This document shows positions 1-64,000 of a DNA stretch of 64,000 nt, piece after piece. The position numbers were made by a program, and so were the translations under genes. Source of the DNA: Massilia soli (GTDB lineage Bacteria > Pseudomonadota > Gammaproteobacteria > Burkholderiales > Burkholderiaceae_D); assembly GCF_016809835.1 (NCBI RefSeq), contig NZ_JAFBIL020000003.1, forward strand, positions 124,001 to 188,000, read 5' to 3'. Within the stretch, counting starts at the first letter, position 1. Every line of letters starts with the position of its first letter. Under the pieces are notes generated by a model. That model was not told where the DNA came from, did no database searches, and worked only from the letters and a program-made list of their open reading frames with translations.

Positions 1-743
1 TGATGCTGGTCGGCCTGATCCTGCGCGGCGTCGCGTTCGACTTCCGGGTCAAGGCGCGGGACGGCCACAAGCACGCCTGGAACATGGCGTTCTATGGCGG
101 CTCGGTGCTGGCCACCTTCGCCCAGGGCGTGATGATCGGGCTCTACATCGTCGGTTTCCAGTACGGTCCGGCGCAGCTGGCGTTTGCGGCGTTCACCGGA
201 CTTGCGCTGCTGGCCGGCTACGCGCTGCTGGGCGCCAGCTGGCTGATCATGAAGGCCGAAGGCGATTTGCAGCTGAGGGCAATTGCCTGGGCGCGCGGCA
301 GCATGCTGCTGTGCGCGATGGGCGTGGCCGCGGTGTCGGTGGCGACGCCGCTGGTGAGCCAGCAGATCTTCGATAAATGGTTTTCGTTCCCGGAGATATT
401 GCTGCTCGCGCCGATTCCAGCGGTCACGGCGGCGCTGTTCGTCCTGACCTATCTGATCCTGCGCAAGCTGCCGGCGCTGCTGGCCGCCGATCACCATGCA
501 TTTTGCTGGATCCCGTTCGCCGCCACTGTCGGCATCTTCCTGCTGGCGTTTAACGGCCTGGCATACAGCCTGTTCCCCTACCTGCTGGTCGACCGGATGA
601 CCATCTGGCAGGCGGCCAGCGCGCCGGAGTCGCTGCAGATCATCCTGATCGGTGTCGTGGTCGTCCTGCCGACCATCATTGGTTACACCGTGTATTCGTA
701 CCGGGTTTTCTGGGGCAAGGCACAGCCGCTGAGCTATGCCTGA
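1..743 (+). CDS. cydB: Cytochrome bd-type ubiquinol oxidase subunit II, 3' part only
   Basis: C-terminal about 246 residues of CydB/CioB, the membrane subunit that pairs with CydA to reduce O2 with quinol electrons. The family signature GVAFDFR is at the left edge, and the protein ends in the usual VYSYRVFWGKA stretch. About six hydrophobic segments are visible. The family is about 330-380 residues, so the N-terminus lies outside the window; the ATG at base 3 is internal, not a start. No CydX-like small ORF was noticed just downstream. Whether it is the cyanide-insensitive (CIO) or classical bd subtype cannot be decided from this fragment. Confidence 0.93.
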   Translation, partial: MLVGLILRGVAFDFRVKARDGHKHAWNMAFYGGSVLATFAQGVMIGLYIVGFQYGPAQLAFAAFTGLALLAGYALLGASWLIMKAEGDLQLRAIAWARGSMLLCAMGVAAVSVATPLVSQQIFDKWFSFPEILLLAPIPAVTAALFVLTYLILRKLPALLAADHHAFCWIPFAATVGIFLLAFNGLAYSLFPYLLVDRMTIWQAASAPESLQIILIGVVVVLPTIIGYTVYSYRVFWGKAQPLSYA

Positions 744-841
744 AACCGGCAAGGTGTTACTTGTGTAAGTGTTTCTCTCAATGAATCGTGCGGACGGTTG
801 AAATCGGTATATTGAACACATAACAACCGAAAGGAACTCTC

Positions 842-1261
842 ATGAAAAACGTTCTCTTGTCAGCCGCCGCCGCACTTGTACTGAGCACCGTGTCCGTGGC
901 GCCACCTGCCATGGCGAAGGGCGAAGTGGTCATCGTGCGCGTTGCGCCGCCCGCCGCCCGTCAGGAAAGGGTTCCCGCCGCGCGCCGCGGTTACGAGTGG
1001 GCGCCAGGCTACTGGAACTGGACCGGACGTCAATACACCTGGGTAAAAGGCCACTTTGAAAAGGTTCGCCGCGGCCAGTCTTACCAGCGCGCCGAGTGGC
1101 GCGAGGGCCCGAACGGCTGGGAATTCAACCGTGGCGGCTGGCGCGCCGGCCAGCGTGACCTGGACCGCGACGGGATCCGCAACCGCGATGACCGCGACCG
1201 TGACAATGACGGCGTGCGCAACCGCGACGATCGTCGTCCCAACGATCCGGTTCGGAACTAA
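842..1261 (+). CDS. Secreted YXWGXW-type repeat protein with calcium-loop-like tail
   Basis: 139-residue predicted exported protein with a signal peptide (residues 1 to about 25, ending around AMA). The middle carries aromatic repeats of the YXWGXW type (YEWAPGYWNW, then QYTWVKGHF and ERREWREG-like text), typical of small proteobacterial envelope proteins of unknown role. The tail, residues about 108-139, is an Asp/Arg/Asn-rich double repeat (DRDGIRNRDD, then DNDGVRNRDD) resembling thrombospondin type-3 calcium loops. A good Shine-Dalgarno (AAGGAA) precedes the ATG. It is monocistronic, followed by a strong terminator. Function unknown; envelope or periplasmic location is inferred. Confidence 0.8.
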   Translation: MKNVLLSAAAALVLSTVSVAPPAMAKGEVVIVRVAPPAARQERVPAARRGYEWAPGYWNWTGRQYTWVKGHFEKVRRGQSYQRAEWREGPNGWEFNRGGWRAGQRDLDRDGIRNRDDRDRDNDGVRNRDDRRPNDPVRN

Positions 1262-1274
1262 GTTGTTGCAACAG

Positions 1275-1300
1275 AAAACCGGCGCAAGCCGGTTTTTTTT
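1275..1300 (+). terminator. Rho-independent terminator
   Basis: Stem AAAACCGGC / GCCGGTTTT with a GCAA tetraloop and eight T residues, 14 bases after the YXWGXW gene stop codon. Confidence 0.88.
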
Positions 1301-1348
1301 CGCTCTGTCGCCGTGACATGTGGACAGCGGCGTGGCCGCCGTCACGTC

Positions 1349-1369
1349 GTGCCCGCGCAAGGCGGGCAC
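1349..1369. repeat. Short palindromic (REP-like) hairpin
   Basis: GTGCCCGC / GCGGGCAC with a 5-base loop in the 274-bp gap before the DUF885 gene. The text GTCGTGCCCGCGCAAGGCGG resembles dispersed REP-like elements common between genes in Proteobacteria. Only one copy is seen here, so repeat status rests on resemblance. Confidence 0.45.
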
Positions 1370-1535
1370 CCGTCCCAGGGATGCTGGAACCGCCCGACCC
1401 CGGTCGGCACCCGGCTGCAGTCTGCATTCCCGCGGCCGGCATGCATATACCGCCGAGCTTGCCGAGTCATAAAGATTGCTTCTATACTCCCCGGCAGTCA
1501 CAAGCCTCGCTCCCCACACACTGAAAAGGTATTCA

Positions 1536-3308
1536 ATGTCGACATCGAATTTCACCGTCCGCGCTCTGGTCAGCGGCCTGGCGCTGGCCCTGCTGTCGGT
1601 TCCGGCCGCCGCCGAACAGCCATGGGTCACCAAGAGCAATGCCAACGCCAAGCTGCTGCTGAACGTGGTGGCGAAGTATTCGCCGGAAGGTGCGAGCGCG
1701 CTGGGCGTGGATGGATTCGACGAGCAGATCACCGACCTGTCGCGCGACCTGTACGAGCCAACCAACAAGGACTTGCGCGCCGCGATCGCGGAACTGGAGA
1801 AGCGCCTCAAGGCCGAGACCGATCCGAAAGTGAAGCAGGACCTGGAAATCCTGATCGGCAGCGCCCGCGACCAGATGACATCGAGCCGCCTGGAGCGCAA
1901 GTACTTCATGCCGTTCAACGACCTGACCCAGACGATTTTCGGCGTGGTCCGCTCGACCCTCGATCCGCGCATTCCAAAGGAACGGCAGAAGACCTTGCTG
2001 GTCCGCCTGGAAAAATATGCCGGCCTGGCCAAGGGCCATCGCCCGGCCACCGACCTGGCCAGCGAGCGCCTGCAGGAACGCCTGAAAGCCAACAAGAACC
2101 TGCTCGGTCCGTACAAGGGTGAAGTAGAACAAGCCATCAACAACAGCCCGACCCTGATCGCCGGCATGAAGGACCTGCTTGCCAAGAGCGACCTGAAGGG
2201 ATGGGAGCCAACCTTCGCCGCGCTGGAGAAACAGCTGACCGCGTACAACGCGCACGTGAAAACCACCATCCTGCCGCGCGCGCGCGCCGACCATCGCCTG
2301 CCGCCCGAGGTGTACGCCAACAACCTCAAGCAGTTCGGGGTGGATATTCCGCCGCAAGAGCTGATCGCCAAGGCGCTGACCTCGTTTGCCGAGATCCGCA
2401 ACCAGATGAACATCACCGCTGGCTTGATCGCGCAGGAGCGCAAGCTGCCGGACCCGGATTACCGCGCCGTGATGCTGGAGTTGAAGAAGGAGCAGATCCC
2501 GGCCGGACAGGTGATGCCGCTGTACGCCGAGCGCCTGGCGCAGATCGAAGACGCGGTGCGCAAGCAGGACATCGTGACCATGCCGAGCCGCAAGGCGCTG
2601 ATCCGCCTGGCCAGCCCGGCGGAAAACGCACGCAGCCCGGCGCCGCACATGAATCCGCCACGCCTGATCGGCAACACCGGCGAGTACGGCGAGTTCGTGC
2701 TGACCACCGGCATGGCGCCTGATGCCAACGGCAAGTCGCTGGCCTTCGATGACTTTACCCACCAGGCCGGCACGTGGTCGATCACCGCGCACGAAGCGCG
2801 TCCCGGCCATGAGCTGCAGTTTGCCAAGATGATCGAGACCGGCGTGTCGACCGCGCGCGCGGTGTTCGCGTTCAACAGCGTCAATGTCGAAGGCTGGGCG
2901 CTGTATGCCGAAGCCGAGATGCAGCCGTACGAGCCGCTCGACGGCCAGCTGTTCGCGCTGCAGGCGCGCATGCTGCGCGCGGCCCGCGCCTTCCTCGACC
3001 CGATGGTCAACCTCGGCGAAATCTCGCCTGAAGGCGTGAAAGGCTTCCTGATGGATGAAGTGGGTATGTCCGAAGGCATGGCAACGCAGGAAATGCAGCG
3101 TTACACCTTCCGCTCGCCAGGGCAGGCCACTTCGTACTTCTACGGCTACCAGCGGCTGATGGAAACCCGCCAGGCTGCCGAAGTGGCCTTGCGCAAGAAG
3201 TTCAACCGCAAGGCGTTCAACGACTTCGTGCTGGCCCAGGGCCTGGTGCCGCCGCAATTGCTGCGCAAGGCAGTCATGCAGGAATTCGTGCCGTCACAAA
3301 GCAAGTGA
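1536..3308 (+). CDS. DUF885 family secreted metallopeptidase-like protein
   Basis: 590-residue protein of the DUF885 family, thought to be zinc-dependent carboxypeptidase-like enzymes; substrate unknown. The start at 1536 has a purine-rich site (GAAAAGG) just upstream and opens a signal peptide ending near AAAEQ; an in-frame upstream start at 1476 would bury it. The family motif HEARPGHELQ sits at about residue 424, where HE..PGH is the presumed metal site, followed by a conserved Glu region (NVEGWALYAEAEM). The C-terminal EMQRYTFRSPGQATSYF motif is also typical. Length is normal for the family. It is convergent with the PepSY gene and likely periplasmic. Confidence 0.85.
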   Translation: MSTSNFTVRALVSGLALALLSVPAAAEQPWVTKSNANAKLLLNVVAKYSPEGASALGVDGFDEQITDLSRDLYEPTNKDLRAAIAELEKRLKAETDPKVKQDLEILIGSARDQMTSSRLERKYFMPFNDLTQTIFGVVRSTLDPRIPKERQKTLLVRLEKYAGLAKGHRPATDLASERLQERLKANKNLLGPYKGEVEQAINNSPTLIAGMKDLLAKSDLKGWEPTFAALEKQLTAYNAHVKTTILPRARADHRLPPEVYANNLKQFGVDIPPQELIAKALTSFAEIRNQMNITAGLIAQERKLPDPDYRAVMLELKKEQIPAGQVMPLYAERLAQIEDAVRKQDIVTMPSRKALIRLASPAENARSPAPHMNPPRLIGNTGEYGEFVLTTGMAPDANGKSLAFDDFTHQAGTWSITAHEARPGHELQFAKMIETGVSTARAVFAFNSVNVEGWALYAEAEMQPYEPLDGQLFALQARMLRAARAFLDPMVNLGEISPEGVKGFLMDEVGMSEGMATQEMQRYTFRSPGQATSYFYGYQRLMETRQAAEVALRKKFNRKAFNDFVLAQGLVPPQLLRKAVMQEFVPSQSK

Positions 3309-3313
3309 TTCAG

Positions 3314-3340
3314 CCGGCGCGGCGCGACCAGCCGCGCCGG
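3314..3340. terminator. GC-rich hairpin between convergent genes
   Basis: Perfect 10-bp stem CCGGCGCGGC / GCCGCGCCGG with a 7-base loop, between two converging genes. No T-tract follows, so it is a weak candidate for intrinsic termination. Confidence 0.4.
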
Positions 3341-3350
3341 GCAGCGCGCT

Positions 3351-4544
3351 TCAGGCTGCGACCGCCGCAGCCTGCTTGCGGCGCGGCGCCTTCACCGGCT
3401 TGCGCAGCTTTAGCCATACCACCAGTCCGGTAACGAAGAACGCCAGCGGCACCAGTCCGAACAGGCTGATGAACACCCGTCCCGCGGTCCCGAACGCTTC
3501 CCCGGTATGCAGCGGGAACAGCCAGCTGATGAATTTATCCCCACTCCTGGCCCGCAGCGGATCGATTACCCGCAGCACCGCGCCATTGCCGGAATCGATG
3601 CTGATGCGGGTCGCACCCGGACCCATGCGCAGTTCGCCAGGCTGGCGCATGCGCACCTCGAACGGCTGGTTGGGCTTGGCCGGAAACGACAGGCGCGACA
3701 CGCGCCCCGACGGGAAGGCCGCTTGCGCGGCCGTTACCGCATCGGCCACCGCCACAGCGCCTGTGGCCGCGCTTTGGTTGGCCAGCTTGCCGTTTGGCGT
3801 GACGGTCGATACCGCCTTGATGGCCGGCGTGACCCAATCGGGCATGTTGAAATAGACCCCTGAGAACGCGGTCGCCAGCAGCATCGGGGCGGCGAAGAAA
3901 CCGCCGGCGCGGTGCAGCTGGAAACTGAAGCGTGGCCAGGAGCCGCCGTGGCGTACCGTGACCGCCTTCCAGATCGCCGCGCCTGCCATGCGCGGCCACC
4001 ACAGCACGATGCCGGTCAGGGTCATCAGCAGCAGCGACACGCCGGTGGCCGCGATGACGATCTTGCCGGCCTCGCCGGCCACCAGGTAGCGGTGAATGTG
4101 GAACAGGGTCGGCATCAATAGCGGGCGCGACAACCCGGCTTGGCCCCAGTTGCGCTCGCCCGTCACGGCCAGGCTGGCCGGGTCGACCATCACCTGGCGC
4201 GTGACTGCCTGCGTCCATGGCGCGCCATCAGGGGCCGGGGCGGGGCGGTACCACGCGACGAACACATCGCCGGCGCGTTCCGGCAGTTCCAGCATGCTCG
4301 GGCGGCCGTAACCCGGATTGGCGGCCAGCACGCCGGTGACCGCCTGCACCAGCGCGCCATCGACCCGCAACGGTTCGCCGGCACGCAGCGGTGGCGGCGG
4401 CGCAACGTGCAGCAAGCCGGGATTGAGTATGCTGTCGAGTTCGTGTATCCAGCTCAGCAGCGAGCCGGTCAGTCCCAGTACGACCAGGATGGCGCCGAAG
4501 GTGAGGCCGGTCCACAGGTGGACGGTGCGAATCCAATGTTTCAT
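3351..4544 (-). CDS. PepSY-associated membrane protein (iron-regulated, PiuB-like)
   Basis: 397-residue inner-membrane protein of the PepSY_TM family, often found beside siderophore receptors and thought to help reduce or release iron in the periplasm. The N-terminus (HLWTGLTFGAILVVLGLTGS) is the typical first helix. Further helices lie near residues 155-180 (LLLMTLTGIVLWW), 205-230 and 345-375 (GLVPLAFFVTGLVVWL), with periplasmic PepSY regions between. The tail is basic. It is transcribed away from the TonB receptor gene, sharing a 140-bp region with Fur-box-like sites, which supports iron control. The exact biochemical role is not known. Confidence 0.86.
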   Translation of the reverse strand: MKHWIRTVHLWTGLTFGAILVVLGLTGSLLSWIHELDSILNPGLLHVAPPPPLRAGEPLRVDGALVQAVTGVLAANPGYGRPSMLELPERAGDVFVAWYRPAPAPDGAPWTQAVTRQVMVDPASLAVTGERNWGQAGLSRPLLMPTLFHIHRYLVAGEAGKIVIAATGVSLLLMTLTGIVLWWPRMAGAAIWKAVTVRHGGSWPRFSFQLHRAGGFFAAPMLLATAFSGVYFNMPDWVTPAIKAVSTVTPNGKLANQSAATGAVAVADAVTAAQAAFPSGRVSRLSFPAKPNQPFEVRMRQPGELRMGPGATRISIDSGNGAVLRVIDPLRARSGDKFISWLFPLHTGEAFGTAGRVFISLFGLVPLAFFVTGLVVWLKLRKPVKAPRRKQAAAVAA

Positions 4545-4577
4545 GAGCGGGAAATCAGGAGTGAGGACGCCAGTATA

Positions 4578-4595
4578 AATGAGAATAATTCTCGA
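4578..4595. promoter_or_regulatory. Fur box candidate 1
   Basis: AATGAGAATAATTCTCG-type site with inverted 6-bp arms GAGAAT / ATTCTC around a single A (4581-4593), close to the proteobacterial Fur consensus. It lies between the divergent PepSY and TonB-receptor genes. Confidence 0.65.
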
Positions 4596-4611
4596 TACGC
4601 TTGATTCTTCA

Positions 4612-4636
4612 AATAAGAATCGTTATCATTCGCATT
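4612..4636. promoter_or_regulatory. Fur box candidate 2
   Basis: AATAAGAATCGTTATCATTC region, built from GATAAT-like hexamers in both directions. It is 50-70 bp before the TonB-receptor start. Two adjacent sites suggest tight iron repression of both flanking genes. Confidence 0.6.
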
Positions 4637-4684
4637 GTACATTGCTCAACAGCAAAAGCCGTTCATTCACCAAGGATTTTTCGC

Positions 4685-6820
4685 ATGCGTTCCATGAAGC
4701 CTCTTTCCCGCGCGGTTGCCGCCGCCTGCCTCACCATGTCCGCCAGCGCGTTGGCCCAGCAGGCCGTGGCTACCGGGGAGGGCCAGATGGCCGAAGTCGT
4801 CGTCACGGCCACCCGCGGCGAGAAAGCGGTCGACAAGATCCCCGGCGCGATCGCCGTCATCGGCCAGCAGGAACTGGCGACCCAGTACCTGATCGCCGAC
4901 GATCCGTCGCAGGCGCTGTCGACCTACATCCCAGGCTACGCGCCCAGCCGCCAGAAGATGAGTTCGACGGGCGAATCGCTGCGCGGCCGCCAGCCGCTGA
5001 TCCTGCTCGATGGTATTCCCCAGTCGAATCCGCTGCGCGCCGGCATGCGCGAAGGCTATTTCGCCGACAGCTACATCATCGAGCGCATCGAAGTCATCAA
5101 CGGCGCCTCGGCGGTGCAGGGCATGGGCGCCACCGGCGGCATCATCAACTACATCACCAAGTCGCCGCGCACCAGCGGCACCACCCACGGCGTCAACCTG
5201 CGTGCGTCGACCCAGTTCCGCTCCGATAACCTCGACTGGAAGACCGGCTATTCGATCAGCCACAAGTCCGGCGATGTCGATTTCCTCGGCTACGCCGCAG
5301 TGCAGCGCCGCGGCATGAGCTACGACGGCAATGGCCGCCGCCTCGGCATCGACACCGTCCAGGGCGATACCCTCGACACCCACGGCGACGACCTGTTCGT
5401 CAAGGTCGGCAAAACCTTCGGCGACCAGCGCCTGCAACTGTCGCTGAACCGCTTCAACCTGGAAGGCGACGGCGACTACAAGAACGATCCGGGCAGCGTC
5501 GCCGAGGGTGTACCGACCAGTTCGCTGCCGGGCGCCCCGGTCGGCGAGGCGCCGCGCAACAAGGTGCGCAGTGCCAGCCTGGATTACCGCCACGCCGACC
5601 TGGCCGGCGGCATGTTCAGCGCCCAGCTGTTCGGCCACCAGTTCGCTTCGCTGTACGGCGCCACCCGCGTGGCCACGTTCCAGGATGCGCGCATCGCGCC
5701 GAACGGCACCTTGTGGGACCAGTCGCAGATCCTCGCCGACAAGCGCGGCGCGCGCATCACCTATGTGCGTCCCGATACCCTGGTTGCGGGCCTCGAGGCC
5801 ACCGTCGGCGTCGATTTCTTGCGCGACGATACCGAGCAGCGCCTGGCCATCACCGACCGCACCTGGGTGCCGCTGCTGAAGTTCAACTCGACCGCGCCGT
5901 TTGCCCAGCTGGAGTATGAATTCGGCGCGGTCACGGTGCGCGGCGGCGTGCGCCACGAGATCGCCGAACTCGACGTCGACACCTACACCACGCTGGCAGC
6001 CTATGGCAGCCGCACGGTCGAAGGCGGTTCGGCCGAGTTCTCGAAGTCGGTCAAGAATATCGGCGCGGTGTGGCGCTGGGCGCCGCAATGGTCGGCTTTC
6101 GCTGCCAGTTCCGAGGGCTTCGGCCTGCCGGACGCGGGCCTGGTGCTGCGCGGCGTCAACACGCCGGGACAATCGGTGTCGAGCCTGATCAGCCTGCAGC
6201 CCATCGTCACCCGCAACAACGAAATCGGCGTCAACTGGCGCGGCGCCCGCGGCCAGTTCGGCATCTCGCGCTACGACTCGCGCTCGAAGCTGGGCAGCGT
6301 GATCCGGATTACCGCGGCCGGAGTCGGCCTGGTGGAGCGCGTGCCGACCACCGTCAAGGGCTGGGAAGTGAGCGGCGAATGGCGCCCGACCCGCGCCGTG
6401 TCGGCGTTCGGCAGCTACGCCAAAACGGACGGCAAGACCGCCGCGACCCAGGGCGCGCCGCTGGATATTTCGCTGGGCGCGCGCTCGCAGGGGCCCGACA
6501 AGGCGGTGCTGGGCGCCAACTGGAAGTGGATGCCGGCCTCGCGCCTGCGCTTGCAGGCAAGCCACCTGTTCGACCGCGACATCAATATCGGCCGCATGGT
6601 CGGCACCAGCCGCCTGGAAGAGCACTTCAACGGCTACACGCTGGTCGACGCGGCGGCCAGCTGGGACACCCGGCTGGGGAAGGTTGGTGTCAGCATCGAG
6701 AATTTATTGGACAAGCAATATGTAGGCTATTATTCCCAGTCGGCGGCGGCCACCGATCCGGGCAACACCTACGCGGGCCGCGGGCGCACGCTGGCAGTCA
6801 ATATCAGCCGTACATTCTAA
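4685..6820 (+). CDS. TonB-dependent outer-membrane receptor (siderophore/iron type)
   Basis: 711-residue outer-membrane receptor importing an iron chelate or similar ligand using TonB energy. The start at 4685 has AAGGA 8 bases upstream and gives a signal peptide ending near ALAQQ; the open frame extends to 4601, but that part crosses the Fur boxes. Next come a TonB-box-like stretch (EVVVTATRG), a plug domain (about residues 30-160, with GIPQSNPLRAGMR and MGATGGIINYITKSP) and a 22-strand-type barrel ending in the expected terminal Phe (NISRTF). Divergence from a PepSY protein and the Fur-like sites point to iron. The actual substrate cannot be read from sequence. Confidence 0.9.
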   Translation: MRSMKPLSRAVAAACLTMSASALAQQAVATGEGQMAEVVVTATRGEKAVDKIPGAIAVIGQQELATQYLIADDPSQALSTYIPGYAPSRQKMSSTGESLRGRQPLILLDGIPQSNPLRAGMREGYFADSYIIERIEVINGASAVQGMGATGGIINYITKSPRTSGTTHGVNLRASTQFRSDNLDWKTGYSISHKSGDVDFLGYAAVQRRGMSYDGNGRRLGIDTVQGDTLDTHGDDLFVKVGKTFGDQRLQLSLNRFNLEGDGDYKNDPGSVAEGVPTSSLPGAPVGEAPRNKVRSASLDYRHADLAGGMFSAQLFGHQFASLYGATRVATFQDARIAPNGTLWDQSQILADKRGARITYVRPDTLVAGLEATVGVDFLRDDTEQRLAITDRTWVPLLKFNSTAPFAQLEYEFGAVTVRGGVRHEIAELDVDTYTTLAAYGSRTVEGGSAEFSKSVKNIGAVWRWAPQWSAFAASSEGFGLPDAGLVLRGVNTPGQSVSSLISLQPIVTRNNEIGVNWRGARGQFGISRYDSRSKLGSVIRITAAGVGLVERVPTTVKGWEVSGEWRPTRAVSAFGSYAKTDGKTAATQGAPLDISLGARSQGPDKAVLGANWKWMPASRLRLQASHLFDRDINIGRMVGTSRLEEHFNGYTLVDAAASWDTRLGKVGVSIENLLDKQYVGYYSQSAAATDPGNTYAGRGRTLAVNISRTF

Positions 6821-6863
6821 GTAATGATTTATTATTAGCAATGTAACGTGCCGCACATAGGAA

Positions 6864-6876
6864 GTAACACTGTTAC
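6864..6876. promoter_or_regulatory. Possible operator palindrome before KaiC-like gene
   Basis: GTAAC-ACT-GTTAC, a 13-bp dyad about 70 bp before the KaiC-like start. It could be a transcription-factor site; no known consensus is assigned. Confidence 0.3.
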
Positions 6877-6943
6877 ACTGTTTTCTCATCGGCCGGGCGC
6901 GGGCGCCCGCTGTCAAAAACATGTTTGTGTATGAGAGGCAACT

Positions 6944-8500
6944 GTGGAAACGTTGGTAAAGACGGGCATTATTGGCCTTGACGAGGTATTGCTGGGCGGC
7001 GTGCCGCGGAATAATAATTTGCTTGTCGAAGGTGCGCCGGGGTCCGGCAAAACCACGCTGGGACTGGGCTTCATCCATGCGGGCGCGGCCTTGTACAACG
7101 AGCCTGGCGCGATCATCTCGTTCGAGCTCGAGCCGCAGAAACTGTTGCGCGACGCCGCCGGTTTCAACTGGCCGATGCAGGACCTGATCGACGCGGGCAA
7201 GATCAAGATCATCCAGACCAGTCCGGCCGTGTTGCTCAACGAGTTCCGCTCCAGCGACGGCGTGCTGACCAGCGTGCTGCAGGAACTCGGCGCCAAGCGC
7301 CTGCTGATCGACGGCCTGACGCCGATCCGCTTGTACGCCGAAGTGCATGACATTCCGTTCCGCGAAGACGTTCACCTGCTGATCGAAGGCCTGACCCGGC
7401 TCGGCGTGACCACCATGGTCACCGCCGAGCAGGACGAGGGCATCGGCGGCGTCTACCCGCACGAACGCTTCGTGTTCGACACCATCGTCTCGCTGACCCG
7501 CGAAGAAAAGCAGCGCCGCGTGCACCGCCGCCTGACCGTGCTCAAGTCGCGCGGCCAGGAATTCATCGGCGGCAGCCACACCATGCGCATCGAAAAAGAT
7601 GTCGGCATCCACGTGTACCGGCGTGCGCAATCGCGCCCGGTCACCTCCGACGACCAGCCGACCTCCAGCAAGCGCCTGTCGACCGGTTCCAAGACCATCG
7701 ACGCCATGATGGACGGCGGCATCTACGAAGGCTCGGTGACCATGGTCACCGGCATCTCGGGCACCGGCAAGACCGTGTTCGGCGTGCAGTTCCTGACCTC
7801 GGCCATCAAGGCGGGCCACAAGGCCCTGCTGGTGAGCCTGGACGAACACCCGCGCCAGCTGATGCGCAACGCCAAGTCGCTCGGCTTCGACATCGAAGGC
7901 CATGTCGAGGCAGGCGACCTGTTCGTGCATTACGAGTCGCCGCTCGAGCTGGAACTGGACGTGCACTTCGACCGCATCATCAAGCTGGTCGAGCAGCATG
8001 GCATCGACTGCGTGGTGTTCGATTCGGTCGCCGTCTACGAGATGACCAGCCGCGAAGAGGTGGCCGACTACCTGTACGCGCTGGCGACCTTCTTCAAGGA
8101 CCGCCTGGCGACGATCCTGTTCAACTACGAAAGCCCCGAACTGCTGGGCATTTCGCAGATCAGCGAAGAGCTCAAGGGCTCGCACCTGGTCGACAACATC
8201 ATCTTGCTGAACTATGTGGAAATTTCGACCCAGCTGCGGCGCGCGATCGCGATTCCGAAAGTGCGCGGCAGCCGCATCCACCAGGTCACGCGCGAGTACC
8301 TGATCGGCGAGGGCGGCCTGCTGCTGGTGGACGAGGAGACCGCCGACGAGGCCGGCACCGTGCCGCAACTGCCGTTCTCGTCCTACTACGGCTTGCTGTC
8401 GCGGTCGCCGTCGCGCACCAGTCCGAGCATCGAAGTGGCGGTGGCGCATGGAAAGGAACTGCCTGATTCGGCCGAGTTTCCGGTAGAACCTTCGTCGTGA
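6944..8500 (+). CDS. KaiC-like double RecA-fold ATPase
   Basis: 518-residue protein with two tandem KaiC/RecA domains. Domain 1 (residues about 5-235) has Walker A GAPGSGKTT and a Walker-B-like LLIDGLTPIR. Domain 2 (about 245-470) has GISGTGKT and DCVVFDSVAVYE. KaiC is the cyanobacterial clock ATPase/autokinase; homologues outside cyanobacteria usually act with histidine kinases in signalling. At the KaiC double-Glu positions, domain 1 reads FELEP and domain 2 SLDEHP, so the usual EE pair is not intact. It starts with GTG after AGAGG (6-base spacer) and overlaps the kinase gene by 4 bases, so the two are translationally coupled. No KaiA or KaiB is nearby. Confidence 0.87.
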   Translation: METLVKTGIIGLDEVLLGGVPRNNNLLVEGAPGSGKTTLGLGFIHAGAALYNEPGAIISFELEPQKLLRDAAGFNWPMQDLIDAGKIKIIQTSPAVLLNEFRSSDGVLTSVLQELGAKRLLIDGLTPIRLYAEVHDIPFREDVHLLIEGLTRLGVTTMVTAEQDEGIGGVYPHERFVFDTIVSLTREEKQRRVHRRLTVLKSRGQEFIGGSHTMRIEKDVGIHVYRRAQSRPVTSDDQPTSSKRLSTGSKTIDAMMDGGIYEGSVTMVTGISGTGKTVFGVQFLTSAIKAGHKALLVSLDEHPRQLMRNAKSLGFDIEGHVEAGDLFVHYESPLELELDVHFDRIIKLVEQHGIDCVVFDSVAVYEMTSREEVADYLYALATFFKDRLATILFNYESPELLGISQISEELKGSHLVDNIILLNYVEISTQLRRAIAIPKVRGSRIHQVTREYLIGEGGLLLVDEETADEAGTVPQLPFSSYYGLLSRSPSRTSPSIEVAVAHGKELPDSAEFPVEPSS

Positions 8501-9729
8501 TCAGCGTCCACGCAAACGGCGACACGGTGGTTGACTGGGAAGACTGGTCGGCCCCGCTACGCCAGTTTGCGCAGGCCTCCGGCCTGGTGGTGTCGGCCTA
8601 CGACAACCACGCCAGGCGCCAGACCGGGCCACTGCATTCGTCGCGCACCGCGGCGCTGCTGGCAAGCTCGAACCTGTGGCGCGATGGCGGCCCCGGCGCC
8701 TTGCTGGAACAGGAACTGGCAATCCAGGTGCTCGACCACGGCGCCGCGGTCGCCACCACCTTCTGCGACGCCTTGCGCATCAGCGCGATGCCGCTGACCC
8801 GGTTCGGCAAAACTTACGGCGTGATCGTGTACGGCTGGAGCTTCCGCGACTTCAGCTCGCCGATGGCCTGCGACCGCATCGCGCGCCAGGTCGGCCTGCT
8901 CGGGCACGCCTTATGGGGCGAGGTGCGGCTCGAATCCCCCGTCTCGGATGCCCGCATGGCGGTGCTGACGTCCTTGCTGCGCACGCTGGTCGATTCGACC
9001 GACCGCCATCGCGAGGCGATTGCCGAACTCAATCGGGTCAACCGCGCGCGCGAACAATTCCTGGCCACCGTGTCGCATGAAATGCGCACCCCGCTGGCGG
9101 CGCTGTCGCTGCGCCTCGAGCTGATGCAGCGCACCATGCCGGACCTGCCCGAAGCGGCCAAGAGCAGCATCGGCATCATGCGCAAGCACGTGGCGCAGGA
9201 AAGCCTGATGGTCAACGACCTGATCGACGCCTCGCGCACGCTGACCGGCCAGATGTCGATCGAGCGCCAGCCGGTGTCGCTCGGCCAGGTGCTGCACGAC
9301 GCCGTGTCGACCGTCGAAATCAATGCCCACGACAAGCAGATCACCCTGCAGGTGACGCCCGCCGATTACGCCGCGCGCGTGCTCATCGAGGCCGACCCCC
9401 AGCGCCTCCAGCAAGTGGTGTGGAACCTGCTGCTCAACGCCGTCAAGTTCACCCCGGAGGGAGGACGCATCGTGTTGAAGGTGCGCCAGGAGGCGCGCCA
9501 CGTGGTGATCGAAGTCATCGATTCGGGGCAGGGCATCGAAGCGCACGACCTCGAGCATGTGTTTGGCGCGTTCAACCTGCAAAAGCAGGGCAACGACTCC
9601 GGGCTCGGCCTGGGCTTGTACATCGCCAGGCACATCGTCGAACTGCATGGCGGCACCATCACCGTCACCAGCGCCGGCCTCGGCCACGGCGCCACCTTCT
9701 CGATCCGCTTGCCGCTCGGCGCGGCATGA
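8497..9729 (+). CDS. Sensor histidine kinase partnered with KaiC-like protein
   Basis: 410-residue soluble-looking histidine kinase with no clear membrane segment. Residues about 1-150 form a sensor region without a recognised motif, possibly GAF-like. Then comes a coiled dimerisation helix with the H-box SHEMRTPLAALSLRLE (residues about 190-205), an N-box (NLLLNAVKF), G1 (DSGQGIE) and G2 (GLGLGLYIARHIVELHGG). It starts at GTG inside the preceding stop (GTGA overlap), so it is made from the same mRNA as the KaiC-like ATPase. No response regulator is adjacent; the target is unknown. The arrangement resembles KaiC-kinase pairs in non-clock bacteria. Confidence 0.88.
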   Translation: MISVHANGDTVVDWEDWSAPLRQFAQASGLVVSAYDNHARRQTGPLHSSRTAALLASSNLWRDGGPGALLEQELAIQVLDHGAAVATTFCDALRISAMPLTRFGKTYGVIVYGWSFRDFSSPMACDRIARQVGLLGHALWGEVRLESPVSDARMAVLTSLLRTLVDSTDRHREAIAELNRVNRAREQFLATVSHEMRTPLAALSLRLELMQRTMPDLPEAAKSSIGIMRKHVAQESLMVNDLIDASRTLTGQMSIERQPVSLGQVLHDAVSTVEINAHDKQITLQVTPADYAARVLIEADPQRLQQVVWNLLLNAVKFTPEGGRIVLKVRQEARHVVIEVIDSGQGIEAHDLEHVFGAFNLQKQGNDSGLGLGLYIARHIVELHGGTITVTSAGLGHGATFSIRLPLGAA

Positions 9730-9899
9730 TCCTGCGCATCGGCGTTTTTCCTCCTTTGTAATTCGTTGTGCGCGCGCAAGTCGCCGCGCGGATGGGCCTG
9801 CTCGGCTTTTGCGACCGGGCAAATCCGACGATCCTGTCTCCGCCACACTGCCAGAGAGCCCAGCGCGTGTGCGCGGCCAGCTGACAATTGGAGAGCGAG

Positions 9900-11672
9900 A
9901 TGACAATCAACATGACCCAGGTGGCGGCCGCGATCTGCGCGCTGGCCGTAAGTGGCGCGACCCCGGCATTCGCGGCCCCGGCGATGATGAGCGCCCCGGT
10001 GGCCATCGACGCCCAGTCGGCGCTGTCGCTGGTCGCCAAGCTGGCGGCGCACCGCAGCATGCAGGGACTCGACGCCGACCACGGCTATGTCGTCACCAGC
10101 CAGCATCCCGGCGTGGAAGGCACGACGGTGGCGCGCGCCAGCCACACCTACAAGGGTGTGCGGGTGTTCGGCTCGGAATCGGTGGTGCTGGTCAATGCGG
10201 CCGGGCAGATCCTCAACGAATCGGTCTCCGACCGCCGCCTGTACCTCGGCCGCGGGCCGGCCAACAAGCTTGGCGCGGTGACCGCCAATTTCAGTGTCAA
10301 GCCGGTGGTCGCCTCGCAGGCCGCGATCGCGCTTGCGGTGAAGTCGACGGCGCCCAAGGGAAAGCCGCTGGTGGCGCCGACGGCCGAGCTGATCGTGTAC
10401 CCGATCGTCAAGACCGAGCGCGTGCCGGCCGCGCTGAGCAAGCCGGAAGCCGAACTCAATGCCTTTGACGTCGAGGACGTGGTGGCAGGGTATGAGCTGG
10501 CCTGGCTGGTGCGCACCCGCATGGTGGTCGGCAACCAGCCGTTCTATCACGACACGGTGGTGAGCGCGCGCGATGGCCGCATCATCAACCAGTGGAGCAT
10601 GCTGCAAACCAAGGCGACCGGCGTGGGCAACAGCCAGTACAACGGCGTGGTGCCGCTGTCGACCACCCAGCAGGGCGACACCTACAAGATGATCGACCCG
10701 CTGCGCGGCAAGGGCGGGCTGCACGGCGGGCTGGCGGTCACCAACGCCAACCACGGCACCTCGGCCGGCGAGCTGTACGCGCACTGGAGCAATACCTGGG
10801 GCGACGGCAAGCAGTTCGTCGAGGGCGGCAGCACCACCGGCGCGAATGGCCAGACCGCGGCCGTCAACGCCATGTGGGGCTTGATGAACACCTACGACAT
10901 GCTGAAGAACACGCTGGGCTGGCAATCGCTCGATGGCCAGAACAACGCCACCTACATCGCCGTGCACGTCAACACTGCCTACGACAATGCCTATTACAGC
11001 GACACCTGCAAGTGCATGTTCATCGGCGACGGTTCGAGCTTCAACAACCTTGGCTCGATCGACGTGGTGGGCCATGAGATGGGGCACGGCGTCACCGCCG
11101 CCACCGCGAACCTGCTGTATTTCGCCGAGTCGGGCGGGCTGAACGAATCAGCCTCGGACATCGCCGGCGAAATGGTGGAAGCGTATGCGCGCGCGGGCGG
11201 CAGCGGCGCGCAGATCCCGGCGCAAGGCAACGACTGGATGCTGGGAACGGAAATCAGCAAGACCAACACGCCGCTGCGCTGGATGTTCAAACCAAGCAAG
11301 GATCGCAGCAGTCCGGATGCCTGGAGCAGCACGCTGAAGCGGATCGATGTCCACTACAGCAGCGGCCCGAACAACCGGATGTTCTTCTTCCTGTCGCAGG
11401 GCTCGAACGCCGACAAGGCCAGCGAGCACTACAGCAAATACCTGACCAGGGAGCCGCTCGGCATGAGCGGGATCGGCAACGACAAGGCGTACCGCATCTG
11501 GTTCAAGGCGCTGACCACCAAGTTCACCGCGGTGACCAACTACGCCGACGCGCGCAACAAGATGCTGGCGGCGGCGCAGGAACTGTATGGCATGGACAGC
11601 AAGGAGGCGACCGCGGTGCAGCGCGCCTATGCCGCCATCAATGTCGGACCGGACGTTAGCGAACAGCCGTAG
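9900..11672 (+). CDS. M4 (thermolysin-type) secreted metalloprotease
   Basis: 590-residue preproprotease. The ATG at 9900 follows GGAGAG; an in-frame TTG at 9888 is less likely. The signal peptide ends near AFAAP, followed by an FTP/PepSY propeptide (to about residue 230) and the M4 catalytic domain. Zinc ligands are visible in HEMGH (about residue 397) and the Glu of GLNESASD, and the transition-state His in DVHYSSGPNNRMF. It is probably exported to the periplasm and outside, and matures by propeptide removal. There is no C-terminal PPC domain, unlike many relatives. Its 3' end overlaps the convergent M23 gene by 17 bases. Confidence 0.92.
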   Translation: MTINMTQVAAAICALAVSGATPAFAAPAMMSAPVAIDAQSALSLVAKLAAHRSMQGLDADHGYVVTSQHPGVEGTTVARASHTYKGVRVFGSESVVLVNAAGQILNESVSDRRLYLGRGPANKLGAVTANFSVKPVVASQAAIALAVKSTAPKGKPLVAPTAELIVYPIVKTERVPAALSKPEAELNAFDVEDVVAGYELAWLVRTRMVVGNQPFYHDTVVSARDGRIINQWSMLQTKATGVGNSQYNGVVPLSTTQQGDTYKMIDPLRGKGGLHGGLAVTNANHGTSAGELYAHWSNTWGDGKQFVEGGSTTGANGQTAAVNAMWGLMNTYDMLKNTLGWQSLDGQNNATYIAVHVNTAYDNAYYSDTCKCMFIGDGSSFNNLGSIDVVGHEMGHGVTAATANLLYFAESGGLNESASDIAGEMVEAYARAGGSGAQIPAQGNDWMLGTEISKTNTPLRWMFKPSKDRSSPDAWSSTLKRIDVHYSSGPNNRMFFFLSQGSNADKASEHYSKYLTREPLGMSGIGNDKAYRIWFKALTTKFTAVTNYADARNKMLAAAQELYGMDSKEATAVQRAYAAINVGPDVSEQP

Positions 11673-12396
11673 CTGGCGTCGCCGTGGCTGCGGAAGCCTG
11701 GTCGCCCATCAGCGGGTAAGGGTTGACCGGGGTTCCCTTCCACCATTGCTTTTCCGGCGTCAGTTCGAACACCGCGAAGTGCAGGTGCGGGCCGTTCGGA
11801 TCGGAATTGCCGGTCACGCCGACATAGCCGACCAGGTCGCCGCGCTTGAGCACATCGCCTTCCTTGATGCCATCGGCGTAGCGGTCCAGGTGCGCATAGT
11901 AGTACGCATAGGTCTCGGTCGGATCGAACTGGTAGACCGTCAGGCCGCCTTGCTTGCTGTTGAACAGCTTGGCCACTTTGCCATCGGCCGTCGCGAACAC
12001 CTTGGTGCCCTTGGGCGCCATGATGTCGAGCGCCTCGTGCGTGCGGTCGGTGCCGCGCGGCTGGTTGTAGTTGTCCGAAATGTCGGACGGCTTGATGCCG
12101 TCGACCGGGATCATCAGCTTGACGGCCGCGCTGGCGCCCACGCCGTCGACGCTGGCAATGGCCGGCACTGCCGATGCGGCCGGCCGGATCGGCAGGTCCG
12201 CTTCATTGAGGTCGGTCGGCACCTCTGGCGCGGCCGGCAAGGCTGCGGCCGGTGGCGGCAACGGCGCTGCCGGCGCGGTCACCGCGGGAGGGACGACAAC
12301 CGGCGGCGGCGCTTCGGTGCCCACCTTGCGCAGGTAGATGAACAGGGCGATCACGCCAAGCAAGGTGCCACCGATAAATGTCAGGATCCACTTCAT
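11656..12396 (-). CDS. M23 (LytM) peptidoglycan endopeptidase, membrane anchored
   Basis: 246-residue protein with one N-terminal membrane helix (WILTFIGGTLLGVIALFIYL), a Pro/Ala-rich linker (about residues 28-90) and a C-terminal LytM domain. The zinc-site motifs are present: HEALDIMAPKGT (H and D) and the HLHFAVFE signature. The family cuts peptide cross-links in the cell wall or activates amidases. The ATG at 12396 was chosen because GAGGA lies 9 bases upstream; a GTG three codons earlier would overlap that site. The gene lies 23 bases downstream of the L,D-transpeptidase, so both probably form a wall-remodelling operon. Confidence 0.9.
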   Translation of the reverse strand: MKWILTFIGGTLLGVIALFIYLRKVGTEAPPPVVVPPAVTAPAAPLPPPAAALPAAPEVPTDLNEADLPIRPAASAVPAIASVDGVGASAAVKLMIPVDGIKPSDISDNYNQPRGTDRTHEALDIMAPKGTKVFATADGKVAKLFNSKQGGLTVYQFDPTETYAYYYAHLDRYADGIKEGDVLKRGDLVGYVGVTGNSDPNGPHLHFAVFELTPEKQWWKGTPVNPYPLMGDQASAATATPATAVR

Positions 12397-12419
12397 TGCC
12401 GTCACTCCTCAGGTTGTTA

Positions 12420-13403
12420 TTATTCTTGCAGTTCGACGACCGTGCCCGCACCGACCGATTCGCCCAGTGCCGCGACGCTCCAGTTGGTCATGCGGATGCA
12501 GCCGTGCGACTGGGTCTTGCCGATGGTGCGAGGAACCGGCGTGCCATGGATGCCGTAGTGCTCCTTCGACAGGTCGATCCAGGCCACGCCCACCGGGTTG
12601 TTCGGGCCCGGCTGGATCTTGGCTTTCTTCTCGCCCGGCTCGGCATCCCAGAACAGCTTCGGGTTGTAGTGGTAGACGGGATTCTTGGACACGCCGTTCA
12701 CCTTCCAGGTGCCGATCGGCAGCGGGTCGTTGTCGGTGCCGGTCGAGACCGGGTACTGGGCGATCAGTTTGCCGGCGGTGTCGAACAGGCTGAGGGTGCT
12801 GTCGGTCTTGTCGACCACGACCTTGCCTGCCTTCGGCAATGGCGCCATGCCCGTGACATTCGGCACCGTGATCTGTTCGCCCGCGCGGAATTCCTTTCCC
12901 GGGTTGAGGCGCGCCAGCAGCGCCGGACTGGCGTGGAATTTTTCGCCCAACGCTTCGGCGGCACTGGCGAAGCCAAGCGCCGGCAGCTTGGCTTTGTCGG
13001 CCATGTCTTCAGGAATTTCCTGGAAAGGACCGGCGACGTCGGCCTCGGTGATCGTGTACTCGGTCAGGGCCGGGGCCTTATCGGCGTTCAGCGCATCCCA
13101 GGTCTTGGTATCGATCATGCCGCTCGGCTGCAAGCCGTTGGCCTTCTGGTAGCCGGCCAGCGCGCGGCGCATGTTGGAGCCGTAGGCGGCATCGATTTCG
13201 CCCGGCGAGAACCGCGCGCGCTCAAGCAGGATCTGGGCGCGCAGCATCACCGCGCCTGGCTGCTTGGCCTGGTTGACCAGCTTGCCGGCCGCGTTGACCG
13301 ACTCGACCGTCAGGCCGGGAGCGGGCGCTGCGGGGGCGGCGTAAGAGGTGGACAATGCGGTCGCGATGGCGACCGCAAGGGATAGTTGTGCGAATTTTTT
13401 CAT
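12420..13403 (-). CDS. L,D-transpeptidase (YkuD) with peptidoglycan-binding domain
   Basis: 327-residue exported enzyme. The signal peptide (residues 1-22, ending SYAAP) is followed by a helical PG_binding_1-like region (YGSNMRRALAGYQKANGLQPSG, about residues 70-95), a LysM-like segment (EKFHASPALLARLNPGKEF) and the YkuD domain from about residue 190. The catalytic motif is complete: HGTPVPRTIGKTQSHGCIRM, with Cys in SHGCIR. It forms 3-3 cross-links or attaches proteins to peptidoglycan in the periplasm. It is the first gene of a likely two-gene operon with the M23 peptidase. Confidence 0.92.
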   Translation of the reverse strand: MKKFAQLSLAVAIATALSTSYAAPAAPAPGLTVESVNAAGKLVNQAKQPGAVMLRAQILLERARFSPGEIDAAYGSNMRRALAGYQKANGLQPSGMIDTKTWDALNADKAPALTEYTITEADVAGPFQEIPEDMADKAKLPALGFASAAEALGEKFHASPALLARLNPGKEFRAGEQITVPNVTGMAPLPKAGKVVVDKTDSTLSLFDTAGKLIAQYPVSTGTDNDPLPIGTWKVNGVSKNPVYHYNPKLFWDAEPGEKKAKIQPGPNNPVGVAWIDLSKEHYGIHGTPVPRTIGKTQSHGCIRMTNWSVAALGESVGAGTVVELQE

Positions 13404-13500
13404 GGGACTCCCGAACTCAATATGATGCGATGAGTCAAGAGTAGTGCTGCTAGGACATCAGGGTCTGTGCGGTACCGTACCTACACCCTGAGTCCTGCAT

Positions 13501-15252
13501 TTAGAACTCTTCCCAGTCGCCGGCGCCGGCCGCGACGGCTTCACGCTGAGGGGCTGCCGCGGGCTTGCTGGCGGGGGCGCGCGGGCGGGCCGCCGGCGCG
13601 TTCAGCGCTGGCGCCGCCGCACGCGAGGCAGCCGGCTTGGCGGCCGGCGCTGCCTTGCGCGCCGGAGCCTTGGCCGCCTGCGGTTGCGCGCCGCCGACCT
13701 TGAACACGCTGACCACCGACGCCAGCTGGCTGGCCTGTTCCTGCAGCGATGCCGCTGCCGCCGCCGCTTCCTCGACCAGTGCCGCGTTCTGCTGGGTTAC
13801 CTGGTCCATCTGGGTGATCGCCTCGTTGATCTGTTCGATGCCCGCGGTCTGCTCGCCGCTGGCCGCCGAGATCTCCGACATGATGTCGGTCACGCGGGTG
13901 ATCGACGCGACGATTTCCGTCATGGTCGCGCCGGCCTGGTCGACCAGCTTGCCGCCGGCGTCGACTTTCTCGACCGAGTCGTTGATCAGCTCCTTGATTT
14001 CCTTGGCCGCGGCGGCCGAGCGCTGCGCCAGGTTGCGCACCTCGCTGGCGACGACCGCGAAACCGCGGCCCTGCTCGCCAGCCCGCGCCGCTTCCACCGC
14101 GGCATTCAGCGCCAGGATGTTGGTCTGGAACGCGATGCCGTCGATGACGCCGATGATGTCGACGATCTTGCGCGAGGAATCGTTGATCGCGGCCATCGTG
14201 ACCACCACGTCCGACACCACGGTGCCGCCGCGGATCGCCACCGCCGAGGCCGAGCCGGCCAGCGCGTTGGCCTGGCGGGCATTGTCGGCGTTCTGCTTGA
14301 CGGTGCTGGTCAGCTCTTCCATCGAGGAGGCGGTTTCTTCCAGCGAGCTGGCTTGCTCTTCGGTTCGCGACGACAAGTCCATGTTGCCGGCGGCGATCTG
14401 GTTGGAGGCGGTGGCGATGGTGTCGGTGCCATTGCGCACGTCGCTGACGATAGCGGTCAGGCTGCGGCGCATGGTTTCCATCGCGTACAGCAGGCTGGAG
14501 GTGTCGCCGCTGCGGGTATCGATCGCGACCGACAGGTCGCCAGCGGCGATGGTGCTGGCCGCAGTTGCCGCATAGGCGGGCTCGCCGCCGAGCTGGCGGG
14601 TCAGGCTGCGCGTCATCCAGACGCCGAGGCCAATGCTCAGGCCCAGTCCGCCAAGGGCGAGACCGAACATCAGCGCGCGGCTGTCGCCATACACGGCGCT
14701 GGCCTGTTCCCTCGACGCTCGCGCGGCGGCGGCCTTTTGGGCGCCCAGCGCGGTCAGCTTGTCATCGACGACGCGGGATTTGACGGTCAGCGGACCCTGG
14801 ATGAAGGCGGCCACCTCGGCGATCTGCTCCGGCGTGGCGGCCGCTTGCGCGCGGGTCGTCGCCTCGGTCACGCCTTCGTTATAGTCGGCCATCGCGCGGT
14901 CGATCTCGGCAAACAGGGCTTTGCCCGCCGGGGTGACGTAGAGCGGGCGCGCGGAGTTCAGTTCGTCGGTCATGGTGGCGCGCGCCTTTTCCAGCAGGGC
15001 GACGTGGCTTTTCTTATCCTCAAGATCTGGTGCCAGCAGCACGTTGCGCATCGAGCGCCCGACGTAGATCAGGTTGATGTTGGCTTCCTTCGAGTGCGCC
15101 AGGCCCAGCAAGTCGTTGTTATAGGCGTTCTCGGCCTGCGCGTTCATTGCGCCCATGTTGAAGATGCCGACGGCGGCAACGATGGCGCCGAGCAGAGCGA
15201 CGATCAGGAAGCCGCCCAGCAGGCGGGTTTGTACTTTAAGGTTATCGAACAT
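13501..15252 (-). CDS. Methyl-accepting chemotaxis protein with CheR-tether-like tail
   Basis: 583-residue chemoreceptor. TM1 is at residues about 10-32, a four-helix-bundle periplasmic sensor (4HB_MCP type) at about 33-190, TM2 at about 192-212, followed by HAMP and the signalling domain. The hairpin tip [20 protein letters not shown] is the conserved CheA/CheW contact. After an Ala/Pro/Lys-rich linker the protein ends in DWEEF, matching the xWxxF pentapeptide that recruits CheR/CheB on high-abundance receptors such as Tar and Tsr. It follows cheW by 35 bases on the same strand. The ligand is unknown. Confidence 0.94.
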
Positions 15253-15287
15253 GGCGTTCTCCGGGAAGGAATTGAGTCGAAAAAAGG

Positions 15288-15797
15288 TCAGGACGCGAGC
15301 ACGCCTGCGATGCCAACGCCGGGGCTGGCCATCAGCTTGTCGATGTCGACCAGGATCACCATGCGCTCGGCAAGGGTGCCCAGGCCAATCAGGTAGCCGG
15401 TATCGACTGCGCCGCCCACTTCCGGGGCCGGGCGGATGTCGTTGTGGGACAGCGAGATCACGTCGGACACCCCATCGACCACCATGCCGACGACCTTGCC
15501 GCCGATATTGAGCACGATGACGATCGTAAAGGCGTCGTAGGTGGGCGTGCCGAGCGTGAGCATGATGCGCATGTCGACCACCGGCACGATCACGCCGCGC
15601 AGGTTGATCACGCCCTTGAAGAAGTCGGGCGCGTTGGCGATATGCGTCACCGCTTCGTAGCCGCGGATTTCCTGCACTTTCAGGATGTCGAGTCCGTATT
15701 CTTCCTCGCCCATGCTAAAGGCGAGAAATTCGGTGACGATGTCGTGCCCGGCGGGCGCACGCGCGCCAGTGGGCGCAGCCGCAGTTGTATGCAACAT
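15288..15797 (-). CDS. cheW: Chemotaxis adaptor CheW
   Basis: 169-residue CheW-domain protein that couples receptors to CheA. Core motifs: [34 protein letters not shown] and [11 protein letters not shown]. The frame runs upstream to 15950, but that extension (Arg/Pro/Thr-rich) does not look like CheW, so the ATG at 15797 is used. It is the first gene of a cheW-mcp unit; no cheA, cheY or flagellar gene is in the window, so this is probably an accessory receptor module feeding a chemotaxis system elsewhere. Confidence 0.92.
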
Positions 15798-16010
15798 GGC
15801 AGACCTTGAGTCGAGTTGGGGATGGAACTCAAGAGCCGCTGCGGGAGTGGGGCGGGGGCGCGCTTGAAGAGTTGTTCGGGTGTTACAGCGCTGCGGGGAA
15901 GGGGAAGCGCGCGTCCCTACTGTACGCGCGCTGGCATCAACAACGAACAATTCATTTGGTTACTGTGCGGAAATTACATGAAGTTCGTTGCGTTGCAACA
16001 ACAAGCGTCA

Positions 16011-16916
16011 TTATTGTCCAGCTAGCGGCGCCAGACCCAGCGCGGCGCGGATCGATGGCAAGATCAATCGCCATGAGGGCGATGTCGCCGCAACCTCGTC
16101 GTAATGGCTGGCGCCCGGCAGGATCAGCACCTCGGCGCTGTCGCCGGCGTCGCGCGCGCGCGACGCGTACGCGAACGCCACGCGCGGCGGCGAAATCGTA
16201 TCGCGCTCGCCCGTGACCAACAGCGTGTGGCTGCCGTTCGGCATCAGCTCAGCAGCGTTGGTGTCGACAAACACATCGGGCCGGGCGGCGCTGGGCAGGC
16301 CGGCCAGTTCGGCGGTGTCGCGCCCGCAGCTGGCCTTGATCAGGTCCTTCTCGCCGCGCAGGTCGGCCAGGCCGCCCAGGCTGATGATTTCGCGCACCGG
16401 CAGCGGATTTGGATGGAACAGCGGACTCGACGCGGGAACTTTGCTGCGCCCGGCGATCCACTGCACCAGCTGGCCGCCGGCCGAATGCCCCATGGCGACG
16501 ATGCGGCTGGTGTCGAGCTGGTAGCTGGCCGCTTCCATGCCCAGTTTGTCGAGCGCCGCGTTGATGTCCTGGTAAGTGCCCGGATAGCCGCCGCCTGGTT
16601 CATCGGAGCGGCGGTATTCGACGTTCCATACGGCGATCCCTTCGGCCGCCAGCGCGCCGGCCACGTTGCGCATCTGCTCGATGCCGCCGAACTTGATGGT
16701 CCAGCATCCGCCGTGCACCAGCACCACCACCGGGAACGGTCCCTTGCCCTGCGGCCTGAATAGTTCGGCAAATTGCGATGGCGCGCTGCCGTAGGCGATG
16801 CGCGCCGTCGGCGCCGGGCCCGACAGCTTGAGGTAGTCGTCCAGGGTCATCGGCGCGGCAACGGCGGCGCTGGAGATCAGCAGGGCAGGGAGCAGGGCGC
16901 TAAGGCGGTCGGTCAT
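16011..16916 (-). CDS. Secreted alpha/beta hydrolase (esterase/lipase-like)
   Basis: 301-residue alpha/beta-hydrolase with a signal peptide (start at 16916, cleavage near AVAAP). It shows the oxyanion text VLVHGGCW (about residue 70), the nucleophile elbow GHSAGG (Ser, about residue 150), an acidic residue in the VTGERDTISPP region and the catalytic His in GASHYDE. This pattern fits the BD-FAE/carboxylesterase-like group. Substrate unknown. Codons upstream of 16916 are also open (to 16976) but lack signal-peptide character. Confidence 0.85.
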   Translation of the reverse strand: MTDRLSALLPALLISSAAVAAPMTLDDYLKLSGPAPTARIAYGSAPSQFAELFRPQGKGPFPVVVLVHGGCWTIKFGGIEQMRNVAGALAAEGIAVWNVEYRRSDEPGGGYPGTYQDINAALDKLGMEAASYQLDTSRIVAMGHSAGGQLVQWIAGRSKVPASSPLFHPNPLPVREIISLGGLADLRGEKDLIKASCGRDTAELAGLPSAARPDVFVDTNAAELMPNGSHTLLVTGERDTISPPRVAFAYASRARDAGDSAEVLILPGASHYDEVAATSPSWRLILPSIRAALGLAPLAGQ

Positions 16917-17054
16917 CGGGCGGGTTCCGGTTGTTGAAAGTTGCTGAACTATACCGAGATTCGCCCGCCCGCGCACGATTGAAAAGGCCGTACCGACGGT
17001 TCAGATCTTCCATGCTAAGGTGACATTTTTGCCACTCACCACAAGGAGCGCATC

Positions 17055-17240
17055 ATGACCCAGAACAAATCGACCGGTACCCAGAACCAGCAATCGTCGC
17101 ATGAGTCCGAGGAAGAGGCAGCGAAAAAGCGCGCTGGCGTGAACACCGAGAAAAGCAGCCATGACCACATGAGCCGCGAAAAGGCCGGCCAGGACGAAGG
17201 CGCCGGCGGCGGCGCCAAGCAAAAGCAAAAGCACAGCTAA
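17055..17240 (+). CDS. Small charged hydrophilic protein
   Basis: 61-residue, very hydrophilic Gln/Ser/Glu/Lys-rich protein (begins MTQNKSTGTQNQQSS), with no hydrophobic segment and probably disordered. A near-perfect AAGGAG lies 8 bases before the ATG, which is the main evidence that it is translated. It ends one base before the convergent SRAP gene stop. Composition resembles small stress-induced hydrophilic proteins, but no family is recognised. Confidence 0.65.
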   Translation: MTQNKSTGTQNQQSSHESEEEAAKKRAGVNTEKSSHDHMSREKAGQDEGAGGGAKQKQKHS

Positions 17241-17924
17241 TCACAAGGGCAGGTCGAGCTGGGCCGCCAGGTGCGGTCCCTCGTTGGTCGATCGCCCGAC
17301 GTCGCGGCTTACCGCATGCCACTCGAACTCATCCGGCCCAAGGGCCACCGAGCGCACCAGCTGTTCGGCCGCCTCGGCCGACAGGGCCGGATCGAGCCAG
17401 AGTTTGGCGTCGTCCGCCGACAGCACGACCGGGCGCCGGTCATGCACGTCGACCATGCCGCCCTGGGCATCCGCGGTGACGATCACAAAGCCGGCTTCGC
17501 AGGCGTTTTCCTTGCACGGCCCGCGCGCGGCAATGGCCGCCATGAACACCGGTTCGCGCGTCTTGCGGTGGATATGCCAGGGTTGCTTGTTGCCTTTTTC
17601 TCCCGTCCATTCATACCAGCCATCGGCCGGGACGATCGCCCGTCCGGTCCTCACCAGCGGCGACCAGTAGCGGTTGGAGATTTTCTCGATGCGCGCATTG
17701 ATCGCGATCGGCACCTTGCCGAGCGCCCAGGCGGCGCGGTAACCCCAGAACCAGTCGTCGATGACCAGCTGGTCGTCAATCATGCGCATCAAAGGCCGGT
17801 AGGTGCCGGGCGAGGCGTTGTAGCTGGGTGCGGCCTGGCTGGCGATCGCCGCAGCCTGTTGCGGCCAGTGCATGGCGGCGAAGTATTCGGTGGCGCTGTG
17901 GCTCTGGTCGAGGCGTCCGCACAT
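17241..17924 (-). CDS. SRAP domain protein (YedK/HMCES-type abasic-site shield)
   Basis: 227-residue SOS response-associated peptidase family protein. Members use Cys2 to form a covalent bond with abasic sites in single-stranded DNA. Here the N-terminus is MCGRLDQ, giving the essential Cys2. Other family residues visible are NARIEKIS (Asn, Arg, Glu) and VPADGWYEWTG (about residue 100). Length is normal. It is convergent with the small charged protein with no gap. An AT-rich ATATATAT tract lies just upstream, but I could not recognise a full LexA box. Confidence 0.9.
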   Translation of the reverse strand: MCGRLDQSHSATEYFAAMHWPQQAAAIASQAAPSYNASPGTYRPLMRMIDDQLVIDDWFWGYRAAWALGKVPIAINARIEKISNRYWSPLVRTGRAIVPADGWYEWTGEKGNKQPWHIHRKTREPVFMAAIAARGPCKENACEAGFVIVTADAQGGMVDVHDRRPVVLSADDAKLWLDPALSAEAAEQLVRSVALGPDEFEWHAVSRDVGRSTNEGPHLAAQLDLPL

Positions 17925-18071
17925 GCGGTTTCCCTTTGCAATATATATACATCGTCAGGCGAAACGATACCCGAAAACCATGCAGGTTTCCCGGTACGTG
18001 AAAACTTGATTTTCGATAAGACCCCGGACCTGGGGCTTTGCTACGATTCTTCTTCTGTTGAAAGGTAGACT

Positions 18072-18224
18072 ATGAGTAAGACTTTCGCACGCTATGCGCA
18101 TTCAACCCCTGATCCGGATGTGCCGGATCCGGCGCCAGTGCCGGTGCCGGACGATGTACCGGCCCCGGTCAACGCGCCGGTCGAGGAGCCGACCTTGCCT
18201 GAACCGCCGATCAAGGCTGCCTGA
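18072..18224 (+). CDS. Small proline/aspartate-rich protein
   Basis: 50-residue ORF, MSKTFARYAHSTPDPD followed by alternating Pro-Val-Asp/Glu text ending PIKAA. GAAAGG precedes the ATG at the right distance. Strongly acidic, proline-rich and probably disordered; no family recognised. Its last 14 bases overlap the 3' end of the next, oppositely oriented small gene. Confidence 0.5.
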   Translation: MSKTFARYAHSTPDPDVPDPAPVPVPDDVPAPVNAPVEEPTLPEPPIKAA

Positions 18225-18408
18225 GGTCCGGGTCCTTGCGCACAGCGCCCTGGTCGCCGCCTTCGCCCGAGGGCGGCAGCGGCGGAATCTGGCGGATCAT
18301 TTCCTCGGTTTCAGCGTGCCCGGGCGGCTTCTCGCCACTGCCGATGTCGGCCTCATCGGTCATTGGCGGGGCGATGCGCGGGTCGTGTTGGGGTGTCGTT
18401 GCGGTCAT
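18211..18408 (-). CDS. Small acidic hypothetical protein
   Basis: 65-residue protein, MTATTPQHDPRIAPPM then an acidic, proline-rich body (EETMIRQIPPLPPSGEGG-like). GGAG lies 6 bases before the ATG. No membrane segment or known domain. It is tail-to-tail with the preceding 50-residue ORF with a 14-base overlap. Similar short Pro-rich proteins are common in this bacterial group, but I assign no function. Confidence 0.5.
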   Translation of the reverse strand: MTATTPQHDPRIAPPMTDEADIGSGEKPPGHAETEEMIRQIPPLPPSGEGGDQGAVRKDPDLRQP

Positions 18409-18602
18409 GTTGGCTCCATTGCACCTGTTGTATTTAAAGCCATCGTAGCAGCGCCGCCGCGTGGCGGGCGCGCAGTACGGTGCGCCGGAAGACTGTTGCT
18501 TTCGGGATATAAATGTTGCCTTTTGTGTTTGCCGTCACATGCCGGGCCGGTGGGCGATTTCTATAATGAATTATCGTTAGTTTGATGCTGCTGAGGGAGA
18601 GA

Positions 18603-18743
18603 ATGATGGGCAATTCATTACACAACAAGATTCACCTCGGACGCACGTCGCTGCTGGAATCGGCGCGCTGGCGCGCCGCCCTGATGCTGGGCGCCTGCGC
18701 CGGGATCGGGCTGGCGGTGCTGGCGCTGATGGCCTGGCGTTAG
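18603..18743 (+). CDS. Small single-pass membrane peptide
   Basis: 46-residue ORF, MMGNSLHNKIHLGRTSL, then an Arg/Trp region and one hydrophobic helix (ALMLGACAGIGLAVLALMAW) ending in Arg. A strong GAGGGAGAG site precedes the start. The N-terminus is basic, so it would sit in the inner membrane. No family recognised. Confidence 0.5.
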   Translation: MMGNSLHNKIHLGRTSLLESARWRAALMLGACAGIGLAVLALMAWR

Positions 18744-18823
18744 GCTGGCGCAGCGTTTCGGCTTGCCGCGGGGCGGCTGCGCGGTTACCATGTGGGCCGC
18801 CTGGCTTACTTGGAACTGCTGCA

Positions 18824-19189
18824 ATGAAGAATGAAAAACTGACGACCGACGAATACGACGCACTGGAATTTATCCGCCGCGGCGCATCGCACGACCGGGT
18901 CAACGCCTGCGTCGGCCGCAACGCCAAGCGCTTGTCGGGCATCAAGCTGATCAAGTACGAGCGCAATGGCCCGGTCCAGCTGACCGACAAAGGCCACGAG
19001 GTGCTGTTCCTGCGCCGCTGCGTGCAAACGCTGCGCGCGCTGGCTGCCGATCCGGCTGCGCCGGTCGAGGCCGATGTCCAGCTGTTCCTCGGCAAGAAGT
19101 CGCATATCGCCGCGCGCGCCGAGGGCGGCTTCAGCCTGACCGACAAGGGCCGCGAGTCGTTGGCCGACATCGATTCGCAGGCGAGCTGA
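18824..19189 (+). CDS. Hypothetical protein with two LTDKG-type segments
   Basis: 121-residue soluble protein. Two segments, VQLTDKGHEVLFLRR (about residue 60) and FSLTDKGRESLADID (C-terminus), resemble the wing/helix text of winged-helix proteins, and the N-terminal half (DEYDALEFIRRGASHDRVNACVG) could be helix-turn-helix. This suggests a small DNA-binding protein, but the fit is loose. It is followed by a strong terminator. Confidence 0.65.
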   Translation: MKNEKLTTDEYDALEFIRRGASHDRVNACVGRNAKRLSGIKLIKYERNGPVQLTDKGHEVLFLRRCVQTLRALAADPAAPVEADVQLFLGKKSHIAARAEGGFSLTDKGRESLADIDSQAS

Positions 19190-19206
19190 CGCGACACGTT
19201 CGCCGA

Positions 19207-19262
19207 CAAAAAAAGACGCCGGGACCTGCTCCGCAAAGGAGCCGGTCCCGGCGTCTTTTTTC
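19207..19262. terminator. Bidirectional rho-independent terminator
   Basis: Long stem AAAAAGACGCCGGGACC / GGTCCCGGCGTCTTTTT with a GCTCC / GGAGC inner pairing. The poly-A and poly-T edges let it serve both the upstream + gene and the downstream - gene. Confidence 0.88.
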
Positions 19263-19273
19263 CTGCTGCCGGC

Positions 19274-19477
19274 TTAGCGCTTGGCCGGGTAGGCCAGCGC
19301 GCGTATCGCGACCTCGGGCGGAACATTCATCGCCGACAGAAACTCTGCCGCCTGCTGAAGCCCCAGCGAGGGTATTGCCGCTACTGCCTGGTTAACCACG
19401 TCGCGGGTGCGAAAATCTGTCCGGATATGCGCGCTGCCCTGGTTCCCGGCCCCGTTACTGTTCATCTCTGAGCTCAT
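19274..19477 (-). CDS. Small hypothetical protein
   Basis: 67-residue protein from an ATG at 19477 (MSSEMNSNGAG); the frame is open to 19570, but that extension is basic and unlike the rest. The C-terminal half, FLSAMNVPPEVAIRALAYP, is helical and amphipathic. No domain recognised. It shares the bidirectional terminator with the neighbouring gene. Confidence 0.6.
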   Translation of the reverse strand: MSSEMNSNGAGNQGSAHIRTDFRTRDVVNQAVAAIPSLGLQQAAEFLSAMNVPPEVAIRALAYPAKR

Positions 19478-19609
19478 GTTGTTCCGTTTTAGTCGTGCTC
19501 GCGATTGCACTCTGGCATATGCCATTCGTGACAATGCGTGATTGTACGCAAACGATGTCGTTGTGACCACAACAAAATTAACTAAAATAAACGACTTTCC
19601 CGAATTATT

Positions 19610-21247
19610 TTAGTCTGTGCCAGCGATGAGCAAAACCGGGTCGTCCGCCACATGATTGTGCTGGCGCAAAAACCGTTCAAATTGGTCGGCGGGGAGGGGG
19701 CGGCTGATGTAATAACCCTGCATTTCGTCGCAGCCATGGCGCCGCAGGTAGTCGAGCTGTTCTTCGGTTTCGACGCCTTCGGCGATCACCGCCAGCTTCA
19801 GGTTATGCGCCAGGTTGATGATCGAGGCGACCAGCGCGGCGTCGTTGGCATCGCGCGTGATATTGGTGACGAACGAGCGGTCGATCTTCAGCACATCGAT
19901 CGGGAAGCGCGAAAGGTACGACAAGCTCGAGTAGCCGGTGCCGAAGTCGTCGATCGACAGGTTCACGCCGAGCGCCTTCATGTTGTGCAGCAGCTCGACG
20001 GCGAGGGTGACGTCGCTCATGAACAGGCTCTCGGTCAGCTCGATTTCCAGGCAATGCGGGTCGAGCCCGCTTTCGTCCAGCACCGCGCTGATATTGTCGA
20101 GCAGGTCGCTGGAGGCGAACTGGCGCGCCGACAGGTTGACCGCGACCCGCAGCGGACCCAGGCCGGCGTCATGCCAGGCGCGGTTCTGCAGGCAGGCGGT
20201 GCGCATTACCCAGGCGCCGATCGGCACGATCAGGCCGGTGTCTTCGGCCACGCTGATGAAGCGCATCGGCGGCACCATCCCCAGTTCGGGATGCTGCCAG
20301 CGGATCAGCGCCTCCATGCCGATGATCTTGCCGCTGGCCAGGTCGACCTGCGGCTGGTAGTGCAGCACGAATTCATCGCGTTCGAGCGCCTTGCGCAGCG
20401 CGCTTTCGATGCGCACCCGTTCCTGCGCCTCGTCGTTCATCGCCGGCGTATAGAACTGGAAGTTGTTGCGGCCGAGCTTCTTGGCGCTGTACATCGCGAT
20501 GTCGGCGTGCTCGATCAGGCTGTCGGCCAGCGCGCCGGCGCTCGGGAACACCGCCACGCCGATGCTGCAGGTGACCGAGTATTCCTTGGTTCCCAGTAAC
20601 ACCGGCTGGGCCACCGAATCCATCAATTGCTGCACCAGCATCGGGCCCAGGCGCTGGCCGCCTTGCTGGCTCATGATGACGACAAATTCGTCGCCCGACA
20701 GCCGCGCCACGGTGTCATTGTCATTGATTGCAGAGCGCAGGCGCGCGGCGATCGTCATCAGCAGCACGTCGCCGGCCTTGTGGCCCATGCTGTCGTTGAC
20801 GTACTTAAAGCGGTCGAGGTCGATCAGCATGACCCACAGCGGATGGCCGCTGCGTTCGGAATCGCTGATGGCCAAGCCAAGGCGGTCCTGCAGCAGGCTG
20901 CGGCTTGGCAGCCCGGTCAGCACGTCGTGCTGGGCGATATGGTGGATGCGCTGTTCGCTGGCCGAACGCGCCACGGCGTCGTCGGCGATGCAGCGGTTGG
21001 CGCGCGCCAGTTCCTCGTCGCGCTGGTCAAGCAGCGCCTGCAAGCCGCTGGCGCGCTTGGCCAGCAGGCCGATCGCCAGCGCCGCACCGACGGCCAGCGC
21101 GGCGGCGAACGCCAGCACGATCAGCGCGACCTGGCCGACGTCGGGCAGGCCGGCGGCGACCAGCGGCAGCGCCGCGGATGCAGGGGGGCTGGCGATACCC
21201 AGGGCCGCAGCGGTGGTCAACAAAAATGGCGGGCGGCGATGCGGCAA
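19610..21247 (-). CDS. Membrane GGDEF-EAL protein (c-di-GMP turnover)
   Basis: 545-residue protein. The N-terminus is hydrophobic (signal/TM, then a second helix at about residues 35-62), followed by a short coiled coil, a GGDEF domain (about 100-270) and an EAL domain (about 285-535). The synthase signature reads SGDEF, a variant often still active. The EAL side looks complete: MEALIRW, NLSARQF, ELTES, DDFGTGYSSL, LKIDRSF, EGVET and QGYY, so phosphodiesterase activity is likely. The start codon appears to be TTG, with TAGGA 7 bases upstream. Confidence 0.9.
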   Translation of the reverse strand: MPHRRPPFLLTTAAALGIASPPASAALPLVAAGLPDVGQVALIVLAFAAALAVGAALAIGLLAKRASGLQALLDQRDEELARANRCIADDAVARSASEQRIHHIAQHDVLTGLPSRSLLQDRLGLAISDSERSGHPLWVMLIDLDRFKYVNDSMGHKAGDVLLMTIAARLRSAINDNDTVARLSGDEFVVIMSQQGGQRLGPMLVQQLMDSVAQPVLLGTKEYSVTCSIGVAVFPSAGALADSLIEHADIAMYSAKKLGRNNFQFYTPAMNDEAQERVRIESALRKALERDEFVLHYQPQVDLASGKIIGMEALIRWQHPELGMVPPMRFISVAEDTGLIVPIGAWVMRTACLQNRAWHDAGLGPLRVAVNLSARQFASSDLLDNISAVLDESGLDPHCLEIELTESLFMSDVTLAVELLHNMKALGVNLSIDDFGTGYSSLSYLSRFPIDVLKIDRSFVTNITRDANDAALVASIINLAHNLKLAVIAEGVETEEQLDYLRRHGCDEMQGYYISRPLPADQFERFLRQHNHVADDPVLLIAGTD

Positions 21248-21469
21248 ATCCTGTTCCTAGCTTGCAATTCGAAACGCTGGGCGTCCGGGGTGTGAAATCG
21301 TGTGCGCCAGTGTGTCACGAAAAGAGTGCCACCCGCAAATATTATTGTTGGGTATTTACTTCAATTTACTCCAAAGAAAGCAACACCGGCGCACGTCGGC
21401 GCGGGCCAAGATACCTTGTTGATAAGCATTGGTTTCTGATAAGCTTCACTGCAGCCACCCGGAGACGCC

Positions 21470-21745
21470 ATGTTCTTAGATCACCCTACTATTACCGCGA
21501 CCAACAGTTCGACCGAACCGGACCGCATTGAACGGCTGACGCGCGTCTACGGCTATGTCATGGCGCTGGCCGACGCGGACGGCAACAGCGCCTTCGTCGA
21601 GAAGTTCACCCAGCTGCACGACCACAAGGGTTCGCTGATCGTGTTCTGGAACCTGGCGCCGACCGACGCCGAACGCGATTACTTCGTCAAAGCCTGGGCC
21701 AGCAAGATCGGCGACGGCAGCACCAACGTCGAACACGAAATCTGA
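21470..21745 (+). CDS. Hypothetical protein upstream of GGDEF gene
   Basis: 91-residue soluble protein with no recognised domain (core RIERLTRVYGYVMALADADG, then FTQLHDHKGSLIVFW). GGAGACGCC precedes the ATG. It ends 14 bases before the following GGDEF gene, so the two are probably co-transcribed and it may act in the same signalling unit. Confidence 0.7.
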   Translation: MFLDHPTITATNSSTEPDRIERLTRVYGYVMALADADGNSAFVEKFTQLHDHKGSLIVFWNLAPTDAERDYFVKAWASKIGDGSTNVEHEI

Positions 21746-21759
21746 TCCCGGCGCCCGGC

Positions 21760-22944
21760 ATGGATATCACCACGATGGTGTTCGTGCTCGCACTGGGCAA
21801 CCTGGCCCTGTGCGCGGCACTGTTCTTCTTTGAATTCGGCGGCGCCAAGGCGCCATCGCTGTCGACCTGGGCGATCTCGCGCCAGTGCCAGGCGGCCGGC
21901 TGGTTGCTGCTGTACTTCCGCGGCAGCGGCGTCGCCCCCGACCTGATCTCGATCCCGATCGGCTATGGCCTGCTGTTTGCCGGCGTCGCGCTGGAAGCGG
22001 GCAGCCTGTGGGAAGTGGCGGGGCGCCCGCGCTGGCGCCGCTTCGCCTACCCGCTGCTTGGCGTGTCCATCGCCGCCTTCCTGGCCTGTTACTGGCTCGA
22101 CCCGATCGGCCTGCGCGTGGTCGCCAGTTCGCTGATCCTCGGCGGCTTCTACCTGCTCGGCGCGGCCGCGCTGGCGCTGGGCTGGCGCGGCGGCAGCATG
22201 CTGCGCCGCTTCCTGGTGGTCACCCTGGCGCTGCTGTCGCTGCTGGTGGCCGCGCGCGGCATCCTGGTGCTGACCATGCCGGGAGGCTGGGGTTGGATCA
22301 GCAACACGCTGGTGCAGGCGCTGTCGTCGGGGGCCTTCGTGCTGCTGATGCTGCTGACCGCGTTCGGCTACCTGCTGCTCTCGCGCGAGCAGCTGCAGCA
22401 GGAGCTCGAGCGGCTCGAGACCACCGACGCGCTGACCGACGTGCCGAACCGGCGCGGCTTCTTCGGCCTGCTGGCGCCGTGGATGGCGCTGGCGCGCCGT
22501 CCGGGCCTGCCCACCGCCGTCGTCGTGCTCGACCTCGACCAGTTCAAGCGCATCAACGACGGCTACGGCCACCCGGCCGGCGACGTGGTGCTGCGCGCGA
22601 TGGTCGACACCTGCAAGCGCCAGCTGCGCGACAGCGACATCCTGGGCCGCATGGCCGGGGTGGAATTCGCGCTGCTGCTGCCGCGTACCGACCTGCTGGA
22701 CGCGCTGCTGGTGTCCGAGCGGATCCGCCGCGCGATCGAGTCGACCCCGGTCAAGACCGAGCGCGCAATGATCAAGATGACGGCCAGCTTCGGCGTCACC
22801 ACCATCCGCCCCGAGGACACCACGGTCAGCCTGTTCCAGCGCGCCGACGAGGCGCTGCGCGCGGCCAAGCAGGGCGGCCGCAACAAGGTGGTGCAGGCGG
22901 TGACGCCGGTCGCGCCGGAAGCCTGGGTTGCGCCAACCGCGTGA
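21760..22944 (+). CDS. Membrane GGDEF-family protein with degenerate AGVEF signature
   Basis: 394-residue protein with six or more hydrophobic helices in residues 1-205 and a C-terminal GGDEF domain (about 215-385). Substrate-side motifs are good (LTDVPNRRGFF, DLDQFKRINDGYGHPAGD), but the signature is MAGVEFALLLP: the third position of GG(D/E)EF is Val (codon 22660-22662). That residue is acidic and binds metal in active diguanylate cyclases, so activity is doubtful; a c-di-GMP or GTP sensor role is possible. GTG differs from GAG (Glu) by one base. Confidence 0.85.
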   Translation: MDITTMVFVLALGNLALCAALFFFEFGGAKAPSLSTWAISRQCQAAGWLLLYFRGSGVAPDLISIPIGYGLLFAGVALEAGSLWEVAGRPRWRRFAYPLLGVSIAAFLACYWLDPIGLRVVASSLILGGFYLLGAAALALGWRGGSMLRRFLVVTLALLSLLVAARGILVLTMPGGWGWISNTLVQALSSGAFVLLMLLTAFGYLLLSREQLQQELERLETTDALTDVPNRRGFFGLLAPWMALARRPGLPTAVVVLDLDQFKRINDGYGHPAGDVVLRAMVDTCKRQLRDSDILGRMAGVEFALLLPRTDLLDALLVSERIRRAIESTPVKTERAMIKMTASFGVTTIRPEDTTVSLFQRADEALRAAKQGGRNKVVQAVTPVAPEAWVAPTA

Positions 22945-23006
22945 GGGCGTCATGAGGGCGTCACATAGCCGGGCTATCGTGTTACGATTTTTCCGGCCAG
23001 GGTCCC

Positions 23007-24491
23007 ATGATGACAATAAGCGAAACAGAGGCTCGCATGTACGCTGCCGTTGATTTGGGTTCCAACAGTTTTCGCCTGTCGATCGGGCGGCATGACGGTG
23101 AAACCATTCGTGTCCTGAAGAGCGTGCGCGAGCCGATCCGGCTGGCGGCGGGCCTCGACGCGCACGGCGACCTGACCGAAGCGGCCAAGCAGGCGGCGCT
23201 GGCCTGCCTGGTCAACTTCCGGGTCGCGCTGGCCGCCTACCGCTTCGATGCGGTACGGGTGGTCGCCACCTCCGCCATGCGGGTCGCGCGCAACGGCCAG
23301 GCCTTCCTGCCCGAACTCGAGAAAGCGATCGGCTACCCGATCGAGATCATCTCGGGCGAAGAAGAAGGGCGCCTGATCTACATGGGCGTGGCCAGTTCGC
23401 TGGCCGCGCCCAAGGAGCGCCGCCTGGTGGTCGACATCGGCGGCGGCTCCACCGAGCTGATACTCGGGCGCGGCCTCGATATCGAGCGCGTCGAGTCGTT
23501 CAGCGTCGGCACCGTCAAGCAAAGCCTGTCGTTCTTTGCCGGCGGGCGCATCGACGCTGGCTCGTTCGAGCAGGCCATCCTGTCGGCGCGCAGCCACTTC
23601 GAGGATGGCGCGCCGCCCTACCATCCTCAGCACTGGGGCCAGGCCTATGGCTCGTCGGGCACCGTCCGCACCATCGCCGACGTCATCGCCAAAAACGGCC
23701 TGGCCGACGGCAAGCTGACCCCGGCCGGGCTAGAGGCCCTGAAAAAACGCTTCATCGAATTCGGCAACGTGTCGCGCATCGACATGCCGGGCCTGCGCGC
23801 CGACCGCGCCGGCACCATCATCGGCGGGCTGGCGATCCTGATCGGCCTGATGGCCGAACTGGGCATCGCCGAACTGGTGCCGGTGGAAGCGGGCCTGCGC
23901 ATGGGCGTGATGTGGGACCTGTACCTGCGCTCGACGCAGCGCGACCGCCGCGACGAGTCGGTGCGCATGCTGGCTTCCCGTTTCCATGTCGACGAGGAGC
24001 GCGCCGCCCGGGTGGCCGATGCCGCGGCGATGCTGTATGCCCAGCTCAAACCGGCCGACGACAGCCTGGTGCGCCTGCTGTACTGGAGCGCGTGGATGCA
24101 CGAAGTGGGCATGGTGGTGTCGCAGACCGGCGCCCACAAGCACGCCGCCTACATGGTTGAAAACGCCGACCTGCCGGGTTTCACGGCGGGCGAGCAGAAG
24201 ACCATGAGCCGCCTGATCCTGGCCCAGAAGGGCAACCTGCGCAAGCTGGGCGGGGCGCTGGCCGACGCCGACTTCGCCAAGGCGGTGCTGGCGCTGCGCT
24301 TTGCCATCTTGCTGATGCACGCGCGCATCGAGCTGGCGCCCGGCCAGCTGCGCCTGCGCATGAAGAACCGGATCGATATCGAAGCGCGCCGCGACCTGCT
24401 CGACGAGCATCCCACCATCAGCTACTGGATCAACAAGGAGCAGGAATGGTGGGACGAGGCCGGAATCGACCTGTCGGTCAAGCCAATCTAG
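23007..24491 (+). CDS. ppx: Exopolyphosphatase (Ppx/GppA family)
   Basis: 494-residue Ppx, releasing phosphate from polyphosphate ends or pppGpp. Motifs: AAVDLGSNSFRLSIG (phosphate-1 loop), SGEEEGRLIYMG and VVDIGGGSTELILG. The C-terminal half is the helical HD-like region (SAWMHEVGM). Two starts are possible: ATG 23007 and ATG 23037, the latter with GAGG 5 bases upstream and giving MYAAVDLGSNSF; the longer one is kept. Polyphosphate kinase (ppk) is about 32 kb away in the window. Confidence 0.93.
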   Translation: MMTISETEARMYAAVDLGSNSFRLSIGRHDGETIRVLKSVREPIRLAAGLDAHGDLTEAAKQAALACLVNFRVALAAYRFDAVRVVATSAMRVARNGQAFLPELEKAIGYPIEIISGEEEGRLIYMGVASSLAAPKERRLVVDIGGGSTELILGRGLDIERVESFSVGTVKQSLSFFAGGRIDAGSFEQAILSARSHFEDGAPPYHPQHWGQAYGSSGTVRTIADVIAKNGLADGKLTPAGLEALKKRFIEFGNVSRIDMPGLRADRAGTIIGGLAILIGLMAELGIAELVPVEAGLRMGVMWDLYLRSTQRDRRDESVRMLASRFHVDEERAARVADAAAMLYAQLKPADDSLVRLLYWSAWMHEVGMVVSQTGAHKHAAYMVENADLPGFTAGEQKTMSRLILAQKGNLRKLGGALADADFAKAVLALRFAILLMHARIELAPGQLRLRMKNRIDIEARRDLLDEHPTISYWINKEQEWWDEAGIDLSVKPI

Positions 24492-24717
24492 CAATACTGT
24501 TTCCGGCAGACTGTCTCGCAAGATCGACATCGCGTGCTCAAATTAATGATGCATGTCAAGTCTCGCCATCCCACACACCCCGCGCCGCCCGCTTTGGCGT
24601 ATGTTGAACAGGTGAAATGCCCGGCTCGGCGGGCGCGCGCGGCCATGCCCGGCCGCCGCCTTCCGGAAACCGCATAAATCGTATATATTGTTTTAACTAT
24701 TAAGCGACGGAGAACCA

Positions 24718-25419
24718 ATGAGCAAGACAGCCCCTGAAAAGACCAACGGACATGCGGTCGACGCCATTCCCGCGGTAGCGCACAAGGCCGCCGCGCGCCC
24801 GCTGCCGAAGGAGCCGGCAAAGCCGGCCGCCAAGGCGCCGCTCAAGGCCGCGCCCAAGGCTGCGCTGAAGCCCGCGCCAAAGGCGCCGGCCAAAGCTGCT
24901 GCCAAGGTGGCGGCGAAGCCGGCCGCCAAGCCGGCCGCTAAGGCGGCGCCAAAAGCGGCCGCCAAGCCAGCCGCAAAAGCGGCGCCGCCGGCAGCGGCGG
25001 CAAAGCCAGCCGCCAAGACCGGCGCGAAGGCCGCCGCCAGGGCTGCCGCGCCAAAAGCCCCGCTCGAGGCGACGCCAAAGCCTGCGCCTAAAGTAGCCAA
25101 GGCGCCGAAAGCGCCCGCCAAACCGTCGGCCAAGGCCATGCCAAAGGCGAGCCCGAAAGCGGGAGCGGGATCGGCAGCGGGCGAGCGCGAGAAAACCCGC
25201 AAGCCTAAGCTGGTGCGCGATAGTTTCACGATGCCGGAAGAAGAATACGCCGTGCTGGCGCTGGTGAAGAAGGCCTGCCTGAAGGCCGGCTTCGAAATCA
25301 AGAAGAGCGAATTGCTGCGGGTGGGTGTGGCCTTGATCAGCCAGATCGATGTGGCGACGCTCAAAAGCGTGCTGGCGAGCCTGCCGCAACTGAAGACCGG
25401 GCGGCCCAAGAGCAGCTGA
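24718..25419 (+). CDS. Histone H1-like Ala/Lys/Pro-repeat protein with folded C-terminus
   Basis: 233-residue protein. Residues about 20-155 are an almost pure Ala-Lys-Pro repeat (KPAAKAAPKAAAKPAAKA style), as in eukaryotic H1 tails and bacterial AlgP/HctB-type proteins, so it probably binds nucleic acid. Residues about 160-233 form a different, mixed domain (RDSFTMPEEEYAVLALVKKA, then KKSELLRVGVALISQ) that looks helical and unlike H1. A GGAGA site precedes the ATG. The repeat codes on low-complexity GC-rich DNA, so long reading frames on the opposite strand are artefacts. Confidence 0.8.
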   Translation: MSKTAPEKTNGHAVDAIPAVAHKAAARPLPKEPAKPAAKAPLKAAPKAALKPAPKAPAKAAAKVAAKPAAKPAAKAAPKAAAKPAAKAAPPAAAAKPAAKTGAKAAARAAAPKAPLEATPKPAPKVAKAPKAPAKPSAKAMPKASPKAGAGSAAGEREKTRKPKLVRDSFTMPEEEYAVLALVKKACLKAGFEIKKSELLRVGVALISQIDVATLKSVLASLPQLKTGRPKSS

Positions 25420-25463
25420 CGCGACGCGCGGACCGGCTGGCGCCAGCGGTTCGCGCCGCGATG

Positions 25464-25751
25464 CTAGTGCATCGAGGCGTTCGACAGGTCTTTCAGTTCC
25501 TTGATGCTCAGGTCCGATTTTTCGTGCATGCGCAGCAGGATGGTCGCGCCGACGGCCAGCTTGCGATGGCGGATCTTGCTGATGATCGGCGGCTGCACTT
25601 CCAGCACACGGCACAGCTCGGCATCATTCTTGAGGTTCAGCTTCTGGATCAAGGTGTCGAGCAGCTTGTTGGGAACAAAACTCGACGGTTCCAGTGCCCG
25701 GGCGCGGTTCATCGCCTCGATCATTTCCAGTTTTCTCTGCCGTACGTTCAT
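25464..25751 (-). CDS. Small HTH-like protein
   Basis: 95-residue protein. Residues about 28-75 (KLLDTLIQKLNLKNDAELCR, then VLEVQPPIISKIRHRKL) fit a Cro/CI-type helix-turn-helix, with the recognition helix around PPIISKIR. The C-terminus is helical (DLSIKELKDLS). Likely a small transcriptional regulator; no target is known. It is convergent with the histone H1-like gene. Confidence 0.7.
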   Translation of the reverse strand: MNVRQRKLEMIEAMNRARALEPSSFVPNKLLDTLIQKLNLKNDAELCRVLEVQPPIISKIRHRKLAVGATILLRMHEKSDLSIKELKDLSNASMH

Positions 25752-25917
25752 CGTACCCCTCCAATTTTACATTGACAGGATTTGTCGACTACCGCTTAAC
25801 GTTGCCGATCGCTACGATTTTTGCTCAGGGAAAATGCAGATCGGGTCAGAATAATGATACTACGTTAAGAATATATGCGGAGCATTGTTGACAAATTAAA
25901 CCCGGAACCGGATTTAT

Positions 25918-26574
25918 TTAGCGCCCATGTGGCGTTAATGTCAATCCTGAGCGTGACAGGACGAAGGTCTTGTCGGCTTTTTCAGCGGCCGCGTGGGAAT
26001 GGGTGACCATGATCGCGGCGGCGCCGCTGGCCTTGATCTCGGCGCGCAGCAGGTCGAGGATGCCTGCCGCCGTTTCCGGATCGAGATTGCCGGTCGGCTC
26101 GTCGGCCAGCACCAGCGCAGGCCGGTGCACCAGCGCGCGGGCAATCGCCACCCGCTGCAGTTCGCCGCCGGACAGCTGGCGCGGGAAATCGCCGCCGCGC
26201 CCTGTCAGTCCCACCTTGTCGAGCATCGCCAGCGCGGCGCCGGCGTCCTGGCCGTTGAGCAGCAGCGGCAGCGCCACGTTCTGCTGCAAGGTCAGGTGCG
26301 GCAGCACGTGGAACGCCTGGAATACAAAGCCCATGCGGCTGCGCCGCAGCCGGGTGGCGGCATCGTCGCCGAGCGCCGAGATCGGGGCGCCGTCGACCAC
26401 GACCTCGCCGCTGTCGGGCGTATCGAGCCCCGCGATCAGGTTCAGCAGCGTCGACTTGCCGACCCCCGATTCGCCCATGATGGCGACGAATTCGCCGGGC
26501 GCGAACCGGTGCGACAGCGCGGCCAGCACCGGGCGCTGGTTGTAGGTCTTGCAGATGTTGATCAGCTCGAGCAT
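25918..26574 (-). CDS. ABC transporter ATPase, LolD/MacB-like, last gene of importer operon
   Basis: 218-residue ATP-binding protein: Walker A GESGVGKST, Q-loop VFQAFHVLPHLT, signature LSGGELQRVAIARAL, Walker B VLADEPTGNLD, H-loop MVTHSH. The text is closest to the LolD/FtsE/MacB group rather than PhnC. It lies 6 bases after the second permease gene, so it belongs to the five-gene importer operon. The operon therefore carries two different ATPases, one per permease perhaps. A role in the same transport process is inferred from position. Confidence 0.82.
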   Translation of the reverse strand: MLELINICKTYNQRPVLAALSHRFAPGEFVAIMGESGVGKSTLLNLIAGLDTPDSGEVVVDGAPISALGDDAATRLRRSRMGFVFQAFHVLPHLTLQQNVALPLLLNGQDAGAALAMLDKVGLTGRGGDFPRQLSGGELQRVAIARALVHRPALVLADEPTGNLDPETAAGILDLLRAEIKASGAAAIMVTHSHAAAEKADKTFVLSRSGLTLTPHGR

Positions 26575-26580
26575 GGAAGC

Positions 26581-27372
26581 CTAGCGGGTGAGGGCGCGGC
26601 GCAGCGCGAAGCTGGCCGCATCGACCAGCGCGACCAGCACCAGCATCGCGATGATCACGGTGGCGGCCTGCTCCATCTGGAACAGCGACAGGTGGTACTT
26701 CAGCATCTGGCCAAGGCCGCCGGCGCCGACCACGCCCAGCACGGCCGCGGCGCGGATGTTGTTCTCCCAGCGGTACAGGGTGTACGACAGCATCTGCGGC
26801 AGCGCCTGCGGCAGGGTCGAATACAGGAAGGCCGCGCCGGCGGTGGCGCCGTTGGCGCGCAGGCTGCGTTCGGGATGCGGCTCGGCGTTTTCGATCACGT
26901 CGGCAAACAGCCGCCCGAGCACGCCCGAGGTGTGCGCCGCCAGCGCCAGCGTGCCGGCGAAGGGACCGAGGCCGGCGGCCACCAGCAGCAGCGACGCCCA
27001 CACCAGCTCGGGAATCGAGCGCAGCACATTGAGCACGCCGCGCGCCGGCACCCGCAGCACCTTGCCGAAGCGGCCGGCGGCCGGCATCGCCAGCGCCATG
27101 CCGCCGATGACTGCGAGCAGGGTGCCGAGCGCCGACATCGACAAGGTCTCGAGGGTGGCGGCCAGGGTCTTCTGCAGGAACGGCAGCGCGGTTTCGGGCG
27201 GCGCGAAGCCGGCCAGGAATTCGCCGCTGCTGCGCAGCGCGTCGGCCGAGAACAGCGCGGCCCACTCCAGCGGCAAGGTGGCGAAGCTGGCCGCCACCAG
27301 CGCGGCCAGGCCGAGCATCAGCAGCATGGTCGACCGCGAGCGCCGCGGCGCGGCCGGCAGCGCGCGCCTCAT
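26581..27372 (-). CDS. PhnE-like ABC permease 2 (candidate selenium/phosphonate-type importer)
   Basis: 263-residue inner-membrane permease of the BPD_transp_1/PhnE type, about six helices. The EAA loop region is visible (LRSIPELVWASLLL, then NGATAGAAFLYSTLPQALPQ and VVGAGGLGQMLKYHLS). Its first codon overlaps the stop of permease 1 (ATGA), showing translational coupling. It probably pairs with permease 1 to make the channel. Substrate is inferred from the neighbouring SelD, EgtB and SenA/SenB-type genes. Confidence 0.85.
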   Translation of the reverse strand: MRRALPAAPRRSRSTMLLMLGLAALVAASFATLPLEWAALFSADALRSSGEFLAGFAPPETALPFLQKTLAATLETLSMSALGTLLAVIGGMALAMPAAGRFGKVLRVPARGVLNVLRSIPELVWASLLLVAAGLGPFAGTLALAAHTSGVLGRLFADVIENAEPHPERSLRANGATAGAAFLYSTLPQALPQMLSYTLYRWENNIRAAAVLGVVGAGGLGQMLKYHLSLFQMEQAATVIIAMLVLVALVDAASFALRRALTR

Positions 27373-28199
27373 GCGAGCCTCCTGCGCATCATTTTCGACA
27401 CCACGTCGGCGCAGCCGACCAGCAGCACGAACACGATCAGCATGGTCGCCACTTCGCCGCCGGCCATCATGCGCATCGATTCATCCATGCGCTGGCCAAG
27501 GCCGCCGGCGCCCACGAAGCCCATCACCGCCGAGCCGCGGATCGCGCACTCCCAGCGGTACACGGTGTACGACACCAGTTCGGAGGCCGATTCGGGAATC
27601 GCGCCGTAGAACAGCGCCGGCAGGCGCGCCGCGCCGCCGGCCAGCAGCGCGTCGGTGGCGCGGGCGTCGGCCGATTCGAGAATCTCGGCGTACACCTTGC
27701 CCAGCATGCCGCTGTAGGTCAGCGCGATCGCCAGCACCCCGGCGGTCGGGCCGAGGCCGACCAGGCGCACGAACAGCAGCGCCCACACCAGTTCGGGCAC
27801 GCTGCGCAGCAGTACCAGCAGCCAGCGCACGGCCTGGCGCAGCAGGCGCGACGAGCGCCGCATGCGGCCGGTGCCCAGGCGCGAGATCGACAGGATCTCG
27901 GTCACCACCAGGGTGGCCGGAATCGCCGCCAGCAGCGCCAGGGTCAGGCCGGCAGTGGCGATCGCCACCGTCTGCCAGGTTTCGCGCAGCACCATCGCCA
28001 GGAACTCGGGGTCGCGCGCCGGCGTCAGGAAGCTCGAGCCGAACTGCCACGCGGCGGCCAGGCTTTGCGCCTCGAACAAGGTCCACGGCTTGAATTCGGA
28101 GTACACCAGCATCGGCCACAGCAGGGCGACGCAGGCGAGGGTAGCCACGACGCGCGAGCGCCAGGCCGGATCTGGATGGCGGGTGGTCGCTGGCCCCAT
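27369..28199 (-). CDS. PhnE-like ABC permease 1
   Basis: 276-residue permease from ATG 28199 (MGPATTRHPDPAW); the open frame extends to 28811, but the added part is the wrong frame of the ATPase gene. Hydrophobic helices begin at VVATLACVALLWPMLVY. Matching motifs to permease 2: LRSVPELVWALLFVRLVGLG and FVGAGGLGQRMDES. It starts 5 bases after the ATPase stop and ends overlapping permease 2. The two permeases are homologous and probably form a heterodimer. Confidence 0.86.
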   Translation of the reverse strand: MGPATTRHPDPAWRSRVVATLACVALLWPMLVYSEFKPWTLFEAQSLAAAWQFGSSFLTPARDPEFLAMVLRETWQTVAIATAGLTLALLAAIPATLVVTEILSISRLGTGRMRRSSRLLRQAVRWLLVLLRSVPELVWALLFVRLVGLGPTAGVLAIALTYSGMLGKVYAEILESADARATDALLAGGAARLPALFYGAIPESASELVSYTVYRWECAIRGSAVMGFVGAGGLGQRMDESMRMMAGGEVATMLIVFVLLVGCADVVSKMMRRRLA

Positions 28200-28204
28200 G
28201 CGCT

Positions 28205-29017
28205 CTAGAAGCAGGCGCCGACCGCGAGACGTTCCGGCGTTTCGTGCAGCTGCGGGGTGGCCGCTTCGAGCTGCTCGTTGCGGTACAGGGCGGCGATCAT
28301 CTCGGGGGTGACCCGTTCGCGGGCCGCGTCGAACACGACGCGGCCATCGCGCAGGCCGACGATGCGCGGGAAGCTGGCCAGCGCAGCGTCGACCTGGTGC
28401 AGGCTGCACACCAGCGTCGCGTTGCGCGCGGTGGCTTCCTGCTGCAGCGTGGCCAGGGTCACTTGCGACAGCGCCGGGTCGAGCGCCGACAGCGGTTCGT
28501 CGACCAGAAAGGCCTGGGCATCGGACAGCAGCAGGCGCGCCAGGGCGCAGCGCTGGCGTTCGCCGCCGGACAGCCGGTCGACCCGCGCATACAGCTTGTC
28601 GCCGAGGCCGAAGCGCTCGAGCGCGTCGAAGGCGGCGTCCGGATCGCGCGGGCGCACCAGCGAGACCAGCGCCTGCCACAGGCTCCAGCGCGGCAGGCGC
28701 GCGGCCAGCACGGCGGTCACCACGCGCTGGCGCGGCGGCAGCGGCGGCGTTTGCGGCGCCAGGAACAGGCTGGCGCGCAGGCCATGGCGGCGGTCTTCGG
28801 GCAGCGCCCATGGGTCCTGGTCGAATACGGACAAGCCGCCGCGCGCAGGGCGGTGCGCGACGGCGAGCGTGGAGAGCAGGGTGGTCTTGCCGGCGCCGGA
28901 AGGCCCGATGATGGCAAGCTGCTCACCCTGCGCGACATCCAGGCTGATCTCGTGCAGCGCCACCGGCGCGCCGGGCGCCAGGTGCCGCACTGTCAGTTTG
29001 TCCAGCCTGAAGGTCAT
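28205..29017 (-). CDS. PhnC-like ABC transporter ATPase
   Basis: 270-residue ATPase: Walker A GPSGAGKTT (about residue 40), signature LSGGERQRCALARLL, Walker B FLVDEPLSALDP, H-loop LHQVD. This fits the phosphonate/phosphite PhnC group. It follows the binding-protein gene by 10 bases. It powers the two permeases, with or alternately to the LolD-like ATPase at the end of the operon. Confidence 0.88.
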   Translation of the reverse strand: MTFRLDKLTVRHLAPGAPVALHEISLDVAQGEQLAIIGPSGAGKTTLLSTLAVAHRPARGGLSVFDQDPWALPEDRRHGLRASLFLAPQTPPLPPRQRVVTAVLAARLPRWSLWQALVSLVRPRDPDAAFDALERFGLGDKLYARVDRLSGGERQRCALARLLLSDAQAFLVDEPLSALDPALSQVTLATLQQEATARNATLVCSLHQVDAALASFPRIVGLRDGRVVFDAARERVTPEMIAALYRNEQLEAATPQLHETPERLAVGACF

Positions 29018-29027
29018 GGCGCGCCTG

Positions 29028-29915
29028 TTACTTCAGCAGGCCGGCGTTGCGCGCGGCCGCTTCGATGGTGGCATAGTTGGCCGGGTTTGTCGGCACGAAC
29101 CGGGTGGCGCGCTGCAGCGCCAGAATTTCCTTGCCTTCGGCGGTCGCCGGGTCCAGCGCCAGGAAGGCATCGGTGATCTTCTTCTTCAGCTCAGCCGGCA
29201 TGTCGCTGCGGACCGTCCAGTTGTAATCGTAATAGGTGGGGGTGGTGTAGAACACGCGCACCGCGGCCGGGTCGACCTTGCGTTCGGCGACCAGCTTTTC
29301 CCATACCGAGATATTCAGCGCGCCCGCATCGACCTTGCCGCCGGCTACAGCGGCCACGGTGGCGTCATGCGCGCCCGAGAACGCGATGCGCTTCATGTCG
29401 GTGTCGGGATTGACCTTTGCCGCCAGCAGGTACGAGCGCGGCATCAGGTGACCCGAGGTCGAGGACTCGGAACCGAAGCTGAAGGTCTTGCCTTTCAGGT
29501 CGGCCAGTTGCTTGATGTCGTTCGACGCGGTGATGAACACCGAGCGGAATTTCTCGTCTTCGGCGCGCTGCACCAGCGGGGTGACCTTGCCGCCGCTGCG
29601 GGCATGCGCCTGCACGAAGGTGAAGCCGCCGAACCAGACCATGTCGAGCTTGTTGTTGACCAGCCCTTCGACCGATGCCGCATAGTCGGTCACCGGCGTG
29701 AATACCACTTTCAGGCCAGTCGCCTTCGACAGGTACTCGCCGAGCGGCTTGAACTTGCGCTGCAGTTCGGTTGGCGCCTCGTCCGGGATTGCGGACACGC
29801 GCAGCGTGCCGGCCACGGCCTGGGCGGCGGCAGGCGCGGTCGAGATAGCGAAGGCGATCGCGAAGCCGGCGGCAAGCATGGTTTTCAAGCTGCGAAAGGT
29901 GGAGAGTTGGGTCAT
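29028..29915 (-). CDS. PhnD-family substrate-binding protein, candidate selenium-oxyanion binder
   Basis: 295-residue periplasmic binding protein with a signal peptide (cleavage near AAAQA). It has the PhnD pattern: LRVSAIPDEAPTELQRKFKP, TPVTDYAASVEGLVNNKLDM, WFGGFTFVQA and SFGSESSTSGHLMP. The IPDE.PT and GGFTFVQA text is like the clade that annotation pipelines call putative selenate-binding, as I recall; it differs from classic phosphonate PhnD. Gene context (selenium and ergothioneine genes on the facing strand) supports a selenium role. Phosphonate or phosphite binding remains possible. It is the first gene of a five-gene operon, with 128 bp to egtD. Confidence 0.85.
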   Translation of the reverse strand: MTQLSTFRSLKTMLAAGFAIAFAISTAPAAAQAVAGTLRVSAIPDEAPTELQRKFKPLGEYLSKATGLKVVFTPVTDYAASVEGLVNNKLDMVWFGGFTFVQAHARSGGKVTPLVQRAEDEKFRSVFITASNDIKQLADLKGKTFSFGSESSTSGHLMPRSYLLAAKVNPDTDMKRIAFSGAHDATVAAVAGGKVDAGALNISVWEKLVAERKVDPAAVRVFYTTPTYYDYNWTVRSDMPAELKKKITDAFLALDPATAEGKEILALQRATRFVPTNPANYATIEAAARNAGLLK

Positions 29916-30043
29916 GAAGGGCTTTCAGGTAGGAAAGACGACAGTGACACGCCGCGTGGAGGACGCCAGCGAGCGCGAAAAAAATGAATATTCAGCTATG
30001 ATAACAAAATCAACACAACCGCAACGGCCAGACCGTGAATTCC

Positions 30044-31009
30044 ATGCTGACACAATGCCAGACAGACACACGCCGCTCTGTTTCCGCGACAAGCATCCAG
30101 GCCGAGCTGAGCACAGGCTTGCTGGCGGCCGAGGCAGTCATTTCGCCGAAGTTCCTGTATGACGCGCTCGGCTCGCGGCTGTTTGAAGCCATCTGCGAAT
30201 TGCCCGAATATTACCCGACCCGCACTGAAGCTGCCATCTTCGCCCGATACGGTGCCGATATCGCGCGCGCCATCGGCCCCGGGGCGACCTTGATCGACCT
30301 GGGCGCCGGCAATTGCGCCAAGGCGGCCAGCCTGTTTCCCCTGTTGCACCCGGACCAGTACGTGGCGATCGACATCTCGTGGGATTTCCTGCAGCAATCG
30401 CTGCTGAGCCTGCGCCAGCGTTTCCCGCACATCGAGATGACGGCGCTGGGGCAGGATTTCTCGTCCCGCCTCGATCTTCCGGCCGACGTCAGCCCGGCGC
30501 GCCGGCTGTTCTTCTATCCCGGCTCATCGATCGGCAACTTCACGCCGGATCAGGCGCTGGCCTTCCTGCGCCGCGCGCGCGCCCAGTGCGACCGCGACGG
30601 CGGGCTGCTGATCGGGGTCGACCTGATCAAGGATGAACAAGTTCTGTCCGATGCCTACGACGACGCGCTCGGCGTCACCGGCGCCTTCAACCTGAACGTG
30701 CTGCGCCACGTCAACCTGCTGCTGGGCGCCGACTTCGACGTGCGCGGCTGGCGCCACAAGGCCTTTTTCAACCGTGACGACAGCCGCATCGAGATGCACC
30801 TCGAGGCGCAGCGCGACATGCAGGTCAGCTGGCCGGGCGCTGCGCGCAGCTTCGCGCGCGGCGAGTGCATCCACACCGAAAACAGCTACAAGTACCGCAA
30901 GAGCGGGGTCATCGGCCTCCTTGAACAGGCCGGCTTCCAGGCGCTGCACAGCTGGACCGATCCCGACGAGTGGTTTGCCGTCATCCATGCGCGCGCCATT
31001 GACGCCTGA
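30044..31009 (+). CDS. egtD: L-histidine N-alpha-methyltransferase EgtD
   Basis: 321-residue SAM-dependent enzyme that trimethylates histidine to hercynine, the precursor of ergothioneine and selenoneine. From ATG 30044 the length equals mycobacterial EgtD (an in-frame GTG at 30035 is also possible). Visible motifs: YDALGSRLFEAI, CELPEYYPTRTE (the Tyr pair at 56-57 binds substrate), SAM loop LIDLGAGN (83-90) and the C-terminal ENSYKYR. A TATGAT hexamer at 29997 could be its -10. It overlaps egtB by 23 bases. The hercynine made here can feed both EgtB and the SenA-like enzyme about 6 kb away. Confidence 0.94.
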   Translation: MLTQCQTDTRRSVSATSIQAELSTGLLAAEAVISPKFLYDALGSRLFEAICELPEYYPTRTEAAIFARYGADIARAIGPGATLIDLGAGNCAKAASLFPLLHPDQYVAIDISWDFLQQSLLSLRQRFPHIEMTALGQDFSSRLDLPADVSPARRLFFYPGSSIGNFTPDQALAFLRRARAQCDRDGGLLIGVDLIKDEQVLSDAYDDALGVTGAFNLNVLRHVNLLLGADFDVRGWRHKAFFNRDDSRIEMHLEAQRDMQVSWPGAARSFARGECIHTENSYKYRKSGVIGLLEQAGFQALHSWTDPDEWFAVIHARAIDA

Positions 31010-32165
31010 CCTGCTGCGGCGCCGCTTCGCCGACGTCCGCCTGGCGTCGCTGGCACTGGCCGAGCCGCTCTCCAGCGAGGACTGCACCGCGCAGTCGATG
31101 GCCGACGCCAGCCCGGTCAAATGGCACCTCGCGCACACCACCTGGTTCTTCGAGACCTTCATCCTGGAACCCCATGAAGCCGATTTCCAGCCGTTCCACG
31201 CGGCCTTCCGGGTGCTGTTCAATTCGTACTACAACGGCATCGGCGCCAAGCATCCGCGCGCGCAGCGCGGGCTGCTGACCCGGCCGGGCATGGACGCGGT
31301 GCGCGATTACCGCGCCGACGTCGACGCGCGCATGCTGCGCCTGCTCGATCAGCGCGCCGGCGACGCCGCGCTGGCGGCGCTGGTCACGCTCGGCCTGCAG
31401 CACGAGCAGCAGCACCAGGAGCTGATCCTCACCGATGTCAAGCACCTGCTGGCGCAAAACCCCCTGTACCCGGCCTATCTGGACACCGTACCGGCGGCCG
31501 TGCCGCTGGCGCCAGCGCTGGAATGGTGCGCCTTCGAGGGCGGCCTGGCCGACATCGGCCATGCGGGCGACGGCTTCTGCTTCGATAACGAGCTGCCGCG
31601 CCACCGCGTGTTCGTGGCGCCGTTCGAACTGGCCAGCCGGCTGGTGACCAATGGCGACTATCTCGCCTTCATCGAAGCGGGCGGCTACCGCGATGCCGCG
31701 CTCTGGCTGTCGGAGGGCTGGGACATGGTCCGCGCCGGCCAGCTGGAGCGTCCGCTGTACTGGCTGGACGACGACCGCGAGTTCACGCTGCACGGCGCCC
31801 AGCCGCTCGACCTGTCCGCGCCGCTGGCGCACGTATCGCTGTACGAAGCCGACGCCTACGCGCGCTGGGCCGGGGCGCGCCTGCCCACCGAAGCGGAGTG
31901 GGAAGTGGCGGCGTCCAACCCCGGCGGCCTGCTCCAGCTGTACGGCCATCGCTGGCAGTGGACCAGCAGCAGCTACGCACCTTACCCCGGCTTTGCGCCA
32001 CAACCCGGCGCCATCGGCGAATACAACGGAAAATTCATGATCAACCAGTATGTCCTGCGCGGCTCCTCGTGCGCCACGCCCGACGGGCACGCGCGCGCCA
32101 GCTACCGCAACTTCTTCCCGGCCGGGGCGCGCTGGCAGTTCAGCGGCATCAGGCTCGCGCGATGA
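30987..32165 (+). CDS. egtB: Ergothioneine synthase EgtB (non-heme iron sulfoxide synthase)
   Basis: 392-residue enzyme joining a thiol to hercynine with O2. The N-terminal DinB-like domain holds the iron ligands: SPVKWHLAHTTWFFE (His50), and HX3HXE as HEQQHQE (His139, His143). The C-terminal FGE-sulfatase-like domain starts near AFEGGLADIG and includes YPGFAPQPGAIGEYNGKF and YRNFFP. This is the canonical EgtB text. The ATG at 30987 overlaps egtD by 23 bases; the stop overlaps the next gene (ATGA). EgtA, EgtC and EgtE are not in the window, so the sulfur donor (gamma-glutamylcysteine or cysteine) is not settled. Confidence 0.92.
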   Translation: MRAPLTPDLLRRRFADVRLASLALAEPLSSEDCTAQSMADASPVKWHLAHTTWFFETFILEPHEADFQPFHAAFRVLFNSYYNGIGAKHPRAQRGLLTRPGMDAVRDYRADVDARMLRLLDQRAGDAALAALVTLGLQHEQQHQELILTDVKHLLAQNPLYPAYLDTVPAAVPLAPALEWCAFEGGLADIGHAGDGFCFDNELPRHRVFVAPFELASRLVTNGDYLAFIEAGGYRDAALWLSEGWDMVRAGQLERPLYWLDDDREFTLHGAQPLDLSAPLAHVSLYEADAYARWAGARLPTEAEWEVAASNPGGLLQLYGHRWQWTSSSYAPYPGFAPQPGAIGEYNGKFMINQYVLRGSSCATPDGHARASYRNFFPAGARWQFSGIRLAR

Positions 32166-33091
32166 CCTTCAAGCGACTGGCACCGATCCAGATCCTCAAC
32201 CGGCGCGCCAACGCCTACATCCTGGCGCACCCGCTCGCATTCACGATCCAGGTGCTCAAGGGCTTCCGCGCCAACCAGGGCCTGCTGCTGGCCGGCGCGG
32301 TGGCGTATTACGCGCTGCTGTCGATCGTGCCGTTCCTGATGCTGGTGGTGGTGGCGCTGTCGCACTTCATGGACCCGATCGAGCTGCTGGCGACCTTGCA
32401 CCGCTACCTCGAGTGGCTGCTGCCGGGCCAGTCGAGCGCGATCGTGCAGGAGGTGTCGAACTTCCTCAACGAGCGCGGCCTGATCACCGGCGTGCTGCTG
32501 GTGACGATGCTGTTTTTCAGTTCGCTCGCGTTCACGGTACTGGAGAACGCGATGAGCGTGATCTTCATCCACCGCGTGGCGATCCGGCGGCGCCACTTCT
32601 TTGTCTCGGCCATCTTGCCTTACTGCTACATCCTGGCGCTCGGCGTCGGCGTGATGCTGGTGACGCTGGTGGCCGGCACCTTGCAGGTGATGGGCGAGGA
32701 AGAGATCAACTTTCTCGGTTACCACTGGTCGCTGAACGGCGTGTCGGGCGTGCTGCTGTATCTGCTGGGCCTGTTCGGCGAGATTCTGGTGCTGACGTCG
32801 ATCTACCTGGTGATGCCGGTCGGCCGCCTGTCGCTGTCGCATGCGCTGGTCGGCGCCGTGACCGCGGCACTGCTGTGGGAAGCGGCGCGCCATGTGCTGG
32901 TGTGGTACTTCTCGACGCTGTCGCAAGTGAACATCGTGTATGGATCGATGACGACCGCGATCGTCGTCATGCTGACCCTTGAGATCGGCGCCGCCTTGCT
33001 GCTGCTGGGCGCCCAGGTGATATCGGAGTACGAGCGGGTAGGGCGCAAGCAGCACGGCGAGCCGCAGCCGATGACCACGCGCCCGGCCTGA
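32162..33091 (+). CDS. YihY/BrkB-family membrane protein
   Basis: 309-residue inner-membrane protein of the YihY/UPF0761 family (formerly mislabelled RNase BN). About six helices; family text GLLLAGAVAYYALLSIVP at residue 40, and later GSMTTAIVVMLTLEIGA. The role is unsettled; some members may be transporters. It starts inside the egtB stop codon (ATGA), so it is translationally coupled to egtB, which is unusual and suggests co-expression. It is convergent with DUF1428. Confidence 0.88.
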   Translation: MTFKRLAPIQILNRRANAYILAHPLAFTIQVLKGFRANQGLLLAGAVAYYALLSIVPFLMLVVVALSHFMDPIELLATLHRYLEWLLPGQSSAIVQEVSNFLNERGLITGVLLVTMLFFSSLAFTVLENAMSVIFIHRVAIRRRHFFVSAILPYCYILALGVGVMLVTLVAGTLQVMGEEEINFLGYHWSLNGVSGVLLYLLGLFGEILVLTSIYLVMPVGRLSLSHALVGAVTAALLWEAARHVLVWYFSTLSQVNIVYGSMTTAIVVMLTLEIGAALLLLGAQVISEYERVGRKQHGEPQPMTTRPA

Positions 33092-33092
33092 T

Positions 33093-33452
33093 TTATACGT
33101 CGACCACCATCTCGAAGCCGCCGTAGATCATGCGCTTGCCGTCAAAGGGCATGTTCTCCGGCTTCATCCACTGCGCCATGCGCGGATCCTTCATGACCTT
33201 GTCGTTGATCTCGTCGCGGCTGGCGCGCGATGGGTAGACAATCCACGAAAAGAACACCACTTCGCCTTCTTCGAGCATCACGCTTTGCGGAAAGGACGTC
33301 AACTTGCCGGGCTTGACGTCGTCGCCCATGCACTCGCGAAATTCAAGCGCGCCCAGCTCGCGCCAGATCTTGCCGCAGGTGGTGGACATCTCCTTGTAGC
33401 GCTCCACATCCTGCTTCTTTACTGCCACCACGAAACCATCGACGTACGCCAT
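33093..33452 (-). CDS. DUF1428 family protein
   Basis: 119-residue DUF1428 protein (dimeric alpha/beta-barrel-like fold, function unknown). Start at ATG 33452 after GAGGAG; family text MAYVDGFVVAVKKQDVERYK, then SWIVYPSRASRDEINDKVM and GKRMIYGGFEM. Commonly found as a single small gene. Whether it has to do with the neighbouring sulfur/selenium genes is unclear. Confidence 0.9.
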   Translation of the reverse strand: MAYVDGFVVAVKKQDVERYKEMSTTCGKIWRELGALEFRECMGDDVKPGKLTSFPQSVMLEEGEVVFFSWIVYPSRASRDEINDKVMKDPRMAQWMKPENMPFDGKRMIYGGFEMVVDV

Positions 33453-33636
33453 GACATTCTCCTCTTTGGGGTTGGATGAGCTGACAATAGTACGCCGCGC
33501 GCGGCGCGCACGGCGCGTCACAGGCCTTGTTTTTTATCAATTGCATGAATGTATCCCGGTGGCACATTAGTCGATGCGGCGGAGCGATTTTTCGTCGCCA
33601 GCTGCCGACGCCACCGATAAAAAAAGGATGCCTGAA

Positions 33637-33756
33637 ATGAATCTCACCTCAGTCCGGATCGCGATCCTGATCGCCTGCCTGCTAGCCGTTCGCTCGGTCC
33701 TGGGTGCCGCGCGCGCCGCTGTCAGGCGCTTGCTGCCGCCCCAATCGTTCATGTGA
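33637..33756 (+). CDS. Small hydrophobic peptide upstream of DUF1906 gene
   Basis: 39-residue ORF with one hydrophobic helix (VRIAILIACLLAVRSVLGAA) followed by a basic Arg-rich tail. AAGGA lies 8 bases before the ATG. It ends 11 bases before the DUF1906 start. Tiny, with no family; could be a leader peptide or a small membrane protein. Confidence 0.45.
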   Translation: MNLTSVRIAILIACLLAVRSVLGAARAAVRRLLPPQSFM

Positions 33757-33767
33757 AGGAGTACGTT

Positions 33768-34418
33768 ATGCCCGCCCTCAAAGGACTCGACACAGCCGCC
33801 GAGCTGACCCGCCACGCCAGCGCGCTGCGCTCGCAGGGCTATGACTTCGCGATGCGCTACTACAGCCACAACGCCGCCAAGAACCTGTCGCTGGGCGAGG
33901 CGCGCGCCTTGTCGGCCGCCGGCCTGCTGATCGGCGCGGTGTGGGAGACGGCCGCGACCCACGCCAGCTTTTTCAGCCGCGCCCAAGGCGTGGCCGATGG
34001 CGCGGCGGCGTTCAACATGGCGCGGGCGACGATCGGCCAGCCGGCCGGCTCGGCGATCTATTTCGCGGTCGACTACGACGCCACCGAAGCCGACCTGGAA
34101 GGCCCGGTGGGCGACTATTTCGCCGGCATCAAGATGGCCTTCGCGGCCGCGGCCGACGGCCTGTCGCCGTATGGCGTCGGTGTGTATGGATCGGGACTGT
34201 GCTGCGAGACGCTGATCGACCGGCAGCTGGCGAGCCTGGGCTGGCTGTCGCAGTCGGCCAGCTTCGCCGGGTCGACGGCGTATGCCGACGGGGCGCGCTA
34301 CAACCTGATCCAGAAACTGCCCGTGCGGGCTGCCGGCACAGGGTTGCAACTGAGTTATGACCCGGATGCGAGCAATCCGGACCGGCCGCACGGGCTGTTC
34401 CGGCTCAGCGGCTTTTAA
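33768..34418 (+). CDS. DUF1906 (Rv2525c-like glycoside hydrolase-like) protein
   Basis: 216-residue protein of the DUF1906 family, a TIM-barrel domain related to GH25 lysozymes and often encoded near wall or phage genes. ATG 33768 has GAAGGAG 6 bases upstream. Family text: GLDTAAELTRHASALRSQGY, FAMRYYSHNAAKNLS, YFAVDYDATE and GVYGSGLCCETLID. No signal peptide. It may bind or cut peptidoglycan, but catalytic status is unproven. It ends 4 bases before the convergent selD-like gene. Confidence 0.85.
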   Translation: MPALKGLDTAAELTRHASALRSQGYDFAMRYYSHNAAKNLSLGEARALSAAGLLIGAVWETAATHASFFSRAQGVADGAAAFNMARATIGQPAGSAIYFAVDYDATEADLEGPVGDYFAGIKMAFAAAADGLSPYGVGVYGSGLCCETLIDRQLASLGWLSQSASFAGSTAYADGARYNLIQKLPVRAAGTGLQLSYDPDASNPDRPHGLFRLSGF

Positions 34419-34422
34419 GCGC

Positions 34423-35481
34423 TCAGGCGCTCACGCAAACCCGTGGCGCGCCGGCCGCCATCCGGCCGACCACGGCCGCATGCGCGAAGCCTTCGCGCGC
34501 GAACAGCGCCAGCACCTCGTCGGCGATGGCCGGGTCGACCGATACCAGCAGGCCGCCGGAGGTCTGCGGATCGGTCAGCAAGGCTTGCTGGGCCGCGGCG
34601 ATGCCCTCGAACAGCGTGACATCGCTGCCGTAGGCGTCCCAGTTGCGGCCGGAGGCGCCGGTGAAGAAGCCATCGCGCGCCAGCTGTTCGACGCCCGGCA
34701 GCAGCGGAATGCTGGCCATGTCGAGCTGTGCTTCAAGCTTGGCGCCGCGCGCCAGTTCCAGCAGGTGGCCGAGCAGGCCGAAGCCGGTGATATCGGTCAT
34801 CGCATGCACGCCGGGCATGTCGGCCAGGGCCTTGCCGGGCTTGTTCAGCTTTGTCGTGTTCTCGATCATGGCGGCATAGCCGTCGGCATCGAGCGCATCT
34901 TTTTTCAGCGCCGCCGACAGCACGCCGACGCCGAGCGGCTTGCCCAGGATGAGCACATCGCCGGCCCTGGCATCGGCATTGCGCTTGACCTTCGACGGAT
35001 GCACCAGCCCGAGGACGACCAGGCCGTAGATCGGCTCGACCGAATCGATGGTGTGGCCGCCGGCGATCGGAATGCCCGCTTCGGCGCAGATCGACTCGCC
35101 GCCGCGGATGATCTGGCCGATCGTCTCGATCGGCAGCTTGTTGACCGGCATGCCGACCAGCGCGAGCGCCATGATCGGCGTGCCGCCCATGGCGTAGACG
35201 TCGGAGATGGCGTTGGTGGCGGCAATCCGGCCGAAGTCGAACGGGTCGTCGACGATCGGCATGAAGAAGTCGGTGGTGGCGATCAGCGCCTGTTCGTCAT
35301 TGAGCTTGTAGACCGCGGCATCGTCGGCGGTCTCGATGCCGACCAGCAGTTCTTTCGGCACCGGGAAGCCGGTCGAATTCTTCAGGATCTCGGACAGCAC
35401 GCCCGGCGCGATCTTGCAGCCGCAGCCGCCGCCATGCGAGAACGAGGTGAGTTTGATGGTTTGCTCTGGTGCTGTGCTCAT
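34423..35481 (-). CDS. senC: Selenophosphate synthase (SelD/SenC)
   Basis: 352-residue enzyme making selenophosphate from selenide and ATP. The N-terminus has the catalytic signature FSHGGGCGCKIAP with Cys20 and Lys23 (Cys17/Lys20 in E. coli SelD), then DDAAVYKL and FGRIAATNAISDVYAMG. Length is as in SelD (about 347). It lies 13 bases after the senB-type gene, so the two form an operon. In the published selenoneine pathway the SelD homologue of the cluster is called SenC. It could also serve selenoproteins or selenouridine tRNA; no selA, selB or selU is in the window. Confidence 0.9.
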   Translation of the reverse strand: MSTAPEQTIKLTSFSHGGGCGCKIAPGVLSEILKNSTGFPVPKELLVGIETADDAAVYKLNDEQALIATTDFFMPIVDDPFDFGRIAATNAISDVYAMGGTPIMALALVGMPVNKLPIETIGQIIRGGESICAEAGIPIAGGHTIDSVEPIYGLVVLGLVHPSKVKRNADARAGDVLILGKPLGVGVLSAALKKDALDADGYAAMIENTTKLNKPGKALADMPGVHAMTDITGFGLLGHLLELARGAKLEAQLDMASIPLLPGVEQLARDGFFTGASGRNWDAYGSDVTLFEGIAAAQQALLTDPQTSGGLLVSVDPAIADEVLALFAREGFAHAAVVGRMAAGAPRVCVSA

Positions 35482-35494
35482 GGAGGTTCCGATA

Positions 35495-36478
35495 TCAGTG
35501 GGTGCCGGCGTGCCGTGCGATGAGCAGATTATCCACCATGTCGCGCACGGCTGCTTGCTCGGCTTGCGGCGCAAACAGCGCGGCGCGCGCGCCGCACTGC
35601 GCTTGCAGCCGCTCGAGGAAAGCCGGGTCGTCGATGCAGCGCGCCATCAATGCGGCCAGCGCGGGGGCGTCGCCGAGCGGGAAGTAGCCTTGGTAGCCGG
35701 CCCCCAGCATGCCGCGGTTGCCGTCGATGTCGCTGGCCAGCACCGGCACGCCGCTGGTGACGGCCTCGATGATGACGTTGGCGCCGCCTTCCATCACCGA
35801 CGCGATCACCAGCGCGTCGCTGCACGCCAGCGCCATGCGCGCCGCCGGATGGGCCAGGTTGCCCATCCACTGGTAGCGCGGGTCGGCTTCTGCGGTGTCC
35901 CCGGCGGCGGCGCCGAGCTGCTCGTCGAGCGCGCCGCCGATATGGATGAAGCGGGCGCTGTCATGCGCCACCAGCCGGGCCGCGCGCATGAAGGTCAGCG
36001 GGTCTTTTTCAGGACGCAGGTGGCCGATCATGGCGAACGTGAATTCATCGATGCCGGCCGCGTGCGGCACATGCGGCAGCGCTGGCGCCGACTGCCAGAT
36101 CAGGCGCGCCTTGGCGCGGTAGCGCGGCGGCAGCACGGCAATGCCGGCTTCCTGCAGCAGCACCAGCACATCGGCGTGCGCCAGCGAGGCCTGGGCGGCG
36201 GGGTCGTCGTGGATGTCGCGGTACAGGTCGGTGCCGGTCAACACCAGCACGCGCGGCCGGTCGGGGTGTTGTTCGGCAAAGGCGGCCAGCGCGGCGGCCG
36301 AGCGGCGCGCGTGCAGCGCGATCAGCAGGTCGGGGGCCGAGCCGGTGACGGGTGACCACGACGCGCTGATGTTGACGTCGTAGGCGGGCGTGAGGAAGTG
36401 CGCCCAGCGCATGGCGGTCTGCCAGTTGCCGTTATTTGCCTCGGCCAAGGCCGGGCTGACGATGGTTACGCGTTGCAC
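35495..36478 (-). CDS. senB: Selenosugar synthase-type GT-B glycosyltransferase (SenB)
   Basis: 327-residue glycosyltransferase-fold protein. The GTG start at 36478 has GAAGGAG 8 bases upstream; the ATG at 36559 would run into the facing gene. Text: VSPALAEANNGNWQTAMRW at the N-terminus, LTGTDLYRD, then the GT-B signature FAMIGHLRPEKDP and EGGANVIIEAVTSGVPV. The NNGNWQTA motif marks the group (TIGR04348-like, as I recall) whose member SenB turns selenophosphate plus a UDP-sugar into a selenosugar. It is followed by senC and faces senA, which supports this call. Confidence 0.88.
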   Translation of the reverse strand: MQRVTIVSPALAEANNGNWQTAMRWAHFLTPAYDVNISASWSPVTGSAPDLLIALHARRSAAALAAFAEQHPDRPRVLVLTGTDLYRDIHDDPAAQASLAHADVLVLLQEAGIAVLPPRYRAKARLIWQSAPALPHVPHAAGIDEFTFAMIGHLRPEKDPLTFMRAARLVAHDSARFIHIGGALDEQLGAAAGDTAEADPRYQWMGNLAHPAARMALACSDALVIASVMEGGANVIIEAVTSGVPVLASDIDGNRGMLGAGYQGYFPLGDAPALAALMARCIDDPAFLERLQAQCGARAALFAPQAEQAAVRDMVDNLLIARHAGTH

Positions 36479-36502
36479 CGGGTCCGCTCCTTCAAAAGTC
36501 GT

Positions 36503-36508
36503 TACAAT
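36503..36508 (+). promoter_or_regulatory. Possible -10 hexamer of senA
   Basis: TACAAT ends 6 bases before the senA ATG. No clear -35 at the standard spacing was found. If used, the mRNA would be nearly leaderless. Confidence 0.3.
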
Positions 36509-36514
36509 CCTGCC

Positions 36515-37711
36515 ATGAACCCAATCACCGCATCGTTCAGGCAGGCCAGGCCCCAACAATTGTCAGAAGCGCTGCAGTCTGCCAGAAATTATACGCTGCG
36601 CCTGTTCGATTGCCTGGCCCATGCCGGTTACGGCGTACCGGCCCGGGTGCCGCACATCGCCACCATCAACCCGCCGCTGTGGGAGCTCGGCCATACCGCG
36701 TGGTTCGCCGAGTGGTTTGTGCTGCGCCAGGCCGCGTCCAGCCATCCGGCCGACGCCGCCGGCCACTCGCTGCTCACGCGCGGCGACGACTGGTTCGACT
36801 CCAACACGGTGGCGCACCGCAGCCGCTGGACGCTCGACCTGCCCAACACCGGCTCGCTCAAGACCTACTGCAACGAAGTGCTCGACCGGGTGCTCGACAA
36901 GCTTTCGCGCGAAGCCAGCGTGGACCAGGCGCTGTACCCGTACCGGCTGGTGCTGGCGCATGAAGACATGCACGGCGAAGCGCTGCTGCACGCGCTGCAG
37001 CAGCTCGGCGTGGCGGCGCCGCCGGAGCTGATGAAGGACATCGGCGGGGCCGTGGCGCCGCGCGAAATCGCCTATCCCGGCGCCACGATCCAGCTGGGCG
37101 GCGCGCAGGAGAACGGCTTTGTGTTCGACAACGAGAAGCTGGCGCACCCGTGCTACGTGCCGCCGTTTGCGATCGATGCGGCGCTGGTCACCAATGAGCA
37201 GTACGCGGAGTTCATCGCCGACGGCGGCTACCAGCGCGCCGGCTACTGGAGCCAGGCCGGGCAGGCGTGGCTGATGGGGCAGGAGCGGTCGGCCCCGCGC
37301 TACTGGCAGCGCGACGGCGGGCGCTGGCTGGCCAGCCGGTTTGGCCGGCTGCAGACGCTCGATCCGCATGAGGCGGTGCGCCATGTGACGCTGTTCGAGG
37401 CGCAGGCTTACTGCATGTGGGCGGAGCGGCGCCTGCCGACCGAGGCGGAATGGGAGTACGCAGCGGTGTCCGGGCAGCCGGGCTTCACCTGGGGCCAGCT
37501 GTGGGAATGGACGGCGTCGCCGTTCGAGCCGTATCCGGGATTCGCACCGGGCCCGTACCGCGAGTATTCGGCGCCGTGGTTCATGACGCACCAGGTGCTG
37601 CGCGGCGCGTCGTTTGCGACGCCGTCGCGGTTTGGCTCGGCGCGCTTCAGAAACTTCTATCTGCCGCAGCGCGATGACATCTTCGCCGGGTTCCGCACCT
37701 GCGCATTCTGA
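36515..37711 (+). CDS. senA: Selenoneine synthase SenA (divergent EgtB homologue)
   Basis: 398-residue non-heme iron enzyme predicted to join hercynine to a selenosugar. DinB-like domain: PPLWELGHTAWFAEW (His60) and HX3HXE as HEDMHGE (His149, His153, Glu155). FGE-sulfatase-like domain from about residue 180 with FDNEKLAHP, LPTEAEWEYAA, WEWTASPFEPYPGFAPGP and a C-terminal FAGFRTCAF. It differs clearly from the egtB product in this window. The ATG at 36515 leaves only 36 bp to the facing senB start; a longer frame to 36398 would overlap it. A TACAAT at 36503 would place transcription start near the ATG. A terminator follows. Confidence 0.88.
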   Translation: MNPITASFRQARPQQLSEALQSARNYTLRLFDCLAHAGYGVPARVPHIATINPPLWELGHTAWFAEWFVLRQAASSHPADAAGHSLLTRGDDWFDSNTVAHRSRWTLDLPNTGSLKTYCNEVLDRVLDKLSREASVDQALYPYRLVLAHEDMHGEALLHALQQLGVAAPPELMKDIGGAVAPREIAYPGATIQLGGAQENGFVFDNEKLAHPCYVPPFAIDAALVTNEQYAEFIADGGYQRAGYWSQAGQAWLMGQERSAPRYWQRDGGRWLASRFGRLQTLDPHEAVRHVTLFEAQAYCMWAERRLPTEAEWEYAAVSGQPGFTWGQLWEWTASPFEPYPGFAPGPYREYSAPWFMTHQVLRGASFATPSRFGSARFRNFYLPQRDDIFAGFRTCAF

Positions 37712-37724
37712 ACGAGGGCGTAAA

Positions 37725-37754
37725 AAAAGCGGCTACCGAGGTAGCCGCTTTTCA
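37725..37754. terminator. Bidirectional terminator between senA and rhlE-like gene
   Basis: Stem AAAAGCGGCTAC / GTAGCCGCTTTT with a CGAG loop, flanked by A and T runs, shared by two converging genes. Confidence 0.9.
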
Positions 37755-37771
37755 TGTAAGCGCCTGAACGA

Positions 37772-39151
37772 TTAACGGTCGCCGTAGGTGCGGCGTGCGC
37801 CGTCGGCCGAGCGTGGGTTCGAACCCTTGTAGCCGCCGCCCGCAGGGGCGCCTTCGCGGCGCGGTGCGCCTGGCTTGCTGAAGGTGCGCTGGCCTGGCTT
37901 GGCGCCGGTGCGGTTGTCGCCCGGTTTCCAGGTGCCTGGACGTGCCGCCGAACGTGGCGCCGAAGCGGTGCGCTTTGGCTCGAAACCTTCGATGACGTTG
38001 ACCGGGATCAGCTGCTTGGTGAAGCGCTCGATACGCTTGACGTTCATGCCTTCGGCGTGGTTCACCAGCGAGATCGCCAGGCCGTTGCGGCCGGCGCGGC
38101 CGGTGCGGCCGATGCGGTGAACGTAGTCCTCAGGGAACTTCGGCAAGTCGTAGTTGAACACGTGCGTGATGGTCGGGACGTCGATGCCGCGTGCTGCCAC
38201 GTCGGTCGCGACCAGTACCTTTACATTGCCGCGGCGCAGGCCGTCGAGCGTGCGGTTACGGGCGCCCTGGTGCATGTCGCCATGCAGCGCGGCGGCCGAG
38301 AAACCGGCGATGTTCAGGCGGTCGGCGATGGTGTCGGCGTCACGCTTGGTGGCGGTGAAGACAACTGCCTGGTCGAGCGTCTCGTCGCGCAGCAGGTGGT
38401 CCAGCAGGCGGTTTTTGTGCGACAGGTCGTCGACGAAGTGGACGCGCTGCACGATGTTCTCGTGCTTGCTCGACGAACTGGTGATCTGGATGACCATCGG
38501 ATCTTTGGTGATGCGGCGCGCCATATTGCCGACCATGCCGTCCAGGGTTGCCGAGAACAGCATCGTCTGGCGGCCAGCTGGCGTTGCAGCGATGATCTTC
38601 TCGATGTCGTCGATGAAGCCCATGTCCAGCATGCGGTCAGCTTCGTCCAGCACCAGGATTTCCAGTTGCGAGAAGTCGATCTTGCCCGATTCCATGTGAT
38701 CGATCAGGCGGCCTGGGGTCGCCACGAGGATCTCTGGATTCTTGGCCAGCAGTTGCATCTGCTTAGGGTAAGGCATGCCGCCCAGGATCGAGACGGCGCG
38801 GATGCGGCGGATCTGGGTACCGTATTTTTCGGTCGCGCTGGTCACTTGCAGTGCCAGTTCGCGGGTTGGGGTCAGCACCAGCATCTTCGGCTGTGCTGCC
38901 TTGAAACGTGGACGCTCGCCAGGGGCGCCGCGCGGGGCGACAGGCGCTTGCTCGGCGAGAGCGAGCTTGTGCAGGGCTGGCAGCATGAATGCCGCGGTCT
39001 TGCCCGAACCGGTCTGCGAGGACACCAGCAGGTCACGGCCCGCGATACCCGCAGGAATCGCTTGCTCTTGTACAGGGGTCGGCGTGGTGTAGCCGGCATC
39101 GGTTGCTGCTTTTACGATAGACGCGTGGAGGCCTAATGCTTCAAAACTCAT
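37772..39151 (-). CDS. rhlE: DEAD-box RNA helicase, RhlE-like
   Basis: 459-residue ATP-dependent RNA helicase. Q motif GYTTPTPVQEQAIP, motif I SSQTGSGKT, motif Ia PTRELALQ, motif II VLDEADRMLDMGF, motif III SAT, motif VI HRIGRTGRAG. The C-terminus after about residue 380 is basic, Arg/Gly/Pro-rich and disordered, typical of RhlE. It acts in ribosome assembly and mRNA decay, and is often cold induced. A GAAAGAAAAGAAAAC run precedes the ATG. Symbol by resemblance; other DEAD subgroups are possible. Confidence 0.87.
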   Translation of the reverse strand: MSFEALGLHASIVKAATDAGYTTPTPVQEQAIPAGIAGRDLLVSSQTGSGKTAAFMLPALHKLALAEQAPVAPRGAPGERPRFKAAQPKMLVLTPTRELALQVTSATEKYGTQIRRIRAVSILGGMPYPKQMQLLAKNPEILVATPGRLIDHMESGKIDFSQLEILVLDEADRMLDMGFIDDIEKIIAATPAGRQTMLFSATLDGMVGNMARRITKDPMVIQITSSSSKHENIVQRVHFVDDLSHKNRLLDHLLRDETLDQAVVFTATKRDADTIADRLNIAGFSAAALHGDMHQGARNRTLDGLRRGNVKVLVATDVAARGIDVPTITHVFNYDLPKFPEDYVHRIGRTGRAGRNGLAISLVNHAEGMNVKRIERFTKQLIPVNVIEGFEPKRTASAPRSAARPGTWKPGDNRTGAKPGQRTFSKPGAPRREGAPAGGGYKGSNPRSADGARRTYGDR

Positions 39152-39557
39152 TGTTTTCTTTTCTTTCGGTATAGATCAGCGCTCGGGCACATGCCTTCGA
39201 GCGCAAAATAGCAACGCCAACCAACAAACGAAATAACTCTGAGATGAAAAGAAATTTCGGCACAAAAGCTTTGCGCCGGGACGGTGTCAGGTGCGACACA
39301 CAAGGCGGGAGGGCTTTATTGAGGCTGTCCGGTGGACATGCCTAGGCTTGCGAAGCTGCTAGTTTTACTTCTTTGTAACTGCGTATTGCCATCGCTAAGC
39401 TAATTTGCGAGAAACGTATTGCAGCGCACAAATCGAACTATACAGTACTTTCACTGTGTTTGCACGGAATATGCAGATCCGTGCGCGGGGCTGGCGAAAA
39501 GTCAAAGGGCGCGGCCCGCACCATCGATGCGGGGCCGCGCCCTGTGGCGGGAGTCGA
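39152..39557. other. Intergenic region upstream of rhlE-like gene
   Basis: About 400 bp without a credible gene. A GC-rich stem, GGGCGCGGCC..GGCCGCGCCC (39507-39542), lies just after the mltD stop and may terminate it, though only a poor T-run follows. A small GCTCG / CGAGC hairpin sits in the likely leader of the rhlE-like mRNA (about 39180-39205). The rest is moderately AT-rich and probably holds the helicase promoter. Confidence 0.5.
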
Positions 39558-40886
39558 TTAGCGGCGCTTTGGGGCGCGCGACTTGGCCGACGTGCGGCTC
39601 ATGCGGCTCTTGATCGATGCGACCTTGGCCTTGACCTTCTGCGAGTTGGTCATTTTCTTGCCGCCGCGCTTCTTGGCGCTGCGCTCTGCTTCAAACGCCA
39701 TGACCGCGTTGTCGATAACGTGATCGGCGATGTCGGTATGGATGGTGGCCGAGGTGCGCGGCACCAGGATGGTCGAACCGGCCTTCAACACGGTACGCGC
39801 CGGGATATTATTGGCTTGGCGAATCACTTCCGGGGTGGTGCCAAAGCGCGATGCCAGGCTGTTGATGCTTTCCCTGGCGCCGGTGATCCGGTGCGTGGTC
39901 CAGCTCGACAAGGCTTCGCCCCATTGCGCCAGGTTCACGTGGAATTTCTCGGCGTTTTCTTTCGGGAGCAAAATCTTGGTCCGTTCGCCGCCGGTGATGA
40001 CCGGGCGGTTGAACTGCGGATTGAGCGCCTTGAACTCGTCCATCGACAGTTCGGCCAGCTGGGCAGCAACGGCGAGGTCGATGTCGCTGGTCTTGTCGAT
40101 GACGGTAAAGTAAGGCTGGTTGTCGATCACCGGCAGCGACACGCCGTACTGGGCCGGGTTGCTGACGATATTCTTGACGGCCTGCAGCTTCGGCACATAG
40201 TTGCGCGTTTCCGCAGGCATGTGGGCCGCCAGGCTCTCGAAGTCGGTTGGTTTGCCGAGCGCCTGGTTCTTCTTGATGGCGCGCTGGACGTTGCCTTCGC
40301 CCCAGTTATAGGCGGCAAGGGCGAGTTGCCAGTCGCCGAACATCACGTACAGCTTCTGCAGGTAGGAGAGGGCGGCGTCGGTCGAGGCCAGCACGCCGCG
40401 TCGCTCGTCCTTGAACATGTTTTGCTTCAGGTCGTAGTCGCGGCCGGTGCCAGGCACGAACTGCCACATGCCGGCAGCGTCAGCGCTGGAATAGGCTTGC
40501 GGGTTGAATGCCGATTCGATGATTGGCAGCAAAGCCAGTTCGGTCGGCATGCCGCGCTTTTCCAGTTCCTGGACGACGTGGAACATATAGCGCGATGCGC
40601 GGGTCGACACCCGCGCCAGGTAATCCGGGCGCGTGCTGTACCACTTGGTATGGTTGCCGACGAGGGAATTGTCGATGTCAGGAATGGCGTAGCCGGTGCG
40701 GATGCGGCCCCAGACGTCCGTTTCCTTGAATTCTTCAACCTTGAGCGGGGCGTAAGGCGCAACGAGGGGCTTGGCCACTGCCGCCGCCGGTGCGGAGGAG
40801 GCGAAATCAGCGCCCGCTTGGGTGATGGGAGCCAGGAAGACAAGCAGTGCTGCCAGTGCGATGGTAGGACGGGTAGTTGTTTTCAT
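39558..40886 (-). CDS. mltD: Membrane-bound lytic murein transglycosylase D (MltD-like)
   Basis: 442-residue exported enzyme cutting glycan strands to 1,6-anhydro ends. ATG 40886 gives a signal peptide (LAALLVFLAPITQAGA). The transglycosylase domain has the catalytic Glu in LLPIIESAFNPQAYS and the family text AAGMWQFVPGTGRDY and ALAAYNWGEGNV. Two LysM-like regions follow (PYFTVIDKTSDIDLAVAAQL and THRITGARESINSLASRFG). The tail is Lys/Arg-rich (KAKVASIKSRMSRTS). No lipobox was evident, unlike E. coli MltD. Confidence 0.9.
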   Translation of the reverse strand: MKTTTRPTIALAALLVFLAPITQAGADFASSAPAAAVAKPLVAPYAPLKVEEFKETDVWGRIRTGYAIPDIDNSLVGNHTKWYSTRPDYLARVSTRASRYMFHVVQELEKRGMPTELALLPIIESAFNPQAYSSADAAGMWQFVPGTGRDYDLKQNMFKDERRGVLASTDAALSYLQKLYVMFGDWQLALAAYNWGEGNVQRAIKKNQALGKPTDFESLAAHMPAETRNYVPKLQAVKNIVSNPAQYGVSLPVIDNQPYFTVIDKTSDIDLAVAAQLAELSMDEFKALNPQFNRPVITGGERTKILLPKENAEKFHVNLAQWGEALSSWTTHRITGARESINSLASRFGTTPEVIRQANNIPARTVLKAGSTILVPRTSATIHTDIADHVIDNAVMAFEAERSAKKRGGKKMTNSQKVKAKVASIKSRMSRTSAKSRAPKRR

Positions 40887-41314
40887 AGCTTTCCATTGTT
40901 GCGTCCAAGAATCGGACTGACATGAACAAGGCCGAGTGTACGTAGGACAATGCCCCGACGTCAAGCGAATCGGCATTGCCGCAGGCAAATATTCCGCAAA
41001 TTTTTTTCCGATGAGTTATCAAATGATAAACGGGGGTATGCGAAAAAAATATCAATTTATCATCGTGCAAATTGCGGCGACATGATGGGTACCCCCTGGG
41101 GGTATGTTCAAGTTCGCGCTGCGGGAGCGATCGCTCATCCGTCGTTTGGGGCGCCGCCGCGCTTGCCACCGATGTTGCCATAAAGATATTTCGCGCGACC
41201 CGTGAAACCATGGCCTTGACGCTACGCCCGCGCGGGTCAGAAACTATGATGAGACGCAAAGAGTGCGTACAATCTGGTTTTGCGCGAGCATTCTTTTTTA
41301 GTTGAAAGCATTCC
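40887..41314. other. Intergenic region between mltD and DUF1415 gene
   Basis: About 430 bp with no convincing gene. It holds a 15-bp palindrome (41090-41104) and a direct repeat GGGGGTATG at 41032 and 41098. AT-rich text from 40985 to 41065 probably contains the promoter for mltD. Confidence 0.55.
41090..41104. promoter_or_regulatory. TACCCCC-T-GGGGGTA palindrome, CsoR/RcnR-like operator candidate
   Basis: Perfect 7-bp arms around one T. The GC-tract flanked by TA resembles operators of CsoR/RcnR-family metal or sulfur sensors. A second GGGGGTATG lies 66 bp upstream. No CsoR-family gene is in the window. Confidence 0.35.
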
Positions 41315-41884
41315 ATGAGTACCCAGAACATCAACGCCGACGACGACCAGATCATCGCGGCCACCGAGCGCTGGCTGGAACAGGCGGTCATCGGCCTGAA
41401 CCTGTGCCCGTTCGCCAAGGCTGTCCACGTCAAGAAGCAGGTGCGTTACGTGGTCTCGAATGCCACCACCGTCGAGGTGCTGCTTGAAACGTTGATGAAC
41501 GAGCTGCAATTGCTTTCAGACACGCCGGCGGAAGAGATCGACACGACGCTGCTGATCCATCCGTTCGTGCTGAACGACTTTGCCGACTACAACGAATTTC
41601 TCGACGTGGCCGATGCCGCAGTCGAAGACATGCAGCTTGACGGCGAAATCCAGGTTGCCAGTTTCCATCCGGAATATCAGTTCGCCGAGACCGACATCAA
41701 CGACATCAGCAACTACACCAACCGCGCGCCTTACCCGATTTTGCACTTGCTGCGTGAAGACAGCATCGAGCGCGCGGTGGAGGCGTTCCCGGAAGCCAGC
41801 GAGATCTTCGACAAGAACATTGAAACGATGGAAAAGCTCGGTCATGACGGCTGGGACGCGCTCAATGTCGGCCCAGCAAAATAA
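41315..41884 (+). CDS. DUF1415 family protein
   Basis: 189-residue cytosolic protein of unknown function, DUF1415. Family text: WLEQAVIGLNLCPFAKAVHV with a conserved Cys at about residue 31, FVLNDFADYNEFL, QVASFHPEYQFAETD and NRAPYPILHLLREDS. The start has no strong Shine-Dalgarno. It is followed by the DUF1289 gene 7 bases later, a pair seen in many Betaproteobacteria. Confidence 0.9.
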   Translation: MSTQNINADDDQIIAATERWLEQAVIGLNLCPFAKAVHVKKQVRYVVSNATTVEVLLETLMNELQLLSDTPAEEIDTTLLIHPFVLNDFADYNEFLDVADAAVEDMQLDGEIQVASFHPEYQFAETDINDISNYTNRAPYPILHLLREDSIERAVEAFPEASEIFDKNIETMEKLGHDGWDALNVGPAK

Positions 41885-41891
41885 GGACGCG

Positions 41892-42089
41892 ATGACGGAA
41901 GAAGACAAGCTGCCCGAGCGGCCGGACACGCCGTGCGTGGCGGTCTGTTCGACGACGTTCGACGAGATTTGCCGCGGCTGCGGGCGCTCGGTGGTCGAAG
42001 TGGCGCACTGGGTCTCGATGGCGCCTGCAGAGAAAGAACAGGTCTGGAAGCGCATCCTGTCGCAGGGCTACCCGCGGCGCAACAAATAA
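41892..42089 (+). CDS. DUF1289 small Cys-motif protein
   Basis: 65-residue protein with the DUF1289 motif CVAVCS...CRGCGR (four Cys), suggesting a metal or Fe-S site. Start at ATG 41892 after AAGGA; an in-frame ATG at 41865 would overlap the preceding gene. Function unknown. Cotranscribed with DUF1415. Confidence 0.86.
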   Translation: MTEEDKLPERPDTPCVAVCSTTFDEICRGCGRSVVEVAHWVSMAPAEKEQVWKRILSQGYPRRNK

Positions 42090-42143
42090 CGTGAAACATG
42101 CCGGCATCGGGATCTGTCCCCGATGCCGGATCATTACTACTGA

Positions 42144-42650
42144 TTAATAGCTTCCGATGAAGTCCTTCTTGCCGACTTCAACGCCGTTGTGGCGCAGCAG
42201 GGCGTAGGCGGTGGTGGCGTGGAAGTAGAAGTGCGCCATCGCGTAATGGACGAGGTAGTCCTGGCCCTTGAACTCGCGCACCTTGGCGCCGCTGCCGGTG
42301 ACGATGTCGCGCTGGGCGCTCGCTTCAATGGCGTCGCGCGGCAGGCCGCCGATGAAGGCGACGGTGCGGGCGATGCGCTCGCGCAGGTCGGCGAAACTGG
42401 TTTCGGTGTCGTCATAACGCGGCACTTCGGCGCCGGCCAGACGGGCCGAACAGCCCTTGGCGAAGTCGGTCGCTACCTGGACCTGGCGCAGGAAAGGGAA
42501 CATGTCCGGGTACAGCCGCGCCTGCAGAAGGGCGGCAGGGTCGATGTTTTTTTCGCTGGCGTGGGCTTCGGCCTTGTCGATGATGGCGGACAGGCTGTTG
42601 AGGATCTGGGTGAAAACTGGCACGGAGGCCTCGTACATTGAAAAGCTCAT
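42144..42650 (-). CDS. DUF1993 family protein
   Basis: 168-residue DUF1993 protein, a DinB-like helical bundle of unknown function. Start at ATG 42650 (MSFSMYEASVPVF); the frame extends to 42908, but that part overlaps the next gene's start. Family text: FTQILNSLSAIIDKAEAHA, PDMFPFLRQVQVATDFAKG, and the C-terminal HFYFHATTAYALLRHNGVEV with conserved His. Confidence 0.88.
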   Translation of the reverse strand: MSFSMYEASVPVFTQILNSLSAIIDKAEAHASEKNIDPAALLQARLYPDMFPFLRQVQVATDFAKGCSARLAGAEVPRYDDTETSFADLRERIARTVAFIGGLPRDAIEASAQRDIVTGSGAKVREFKGQDYLVHYAMAHFYFHATTAYALLRHNGVEVGKKDFIGSY

Positions 42651-42884
42651 GGTATGGTCCTGGTTGAAAGATGCAGCGATAATAACAACTTGCCGGCGTT
42701 CGTGCTGGGGGCCGCTTGTTGTCATCCGATCACGGTTTGTCAACTTTTTGAACATGGCCCGCGCAAATACCCGCCATGCCTTGACGCCGGCATCGGACTT
42801 GCCATAGAGTAATTCGTTTCTGTAATCAATTGAGCGATCAGGTCTCGGCCTTTCCGGGGATAGCACATATGGTATTGCCACTGC

Positions 42885-45800
42885 ATGCATAGCACGCCCT
42901 ATCGCCAACTGCGCGCCAAGCTGGGTATTTTGTACGGACGATCGATCTACGGCGCCTTGCTACTGGTTGTGATCGGCGGACTGGTGTTCCCCGCGATTAT
43001 CGGCAGCTACCTGCTGATCGGCGTGCAGGAACAGAAGTCGGCCGGGACCGCCCTGAGCGAATCGCTCCAGCGCAACGCCGACATTCTTGCGCTCGGCATG
43101 CAGGAGTCGCTCTGGAACATGAACGCCGAGTCGGCCCATTCGCTGGTCGATTCCGTCATGCGCGACCCATCGGTGCTGCAGGTGCGGGTGATCGGCCAGG
43201 CCGACACCCAGTTCATGGACGTGACGTCGCCCAATCGCCCGGTCGGCAACGTCTTCAAGGCCGAACGCGACATCATGGTGCGCGGCGAGCGCATCGGCCG
43301 CATCCTGGTCGCGATGGACGACGCCCGCAGCCAGCAGGACCTGCGTTCAAAGCAATCGAAATACGCGCTGGTGCTGTTCGGCCAGATCGCCATCTCCCTC
43401 CTGCTCATTATCCTGTTCCTGAACCGCCGACTGATTGTCCCGATGCGCAAGCTGATGGGGTTCTCCGACCGCTTGTCGCGCGGCGACTTCGAAACCCGCC
43501 TCGACCTCGACGGCAACGACGAACTCGGCCGCCTGGGCAGCCAGATGGAGCAGATGCGGATCGCGATCAAGCACCTGTTTGAAGACATCGGCCGCCGCGA
43601 AGAGCGTTTCCGCACCATCGTCACCCAGGTTCCCGGCGCGGTGTTCCGCGCGCGCCGCGGCGGCGCGATCGACTTCGTCAGCGACGCCATCGAGGATATC
43701 TCCGGCTACCCGGCATCGCAGTTCATGCGCGCCACCACCGACGCCTGGACCGACCTGGTCTCGCCCGAGCACCGCCGCCTCCAATACGGCGCGGTGCGCG
43801 AGGCCAGCCGCACCGGCCAGCCCTACGAAATCGAGTACCGCATTCAGGACGCCACCGGCACCGAGCGCTGGGTGTCCGAGAAGGGCCATCCGCGCGCCGA
43901 CGGCGCCGGCGCGGTCGAATGGATCGACGGCATCCTGACCGACATCAGCGAGCGCAAACACAACGAGATGCGCATCGAAGGCCTGCTGGCTGAACAAAGC
44001 GCGATTCTCGATAACGTGATGTTCGGCGTGATGTTCGTGCGCGGGCGCCACGTGGTGTCGGCCAACCGCCGCTGCGAGGAGCTGTTCGGCTACGGCAGCG
44101 GCGAACTGGCCGGCGTCTCGACCGACGTGTTCTTCAACTCGCGCATGGACTTCGCGCTGGGCGGCATGCGCCAGCATCCTGGCCTGTCGCACGGCCGCGA
44201 CTTCAGCGAAGAGCGCGAATACCACAAGCGCGACGGCTCGACGTTCTGGTGCATGGTCAGCGGCTGCGCGCTCGATCCGCTGCATCCGAACGAAGGCAGC
44301 ATTTGGGTCTACGCCGACATCAGCGAACGCAAGCAGGCCGAAGAAAAGCTGCGCCTGTCCGCCACGGTGCTGGAGCACATCGCCGACGGCGTGATGGTGG
44401 TCGACGCGGAACGCCGCATTGTCGCCGTCAATCCGGCATTTACCCAGATTACCGGCTACAGCGAGCACGAAGCGATCGGCCAGCCGGCCAGTATCACGCG
44501 TTCCGACCGCCACGACGCCGCGTTCCACCAGGCGATGTGGGCGGAGCAGGAGACCAAAGGCTTCTGGCGCGGCGAAATCTGGAACCGCCGCAAAAACGGC
44601 GAGGTATACCCGGAGTGGCTGACCGTGTCGGTCATGCGCGACCGCAGCGGCAGGATCACCCATTATGTCGGCGTCTTCAGCGACATCACGGCGGCCAAGG
44701 AATCGCAGGAAAAGCTTGATCACATGGCGCACCACGATCCGCTGACGGCGCTGCCGAACCGCCTGCTGTTCCACGACCGGTTGCAGCACGCGCTGCAGCG
44801 CGCCAGCCGGATGGACGAGCAGCTCGCGGTGCTGTTCATCGACCTTGACCGCTTCAAGAACGTTAACGACACGCTCGGCCATCATGTTGGCGACGAGCTG
44901 TTGATCAAGGTGGCGGGCGCCTTGTCGGAGCGCCTGCGCGAGGGCGACACCCTGGCGCGGCTGGGCGGCGACGAGTTCATCGTCCTGCTCGAAAACGTCG
45001 ACGGCGCCTACGGCGCAGCGCTGGTCGCCGAAAAGCTGATGGCCATGTTCGAGCAGCCTTTCCTGGTCTCCGATTACGAGCTGTTCGTCACCGGCAGCGT
45101 CGGTATCAGCCTGTATCCGAGCGACGCGATCGATCTGAACATGCTGATCCGGAACGCCGACGTCGCCATGTACCAGGCCAAGGCGCGCGGCCGCAACGGC
45201 TACCAGTTCTACGCGCCGTCGATGACGGGCGAGGGCGTCGAGCGCCTGCGCCTCGAAGCGATGCTGCGCCGCTCGATCGACAAGAACGAGATTTTCCTGA
45301 ACTACCAGCCGCAGGTCGAAATCGACACCGGCCGCCTGATCGGGGTTGAAGCGCTGGTGCGCTGGAACAGCCCGGAGCTGGGCGTGGTGCCGCCGGCCCG
45401 CTTCATTCCGCTGGCGGAAGACATCGGCTTCATCAGCCAGCTCGGCAAGTGGGTGCTGTACGAGGCGTGCCGCCAGATGATTCGCTGGGAAGGGCAGGGC
45501 CTGGTGGTGCCGAAGATCGCGGTCAACCTGTCGGTCAAGCAGTTCGAGCGCGGCAGCATCGCCAGCATGGTGGCCGACGTGCTGGCCGAAACCGGTCTCG
45601 ATCCGCAGCGCCTGCAGCTTGAAGTGACCGAATCGGTGATCATGAATACCGGCGACGCGCTGGCCTTCATCAACGACCTGCACGCGATCGGCGTGGGACT
45701 GGCGATCGACGACTTCGGCACCGGATACTCGTCGCTGGCCTACCTCAAGCAGATGCCGGTGCAGACGCTGAAGATCGACCGCAGCTTCATCAAGGACATC

Positions 45801-46013
45801 TCGACCGACATCAATGACGAAGCGATCACGATCGCGATCATCCAGCTTGGCAAGAGCCTGAACCTGTCGGTGATCGCCGAAGGGGTGGAGACTGCCGAGC
45901 AGGCGGAGTTCTTGCTGCGCCACGGCTGCAACCTGGCGCAGGGCTACTACTACAGCCGGCCGGTGATGCCGGGCGCGCTGCTGGAAGACTGGCAGGTAAA
46001 AGAGCTGGGCTAG
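42885..46013 (+). CDS. Large membrane PAS-GGDEF-EAL signalling protein
   Basis: 1042-residue c-di-GMP protein. TM1 (about residues 22-46), a periplasmic sensor of about 115 residues, TM2 (about 163-185), HAMP-like linker, then three PAS/PAC modules (about 240-360, 365-480, 485-600), GGDEF (about 615-780) and EAL (about 790-1040). LGGDEF is intact, as are VEALVRW, NLSVKQF, EVTESV, DDFGTGYSSL and EGVET. Either or both activities could be real, set by the PAS and periplasmic inputs. Single gene, no operon partner. Confidence 0.92.
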   Translation: MHSTPYRQLRAKLGILYGRSIYGALLLVVIGGLVFPAIIGSYLLIGVQEQKSAGTALSESLQRNADILALGMQESLWNMNAESAHSLVDSVMRDPSVLQVRVIGQADTQFMDVTSPNRPVGNVFKAERDIMVRGERIGRILVAMDDARSQQDLRSKQSKYALVLFGQIAISLLLIILFLNRRLIVPMRKLMGFSDRLSRGDFETRLDLDGNDELGRLGSQMEQMRIAIKHLFEDIGRREERFRTIVTQVPGAVFRARRGGAIDFVSDAIEDISGYPASQFMRATTDAWTDLVSPEHRRLQYGAVREASRTGQPYEIEYRIQDATGTERWVSEKGHPRADGAGAVEWIDGILTDISERKHNEMRIEGLLAEQSAILDNVMFGVMFVRGRHVVSANRRCEELFGYGSGELAGVSTDVFFNSRMDFALGGMRQHPGLSHGRDFSEEREYHKRDGSTFWCMVSGCALDPLHPNEGSIWVYADISERKQAEEKLRLSATVLEHIADGVMVVDAERRIVAVNPAFTQITGYSEHEAIGQPASITRSDRHDAAFHQAMWAEQETKGFWRGEIWNRRKNGEVYPEWLTVSVMRDRSGRITHYVGVFSDITAAKESQEKLDHMAHHDPLTALPNRLLFHDRLQHALQRASRMDEQLAVLFIDLDRFKNVNDTLGHHVGDELLIKVAGALSERLREGDTLARLGGDEFIVLLENVDGAYGAALVAEKLMAMFEQPFLVSDYELFVTGSVGISLYPSDAIDLNMLIRNADVAMYQAKARGRNGYQFYAPSMTGEGVERLRLEAMLRRSIDKNEIFLNYQPQVEIDTGRLIGVEALVRWNSPELGVVPPARFIPLAEDIGFISQLGKWVLYEACRQMIRWEGQGLVVPKIAVNLSVKQFERGSIASMVADVLAETGLDPQRLQLEVTESVIMNTGDALAFINDLHAIGVGLAIDDFGTGYSSLAYLKQMPVQTLKIDRSFIKDISTDINDEAITIAIIQLGKSLNLSVIAEGVETAEQAEFLLRHGCNLAQGYYYSRPVMPGALLEDWQVKELG

Positions 46014-46034
46014 GCGCGGCCCGGGCGCCGGCGC

Positions 46035-46460
46035 CTAGCCGGCGTCGCGAATCAGGTCGCGCAGGTTGCAGTCGAGCTGCCACTCGCGCCGTTCGGAGCT
46101 GCTGCCGGCCAGGCGTGCCAGTTCTTCGCGGGTCTGTTCGGCCTGCGCCTTGACCAGCCGGTCGGCCAGTGCGGGATCGGGCAGCATGGTGCCGAAGAAG
46201 GCCACGGTATCGTCGCGCTGGATCAGCAGCGTAGGGAAATTCTCGACATCGAGGTCGCCAACGAGGTCGGCCTGGTCTTCGACGTCGATCCACACGAACA
46301 GCTTGTCGGGATGGCGCGCGGCCACCGTCTCGAAGGCGTTCCGGTACGCCGTGCAGGTACCGCACCACGCGGCGCACAGGCAGGCCACGACCCAGCGATC
46401 GCCGGCCAGCGCCTGGGTGATCGTGTCGCGGTTGTCAAGGTCGAGAGTCAGGCTATGCAT
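46035..46460 (-). CDS. Thioredoxin-fold protein with WCGTC site
   Basis: 141-residue thioredoxin-family protein. Active site AAWCGTC (Cys33, Cys36; Thr instead of the Pro of WCGPC), then a cis-Pro region in VENFPTLLIQ. No signal peptide, so cytosolic. The WCGTC dipeptide would alter redox potential relative to classic thioredoxin. Substrate unknown. Confidence 0.85.
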   Translation of the reverse strand: MHSLTLDLDNRDTITQALAGDRWVVACLCAAWCGTCTAYRNAFETVAARHPDKLFVWIDVEDQADLVGDLDVENFPTLLIQRDDTVAFFGTMLPDPALADRLVKAQAEQTREELARLAGSSSERREWQLDCNLRDLIRDAG

Positions 46461-46522
46461 GCGGCATTCTACAACGCCCGCCGCAGGGCTGCCAGCGCAG
46501 GCTGGCCGGGTTAAAATACGGT

Positions 46523-47233
46523 ATGTCTATCATTCTCGCCATCGAAACCTCCTCCGAACTCGCATCCTGCGCGCTGCTCAACGGCGAAACGCTGCTGGCG
46601 CGCGCCTCGTCCGGCGTGCGCACCCACTCGCAATCGATCCTGCCGATGGTGCAGGAGCTGCTTGCCGAAGCCGGGCTGACGCTCGCGCAGTGCGACGCGA
46701 TCGCGTTCGGGGCGGGCCCGGGCTCGTTTACCGGCGTGCGTACCGCGTGCGGCATCGCCCAGGGCCTCGCCTTTGGCGCCGGCCTGCCGGTGGTCCCCTT
46801 GGTAACCCTCGAAGCGATGGCGCTGGCCTGCCGCCTGCAAACCGGCGCCACCGAGATCCTCACGGTGCTCGACGCGCGCATGGGCGAGGTGTATTGGGCC
46901 CAGTACCGGTTTGATGGCGGCTTGACGGTGGTGGCCGAGCCGGCCCTGTGCGCGCCGGGCGACGTCGCCCCGGTCGATGCCGGCGGCGTCCTGACTGCCT
47001 GCGGCAACGGCTTCGCCGCTTACCCGGACGCGTTCGCCGGCCGTCCGTGGGCGCAAGGCGCGCTGGCCGCCATCATGCCGCATGCCGGCGAGGTCGCACG
47101 GCTGGGCAGCGCGGCGCTGGCCGCCGGCCACGGCGTGGCGGCAGCGCAAGCGCAGCCGCTCTACCTGCGCAACAAGGTCGCCTACACCAGCGCCGAGCGC
47201 CAGGTCATCAACGCCAGCAAGGCCGCCGCATGA
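46523..47233 (+). CDS. tsaB: tRNA t6A synthesis protein TsaB
   Basis: 236-residue TsaB, partner of TsaD/TsaE/TsaC in adding threonylcarbamoyl to A37 of tRNAs reading ANN codons. Text: ILAIETSSELASCALL and GPGSFTGVRTACGIAQGLA, as in E. coli YeaZ. It overlaps rimI by 4 bases (ATGA). Confidence 0.95.
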   Translation: MSIILAIETSSELASCALLNGETLLARASSGVRTHSQSILPMVQELLAEAGLTLAQCDAIAFGAGPGSFTGVRTACGIAQGLAFGAGLPVVPLVTLEAMALACRLQTGATEILTVLDARMGEVYWAQYRFDGGLTVVAEPALCAPGDVAPVDAGGVLTACGNGFAAYPDAFAGRPWAQGALAAIMPHAGEVARLGSAALAAGHGVAAAQAQPLYLRNKVAYTSAERQVINASKAAA

Positions 47234-47688
47234 CCGACGCCGGTCTGCACCTGTCGCGCATGGCGATGGCCGACATCGACGAAGTGTTCGGCGTCGAGCT
47301 GTCGGTGTACCCGCATCCCTGGACGCGCGGGAATTTCACCGACTCGCTCGCCACCGGCTACCAGGGCCGCGTGCTGCGCGACGACGCCGGCCAGCTGGTC
47401 GGCTACTTCCTGCTGATGGCGGCGGTCGACGAAGCGCACCTGCTCAACGTCGCCGTGCGCGCCGAGCGCCAGGGCGAAGGGCTGGGGCGCCACCTGCTCG
47501 ACAAGGTCGCCGACTGCGCGCGCGCGCTGGGCATGGAATCGGTGCTGCTGGAGGTGCGCCCATCGAACCTGCGCGCGCTGAAGGTGTATGAACAGTACGG
47601 CTACGCCGAAATCGGCCGGCGCAAGGCATACTATCCCGACCATAACGGACAACGCGAGGATGCGATCGTGATGAGGTACGTTCTATGA
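47230..47688 (+). CDS. rimI: Ribosomal-protein S18 alanine N-acetyltransferase
   Basis: 152-residue GNAT acetyltransferase, RimI family. Acetyl-CoA loop RAERQGEGLGRHLL and C-terminal ALKVYEQYGYAEIGRRKAYY. tsaB-rimI adjacency is common in bacteria. Both ends overlap neighbours by 4 bases, showing tight coupling. Confidence 0.93.
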   Translation: MTDAGLHLSRMAMADIDEVFGVELSVYPHPWTRGNFTDSLATGYQGRVLRDDAGQLVGYFLLMAAVDEAHLLNVAVRAERQGEGLGRHLLDKVADCARALGMESVLLEVRPSNLRALKVYEQYGYAEIGRRKAYYPDHNGQREDAIVMRYVL

Positions 47689-48554
47689 GTAAGCGCAGCG
47701 CCGCCTTCCTCGAAGAGATGGGCATCGGACCGCTGTGGACGCTGCGCGGCAGCGCAGGCGCTCCCGCGGCCGAACCGCCAGCCGCGGAAGCCGTGCCGGA
47801 GGTGCAGGCGGCGCCCGCGACTAAGCCGTACCGTCCCGAGCCATCGCCGGCGCTGCCGCCGCCGCCGGTATACCAGCCCGGCCACGAGCCGCGCGCGCCG
47901 ATGAACCATCCGCAGCCGCCGGGCAGCGCCTGGGCCGACGCGGATGTCGCGCCCGCAGCGACGGACGAAGAGATCGCCGCCATGGACTGGGCACAGCTGC
48001 GCGCGGCGATTGCCGGCTGCACCCGCTGCGGCCTGTGCGCAAGCGGCAGCAAGCCAGTCTACGGAAGCGGCGCGCGCCAGGCGCAATGGGTCGTCGCCGC
48101 GGGTGCGACGACGGCGGCCGACGAAACCGAGGGCCAGCCGGTCGCGGGCGAGGCCGGCAAGCTGCTGGGTAACATGCTGGCCGCGGTCGAGCTCTCGCGC
48201 GAGACCAGCGCCTGGGTCACCAATCTGGTCAAATGCCGCCCGACCAGCGCCAATGGCGGCGACCGCGCGCCGACGATCGACGAAGCGCGCGCCTGCCGGC
48301 CCTACCTCGAACGCGAAGTTGCGCTGACCGGCGCCGCGATGGTGCTCACGGTGGGCCAGATCGCCGCCAACGGCCTGCTTGGCAAGCCGCTCGCCGAGCC
48401 GCTGTCGGCCGCGCGTGGCGCGGTGCATGCACTGGGCGAGGTAGCGCTGGTGGCGACACTGCATCCGGGCGAACTGCTGCGCCGCGGCGCCGACAAGGCG
48501 CTCGCGTGGGCCGACCTGTGCCTGGCAAAGGCGCACGATGGACGCACGGGCTGA
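47685..48554 (+). CDS. Family-4-type uracil-DNA glycosylase-like protein, altered motif A
   Basis: 289-residue protein: Pro/Ala-rich N-terminus (to about residue 100) then a UDG-4-like domain. Four Cys fit the 4Fe-4S site (GCTRCGLC, then VKCRP and ARACRPYL), and the His motif is LHPGELLR. Motif A, normally GEGPG or GEAPG, aligns to AGATT (text VVAAGATTAADETEGQPV), so the usual catalytic Glu is absent. It may be inactive, or use another residue. It sits in the tsaB-rimI operon, overlapping by 4 and 17 bases. Confidence 0.78.
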   Translation: MSKRSAAFLEEMGIGPLWTLRGSAGAPAAEPPAAEAVPEVQAAPATKPYRPEPSPALPPPPVYQPGHEPRAPMNHPQPPGSAWADADVAPAATDEEIAAMDWAQLRAAIAGCTRCGLCASGSKPVYGSGARQAQWVVAAGATTAADETEGQPVAGEAGKLLGNMLAAVELSRETSAWVTNLVKCRPTSANGGDRAPTIDEARACRPYLEREVALTGAAMVLTVGQIAANGLLGKPLAEPLSAARGAVHALGEVALVATLHPGELLRRGADKALAWADLCLAKAHDGRTG

Positions 48555-49467
48555 CACCTTCCAGGCGCAGTTCGCGCGCCGCTGGGGGCATCTGCGCCAG
48601 CCGCACGTGCGCACCCTGGCGTGGCTGCTCGACGCCCCCGACCTGCTCGATGCGCACGATCCCTACTGGGAACACAAGATCGCCTCGCTCGGCGAGGTCG
48701 GTCCCGGTGTCGCGCGCTGGCTGGGCGAGCTCGACGCCGACCCGTCGGCGCTGCAAGCCTCGCTTGGCGAGCGCGTCTACACCCGGCTCGGGCTGTATGC
48801 CGAGAAGCTGATGGCCTTCTACTTTCGCGAGCGCGGTGAACTGGTGGCGCACGGCCTGCAGGTACGCAGCAGCCGCAACGACACGGTTGGCGAGTTCGAC
48901 TTCCTGCTCGACGCGGGCGAGGGCGGCGTCGAGCACATCGAATTCGCGACCAAGTTCTACCTGCTCGAAGGCACTGCCGCCTCGCGCTTCGACACCTTTG
49001 TCGGTCCCAACCTGGCCGACAGTCTCGGTGCCAAGATGCGCAAGATATTCACCCGCCAGCTCGAACTAGGCATTCACCCGGCCGCGCAGGCGCTGCTCGA
49101 GCGTCCCGTGATCCGCGCGCGGGCGCTGGTCAAAGGCTGGCTGTTCTACCCATCGGGCGGGCACCAGCCGATGGGCGGCATCTCGGCGCAGCACTGCCGG
49201 GGCTTCTGGTGCGCGCTGGCCGAAGTAGCGGCACTGGAAGCGGACCGCTTCGTGATCCTGCCGCGCATGCAATGGCTGGCGCCCTACCGTGGCGACGGCA
49301 GCGACAGCGTGATGGGAAGGGAAGCGCTGCAAGCGGCGCTGGCTGGCGCCGCGATGCCATCGCTGGTAGCGGCGGTACGGGAAGAGGGTGGCGACATCAT
49401 CGAAACCGCGCGCGGCTTCATCGTCCCCGACACCTGGCGCTCCCGCGCCGCCCTCCGCCTGCAATAA
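48538..49467 (+). CDS. DUF1853 family protein
   Basis: 309-residue protein of DUF1853, function unknown. Family text: QFARRWGHLRQPHVRTLAWL, KLMAFYFRERGEL and SRNDTVGEFDFLL with EFATKFYLL, which recalls a restriction-like nuclease fold (D...ExK-like), though activity is not established. It overlaps the UDG-like gene by 17 bases and ends a four-gene coupled run. A long inverted repeat follows. Confidence 0.86.
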   Translation: MDARADTFQAQFARRWGHLRQPHVRTLAWLLDAPDLLDAHDPYWEHKIASLGEVGPGVARWLGELDADPSALQASLGERVYTRLGLYAEKLMAFYFRERGELVAHGLQVRSSRNDTVGEFDFLLDAGEGGVEHIEFATKFYLLEGTAASRFDTFVGPNLADSLGAKMRKIFTRQLELGIHPAAQALLERPVIRARALVKGWLFYPSGGHQPMGGISAQHCRGFWCALAEVAALEADRFVILPRMQWLAPYRGDGSDSVMGREALQAALAGAAMPSLVAAVREEGGDIIETARGFIVPDTWRSRAALRLQ

Positions 49468-49489
49468 ACAAAAGGTCCAAATCGGGAAG

Positions 49490-49557
49490 TTCCAAAATCG
49501 GGGACAGACCACCATTTTAGAATCTTCTAAAATGGTGGTCTGTCCCCGATTTTGGAA
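49490..49557. repeat. Perfect 33-bp inverted repeat with 2-base loop
   Basis: Left arm 49490-49522, loop TC, right arm 49525-49557. The GGGGACAGACC core is flanked by AAAATC and ACCATTTTAGAA text. A partial copy of the arm start (TCCAAATCGGGA) lies at 49477. It lies between convergent genes and may also act as a terminator. The core resembles dispersed repeats of Oxalobacteraceae, as I recall. Confidence 0.9.
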
Positions 49558-49575
49558 TGTTTGTGAGCGTGGGGA

Positions 49576-50838
49576 TTAGTGCTTGTGCTCGCCAATCAGG
49601 GCGAGCGAGTCGTGTTCTTTCTGGTTCAGCGCGTGGCGCTTCATGATCAGGAACATGATGCCGGCGACGAAGGCGCCAAACAGGACGATGATGATGTTCA
49701 GGTCGAGGTTGAGCGTGATCATCACCGCGTAGAGCGCGAGCATCGTCAGGATCGACAGGTTTTCGTTGAAGTTCTGAACCGCGATCGAGTGCCCGGCGCT
49801 CATCAGGACGTGGCCGCGGTGCTGCAGCAGCGCGTTCATCGGGACCACGAAGAAACCGGACAGGATGCCGATGAAGATCAGCAGGGGGTAAGCCATCACC
49901 ACCGAATGCACCAGCGGCATGCACATCACCACCACGCCCATCGCGATGCCCAGCGGGATCACGGTCAGCGACTTTTTCAGCGGAATGATCTTGGCAGAGG
50001 CGGCCGCGCCCAGCGCCACGCCCAGCGCGACCACGCCAATCAGCGCGGTGGCTTTGTCGAGCGGCATGTCGAGCGATTTCTCGGCCCACTTGAGCACGAT
50101 GAATTGCAGGGTCGCGCCCGCGCCCCAGAACAGCGTCGTCACCGCCAGCGAAATCTGGCCGAGCTTGTCCTTCCAGAGCAGGCCGCAGCAAATGGAGAAT
50201 TCGGCAATGAGCTTGGCCGGGTTGCGTTCCTGGTGGGCGTAGATGGCGCCGGTGTCGGGGATGCGCAGGTTGAACAGCGTGGCCAGCATGTAGACGAACA
50301 CGACCACGGCGAGCGCCGCTTCGGTGGTACTGTCGATGCCGGTGTCGATCAGCGGCAGGTCGATGCTGAGCAGCAGCGCCGAGCCGTGCGCGCTGACCAG
50401 CGCGCCGCCCATGACGGTGCCGAGGATGATCGACATGACCGTCAGGCCTTCGATCCAGCCGTTTGCTTCAACCAGTTTTTCGGGCGGCAGCAGTTCTGTG
50501 AGGATGCCGTATTTGGCGGGCGAGTACACCGCCGCGCCAAAGCCGACCACCGCGTACGAGAGCAGCGGGTGCAGCTGGAATACCATCAGCGCGCAGCCGA
50601 AGATCTTGATCAGGTTGGCGATGAACATCACCCGGCCCTTCGGCATCGAGTCGGCGAAGGCGCCGACAAAGGCGGCGAGAAGAACGTAGAAGAGCACAAA
50701 TGAAAGCTTGAGCAGCGGCGTCAGCGATGCCGGCGCATTCATGGAAATCAGCAGGTCAATCGCTACGAACAGCAGTGCATTGTCCGCCAGCGACGAAAAA
50801 AACTGCGCCGCCATGATGGTATAAAAACCACGATTCAT
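49576..50838 (-). CDS. lplT: Lysophospholipid transporter LplT-like MFS protein
   Basis: 420-residue MFS protein with about 12 helices (first text MAAQFFSSLADNALLFVAIDLL, then SPAKYGILTELLP). This is the LplT group, moving lysophospholipids to the inner leaflet for re-acylation by Aas. E. coli encodes lplT next to aas; no aas is seen here. Divergent from alr. Confidence 0.87.
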   Translation of the reverse strand: MNRGFYTIMAAQFFSSLADNALLFVAIDLLISMNAPASLTPLLKLSFVLFYVLLAAFVGAFADSMPKGRVMFIANLIKIFGCALMVFQLHPLLSYAVVGFGAAVYSPAKYGILTELLPPEKLVEANGWIEGLTVMSIILGTVMGGALVSAHGSALLLSIDLPLIDTGIDSTTEAALAVVVFVYMLATLFNLRIPDTGAIYAHQERNPAKLIAEFSICCGLLWKDKLGQISLAVTTLFWGAGATLQFIVLKWAEKSLDMPLDKATALIGVVALGVALGAAASAKIIPLKKSLTVIPLGIAMGVVVMCMPLVHSVVMAYPLLIFIGILSGFFVVPMNALLQHRGHVLMSAGHSIAVQNFNENLSILTMLALYAVMITLNLDLNIIIVLFGAFVAGIMFLIMKRHALNQKEHDSLALIGEHKH

Positions 50839-50966
50839 TCGAAAGCTCTAAAACAAGTGTGGGTTGCTTTATACCATGAATGCCCATGAACCCAAAGAAA
50901 TCCGCAATGCGAAACGGGCAGGGCCGGGTAAAATAGAGCCTCTTGTAAACTACGCCATTTTTGTCC

Positions 50967-52073
50967 ATGCCAAGGCCGCTCAGCGCTACCGTTCACCTCG
51001 ATTCAATGCGACACAACCTGGCGCGGGTGCGCGCCTGCACCCCGGGGGCGAAAGTGTGGGGCGTGGTCAAGGCGAACGCCTACGGCCATGGCCTGGAGCA
51101 CGCGCTGCGCGGTTTCGCCGATGCCGACGGCCTGGCGCTGATCGAGACCGAGGGTGCGGTGCGCCTGCGCGAACTGGGCTGGACCCGGCCGCTGCTGCTG
51201 CTCGAAGGGATCTTCGAGCCGGCCGACACGGCGCTGCTGGATCAGTACGGCTTGAACAGCGCGGTTCACTGCGTCGAGCAGATCGCGATGCTGGAGCAGG
51301 CCCGGTTTAGCCGCCCGATCGACGTGCACCTGAAAATGAACACCGGGATGAACCGCCTCGGCTTCCGCCCCGACCAGTTCGCGCACGCCTGGCAGCGCCT
51401 GCGCGCCATCGCCGCGGTGCGCGAGATCACCTTGATGACCCATTTCGCCAACGCCGACGAACTGGAGCACCCGCGCCTGAGCGTGCGCGAACAGGTGCGC
51501 CGCTTCTGCGCCGGCGCCGACGGCATCGATGGCCCGCGCAGCCTGTCGAATTCCGGCGGCGTGCTGCACCAGGCCGAGCTGGCGGCGGACCTGTCGAACG
51601 ACTGGGTGCGCCCGGGGATCATGCTGTACGGCGGCACGCCCGGCGGCAACACGGCCGACCACTTCGGCTTGCGCCCGACCATGACGCTGGCCAGCGAGAT
51701 CATCGGCATCCAGGAGATCGGCGCCGGCGAGACCGTCGGCTACGGCAGCCGCTTCGAGGCCACCGAACCGATGCGCATCGGCGTCGTCGCCTGCGGCTAT
51801 GCCGACGGCTACCCGCGCCATGCGCCGCACGGCACCCCGGTGATCGTCGATGGCGTCCGCACCCGGCTGGTCGGCCGGGTGTCGATGGACATGATGACGG
51901 TCGACCTGAGCGGCCTGGCCGGCGCGCGGGTGGGCAGCAAGGTGGTGCTGTGGGGCGCCGGCCTGCCGGTCGACGAAGTGGCCGACGCCGCCGGCACCAT
52001 CGGCTATGAATTGATGTGCGCCGTCGCGCCGCGCGTGCGCATGATGGAAGCTGACCTGGAAAACCATGGCTAA
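50967..52073 (+). CDS. alr: Alanine racemase
   Basis: 368-residue PLP enzyme interconverting L- and D-alanine for peptidoglycan. PLP lysine in VVKANAYGHG (about residue 34), MLYGG and the C-terminal catalytic Tyr in the VGYGSRF region. ATG 50967 was chosen; an in-frame TTG at 50961 is less likely. It overlaps radA by 8 bases. Confidence 0.94.
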   Translation: MPRPLSATVHLDSMRHNLARVRACTPGAKVWGVVKANAYGHGLEHALRGFADADGLALIETEGAVRLRELGWTRPLLLLEGIFEPADTALLDQYGLNSAVHCVEQIAMLEQARFSRPIDVHLKMNTGMNRLGFRPDQFAHAWQRLRAIAAVREITLMTHFANADELEHPRLSVREQVRRFCAGADGIDGPRSLSNSGGVLHQAELAADLSNDWVRPGIMLYGGTPGGNTADHFGLRPTMTLASEIIGIQEIGAGETVGYGSRFEATEPMRIGVVACGYADGYPRHAPHGTPVIVDGVRTRLVGRVSMDMMTVDLSGLAGARVGSKVVLWGAGLPVDEVADAAGTIGYELMCAVAPRVRMMEADLENHG

Positions 52074-53442
52074 GGCAAAAACCAATTACACCTGCAGCGA
52101 CTGCGGCGCCATCAGCAGCAAATGGACCGGCCAGTGCACTTCCTGCCAGCAGTGGAACACGATGGTCGAGTCGGTGGTCGAGGCGCCTGGCGTCAACCGG
52201 CTGTCGAACCAGCAGTTCAAGAGCCTGGCGCAGACCGCGCCGGTGCTGTCGCTGGCCGACATCGAGGCGGTCGACGTGCCGCGCTTCGGCACCGGCATCG
52301 AGGAATTCGACCGGGTGCTGGGCGGCGGCCTGGTGGCGGGCGGGGTGGTGCTGATCGGCGGCGACCCGGGTATCGGCAAGTCGACCCTGCTGCTGCAGGC
52401 GCTGGCCAATATCTCGCAGCTCAAGAGCACCTTGTATGTCAGCGGTGAGGAATCCGGCGCCCAGATCGCGCTGCGCGCGCGCCGCCTCGGCGTCGAAGCG
52501 GCCAGCCTGAAGCTGCAGGCCGAGATCCAGCTGGAAAAGATCCTCGGCACGCTGGAGTCGCTGAAGCCCGAAGTGGCGGTCATCGATTCGATCCAGACCG
52601 TCTATTCGGACGCCCTCAGTTCCGCGCCCGGGTCGGTGGCGCAGGTGCGCGAGTGCGCGGCGCAGCTGACCCGCATGGCCAAGCAGACCGGCGTGACGAT
52701 CATCCTGGTGGGCCACGTGACGAAAGAGGGCGCGCTGGCCGGCCCGCGCGTGCTTGAGCACATCGTCGACACGGTGCTGTACTTCGAGGGCGATACCCAG
52801 TCGAGCTTCCGGCTGGTGCGGGCGATCAAAAACCGCTTCGGCGCGGTCAACGAGCTGGGTGTGTTCGCGATGACCGAGAAGGGCCTGAAGGGCGTGTCGA
52901 ATCCGTCGGCGCTGTTCCTGTCGCAGCATGGCACCCAAGTGCCCGGCGCCTGCGTGATGGTCACCCAGGAGGGCACGCGCCCGCTGCTGGTCGAGATCCA
53001 GGCACTGGTCGATTCGAGCCACCTGCCCAACGCGCGCCGCCTGTCGGTGGGCCTGGAGCAGAACCGGCTGGCGATGCTGCTGGCGGTGCTGCACCGCCAC
53101 GCCGGCATCGCCGCCTTCGACCAGGATGTGTTCATCAACGCGGTCGGCGGCGTCAAGATCAGCGAACCGGCGGCCGACCTGGCCGTGCTGCTGGCGATCA
53201 ATTCGTCGATGCGCAACAAGCCGCTGCCGCGCGGGCTGGTGGTGTTCGGCGAAGTGGGCCTGGCCGGCGAAATCCGCCCGGCGCCGCGCGGCCAGGAGCG
53301 CTTGCGCGAAGCGGCCAAGCTGGGCTTCTCGATCGCGATGATCCCCAAGTCGAACGTGCCCAAGCACCCGATCGAGGGCATGACGATCGTGGCGGTGGAG
53401 CGCATCGACGAGGCGTTCAACCGCCTGCGCGAACTGGACTGA
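52066..53442 (+). CDS. radA: DNA repair protein RadA
   Basis: 458-residue RecA-related ATPase that aids branch migration. N-terminal zinc finger CSDCGAISSKWTGQCTSC, Walker A GGDPGIGKST, KNRFG motif (AIKNRFGAVNELGVF) and C-terminal Lon-like domain. Standard length. Its start overlaps the alr stop by 8 bases, an arrangement that couples the two. Confidence 0.95.
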   Translation: MAKAKTNYTCSDCGAISSKWTGQCTSCQQWNTMVESVVEAPGVNRLSNQQFKSLAQTAPVLSLADIEAVDVPRFGTGIEEFDRVLGGGLVAGGVVLIGGDPGIGKSTLLLQALANISQLKSTLYVSGEESGAQIALRARRLGVEAASLKLQAEIQLEKILGTLESLKPEVAVIDSIQTVYSDALSSAPGSVAQVRECAAQLTRMAKQTGVTIILVGHVTKEGALAGPRVLEHIVDTVLYFEGDTQSSFRLVRAIKNRFGAVNELGVFAMTEKGLKGVSNPSALFLSQHGTQVPGACVMVTQEGTRPLLVEIQALVDSSHLPNARRLSVGLEQNRLAMLLAVLHRHAGIAAFDQDVFINAVGGVKISEPAADLAVLLAINSSMRNKPLPRGLVVFGEVGLAGEIRPAPRGQERLREAAKLGFSIAMIPKSNVPKHPIEGMTIVAVERIDEAFNRLRELD

Positions 53443-53506
53443 GCATCGGCGACGGGCGCGATATAATTCAATATCGACAACAGTCCTTCCCGGAACAGGA
53501 GAAATA

Positions 53507-54877
53507 ATGGTCCTGCGCCAGAATTTTACCGATAGCGATATGGACCTGTATCTCAACGAGAAACGGGTCACCGAAATTGAATGCCTGGTGCCGGACCTGA
53601 CCGGCGTGGCGCGCGGCAAGATCCTGCCGCGCTTCAAGTTCACCGACGAGCGCGGCATGCGCATTCCCGAGGCGGTGCTGGGGATGACCGTCACCGGCAA
53701 CCATCCCAGCGGCGACGCCGCCTACGAGCGGGCCATCTCGACCCTGGACCGCGACATGATCCTCAAGCCCGATCCGGCCACCATCACGATGGTGCCGTGG
53801 GCCGCCGACCCGACCGCCCAGGTGATCCACGACTGCTTCTTCGCCGACGGCACGCTGGTCGATTTCGCGCCGCGCTCGGTGCTGCGCCGCGTGCTCAAGC
53901 TGTATGCCGAGCGTGGCTGGTCGCCGGTCATCGGCCCGGAGCTGGAGTTTTACCTGACCGCGCAGAACATGGACCCGAACCAGCCGCTCAAGTCGCCGGT
54001 CGGGCGCAGCGGCCGTGCCGAGACCAGCCGCCAGATCTACAGCATCGACGCGGTCAACGAGTTCGATCCGCTGTTCGAGGACATCTACGATTACTGCGAG
54101 CTGATGCAGCTCGACGTCGACACCCTGATCCACGAGATCGGGGCAGGGCAGATGGGCATCGATTTCCTGCATGGCGACCCGCTCGGCATGGCCGACAACG
54201 TGTTCTACTTCAAGCGCACGCTGCGCGAAGCGGCGCTGAAGCACAATATGTATGCCACCTTCATGGCCAAGCCGATGGCCGCCGAGCCGGGCTCGGCAAT
54301 GCATGTGCACCAGAGCGTGATGGATACCCAGAGCGGGCAGAACCTGTTCAGCAACCCCGATGGTTCGCCCTCCAGGGCGTTCTACCATTATGTGGGCGGG
54401 CTGCAGCGCTACATGCCGTCGGCGATGGCGCTGGCCGCTCCTTACGTCAATTCCTACCGCCGCATCGTGCGCCATACCTACGCGCCGGTGAACGTGCAGT
54501 GGGGAATGGACAACCGCACGGTGGGATTCCGCGTGCCCAATTCGCGCCCGGCCGACCGCCGCATCGAGAACCGCGTGATCGGCGCCGACGCCAATCCCTA
54601 CCTGGCGTTTGCCCTGACGCTGGCCTGCGGCTACCTCGGCATGGCCGAGCAGCTCGAGCCGACCGACGCCACCGGCAGCAGCGCCCAGCATCTCGACTTC
54701 GAACTGCCGCAGGGCCTGCCCGAGGCCCTGAAAATGCTGCGCGCCGAAGACAAGCTGGCCGAGGTGCTGGGCCAGCGCTTCATCGATGTGTACGCGGCGA
54801 TCAAGGAGCAGGAGCACATGGAGTTCATGACCGTGATCAGCCCGTGGGAGCGCGAGCACCTGCTGCTGCACGTGTAA
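53507..54877 (+). CDS. Glutamine synthetase-family protein, PuuA-like
   Basis: 456-residue GS-fold ligase of the GlnA3/PuuA group, likely gamma-glutamylating an amine such as putrescine, or similar. Text: LTGVARGKILPR, GPELEFYL, SAMHVHQSVMD, NVQWGMDNRTVGFRVP and RIENRVIGADANPYLAFA. ATG 53507 has AGGAG upstream. It lies alone, without other puu genes, so the substrate cannot be named. Confidence 0.87.
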   Translation: MVLRQNFTDSDMDLYLNEKRVTEIECLVPDLTGVARGKILPRFKFTDERGMRIPEAVLGMTVTGNHPSGDAAYERAISTLDRDMILKPDPATITMVPWAADPTAQVIHDCFFADGTLVDFAPRSVLRRVLKLYAERGWSPVIGPELEFYLTAQNMDPNQPLKSPVGRSGRAETSRQIYSIDAVNEFDPLFEDIYDYCELMQLDVDTLIHEIGAGQMGIDFLHGDPLGMADNVFYFKRTLREAALKHNMYATFMAKPMAAEPGSAMHVHQSVMDTQSGQNLFSNPDGSPSRAFYHYVGGLQRYMPSAMALAAPYVNSYRRIVRHTYAPVNVQWGMDNRTVGFRVPNSRPADRRIENRVIGADANPYLAFALTLACGYLGMAEQLEPTDATGSSAQHLDFELPQGLPEALKMLRAEDKLAEVLGQRFIDVYAAIKEQEHMEFMTVISPWEREHLLLHV

Positions 54878-54898
54878 GTTCGCGCTTCCGCACAAGCG

Positions 54899-54935
54899 AA
54901 AGCGGCAAGCGCCTGGATGGGCCTTGCCGCTTTTT
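54899..54935 (+). terminator. Rho-independent terminator of PuuA-like gene
   Basis: Stem AAAGCGGCAAG / CTTGCCGCTTT followed by a T-tract, 22 bases after the stop. Confidence 0.85.
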
Positions 54936-54964
54936 GCTTGGCCGGGTCGACCCCAGGCCGGGTG

Positions 54965-55081
54965 CTATTCGTGATAGCGGTCGTGCAGTTCGTGCGAGCC
55001 TCCGCGGACTTCATCCACCAGTTCGTAAAGGATCAGCCCGACCATGCCCCCTAGTATGGCAATGACGAGCATGTTTAACAT
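54965..55081 (-). CDS. Small single-pass membrane protein
   Basis: 38-residue ORF, MLNMLVIAILGGMVGLILYE then a charged tail ending HDRYHE. One helix, then Asp/Glu/Arg/His. Codon usage fits the genome, but the Shine-Dalgarno is weak. No family recognised. Confidence 0.45.
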   Translation of the reverse strand: MLNMLVIAILGGMVGLILYELVDEVRGGSHELHDRYHE

Positions 55082-55168
55082 GATTCACAGCGCCGTTTCC
55101 GGCGTCCCCCCTAAGAATTGATACATCTAAACTTTAGCAGATGGCAGACTCATTACAAGGGGAGTCGG

Positions 55169-55636
55169 TCATTTGACGATCAGGTCGGGCGCCATCACCG
55201 CTTTCAGGTACAGGCTGGCGGGCTCGTTCGGCTCGCGCTGGACAAACCACCAGGCGCTGGCCTTCTTCATTTCCCAGTACTGGGGCTGGCCCGACAGCAG
55301 CAGGGCGGCGACCTGGCCCAGGGTCGGCTGGTGGCCGACGATCAGCACCGGGTCGCGCGCATGGGGCCAGTTGGCCGCGCGCAGCAGTTCGTGCGGGTCG
55401 GCGCCGGGAGCAAGTTCGGGCATGACCTTGAACTTGCGCCCGAGCGGCTCGACCGTTTGCAGGGTGCGCAGCGCCGGGCTGACCAGCACCTTGCAGCTTT
55501 CTGGGAGTTGCGAGGTCAGCCATTCGGCCATGCGCCGCGCCTGCTTCTGGCCTTTCGAGGTCAGGGCGCGCTGCATGTCGCTTTGCCCGCGCTCGGGATC
55601 GGCTGCTTCCGCGTGTCGCCACAAGATCAGGTCCAT
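55169..55636 (-). CDS. sixA: Phosphohistidine phosphatase SixA
   Basis: 155-residue histidine-phosphatase-fold enzyme: LILWRHAEAADPERGQ (RH motif), SPALRTLQT and VGHQPTLGQVAALL. It removes phosphate from histidine in phosphorelay proteins. It lies 61 bases downstream of ppk on the same strand and probably in the same unit. Confidence 0.92.
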   Translation of the reverse strand: MDLILWRHAEAADPERGQSDMQRALTSKGQKQARRMAEWLTSQLPESCKVLVSPALRTLQTVEPLGRKFKVMPELAPGADPHELLRAANWPHARDPVLIVGHQPTLGQVAALLLSGQPQYWEMKKASAWWFVQREPNEPASLYLKAVMAPDLIVK

Positions 55637-55697
55637 GCCTTGCTCCTTGTTGTTGATGAGATCATCGCCGCCCGCGCCCGCGCTGGGGCGACGCTCC

Positions 55698-57779
55698 CTA
55701 TTCGTGCTCCCCGGCCGGCGTGCCGAGCAGTTTCATCAGGTGTTGCTGGGCCGAGAAGGCGGCCAGCTTGCCACGCGCGCGGCGGCGCTGGTATTGCCCG
55801 CCCGGTTCCAGTTCCCACGCGTTCGAGTTGTCCTTCAGGTAGGGGTTCAGCCCTTCGGTGATCACGCGCCGCTTGAGCGCCTTGTCCAGCACCGGGAAGG
55901 CGACTTCGATGCGGCGGAACAGGTTGCGGCTCATCCAGTCGGCGCTGGCCAGGTAGACGTCGTGCGCCAGGTCATTGCGGAAGTAGTAGATCCGGCTGTG
56001 CTCGAGGAAGCGCCCGATCACCGAGCGCACCTTGATGTTTTCAGACAGCCCCGGCACGCCTGGGTTCAGGGTGCAGGCCCCGCGCACGATCAGGTCGATC
56101 TTCACGCCGTCCTGCGAGGCCGCGTACAGCGCCCGGATCACCGATTCGTCGACCAGCGCATTGACTTTCGCGATGATGCGGCCCGGGCGGCCCGAGCGCG
56201 CCAGGCGCGCCTCGTTGCGGATCGCGCGGATGATCTCGTTCTGCAAGGTGAACGGGGCCAGCCACAGGTGGCGCAGCTTTTGCGGCTTGGACAGGCTGGT
56301 CAGGTGGATGAACACCTCGTTGACTTCCTGGCCCATTTCCTGGTGCGCGGTCAGCAGGCCGAAGTCGGTGTACAGGCGGGTGGTGGTCAGGTGGTAGTTG
56401 CCGGTGCCGAGGTGCGAGTAGAACTTCAGGCCGCCTTCTTCGCGGCGGATCGCCAGCGCGATTTTTGCGTGCGTCTTCAGGCCGACCACGCCGTAGACCA
56501 CCTGGGCGCCAGCCTGTTCCAGCTTGTCGGCCCAGTTGATGTTGGCTTCTTCGTCAAAGCGCGCCATCAGCTCGAGGATGACGGTCACTTCCTTGCCGGC
56601 GCGCGCCGCTGCCACCAGCGCCTCCATCAGCTCCGAGTGGGTGCCGGTGCGGTAAATCGTCTGCTTGATCGCCACCACGTCGGGATCGCGCGCGGCGGCG
56701 CAGATGAAGTCGATCACCGTCTGAAACGACTGGAACGGGTGGTGCAGCAAAATTTCATGCTTCTTCAGGTGCTCGAAAATGCCGGCGCCGCCGGCCGTTT
56801 GCAGCTGCCCGGGTGCGAACGGCGCAAAGCGCAGGCTCGCGGTCTGCACATGGTCGATCAGCTCGTTCAGGCGCACCAGGTTGACCGGCCCGTCCACAGC
56901 GTACAGGCGCGACGGGTCGAGGTTGAACTGGTTGAGCAGGAATTGCGACAGCTCGGGCGGGCAATTGCGCGCCACTTCGAGGCGCACCGAGGTGCCGAAC
57001 TGGCGGCCCTGCAATTCGCCTTTGAGCGCCTGGCGCAGGTTCTTGACCTCTTCCTCGTCGACCCAGAGGTCGGAGTCGCGGGTGACGCGGAACTGCGAGT
57101 AGGCCGCCACTTCGCGCCCCGGGAACAGGTCTTCGATATGCGAGTGGATCACCGAGGACAGCAGGCAGAAGGTGGCGCCGCCATTGCGCGACAGGTGGTC
57201 GGGCAGCTTGATGACCCGCGGCAGCACCCGCGGCGCCTTGACGATGGCGATGCCGGTGCCGCGCCCGAATGCATCCTTGCCGGTCAGCGCGATGATGAAA
57301 TTGAGGCTCTTGTTGACGACCTGGGGGAAGGGATGGGCCGGGTCGAGGCCGATCGGCGTGAGCAGCGGGCGCACTTCGCGTTCGAAATACTCCTTGACCC
57401 AGGCGCGCTGGGCGTCGTTGCGGTCGGTATGGCGTACCAGCTGCACGCCTTTTTCTTGCAATTGAGGCAAGACTTCGGTGTTCAGGATCGCGTACTGGCG
57501 CTGCACCAGGTCATGGCATTCGACGTTGATGCGGGCCAGGTTGGCGCTCAGTCCCGGATTTTCGGCCGGGTTGCCCTGGGCCAGCAGGCTGGCGACCCGC
57601 ACTTCAAAGAATTCATCGAGGTTGTTGCTGACGATGCAGAGATAGCGAAGGCGTTCGAGCAGGGGAATGTCGGGATCTTCCGCCTGCGCCAGCACACGCC
57701 GGTTGAACGTGAGCTGCGACAACTCGCGGTCAAGAAACGTGGTGTGCGTCGACATGTCGGCTTGTGCAGCAGTTTTCAT
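55698..57779 (-). CDS. ppk: Polyphosphate kinase 1
   Basis: 693-residue Ppk1, building polyphosphate from ATP. N-terminal text DRELSQLTFNRRVLAQAEDP and NNLDEFFEVRVASLL, catalytic-domain text SFQTVIDFICAAARDPDVVA and IKQTIYRTG, and KTHAKIALAIRREEGGL (His). An internal ATG at 57755 is an alternative start. It is divergent from pstS, a common phosphate-regulon neighbour. Confidence 0.95.
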   Translation of the reverse strand: MKTAAQADMSTHTTFLDRELSQLTFNRRVLAQAEDPDIPLLERLRYLCIVSNNLDEFFEVRVASLLAQGNPAENPGLSANLARINVECHDLVQRQYAILNTEVLPQLQEKGVQLVRHTDRNDAQRAWVKEYFEREVRPLLTPIGLDPAHPFPQVVNKSLNFIIALTGKDAFGRGTGIAIVKAPRVLPRVIKLPDHLSRNGGATFCLLSSVIHSHIEDLFPGREVAAYSQFRVTRDSDLWVDEEEVKNLRQALKGELQGRQFGTSVRLEVARNCPPELSQFLLNQFNLDPSRLYAVDGPVNLVRLNELIDHVQTASLRFAPFAPGQLQTAGGAGIFEHLKKHEILLHHPFQSFQTVIDFICAAARDPDVVAIKQTIYRTGTHSELMEALVAAARAGKEVTVILELMARFDEEANINWADKLEQAGAQVVYGVVGLKTHAKIALAIRREEGGLKFYSHLGTGNYHLTTTRLYTDFGLLTAHQEMGQEVNEVFIHLTSLSKPQKLRHLWLAPFTLQNEIIRAIRNEARLARSGRPGRIIAKVNALVDESVIRALYAASQDGVKIDLIVRGACTLNPGVPGLSENIKVRSVIGRFLEHSRIYYFRNDLAHDVYLASADWMSRNLFRRIEVAFPVLDKALKRRVITEGLNPYLKDNSNAWELEPGGQYQRRRARGKLAAFSAQQHLMKLLGTPAGEHE

Positions 57780-57934
57780 GATGTTCTATCGTCTGATGAG
57801 TGATCTTATCCCGCGATAGTGTGGTTAGGAAATATGACAAGCCAATGACTTGCCATTGTTTGTGTGACATCAATATTGTGACAATTTGAGGGTATCATGC
57901 AGCGAGAAAATGTGCAGTCAGTTCAGTTTTTGCG

Positions 57935-57952
57935 ATGTCATAAACGTGTCAT
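57935..57952 (+). promoter_or_regulatory. Pho box (PhoB site) of pstS
   Basis: ATGTCATAAAC-GTGTCAT: two TGTCA-type half sites 11 bp apart, close to the Pho-box consensus, with TACACT (57963) about 10 bp downstream as -10. A pair of TGTGACA direct repeats at 57863 and 57877, 14 bp apart, does not fit the Pho spacing. Confidence 0.75.
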
Positions 57953-58009
57953 ATTCAGTCGGTACACTGCGCAGCATTCCACCCGTAGTTCCACTCTTAA
58001 GGACTTGAT

Positions 58010-59053
58010 ATGCGAATGAACAAGATGTTGGCTTCCCTGGTCACCGGCGCAACCGTAGTGATGGCTATGTCCTCGGCGATGGCTGCCAATGTGACCGGCG
58101 CGGGCGCCTCCTTCCCTTATCCGGTGTACGCCAAGTGGGCCGAGAATTACAAAGCCGCCACCCAGAACAGCGTGAACTACCAGTCGGTCGGCTCGAGCGC
58201 CGGCATCAAGCAGATCAAGGCAAAAACCGTCGATTTCGGCGCCTCCGACATGCCTTTGAGCGCAGCTGACCTGGATGCAGCCGGCCTGTTCCAGTTCCCG
58301 GCCATCATGGGCGGCGTGGTTACCATCGTCAACCTGCCTGGCATCGCCCCAGGCGCGATAAAGCTGACCGGCCCGGTTGTGGCGGACATCTACCTGGGCA
58401 AGATCACCAAGTGGAACGCACCGCAAATCGCCGCGCTGAACCCGGGCGTGAAGCTGCCGGACGACGACATCACCGTGGTGTACCGCGCTGACGGCTCGGG
58501 CACGTCGTTCCTGTTCACCGACTACCTGTCGAAGACCAGCCCATCGTTCAAGAGCGCGATCGGCGCCGGCGCCACCGTCAAGTGGGCAACCGGTGTCGGC
58601 GGCAAGGGCAACGACGGCGTCGCCGCCAACGTCCAGCGTATCAAGGGCTCGATCGGCTACGTTGAGTGGGCTTACGCGAAGAAGAACCGCATTGCGCACA
58701 CCCAGCTGAAGAACAAGGATGGCGTGTTCCTGCAGCCTGACGACGAAGCGTTCAAGGCGGCAGCGGCATCGGCCGAGTGGACCAAGACCCCAGGCTTCGG
58801 CATCGTGCTGACCGACCAGGCTGGCAAGAACAGCTGGCCAATCACCGGTGTATCGTATGTCCTGATGCACAAGACCCAGGCTGATGCCGCCAAGGGTAAG
58901 GAAGCGCTCAAGTTCTTCGACTGGGCATTCAAGAACGGCGACGCCGCCGCGGTCGAGCTGGACTATGTCCCGCTGCCGGATTCGGTGGTCAAGCTGGTCA
59001 ATGAATCCTGGAAGGCGAACATGAAAGACGCATCGGGCAAGGCTGCCTGGTAA
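58010..59053 (+). CDS. pstS: Phosphate ABC transporter substrate-binding protein
   Basis: 347-residue periplasmic phosphate-binding protein with a signal peptide (cleavage near AMAAN). Text: TGAGASFPYPVYAKW, SAGIKQIKAKTVDFGASDMP, YRADGSGTSFLFTDYL and TGVGGKGNDGV. AAGGA lies 6 bases before the ATG. First gene of the pst operon and under a Pho box. Confidence 0.96.
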   Translation: MRMNKMLASLVTGATVVMAMSSAMAANVTGAGASFPYPVYAKWAENYKAATQNSVNYQSVGSSAGIKQIKAKTVDFGASDMPLSAADLDAAGLFQFPAIMGGVVTIVNLPGIAPGAIKLTGPVVADIYLGKITKWNAPQIAALNPGVKLPDDDITVVYRADGSGTSFLFTDYLSKTSPSFKSAIGAGATVKWATGVGGKGNDGVAANVQRIKGSIGYVEWAYAKKNRIAHTQLKNKDGVFLQPDDEAFKAAAASAEWTKTPGFGIVLTDQAGKNSWPITGVSYVLMHKTQADAAKGKEALKFFDWAFKNGDAAAVELDYVPLPDSVVKLVNESWKANMKDASGKAAW

Positions 59054-59069
59054 CAGTAGTGCCGCCCTC

Positions 59070-59159
59070 GCAGGGCGGATAAACCGAAGGCGCATCCGCC
59101 GATTTGCCTGCAACCAGGCGCATCGGAATCGGCGGATCGGCTTCGCTTATCCGCCCTGC
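59070..59159. repeat. Long imperfect stem-loop between pstS and pstC
   Basis: Outer arms GCAGGGCGGATAA / TTATCCGCCCTGC (59070-59082, 59147-59159), inner arms ATCCGCCGATT / AATCGGCGGAT, centre GCCTG / CAGGC. The GGCGGATAA-CGCATCCGCC text looks like a dispersed palindromic (REP) element. It probably stabilises pstS mRNA or attenuates readthrough. Confidence 0.85.
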
Positions 59160-59230
59160 GGGGCAAAAGCGTTGTCCCGATCTACCCAACCTAAGCCCGT
59201 CAGAGGCACGGTTAACATAAAAAACATACC

Positions 59231-60247
59231 ATGAGCGTACACCCACCCGTAGCGATGACGGATGTGCAGGGAAGCGCAGCGCAGCAACGCAGCGTCGCCG
59301 CGATGCATTCCACCATGCGCAAGCAGCGCATCCAGGATTTCATCTTCCATAAAGTCACCCTGACCTTCGCAGCGTCCGTGCTGCTGGTCCTGATCGGCAT
59401 CATCATCTCGCTGATCATCGGCGCCGCACCCGCATTCAGCGAGTTCGGCGCTTCCTTCATTACCACCGTCGAATGGGACCCGGTCAACGACAAGTTCGGC
59501 GCCTTGATCGCCATTGTCGGCACCCTGGCCACGTCCTTCATCGCCTTGCTGATCGCGTTCCCGATCAGCTTCGGCATTGCCCTGTTCCTCACCGAAATCT
59601 GCCCGGTCTGGCTGCGCCGCCCGCTCGGCACCGCCGTCGAGCTGCTGGCCGGCGTGCCGTCGATTATCTACGGCATGTGGGGCCTGTTCGTGTTCGCGCC
59701 GCTGTTCGCCGACCATGTCCAGCCGCTGCTCAAAAGCACGCTCGGCCAGTTGCCGGTCATCGGCCAGCTGTTCAGCGGCCCGACGATGGGCATCGGCATC
59801 CTGACCGCCGGCCTGATCCTGGCAGTGATGATCATCCCGTTCATCTCGTCGGTGATGCGCGATGTGTTCGAAATCGTGCCCGCGGTGCTGAAAGAGTCCG
59901 CTTACGGCCTCGGCTGCACCCAGTGGGAAGTCGTGCGCAAGGTGGTGCTGCCTTACACCAAGACCGGTGTGGTCGGCGGCGTCATGCTGGGCCTCGGCCG
60001 GGCGCTCGGCGAGACGATGGCGGTGACCTTTGTGATCGGTAACGCGCACTCGCTGTCGTGGTCGCTGTTCTCTGCCGGTAACAGTATTTCGTCGACCCTG
60101 GCCAATGAATTCGCCGAAGCCGCTTCGCCGCTGCACGTGTCGTCGCTGTTCGCCCTCGCGCTGATCCTGTTCATGATTACCTTCGTCGTCCTGTCCGCCG
60201 CCAAGCTGATGCTTGCTGGCATGTCCCGCAAGGAGGGCGTCAAGTGA
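59231..60247 (+). CDS. pstC: Phosphate ABC permease PstC
   Basis: 338-residue inner-membrane permease, six helices with an N-terminal extension of about 45 residues. Text: [18 protein letters not shown] and [17 protein letters not shown]. Ends overlapping pstA by 4 bases (GTGA). Confidence 0.95.
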
Positions 60248-61098
60248 ACACCATGAACCCTGTTTATCGCAAACGCCTGCTGGTCCACCGCATCGGTATC
60301 GTGCTGTCGGTGGCCGCCATGACGATCGGCCTGCTGGCGCTGGCGTGGATCCTCTACACCTTGCTGTTCAACGGCTTCGGCGCGCTGTCGCTGCAGCTGT
60401 TCACGGCCGATACCCCGGCGCCGAACAGCACCGGCGGCGGTCTGCGCAACGCCATCCTCGGCAGCCTGATGATGGTCGGCCTGTCGACCGCGATCAGCAC
60501 GCCGATCGGCATCCTGGCCGGCGTCTACCTGGCCGAGTACGGCGACAGCAACTGGTTCGCCCAGGTAACCCGCTTCGTCACCGACGTGATGCTGTCGGCG
60601 CCGTCGATCGTGATCGGCCTGTTCGTCTACGCGATTTATGTCGCCAACGTCGGCCACTTTTCCGGCTACGCCGGCACCCTGGCGCTGTCGCTGATCGCCG
60701 TGCCGGTGGTGGTGCGCACCACCGACAACATGCTGCGCCTGGTGCCCAACAGCCTGCTCGAAGCCGCGTTCGCGCTGGGCGCGCCGCGCTGGAAAGTGGC
60801 CACCATGGTGCGCCTGCGCGCGGTCAAGGCCGGCGTGATCACCGGCGTGCTGCTGGCGCTGGCCCGCATCGCCGGCGAAACCGCGCCGCTGCTGTTTACC
60901 GCGCTGAACAACCAGTTCTTCAGCAAGGACATGAACGCGCCGCTGGCCAACCTGCCGGTCGTGATCTACCAGTTCGCGATGAGCCCGTATGATGACTGGC
61001 GCTCCCTCGCATGGGGTGGTGCACTGATCGTGACGTTCAGCGTACTGTTCCTGAACATCCTGTCGCGTACCGTGTTCAGCCAGAAAACTCCACATTAA
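60244..61098 (+). CDS. pstA: Phosphate ABC permease PstA
   Basis: 284-residue permease. GTG start inside the pstC stop; ATG 60253 is an alternative. Text: [15 protein letters not shown] and [16 protein letters not shown]. Pairs with PstC. Confidence 0.94.
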
Positions 61099-61099
61099 A

Positions 61100-61903
61100 A
61101 TGATTATGAACAGCCCACTTCCGACTCCGATCCCGACCGTGACGCCGAAAAATAAAACCATCGAAATCTCTGGCCTGAACTTCTTCTACGGGAAGACGCA
61201 GAGCCTGACCAATGTCAACCTGGACATCCACGAGAAGCAGGTGACTGCCTTCATCGGCCCGTCCGGCTGCGGCAAATCGACCTTGCTGCGCACCCTGAAC
61301 CGCATGTACGACCTGTACCCGGGCCAGCGTGCCGAAGGGCAGATCGTCTACCGCGGCAAGAACATCCTCGACGCCGACCAGGACGTCAACATGCTGCGCG
61401 CCAAGGTCGGCATGGTGTTCCAGAAGCCGACCCCGTTCCCGATGTCGGTCTACGACAACATCGCGTTCGGCGTGCGCCTGTATGAAGACATGTCCAAGGG
61501 CGAGATGGATGAGCGCGTCGAATGGGCGCTCAAGAAGGCCGCGCTGTGGGGCGAGGTCAAGGACAAGCTGACCAAGAGCGGCCTGTCGCTGTCGGGCGGC
61601 CAGCAACAGCGCCTGTGCATCGCGCGCGGCGTTGCGGTCAAGCCCGACGTGCTGCTGCTGGACGAACCGACCTCGGCGCTGGACCCGATCTCGACCGCCA
61701 AGGTCGAAGAACTGATCAGTGAACTGAAGCAGGATTATACGATTGCGATCGTGACCCACAATATGCAACAGGCAGCCCGCTGCTCCGACTACACCGCCTA
61801 CATGTACCTTGGCGAGCTGGTTGAATTCGGCGAAACTGATCAGATATTCATGAACCCCGCGCGCAAAGAGACGCAGGATTACATCACTGGGCGTTTCGGC
61901 TAA
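61100..61903 (+). CDS. pstB: Phosphate ABC ATPase PstB
   Basis: 267-residue ATPase: Walker [10 protein letters not shown], signature [16 protein letters not shown], Walker [13 protein letters not shown] and [10 protein letters not shown]. One base after pstA. The N-terminus is about 15 residues longer than E. coli PstB (Pro/Thr-rich). Confidence 0.96.
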
Positions 61904-61942
61904 GCCGCACGATCCTATAAAAACGACAAGACGGAGAGCAGC

Positions 61943-62647
61943 ATGATTGGCGAGCATTCATCCAAACAGTACGACCACGAACTTGAAACCATCCGCTCCA
62001 AGGTGTTGCTGATGGGCGGCATCGTGGAAACCCAGTTCCAGGAAGCGATGCACTGCTTCCGCGCCAGCAATGTCGAGCGGGCAGACCACGTGATCGCCGA
62101 AGACAACACGGTCAACCAGCTGGAAGTGTCGCTCGACGACGCCTGCAGCCACCTGATCGTCAAGCGCCAGCCCACCGCCAACGACCTGCGCACGGTGATG
62201 GCGACGATCAAGGTCATCACCGACCTCGAGCGCATCGGCGACGAAGCGACCAAGATCGCGCGCACCTCGAAAAGCCTGCATGCGCGCGGCGCGATCGCGC
62301 TGAACCATTACGACATGGTGCGCAACATCGCCACCGCCACCGGCGACATGCTGCACGACTCGCTCGACGCGTTCGCGCGCCTCGACGGTAAGCAGGCGCT
62401 GCAGCTGATCGCGCGCGACGAAGTGGTCGACCACGAGTTCCGTTCGATCATGCGCAACCTGATCACCTTCATGATGGAAGACCCGCGCACGATTTCGTCG
62501 GCGCTGGACACCTTGTGGGTGGCCAAGGCGATCGAGCGGATTGGCGACCATGCCAAGAACATCGCCGAATATGTCATTTATGTCGTCGAAGGCAAGGACA
62601 TCCGCCACACCAAGCCAGCCGCTCCGAGCGCCGACCAACCAGCGTGA
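61943..62647 (+). CDS. phoU: Phosphate signalling protein PhoU
   Basis: 234-residue PhoU, two three-helix repeats with metal-binding Glu/Asp (ITDLERIGDEATKIAR and AKAIERIGDHAKNIAE). It links PstB to PhoR and represses the Pho response when phosphate is plentiful. Preceded by ACGGAGAG. Confidence 0.95.
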   Translation: MIGEHSSKQYDHELETIRSKVLLMGGIVETQFQEAMHCFRASNVERADHVIAEDNTVNQLEVSLDDACSHLIVKRQPTANDLRTVMATIKVITDLERIGDEATKIARTSKSLHARGAIALNHYDMVRNIATATGDMLHDSLDAFARLDGKQALQLIARDEVVDHEFRSIMRNLITFMMEDPRTISSALDTLWVAKAIERIGDHAKNIAEYVIYVVEGKDIRHTKPAAPSADQPA

Positions 62648-62654
62648 CCGCGTC

Positions 62655-63344
62655 ATGGCAGCCGATAAAACCACTGTACTGATTGTAGAAGACGAACCGG
62701 CCATCATCGAACTGGTCACCTTTTCGCTGCGCGAAGCCGGCTGGAACGTCTGCTCGGTACAGAACTGCGCGGCGGCCTGGGAATTCATCCAGAACCGCAC
62801 GCCGCAGCTGATCTTGCTGGACTGGATGCTGCCCGACCAGACCGGCCTGCGCCTGCTGTCGCGGATCCGCTCGGACCGCGACTTCAAGGACATTCCGGTC
62901 ATCATGCTGACGGCCAAGAGCATGGAAGAAGACAAGCTGGCGGGCCTGGACACCGGCGCCGACGACTATGTCACCAAGCCGTTCTCGCCGAAAGAGCTGC
63001 TGGCGCGCGCGCGCGCGCTGCTGCGCCGCAAGAGCCCGGAACATGCGCAGGAAGTCATGTCGGCCGGCGCGGTGACGCTCGACCCGGCCAGCTTCACCGT
63101 CGAGATCGACAAGCAGAAGATCGACATCGGCCACGCCGAGTTCAAGCTGCTGAAGTTCTTGATGGCGCACCGCGAACGGGTGTTCTCGCGCAGCCAGCTG
63201 CTCGACAAGGTGTGGGGCGACCATGTCGCCATCGAAGAGCGCACCGTCGACGTCCATGTCCTGCGGCTGCGCAAGGCGCTGAAGGAATCGGAATACCTGA
63301 TCAAGACCATCCGCAGCGTCGGCTACATGCTCTCAGAAAAATAA
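62655..63344 (+). CDS. phoB: Response regulator PhoB
   Basis: 229-residue OmpR-type regulator. Receiver acids DE (about 14) and phospho-acceptor Asp in ILLDWMLPDQ; winged-helix C-terminus RTVDVHVLRLRKAL. ATG 62655 was chosen; the frame extends upstream into phoU. It activates Pho-box promoters such as that of pstS. Confidence 0.95.
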   Translation: MAADKTTVLIVEDEPAIIELVTFSLREAGWNVCSVQNCAAAWEFIQNRTPQLILLDWMLPDQTGLRLLSRIRSDRDFKDIPVIMLTAKSMEEDKLAGLDTGADDYVTKPFSPKELLARARALLRRKSPEHAQEVMSAGAVTLDPASFTVEIDKQKIDIGHAEFKLLKFLMAHRERVFSRSQLLDKVWGDHVAIEERTVDVHVLRLRKALKESEYLIKTIRSVGYMLSEK

Positions 63345-63347
63345 AAC

Positions 63348-64000
63348 ATGAATCCAAAGCTGCTGTTCTGGATCCCCGCGCTGCTGCGCATGGTGTTTGT
63401 CATGGCTGGCGCCAGCATCATCTGGTGGCTGTTCGGCGCCGCCTACGGGCTCGGCTTCGCGCTGCTGGCGGTGATGGCGATGCTGTTTACCCAGCTGTCC
63501 TACCTGAGCCAGCTGAACGTCTGGCTCGACAATCCGCACAGCTCCAAGCTGCCCGACGGCTGGGGTTCCTGGACTGAAATCTTTTCCCGCCTGTACCGCC
63601 TGCGCCGCGACGACGAGCGCCACCAGGCCGAGCTGACCGAATGGCTGGCGCGCTTCCGCCAGGCCATGCACCTGCTGCCCGACGGCGTCGCCATCATGGA
63701 CGACGTGCTGTTCCTCGAATGGTGCAACCCGGCCGCCGAACGGCACCTGGGACTGACGCTGGAGCGCGACAAGGGCATGCGCGTGACCAACCTGATCCGC
63801 CACCCCGACTTCATCGACTACATCATCCTCGGGCGCTACGAGCAGCCGCTGACCCTGAGCCTGCGCGACCGCAAGCTGATCGTCCAGCTGATTCCGTTTG
63901 AAAACCGGCGCCAGATCCTGGTGACGCACGATGCCACCGAGACCGACCGCATCGAAGAGATGCGCCGCGACTTCATCGCCAACGCCTCGCACGAACTGCG
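63348..64000 (+). CDS. phoR: Phosphate sensor kinase PhoR, 5' part
   Basis: First 217 codons of PhoR; cut by the window end. ATG 63348, 3 bases after phoB. Two hydrophobic helices (about residues 7-30 and 33-55), a PAS domain (HLLPDGVAIMDD, about 105-200), and the start of the H-box FIANASHELR, where the window stops. Kinase domain not seen. Confidence 0.93.
   Translation, partial: MNPKLLFWIPALLRMVFVMAGASIIWWLFGAAYGLGFALLAVMAMLFTQLSYLSQLNVWLDNPHSSKLPDGWGSWTEIFSRLYRLRRDDERHQAELTEWLARFRQAMHLLPDGVAIMDDVLFLEWCNPAAERHLGLTLERDKGMRVTNLIRHPDFIDYIILGRYEQPLTLSLRDRKLIVQLIPFENRRQILVTHDATETDRIEEMRRDFIANASHEL

Follow-up and report, generated by a model that had tools for sequence, protein, structure and literature searches.

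The window analysed here is a 64,000-nucleotide stretch of Massilia soli DNA, in which the genes between positions 25918 and 37711 encode an ABC importer, two ergothioneine biosynthesis enzymes and three proteins of selenium metabolism. Gene identities were assigned by hmmscan against NCBIfam, with the bit score of each protein compared to the curated cut-off of its family. The importer genes occupy the minus strand, and are followed on the plus strand by the overlapping genes egtD and egtB and a BrkB/YihY-type gene, then by a DUF1428 gene (minus), an Rv2525c-like gene (plus), selD and senB (both minus) and senA (plus). The starts of permease 2, egtB and selD were counted by hand from the ORF translations, and the start of senB is that of the first-pass annotation, in the frame of ORF 35495-36559. 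The features are as follows.

25918..26574, minus strand: LolD/FtsE-like ABC ATPase, the second in the importer operon (PF00005)
26581..27372, minus strand: importer permease 1, PhnE family (TIGR01097, 246.6 bits, cut-off 216.7)
27369..28199, minus strand: importer permease 2, PhnE-like, below cut-off (TIGR01097, 183.4 bits on 27369-28145, cut-off 216.7)
28205..29017, minus strand: importer ATPase 1, PhnC-like, below cut-off (TIGR02315, 174.9 bits, cut-off 266.1; PF00005)
29028..29915, minus strand: periplasmic substrate-binding protein, putative selenium oxyanion binder (TIGR04553, 400.6 bits, cut-off 250)
29989..30010, no strand assigned: conserved element TATTCAGCTATGATAACAAAAT, between the importer and egtD
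30035..31009, plus strand: EgtD, L-histidine N-alpha-methyltransferase, the hercynine maker (TIGR03438, 379.9 bits, cut-off 290.9)
30987..32165, plus strand: EgtB, ergothioneine sulfoxide synthase (TIGR03440, 545 bits on 30981-32165, cut-off 360)
Between egtB and selD, plus strand: BrkB/YihY-type gene (family assignment)
Between egtB and selD, minus strand: DUF1428 gene (family assignment)
Between egtB and selD, plus strand: Rv2525c-like glycoside-hydrolase domain gene (family assignment)
34423..35481, minus strand: SelD, selenophosphate synthetase, in the role of SenC (TIGR00476, 440.3 bits on 34423-35496, cut-off 125)
35495..36478, minus strand: SenB, selenosugar synthase (TIGR04348, 413.3 bits, cut-off 300)
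36515..37711, plus strand: SenA, selenoneine synthase (NF041186, 527.6 bits, cut-off 420)

Both outer limits agree with ORF ends, and egtD, egtB, selD, senB and senA lie where the first-pass annotation had placed them, all five above their curated cut-offs. The 5' end of egtB overlaps the 3' end of egtD, and selD and senB are separated by 13 bp on the hand-assigned starts. By family, the three genes separating egtB from selD have no link to selenium. Neither a tRNA nor an Rfam hit reaching its gathering score was found in the window, and the six terminator-like sites found between 25500 and 38000 compare with a shuffle mean of 6.4.

The locus was said to encode two distinct EgtB homologues, and the models separate them in both directions: the SenA model gives 527.6 bits for SenA and 394.1 for EgtB, while the EgtB model gives 292.3 for SenA and 545 for EgtB. 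In a tree of 88 rows, 50 SenA rows are split from 38 EgtB rows at a 100/100 branch. The window SenA, whose clade placement had been proposed as the test of its assignment, falls inside the SenA clade together with the solved Variovorax SenA (328 bits against PDB 8ryz and 8k5i), and the window EgtB lies outside it, among the EgtB proteins of the PDB. The latter matches 8qf6, 6qki and 6o6l with 433 bits and shares a clade with the 'Cabther' EgtB of 6o6l, to which 6qki and 8qf6, presumably from Chloracidobacterium, are near-identical. SenB has structural matches in PDB 8k5u, 8fbx and 8jjn. Its counterparts of N20, T23, K158 and E231, residues described as important in PMC10891094, are N45, T48, K185 and E257 (counted from the TTG codon at position 36559), and the equivalents of K158 and E231 are kept in all 48 aligned SenB rows. 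The window protein carries the motif EGGANV rather than the published EGGAHV; at the differing position 33 of the 48 rows have N and 15 have H, so EGGANV looks like a common variant and gives no ground for excluding the protein from SenB.

Sulfur and selenium chemistry are close and EgtB and SenA are homologous, so SenA and SenB might instead use sulfur, making a thiosugar and then ergothioneine and giving one product by two routes. We regard this as extremely improbable, given that senB adjoins selD, that SenA and EgtB form separate clades which co-occur in the same loci, and that the Variovorax SenA and SenB are reported to be selenium enzymes (PMC9814287, PMC10891094).

SelD matches PDB 3u0o with 338.5 bits. 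It had been put forward as a SenC; its identity as a selenophosphate synthetase holds, but a search of the genome found a single selD match alongside one selU match, and SelD is therefore not a separate, dedicated SenC. We also ruled out selenocysteine use in this genome, as selA had no match at E 1e-50. The sen pathway itself is already known, the founding paper being reportedly that of Kayrouz in 2022 on the senABC selenoneine cluster of Variovorax paradoxus. The window resembles that cluster in its adjoining SenA, SenB and SelD/SenC homologues and in the key SenB residues, and differs from it in the EGGANV motif, in a SelD that must serve SelU too, and in having egtD-egtB and an importer operon alongside, with a conserved element in the divergent gap, although the founding paper may already show such neighbours.

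The joining of seleno- and thio-betaine genes, pointed out in the first-pass annotation as an extra feature, is not peculiar to this genome. Among 80 named importer loci from relatives, the importer is divergent from egtD at a distance of no more than 600 bp in 36, and egtD, selD and senA or senB all occur in the flanks in 16. The combined locus recurs within the Oxalobacteraceae.

The importer had been described as a five-gene system of PhnD type. Five ABC genes are indeed present, but the binding protein scores only 177.1 bits on the PhnD model TIGR03431 (cut-off 261.1) and ATPase 1 falls short of the PhnC cut-off; the curated models do not support a PhnCDE phosphonate transporter, although permease 1 does pass as PhnE. 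For the second ATPase, none of the 25 NCBIfam families listed gives a score at or above its cut-off. The binding protein belongs instead to TIGR04553, and none of the features tested speaks against this membership. NCBIfam names the family 'putative selenate ABC transporter' and classes it as a hypoth_equivalog, which makes the selenium name a prediction. Our literature search found no paper naming TIGR04553, nothing on selenoneine together with an ABC transporter and phosphonate, and nothing on selenite with a substrate-binding protein, ABC transporter and selenophosphate synthetase; the phrase 'putative selenate ABC transporter' itself turned up in one gene table and a passing remark. A second ATPase directly follows permease 1 in 31 of the 80 named loci, and egtD is adjacent in every one of these; the count leaves out locus L139, whose matches lie elsewhere. 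It is also found in one genome in which egtD is not adjacent (G102, locus L192), and G056 carries an orphan copy beside egtD.

The AlphaFold model of the binding protein has a mean pLDDT of 88, and its closest PDB folds are 7s6g and 5lq5, both PhnD1. The same fold is used for non-phosphorus oxyanions by the arsenite-binding AioX and the arsenate-binding ArrX, with 21-26% identity in structural alignment. The gene partners of AioX and ArrX differ from those found here. With PhnD1 and PtxB the likeness consists of the fold and the 11 listed PhnD1 ligand and cap residues, all of which are identical in the window protein (residue list from PMC10284923; the equivalent of N174 is position 201). Since the pocket equals that of the phosphate-binding PhnD1 at 11 of 11 listed positions, the sequence does not single out selenium. 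These observations would also suit a transporter of phosphite, phosphate or phosphonates placed beside egtD by chance, its link to selenium reflecting lineage inheritance; the crystal structures of the nearest solved relatives contain phosphate, phosphite or methylphosphonate, and the family name is a hypothesis. The window protein differs from PhnD1 and PtxB in falling below the curated PhnD cut-off and in having selenium genes as its partners.

We followed the importer in 150 genomes of the host's order, 398 genomes of the phylum and the 80 named loci. In the order sample, selD is present in 32 of 33 importer carriers and in 112 of the 150 genomes overall, and in the phylum sample in 32 of 34 carriers and 129 of 398 genomes, neither comparison being corrected for kinship. 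Other PhnD-like genes also co-occur with selD and senB at the genome level, more weakly (p 0.014, 0.004; likewise uncorrected). In the 150 genomes, 8 of 33 TIGR04553 genes have selD, senB or selA no more than 15 kb away and 5 of 33 have egtD within that distance, compared to 0 of 74 other PhnD-like genes in each case, and 14 of 34 importers in the phylum sample lie within 15 kb of selD. The partner also changes with lineage, the 80 named loci including 36 with egtD, 8 with selD and selU, 7 with selA and 3 with an adjacent senA. We therefore consider it unlikely that the system imports phosphorus compounds and owes its position to chance, and judge the import of inorganic selenium to be probable.

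The association is not universal. In the order sample, 25 of 33 importer genes are more than 15 kb from selD, senB and selA, and the flanks of 26 of the 80 named loci, some on short contigs, lack egtD, egtB, selD, selU, selA, senA and senB. Seven of these 26 loci share recurring neighbour blocks in a clustering of the importers' neighbours; these appear to be methylcitrate-cycle genes and look unrelated. The importer occurs without selD in two genomes of the phylum sample, G288 (100% complete) and G402 (78% complete), and in G002 of the order sample, which has senA, senB, selA and selU. The importer is missing from 27 of the 51 order-sample genomes with selD and sen genes, and from G056 and G141, which belong to the host's family.

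If inorganic selenium is the cargo, selenate, as the family name has it, and selenite have to be weighed against each other. Hydrogenselenite has a shape like that of phosphite. The pocket has the three-oxygen, tyrosine-cap architecture of the phosphite-binding relatives, which makes hydrogenselenite more probable than selenate. According to PMC5700983, such binders have small pockets closed by a tyrosine cap and favour phosphite over phosphate and phosphonates by 2-4 orders of magnitude; PMC10284923, in which PhnD1 binds the tetrahedral ion phosphate, leans the other way. By analogy with these relatives, we consider selenite to be reasonably likely as the main cargo and selenate to be a lesser possibility that nonetheless keeps some weight.

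Between the importer and egtD lies the conserved element, whose consensus TATTCrGCTATsATArCAAAA is symmetrical at its core (29995-30005), so that either strand reads as a -10-like TATSAT. Allowing one mismatch, the core is present in 32 of 36 egtD-linked relatives and in 2 of the 44 loci that lack egtD; with two mismatches the counts are 33 of 36 and 4 of 44. The Massilia genome holds one exact copy, in this gap, and four matches at three mismatches, compared to ten in all for a reversed control pattern; on these counts we rejected a genome-wide operator regulon, and a shared promoter fits the element better. The element was also examined by a matrix scan. A sigma-70 scan of 25500-38000, which demands a -35 box, found no promoter-like sites (shuffle mean 1.2) and so lends the element no support. 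All told, we think it quite likely that the element is a shared promoter or operator.

Bacterial ABC transport of ergothioneine is known from a system of a different, OpuC-like type. An importer that adjoins egtD and shares an element with it could scavenge a betaine (hercynine, ergothioneine or selenoneine) and not an inorganic anion. This is very unlikely: in 15 of the 80 named loci the importer has selD-selU or selA nearby while its flanks contain no egt gene, the cap residue of the small, tyrosine-capped pockets of its phosphite-binding relatives is kept here, and an ergothioneine-specific bacterial ABC transporter has already been described (PMC9732360).

Our overall explanation, which we hold to be likely, is a locus for making seleno- and thio-histidine betaines, with a divergent selenium importer; for the biosynthetic part our confidence is high. 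The gene identities, their conserved linkage and the conserved element were observed directly; the enzyme chemistry we infer from characterised relatives. EgtD would trimethylate histidine to hercynine, which EgtB would combine with a sulfur donor toward ergothioneine. The single SelD would supply selenophosphate, from which SenB would make a selenosugar; SenA is predicted from its sequence to couple this selenosugar to hercynine through a C-Se bond, giving selenoneine. SelU, encoded elsewhere in the genome, would use this selenophosphate too, to make 2-selenouridine in tRNA, and it is natural to infer that both betaines draw on one hercynine pool. The importer, with its binding protein, two permeases and two ATPases, would most likely take up a selenium oxyanion. 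It and egtD-egtB are probably transcribed from the one symmetrical promoter-like element, and selenium uptake and hercynine supply would then rise together. More broadly, we tentatively suggest, as a proposition with slightly less than even prospects, that TIGR04553 systems are dedicated high-affinity selenium (selenite) importers of the Pseudomonadota, re-housed beside the selenium pathway of each lineage, and that in the Oxalobacteraceae the importer, usually with a second ATPase, has become coupled to hercynine synthesis by a single symmetrical promoter such that selenium and betaine supply are set jointly.

A dedicated bacterial selenium importer is, according to a 2026 review, still lacking identification. 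While the antioxidant genes of this locus are of known kind, the importer beside them is a good candidate for that role, well bounded and testable, with structural grounds for trying selenite first. For Massilia and its allies, the locus would bring uptake, precursor supply and product formation together in one place, and it suits a clean test of how one hercynine pool may be split between sulfur and selenium antioxidants.

Apart from a lysine-, alanine- and proline-rich histone-H1-like protein without a Pfam match (24718-25416), the features of the locus referred to below are as follows.

25918-26574 (-), second ATPase of the importer
26581-27372 (-), first permease of the importer
29028-29915 (-), binding protein of the importer (TIGR04553, putative selenate ABC transporter)
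29989-30010, conserved element TATTCAGCTATGATAACAAAAT in the gap between the binding-protein gene and egtD
between egtB and selD, genes for a BrkB/YihY-type protein, a DUF1428 protein and an Rv2525c-like glycoside-hydrolase domain, none linked to selenium by family
36479-36514, 36 bases between the divergent starts of senB (-) and senA (+) as assigned, such that a promoter located there would extend into coding sequence

The genome containing the window comprises 4,990,115 bases, and of the named relatives in the best 80 of 569 loci, Massilia agrisoli is the closest (89% identity for the binding protein, 96% for SelD and 91% for SenA). The first-pass annotation, which described a combined ergothioneine and selenoneine locus with a candidate selenium importer, was right in what it observed: using hmmscan, EgtD, EgtB, SelD, SenB and SenA, along with the first permease and the binding protein, pass the NCBIfam curated cut-offs. 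Its naming of the pathways is supported by these model scores, by phylogeny and by the SenB residues. Model scores and the tree both mark the two EgtB homologues as different enzymes. In an 88-row tree, in which each locus row was labelled by the better-matching window protein and matches below 330 residues or 120 bits were left out, a 100/100 branch parts 50 SenA rows from 38 EgtB rows (with two pairs of duplicate rows and four branches flagged as long). The window SenA falls in a 26-row set (99/98) together with the solved Variovorax SenA, while the solved 'Cabther' EgtB groups with the window EgtB. The SenB residues named in the available text of PMC10891094 (N20, T23, E231 and K158) are kept in the window protein; across 48 aligned rows, K158 and E231 are present in 48/48, N20 in 47/48 (one gap) and T23 in 45/48. 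Position 235, in the EGGAHV motif, is N in the window protein and in 33/48 rows.

The window SelD matches a solved SelD. As the window genome has one selD, one selU and no match to selA, a single selenophosphate synthetase should serve both tRNA modification and selenoneine; from pathway knowledge, hercynine would be common to both betaine pathways. Elsewhere, SelD domains lie in open frames of ~700-900 residues or more (G003, G016, G052, G137, G218, G283, G317, G498, G515 and other genomes) that are probably fused forms, and these are near TIGR04553 and senB genes in G003, G218, G317, G498 and G515. SelD frames interrupted by a single in-frame TGA, which may encode selenocysteine, were seen in both the order sample (G005, G012, G046, G055, G060, G090, G100, G104, G131, G140, G144) and the phylum sample (G160, G255, G492, G523).

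Within 150 genomes of the order, the window genome included, TIGR04553 was matched at E 1e-50 in 33, 32 of them above the curated cut-off. Ignoring kinship, selD is present in 32/33 carriers versus 112/150 genomes overall, and selU in 33/33; the sole carrier in which selD was not found, G002, has senA, senB, selA and selU, and its selD may therefore be missing from the assembly. The importer occurs in 24/51 selD genomes with sen genes (senB at E 1e-40, four below cut-off, or senA above cut-off) versus 8/61 without. In the phylum sample, 34/398 genomes carry TIGR04553, with selD in 32 of the 34 versus 129/398 overall, kinship again ignored; the carriers without selD are G288 and G402. As a control, the broader PhnD-like model TIGR01098 (E 1e-33) gave 107 matches in the same 150 genomes, 74 of which, from 43 genomes, do not overlap TIGR04553. 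These control genes also accompany selD and senB at the genome level, but more weakly, and the genome-level counts are thus partly confounded. With kinship likewise ignored, stronger evidence comes from neighbourhood counts: selD, senB or selA is found within 15 kb of 8/33 TIGR04553 genes, and egtD within 15 kb of 5/33, versus 0/74 control genes in each case. In the phylum sample, 14/34 lie within 15 kb of selD.

An AlphaFold model of the binding protein, with 30 aligned family members as input, had a mean pLDDT of 88 and a pTM of 0.80. The PDB entries that the model matches best are those of PhnD1 in complex with phosphate, phosphite or methylphosphonate (7s6g, 5lq5, 5lq8); PtxB comes next, and arsenate-binding ArrX and arsenite-binding AioX rank lower. 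Mapped through alignment, the window protein is identical to PhnD1 at 11/11 of the pocket residues listed in the available text of PMC10284923 (D45, Y78, T99, S151, S152, T153, S154, H183, N201, D230 and Y231). Eight of these (Y78, T99, S151-S154, H183 and Y231) are invariant in 30/30 family members, whereas D45, N201 and D230 change jointly to E, D and N in 9/30, suggesting two cap subtypes; position 201 is S in one further protein. The shared residues suggest a pocket that fits an oxyanion with three oxygens held under a tyrosine cap. In hydrogenselenite, which has three oxygens, a lone pair occupies the place of the hydrogen of phosphite. Binding proteins with pockets of this kind are described in PMC5700983 as favouring phosphite over phosphate and phosphonates by 2-4 orders of magnitude, and given this preference and the shape of hydrogenselenite, we would expect selenite to bind the predicted pocket better than selenate. 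The same pocket facts are also compatible with the main rival explanation, that the cargo is a phosphorus compound.

The start codons of the binding protein and egtD, as assigned, are 119 bases apart, and the element between them has a symmetrical core, GCTATNATAGC. Among the best 80 of 569 loci, the best gap site matches this core with at most one mismatch in 32/36 egtD-linked relatives and at most two in 33/36, versus 2/44 and 4/44, respectively, in the 500 bases preceding importers that have no linked egtD; the egtD-linked loci missing a one-mismatch core are L065 (two mismatches), L125, L129 and L139. The window site scored 40.5 with a matrix built from 34 sites, itself included, and no other window site reached 12, its own reverse reading apart, nor did any site in five letter-shuffled windows. 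High scores at these loci arise by construction, as they supplied the training sites. Independent support comes from the contrast in mismatches with loci lacking egtD and from the sole exact copy in the genome: a search with the 19-base pattern gave one exact match in the window genome, the element itself, and four with three mismatches, versus ten in all for the reversed control. The egtD-linked relatives are not independent cases, yet the sequence around the element varies among them. TATSAT occurs on both strands of the core, preceded on the importer strand by TG one base before it, which to us resembles an extended -10 box. As symmetrical bidirectional promoters of this kind are described in bacteria (in the available text of PMC12825309 and PMC10268837), we read the element as a putative shared promoter of the importer and egtD, with an operator as the alternative. 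At another locus, L090, ~4 kb of DNA separates ATPase 1 from permease 2 within the importer operon (11626-15869), and the permease is preceded by a second, lower-scoring copy of the element (19.1 at 15727).

Neighbourhoods in named genomes were drawn from the best 80 of 569 confirmed stretches, a sample that consequently leans towards Oxalobacteraceae, with flanks of up to 10 kb per side searched (tblastn, E 1e-15) using the window proteins, SelU from G000 and SelA from G007. Divergent egtD lies within 600 bp of the importer in 36/80, selD with selU is in the flanks in 8/80, selA in 7/80, and senA directly adjoins the importer in 3/80; egtD, selD and senA or senB occur together in 16/80, and in 26/80 no egt, sel or sen gene from the query set lies within these flanks. 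Two selA-type loci encode a formate-dehydrogenase iron-sulfur subunit by Pfam (L128) and a molybdopterin oxidoreductase (L136), which would fit a selenocysteine setting. The second ATPase gene is directly 3' of the first permease in 31/80, all 31 with egtD adjacent, and at two egtD loci without it (L067, L081) the stretch ends before its place. The link with egtD is not strict: G102 (L192) has a 57% identical copy as the last gene of an importer operon located after senB and selD, with egtD ~55 kb away. G056 (L200/L201), of the same family, has senA, senB, selD, egtB and egtD with the second ATPase alone beside egtD; the other four importer genes were not found there, no TIGR04553 gene was found in the genome, and the matches listed by the matrix scan of both loci include no element scoring at least 12. 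This lone ATPase is either a relic or has a further role. Past it (L201, 2808-3650) is a gene that by eye resembles the histone-H1-like gene of the window.

In three genomes from other families of the order (G003, G049 and G498), the binding protein, egtD, senA, senB and selD occur together, and egtB had no match in the fetched stretches. The combined locus is thus a recurring arrangement, to which Oxalobacteraceae add egtB. Its biosynthetic part provides a further example of known pathways, while the selenium importer, a known but unproven prediction, is strengthened here by the within-genome control, the varied selenium partners, the pocket argument for selenite and the conserved element in common with egtD.
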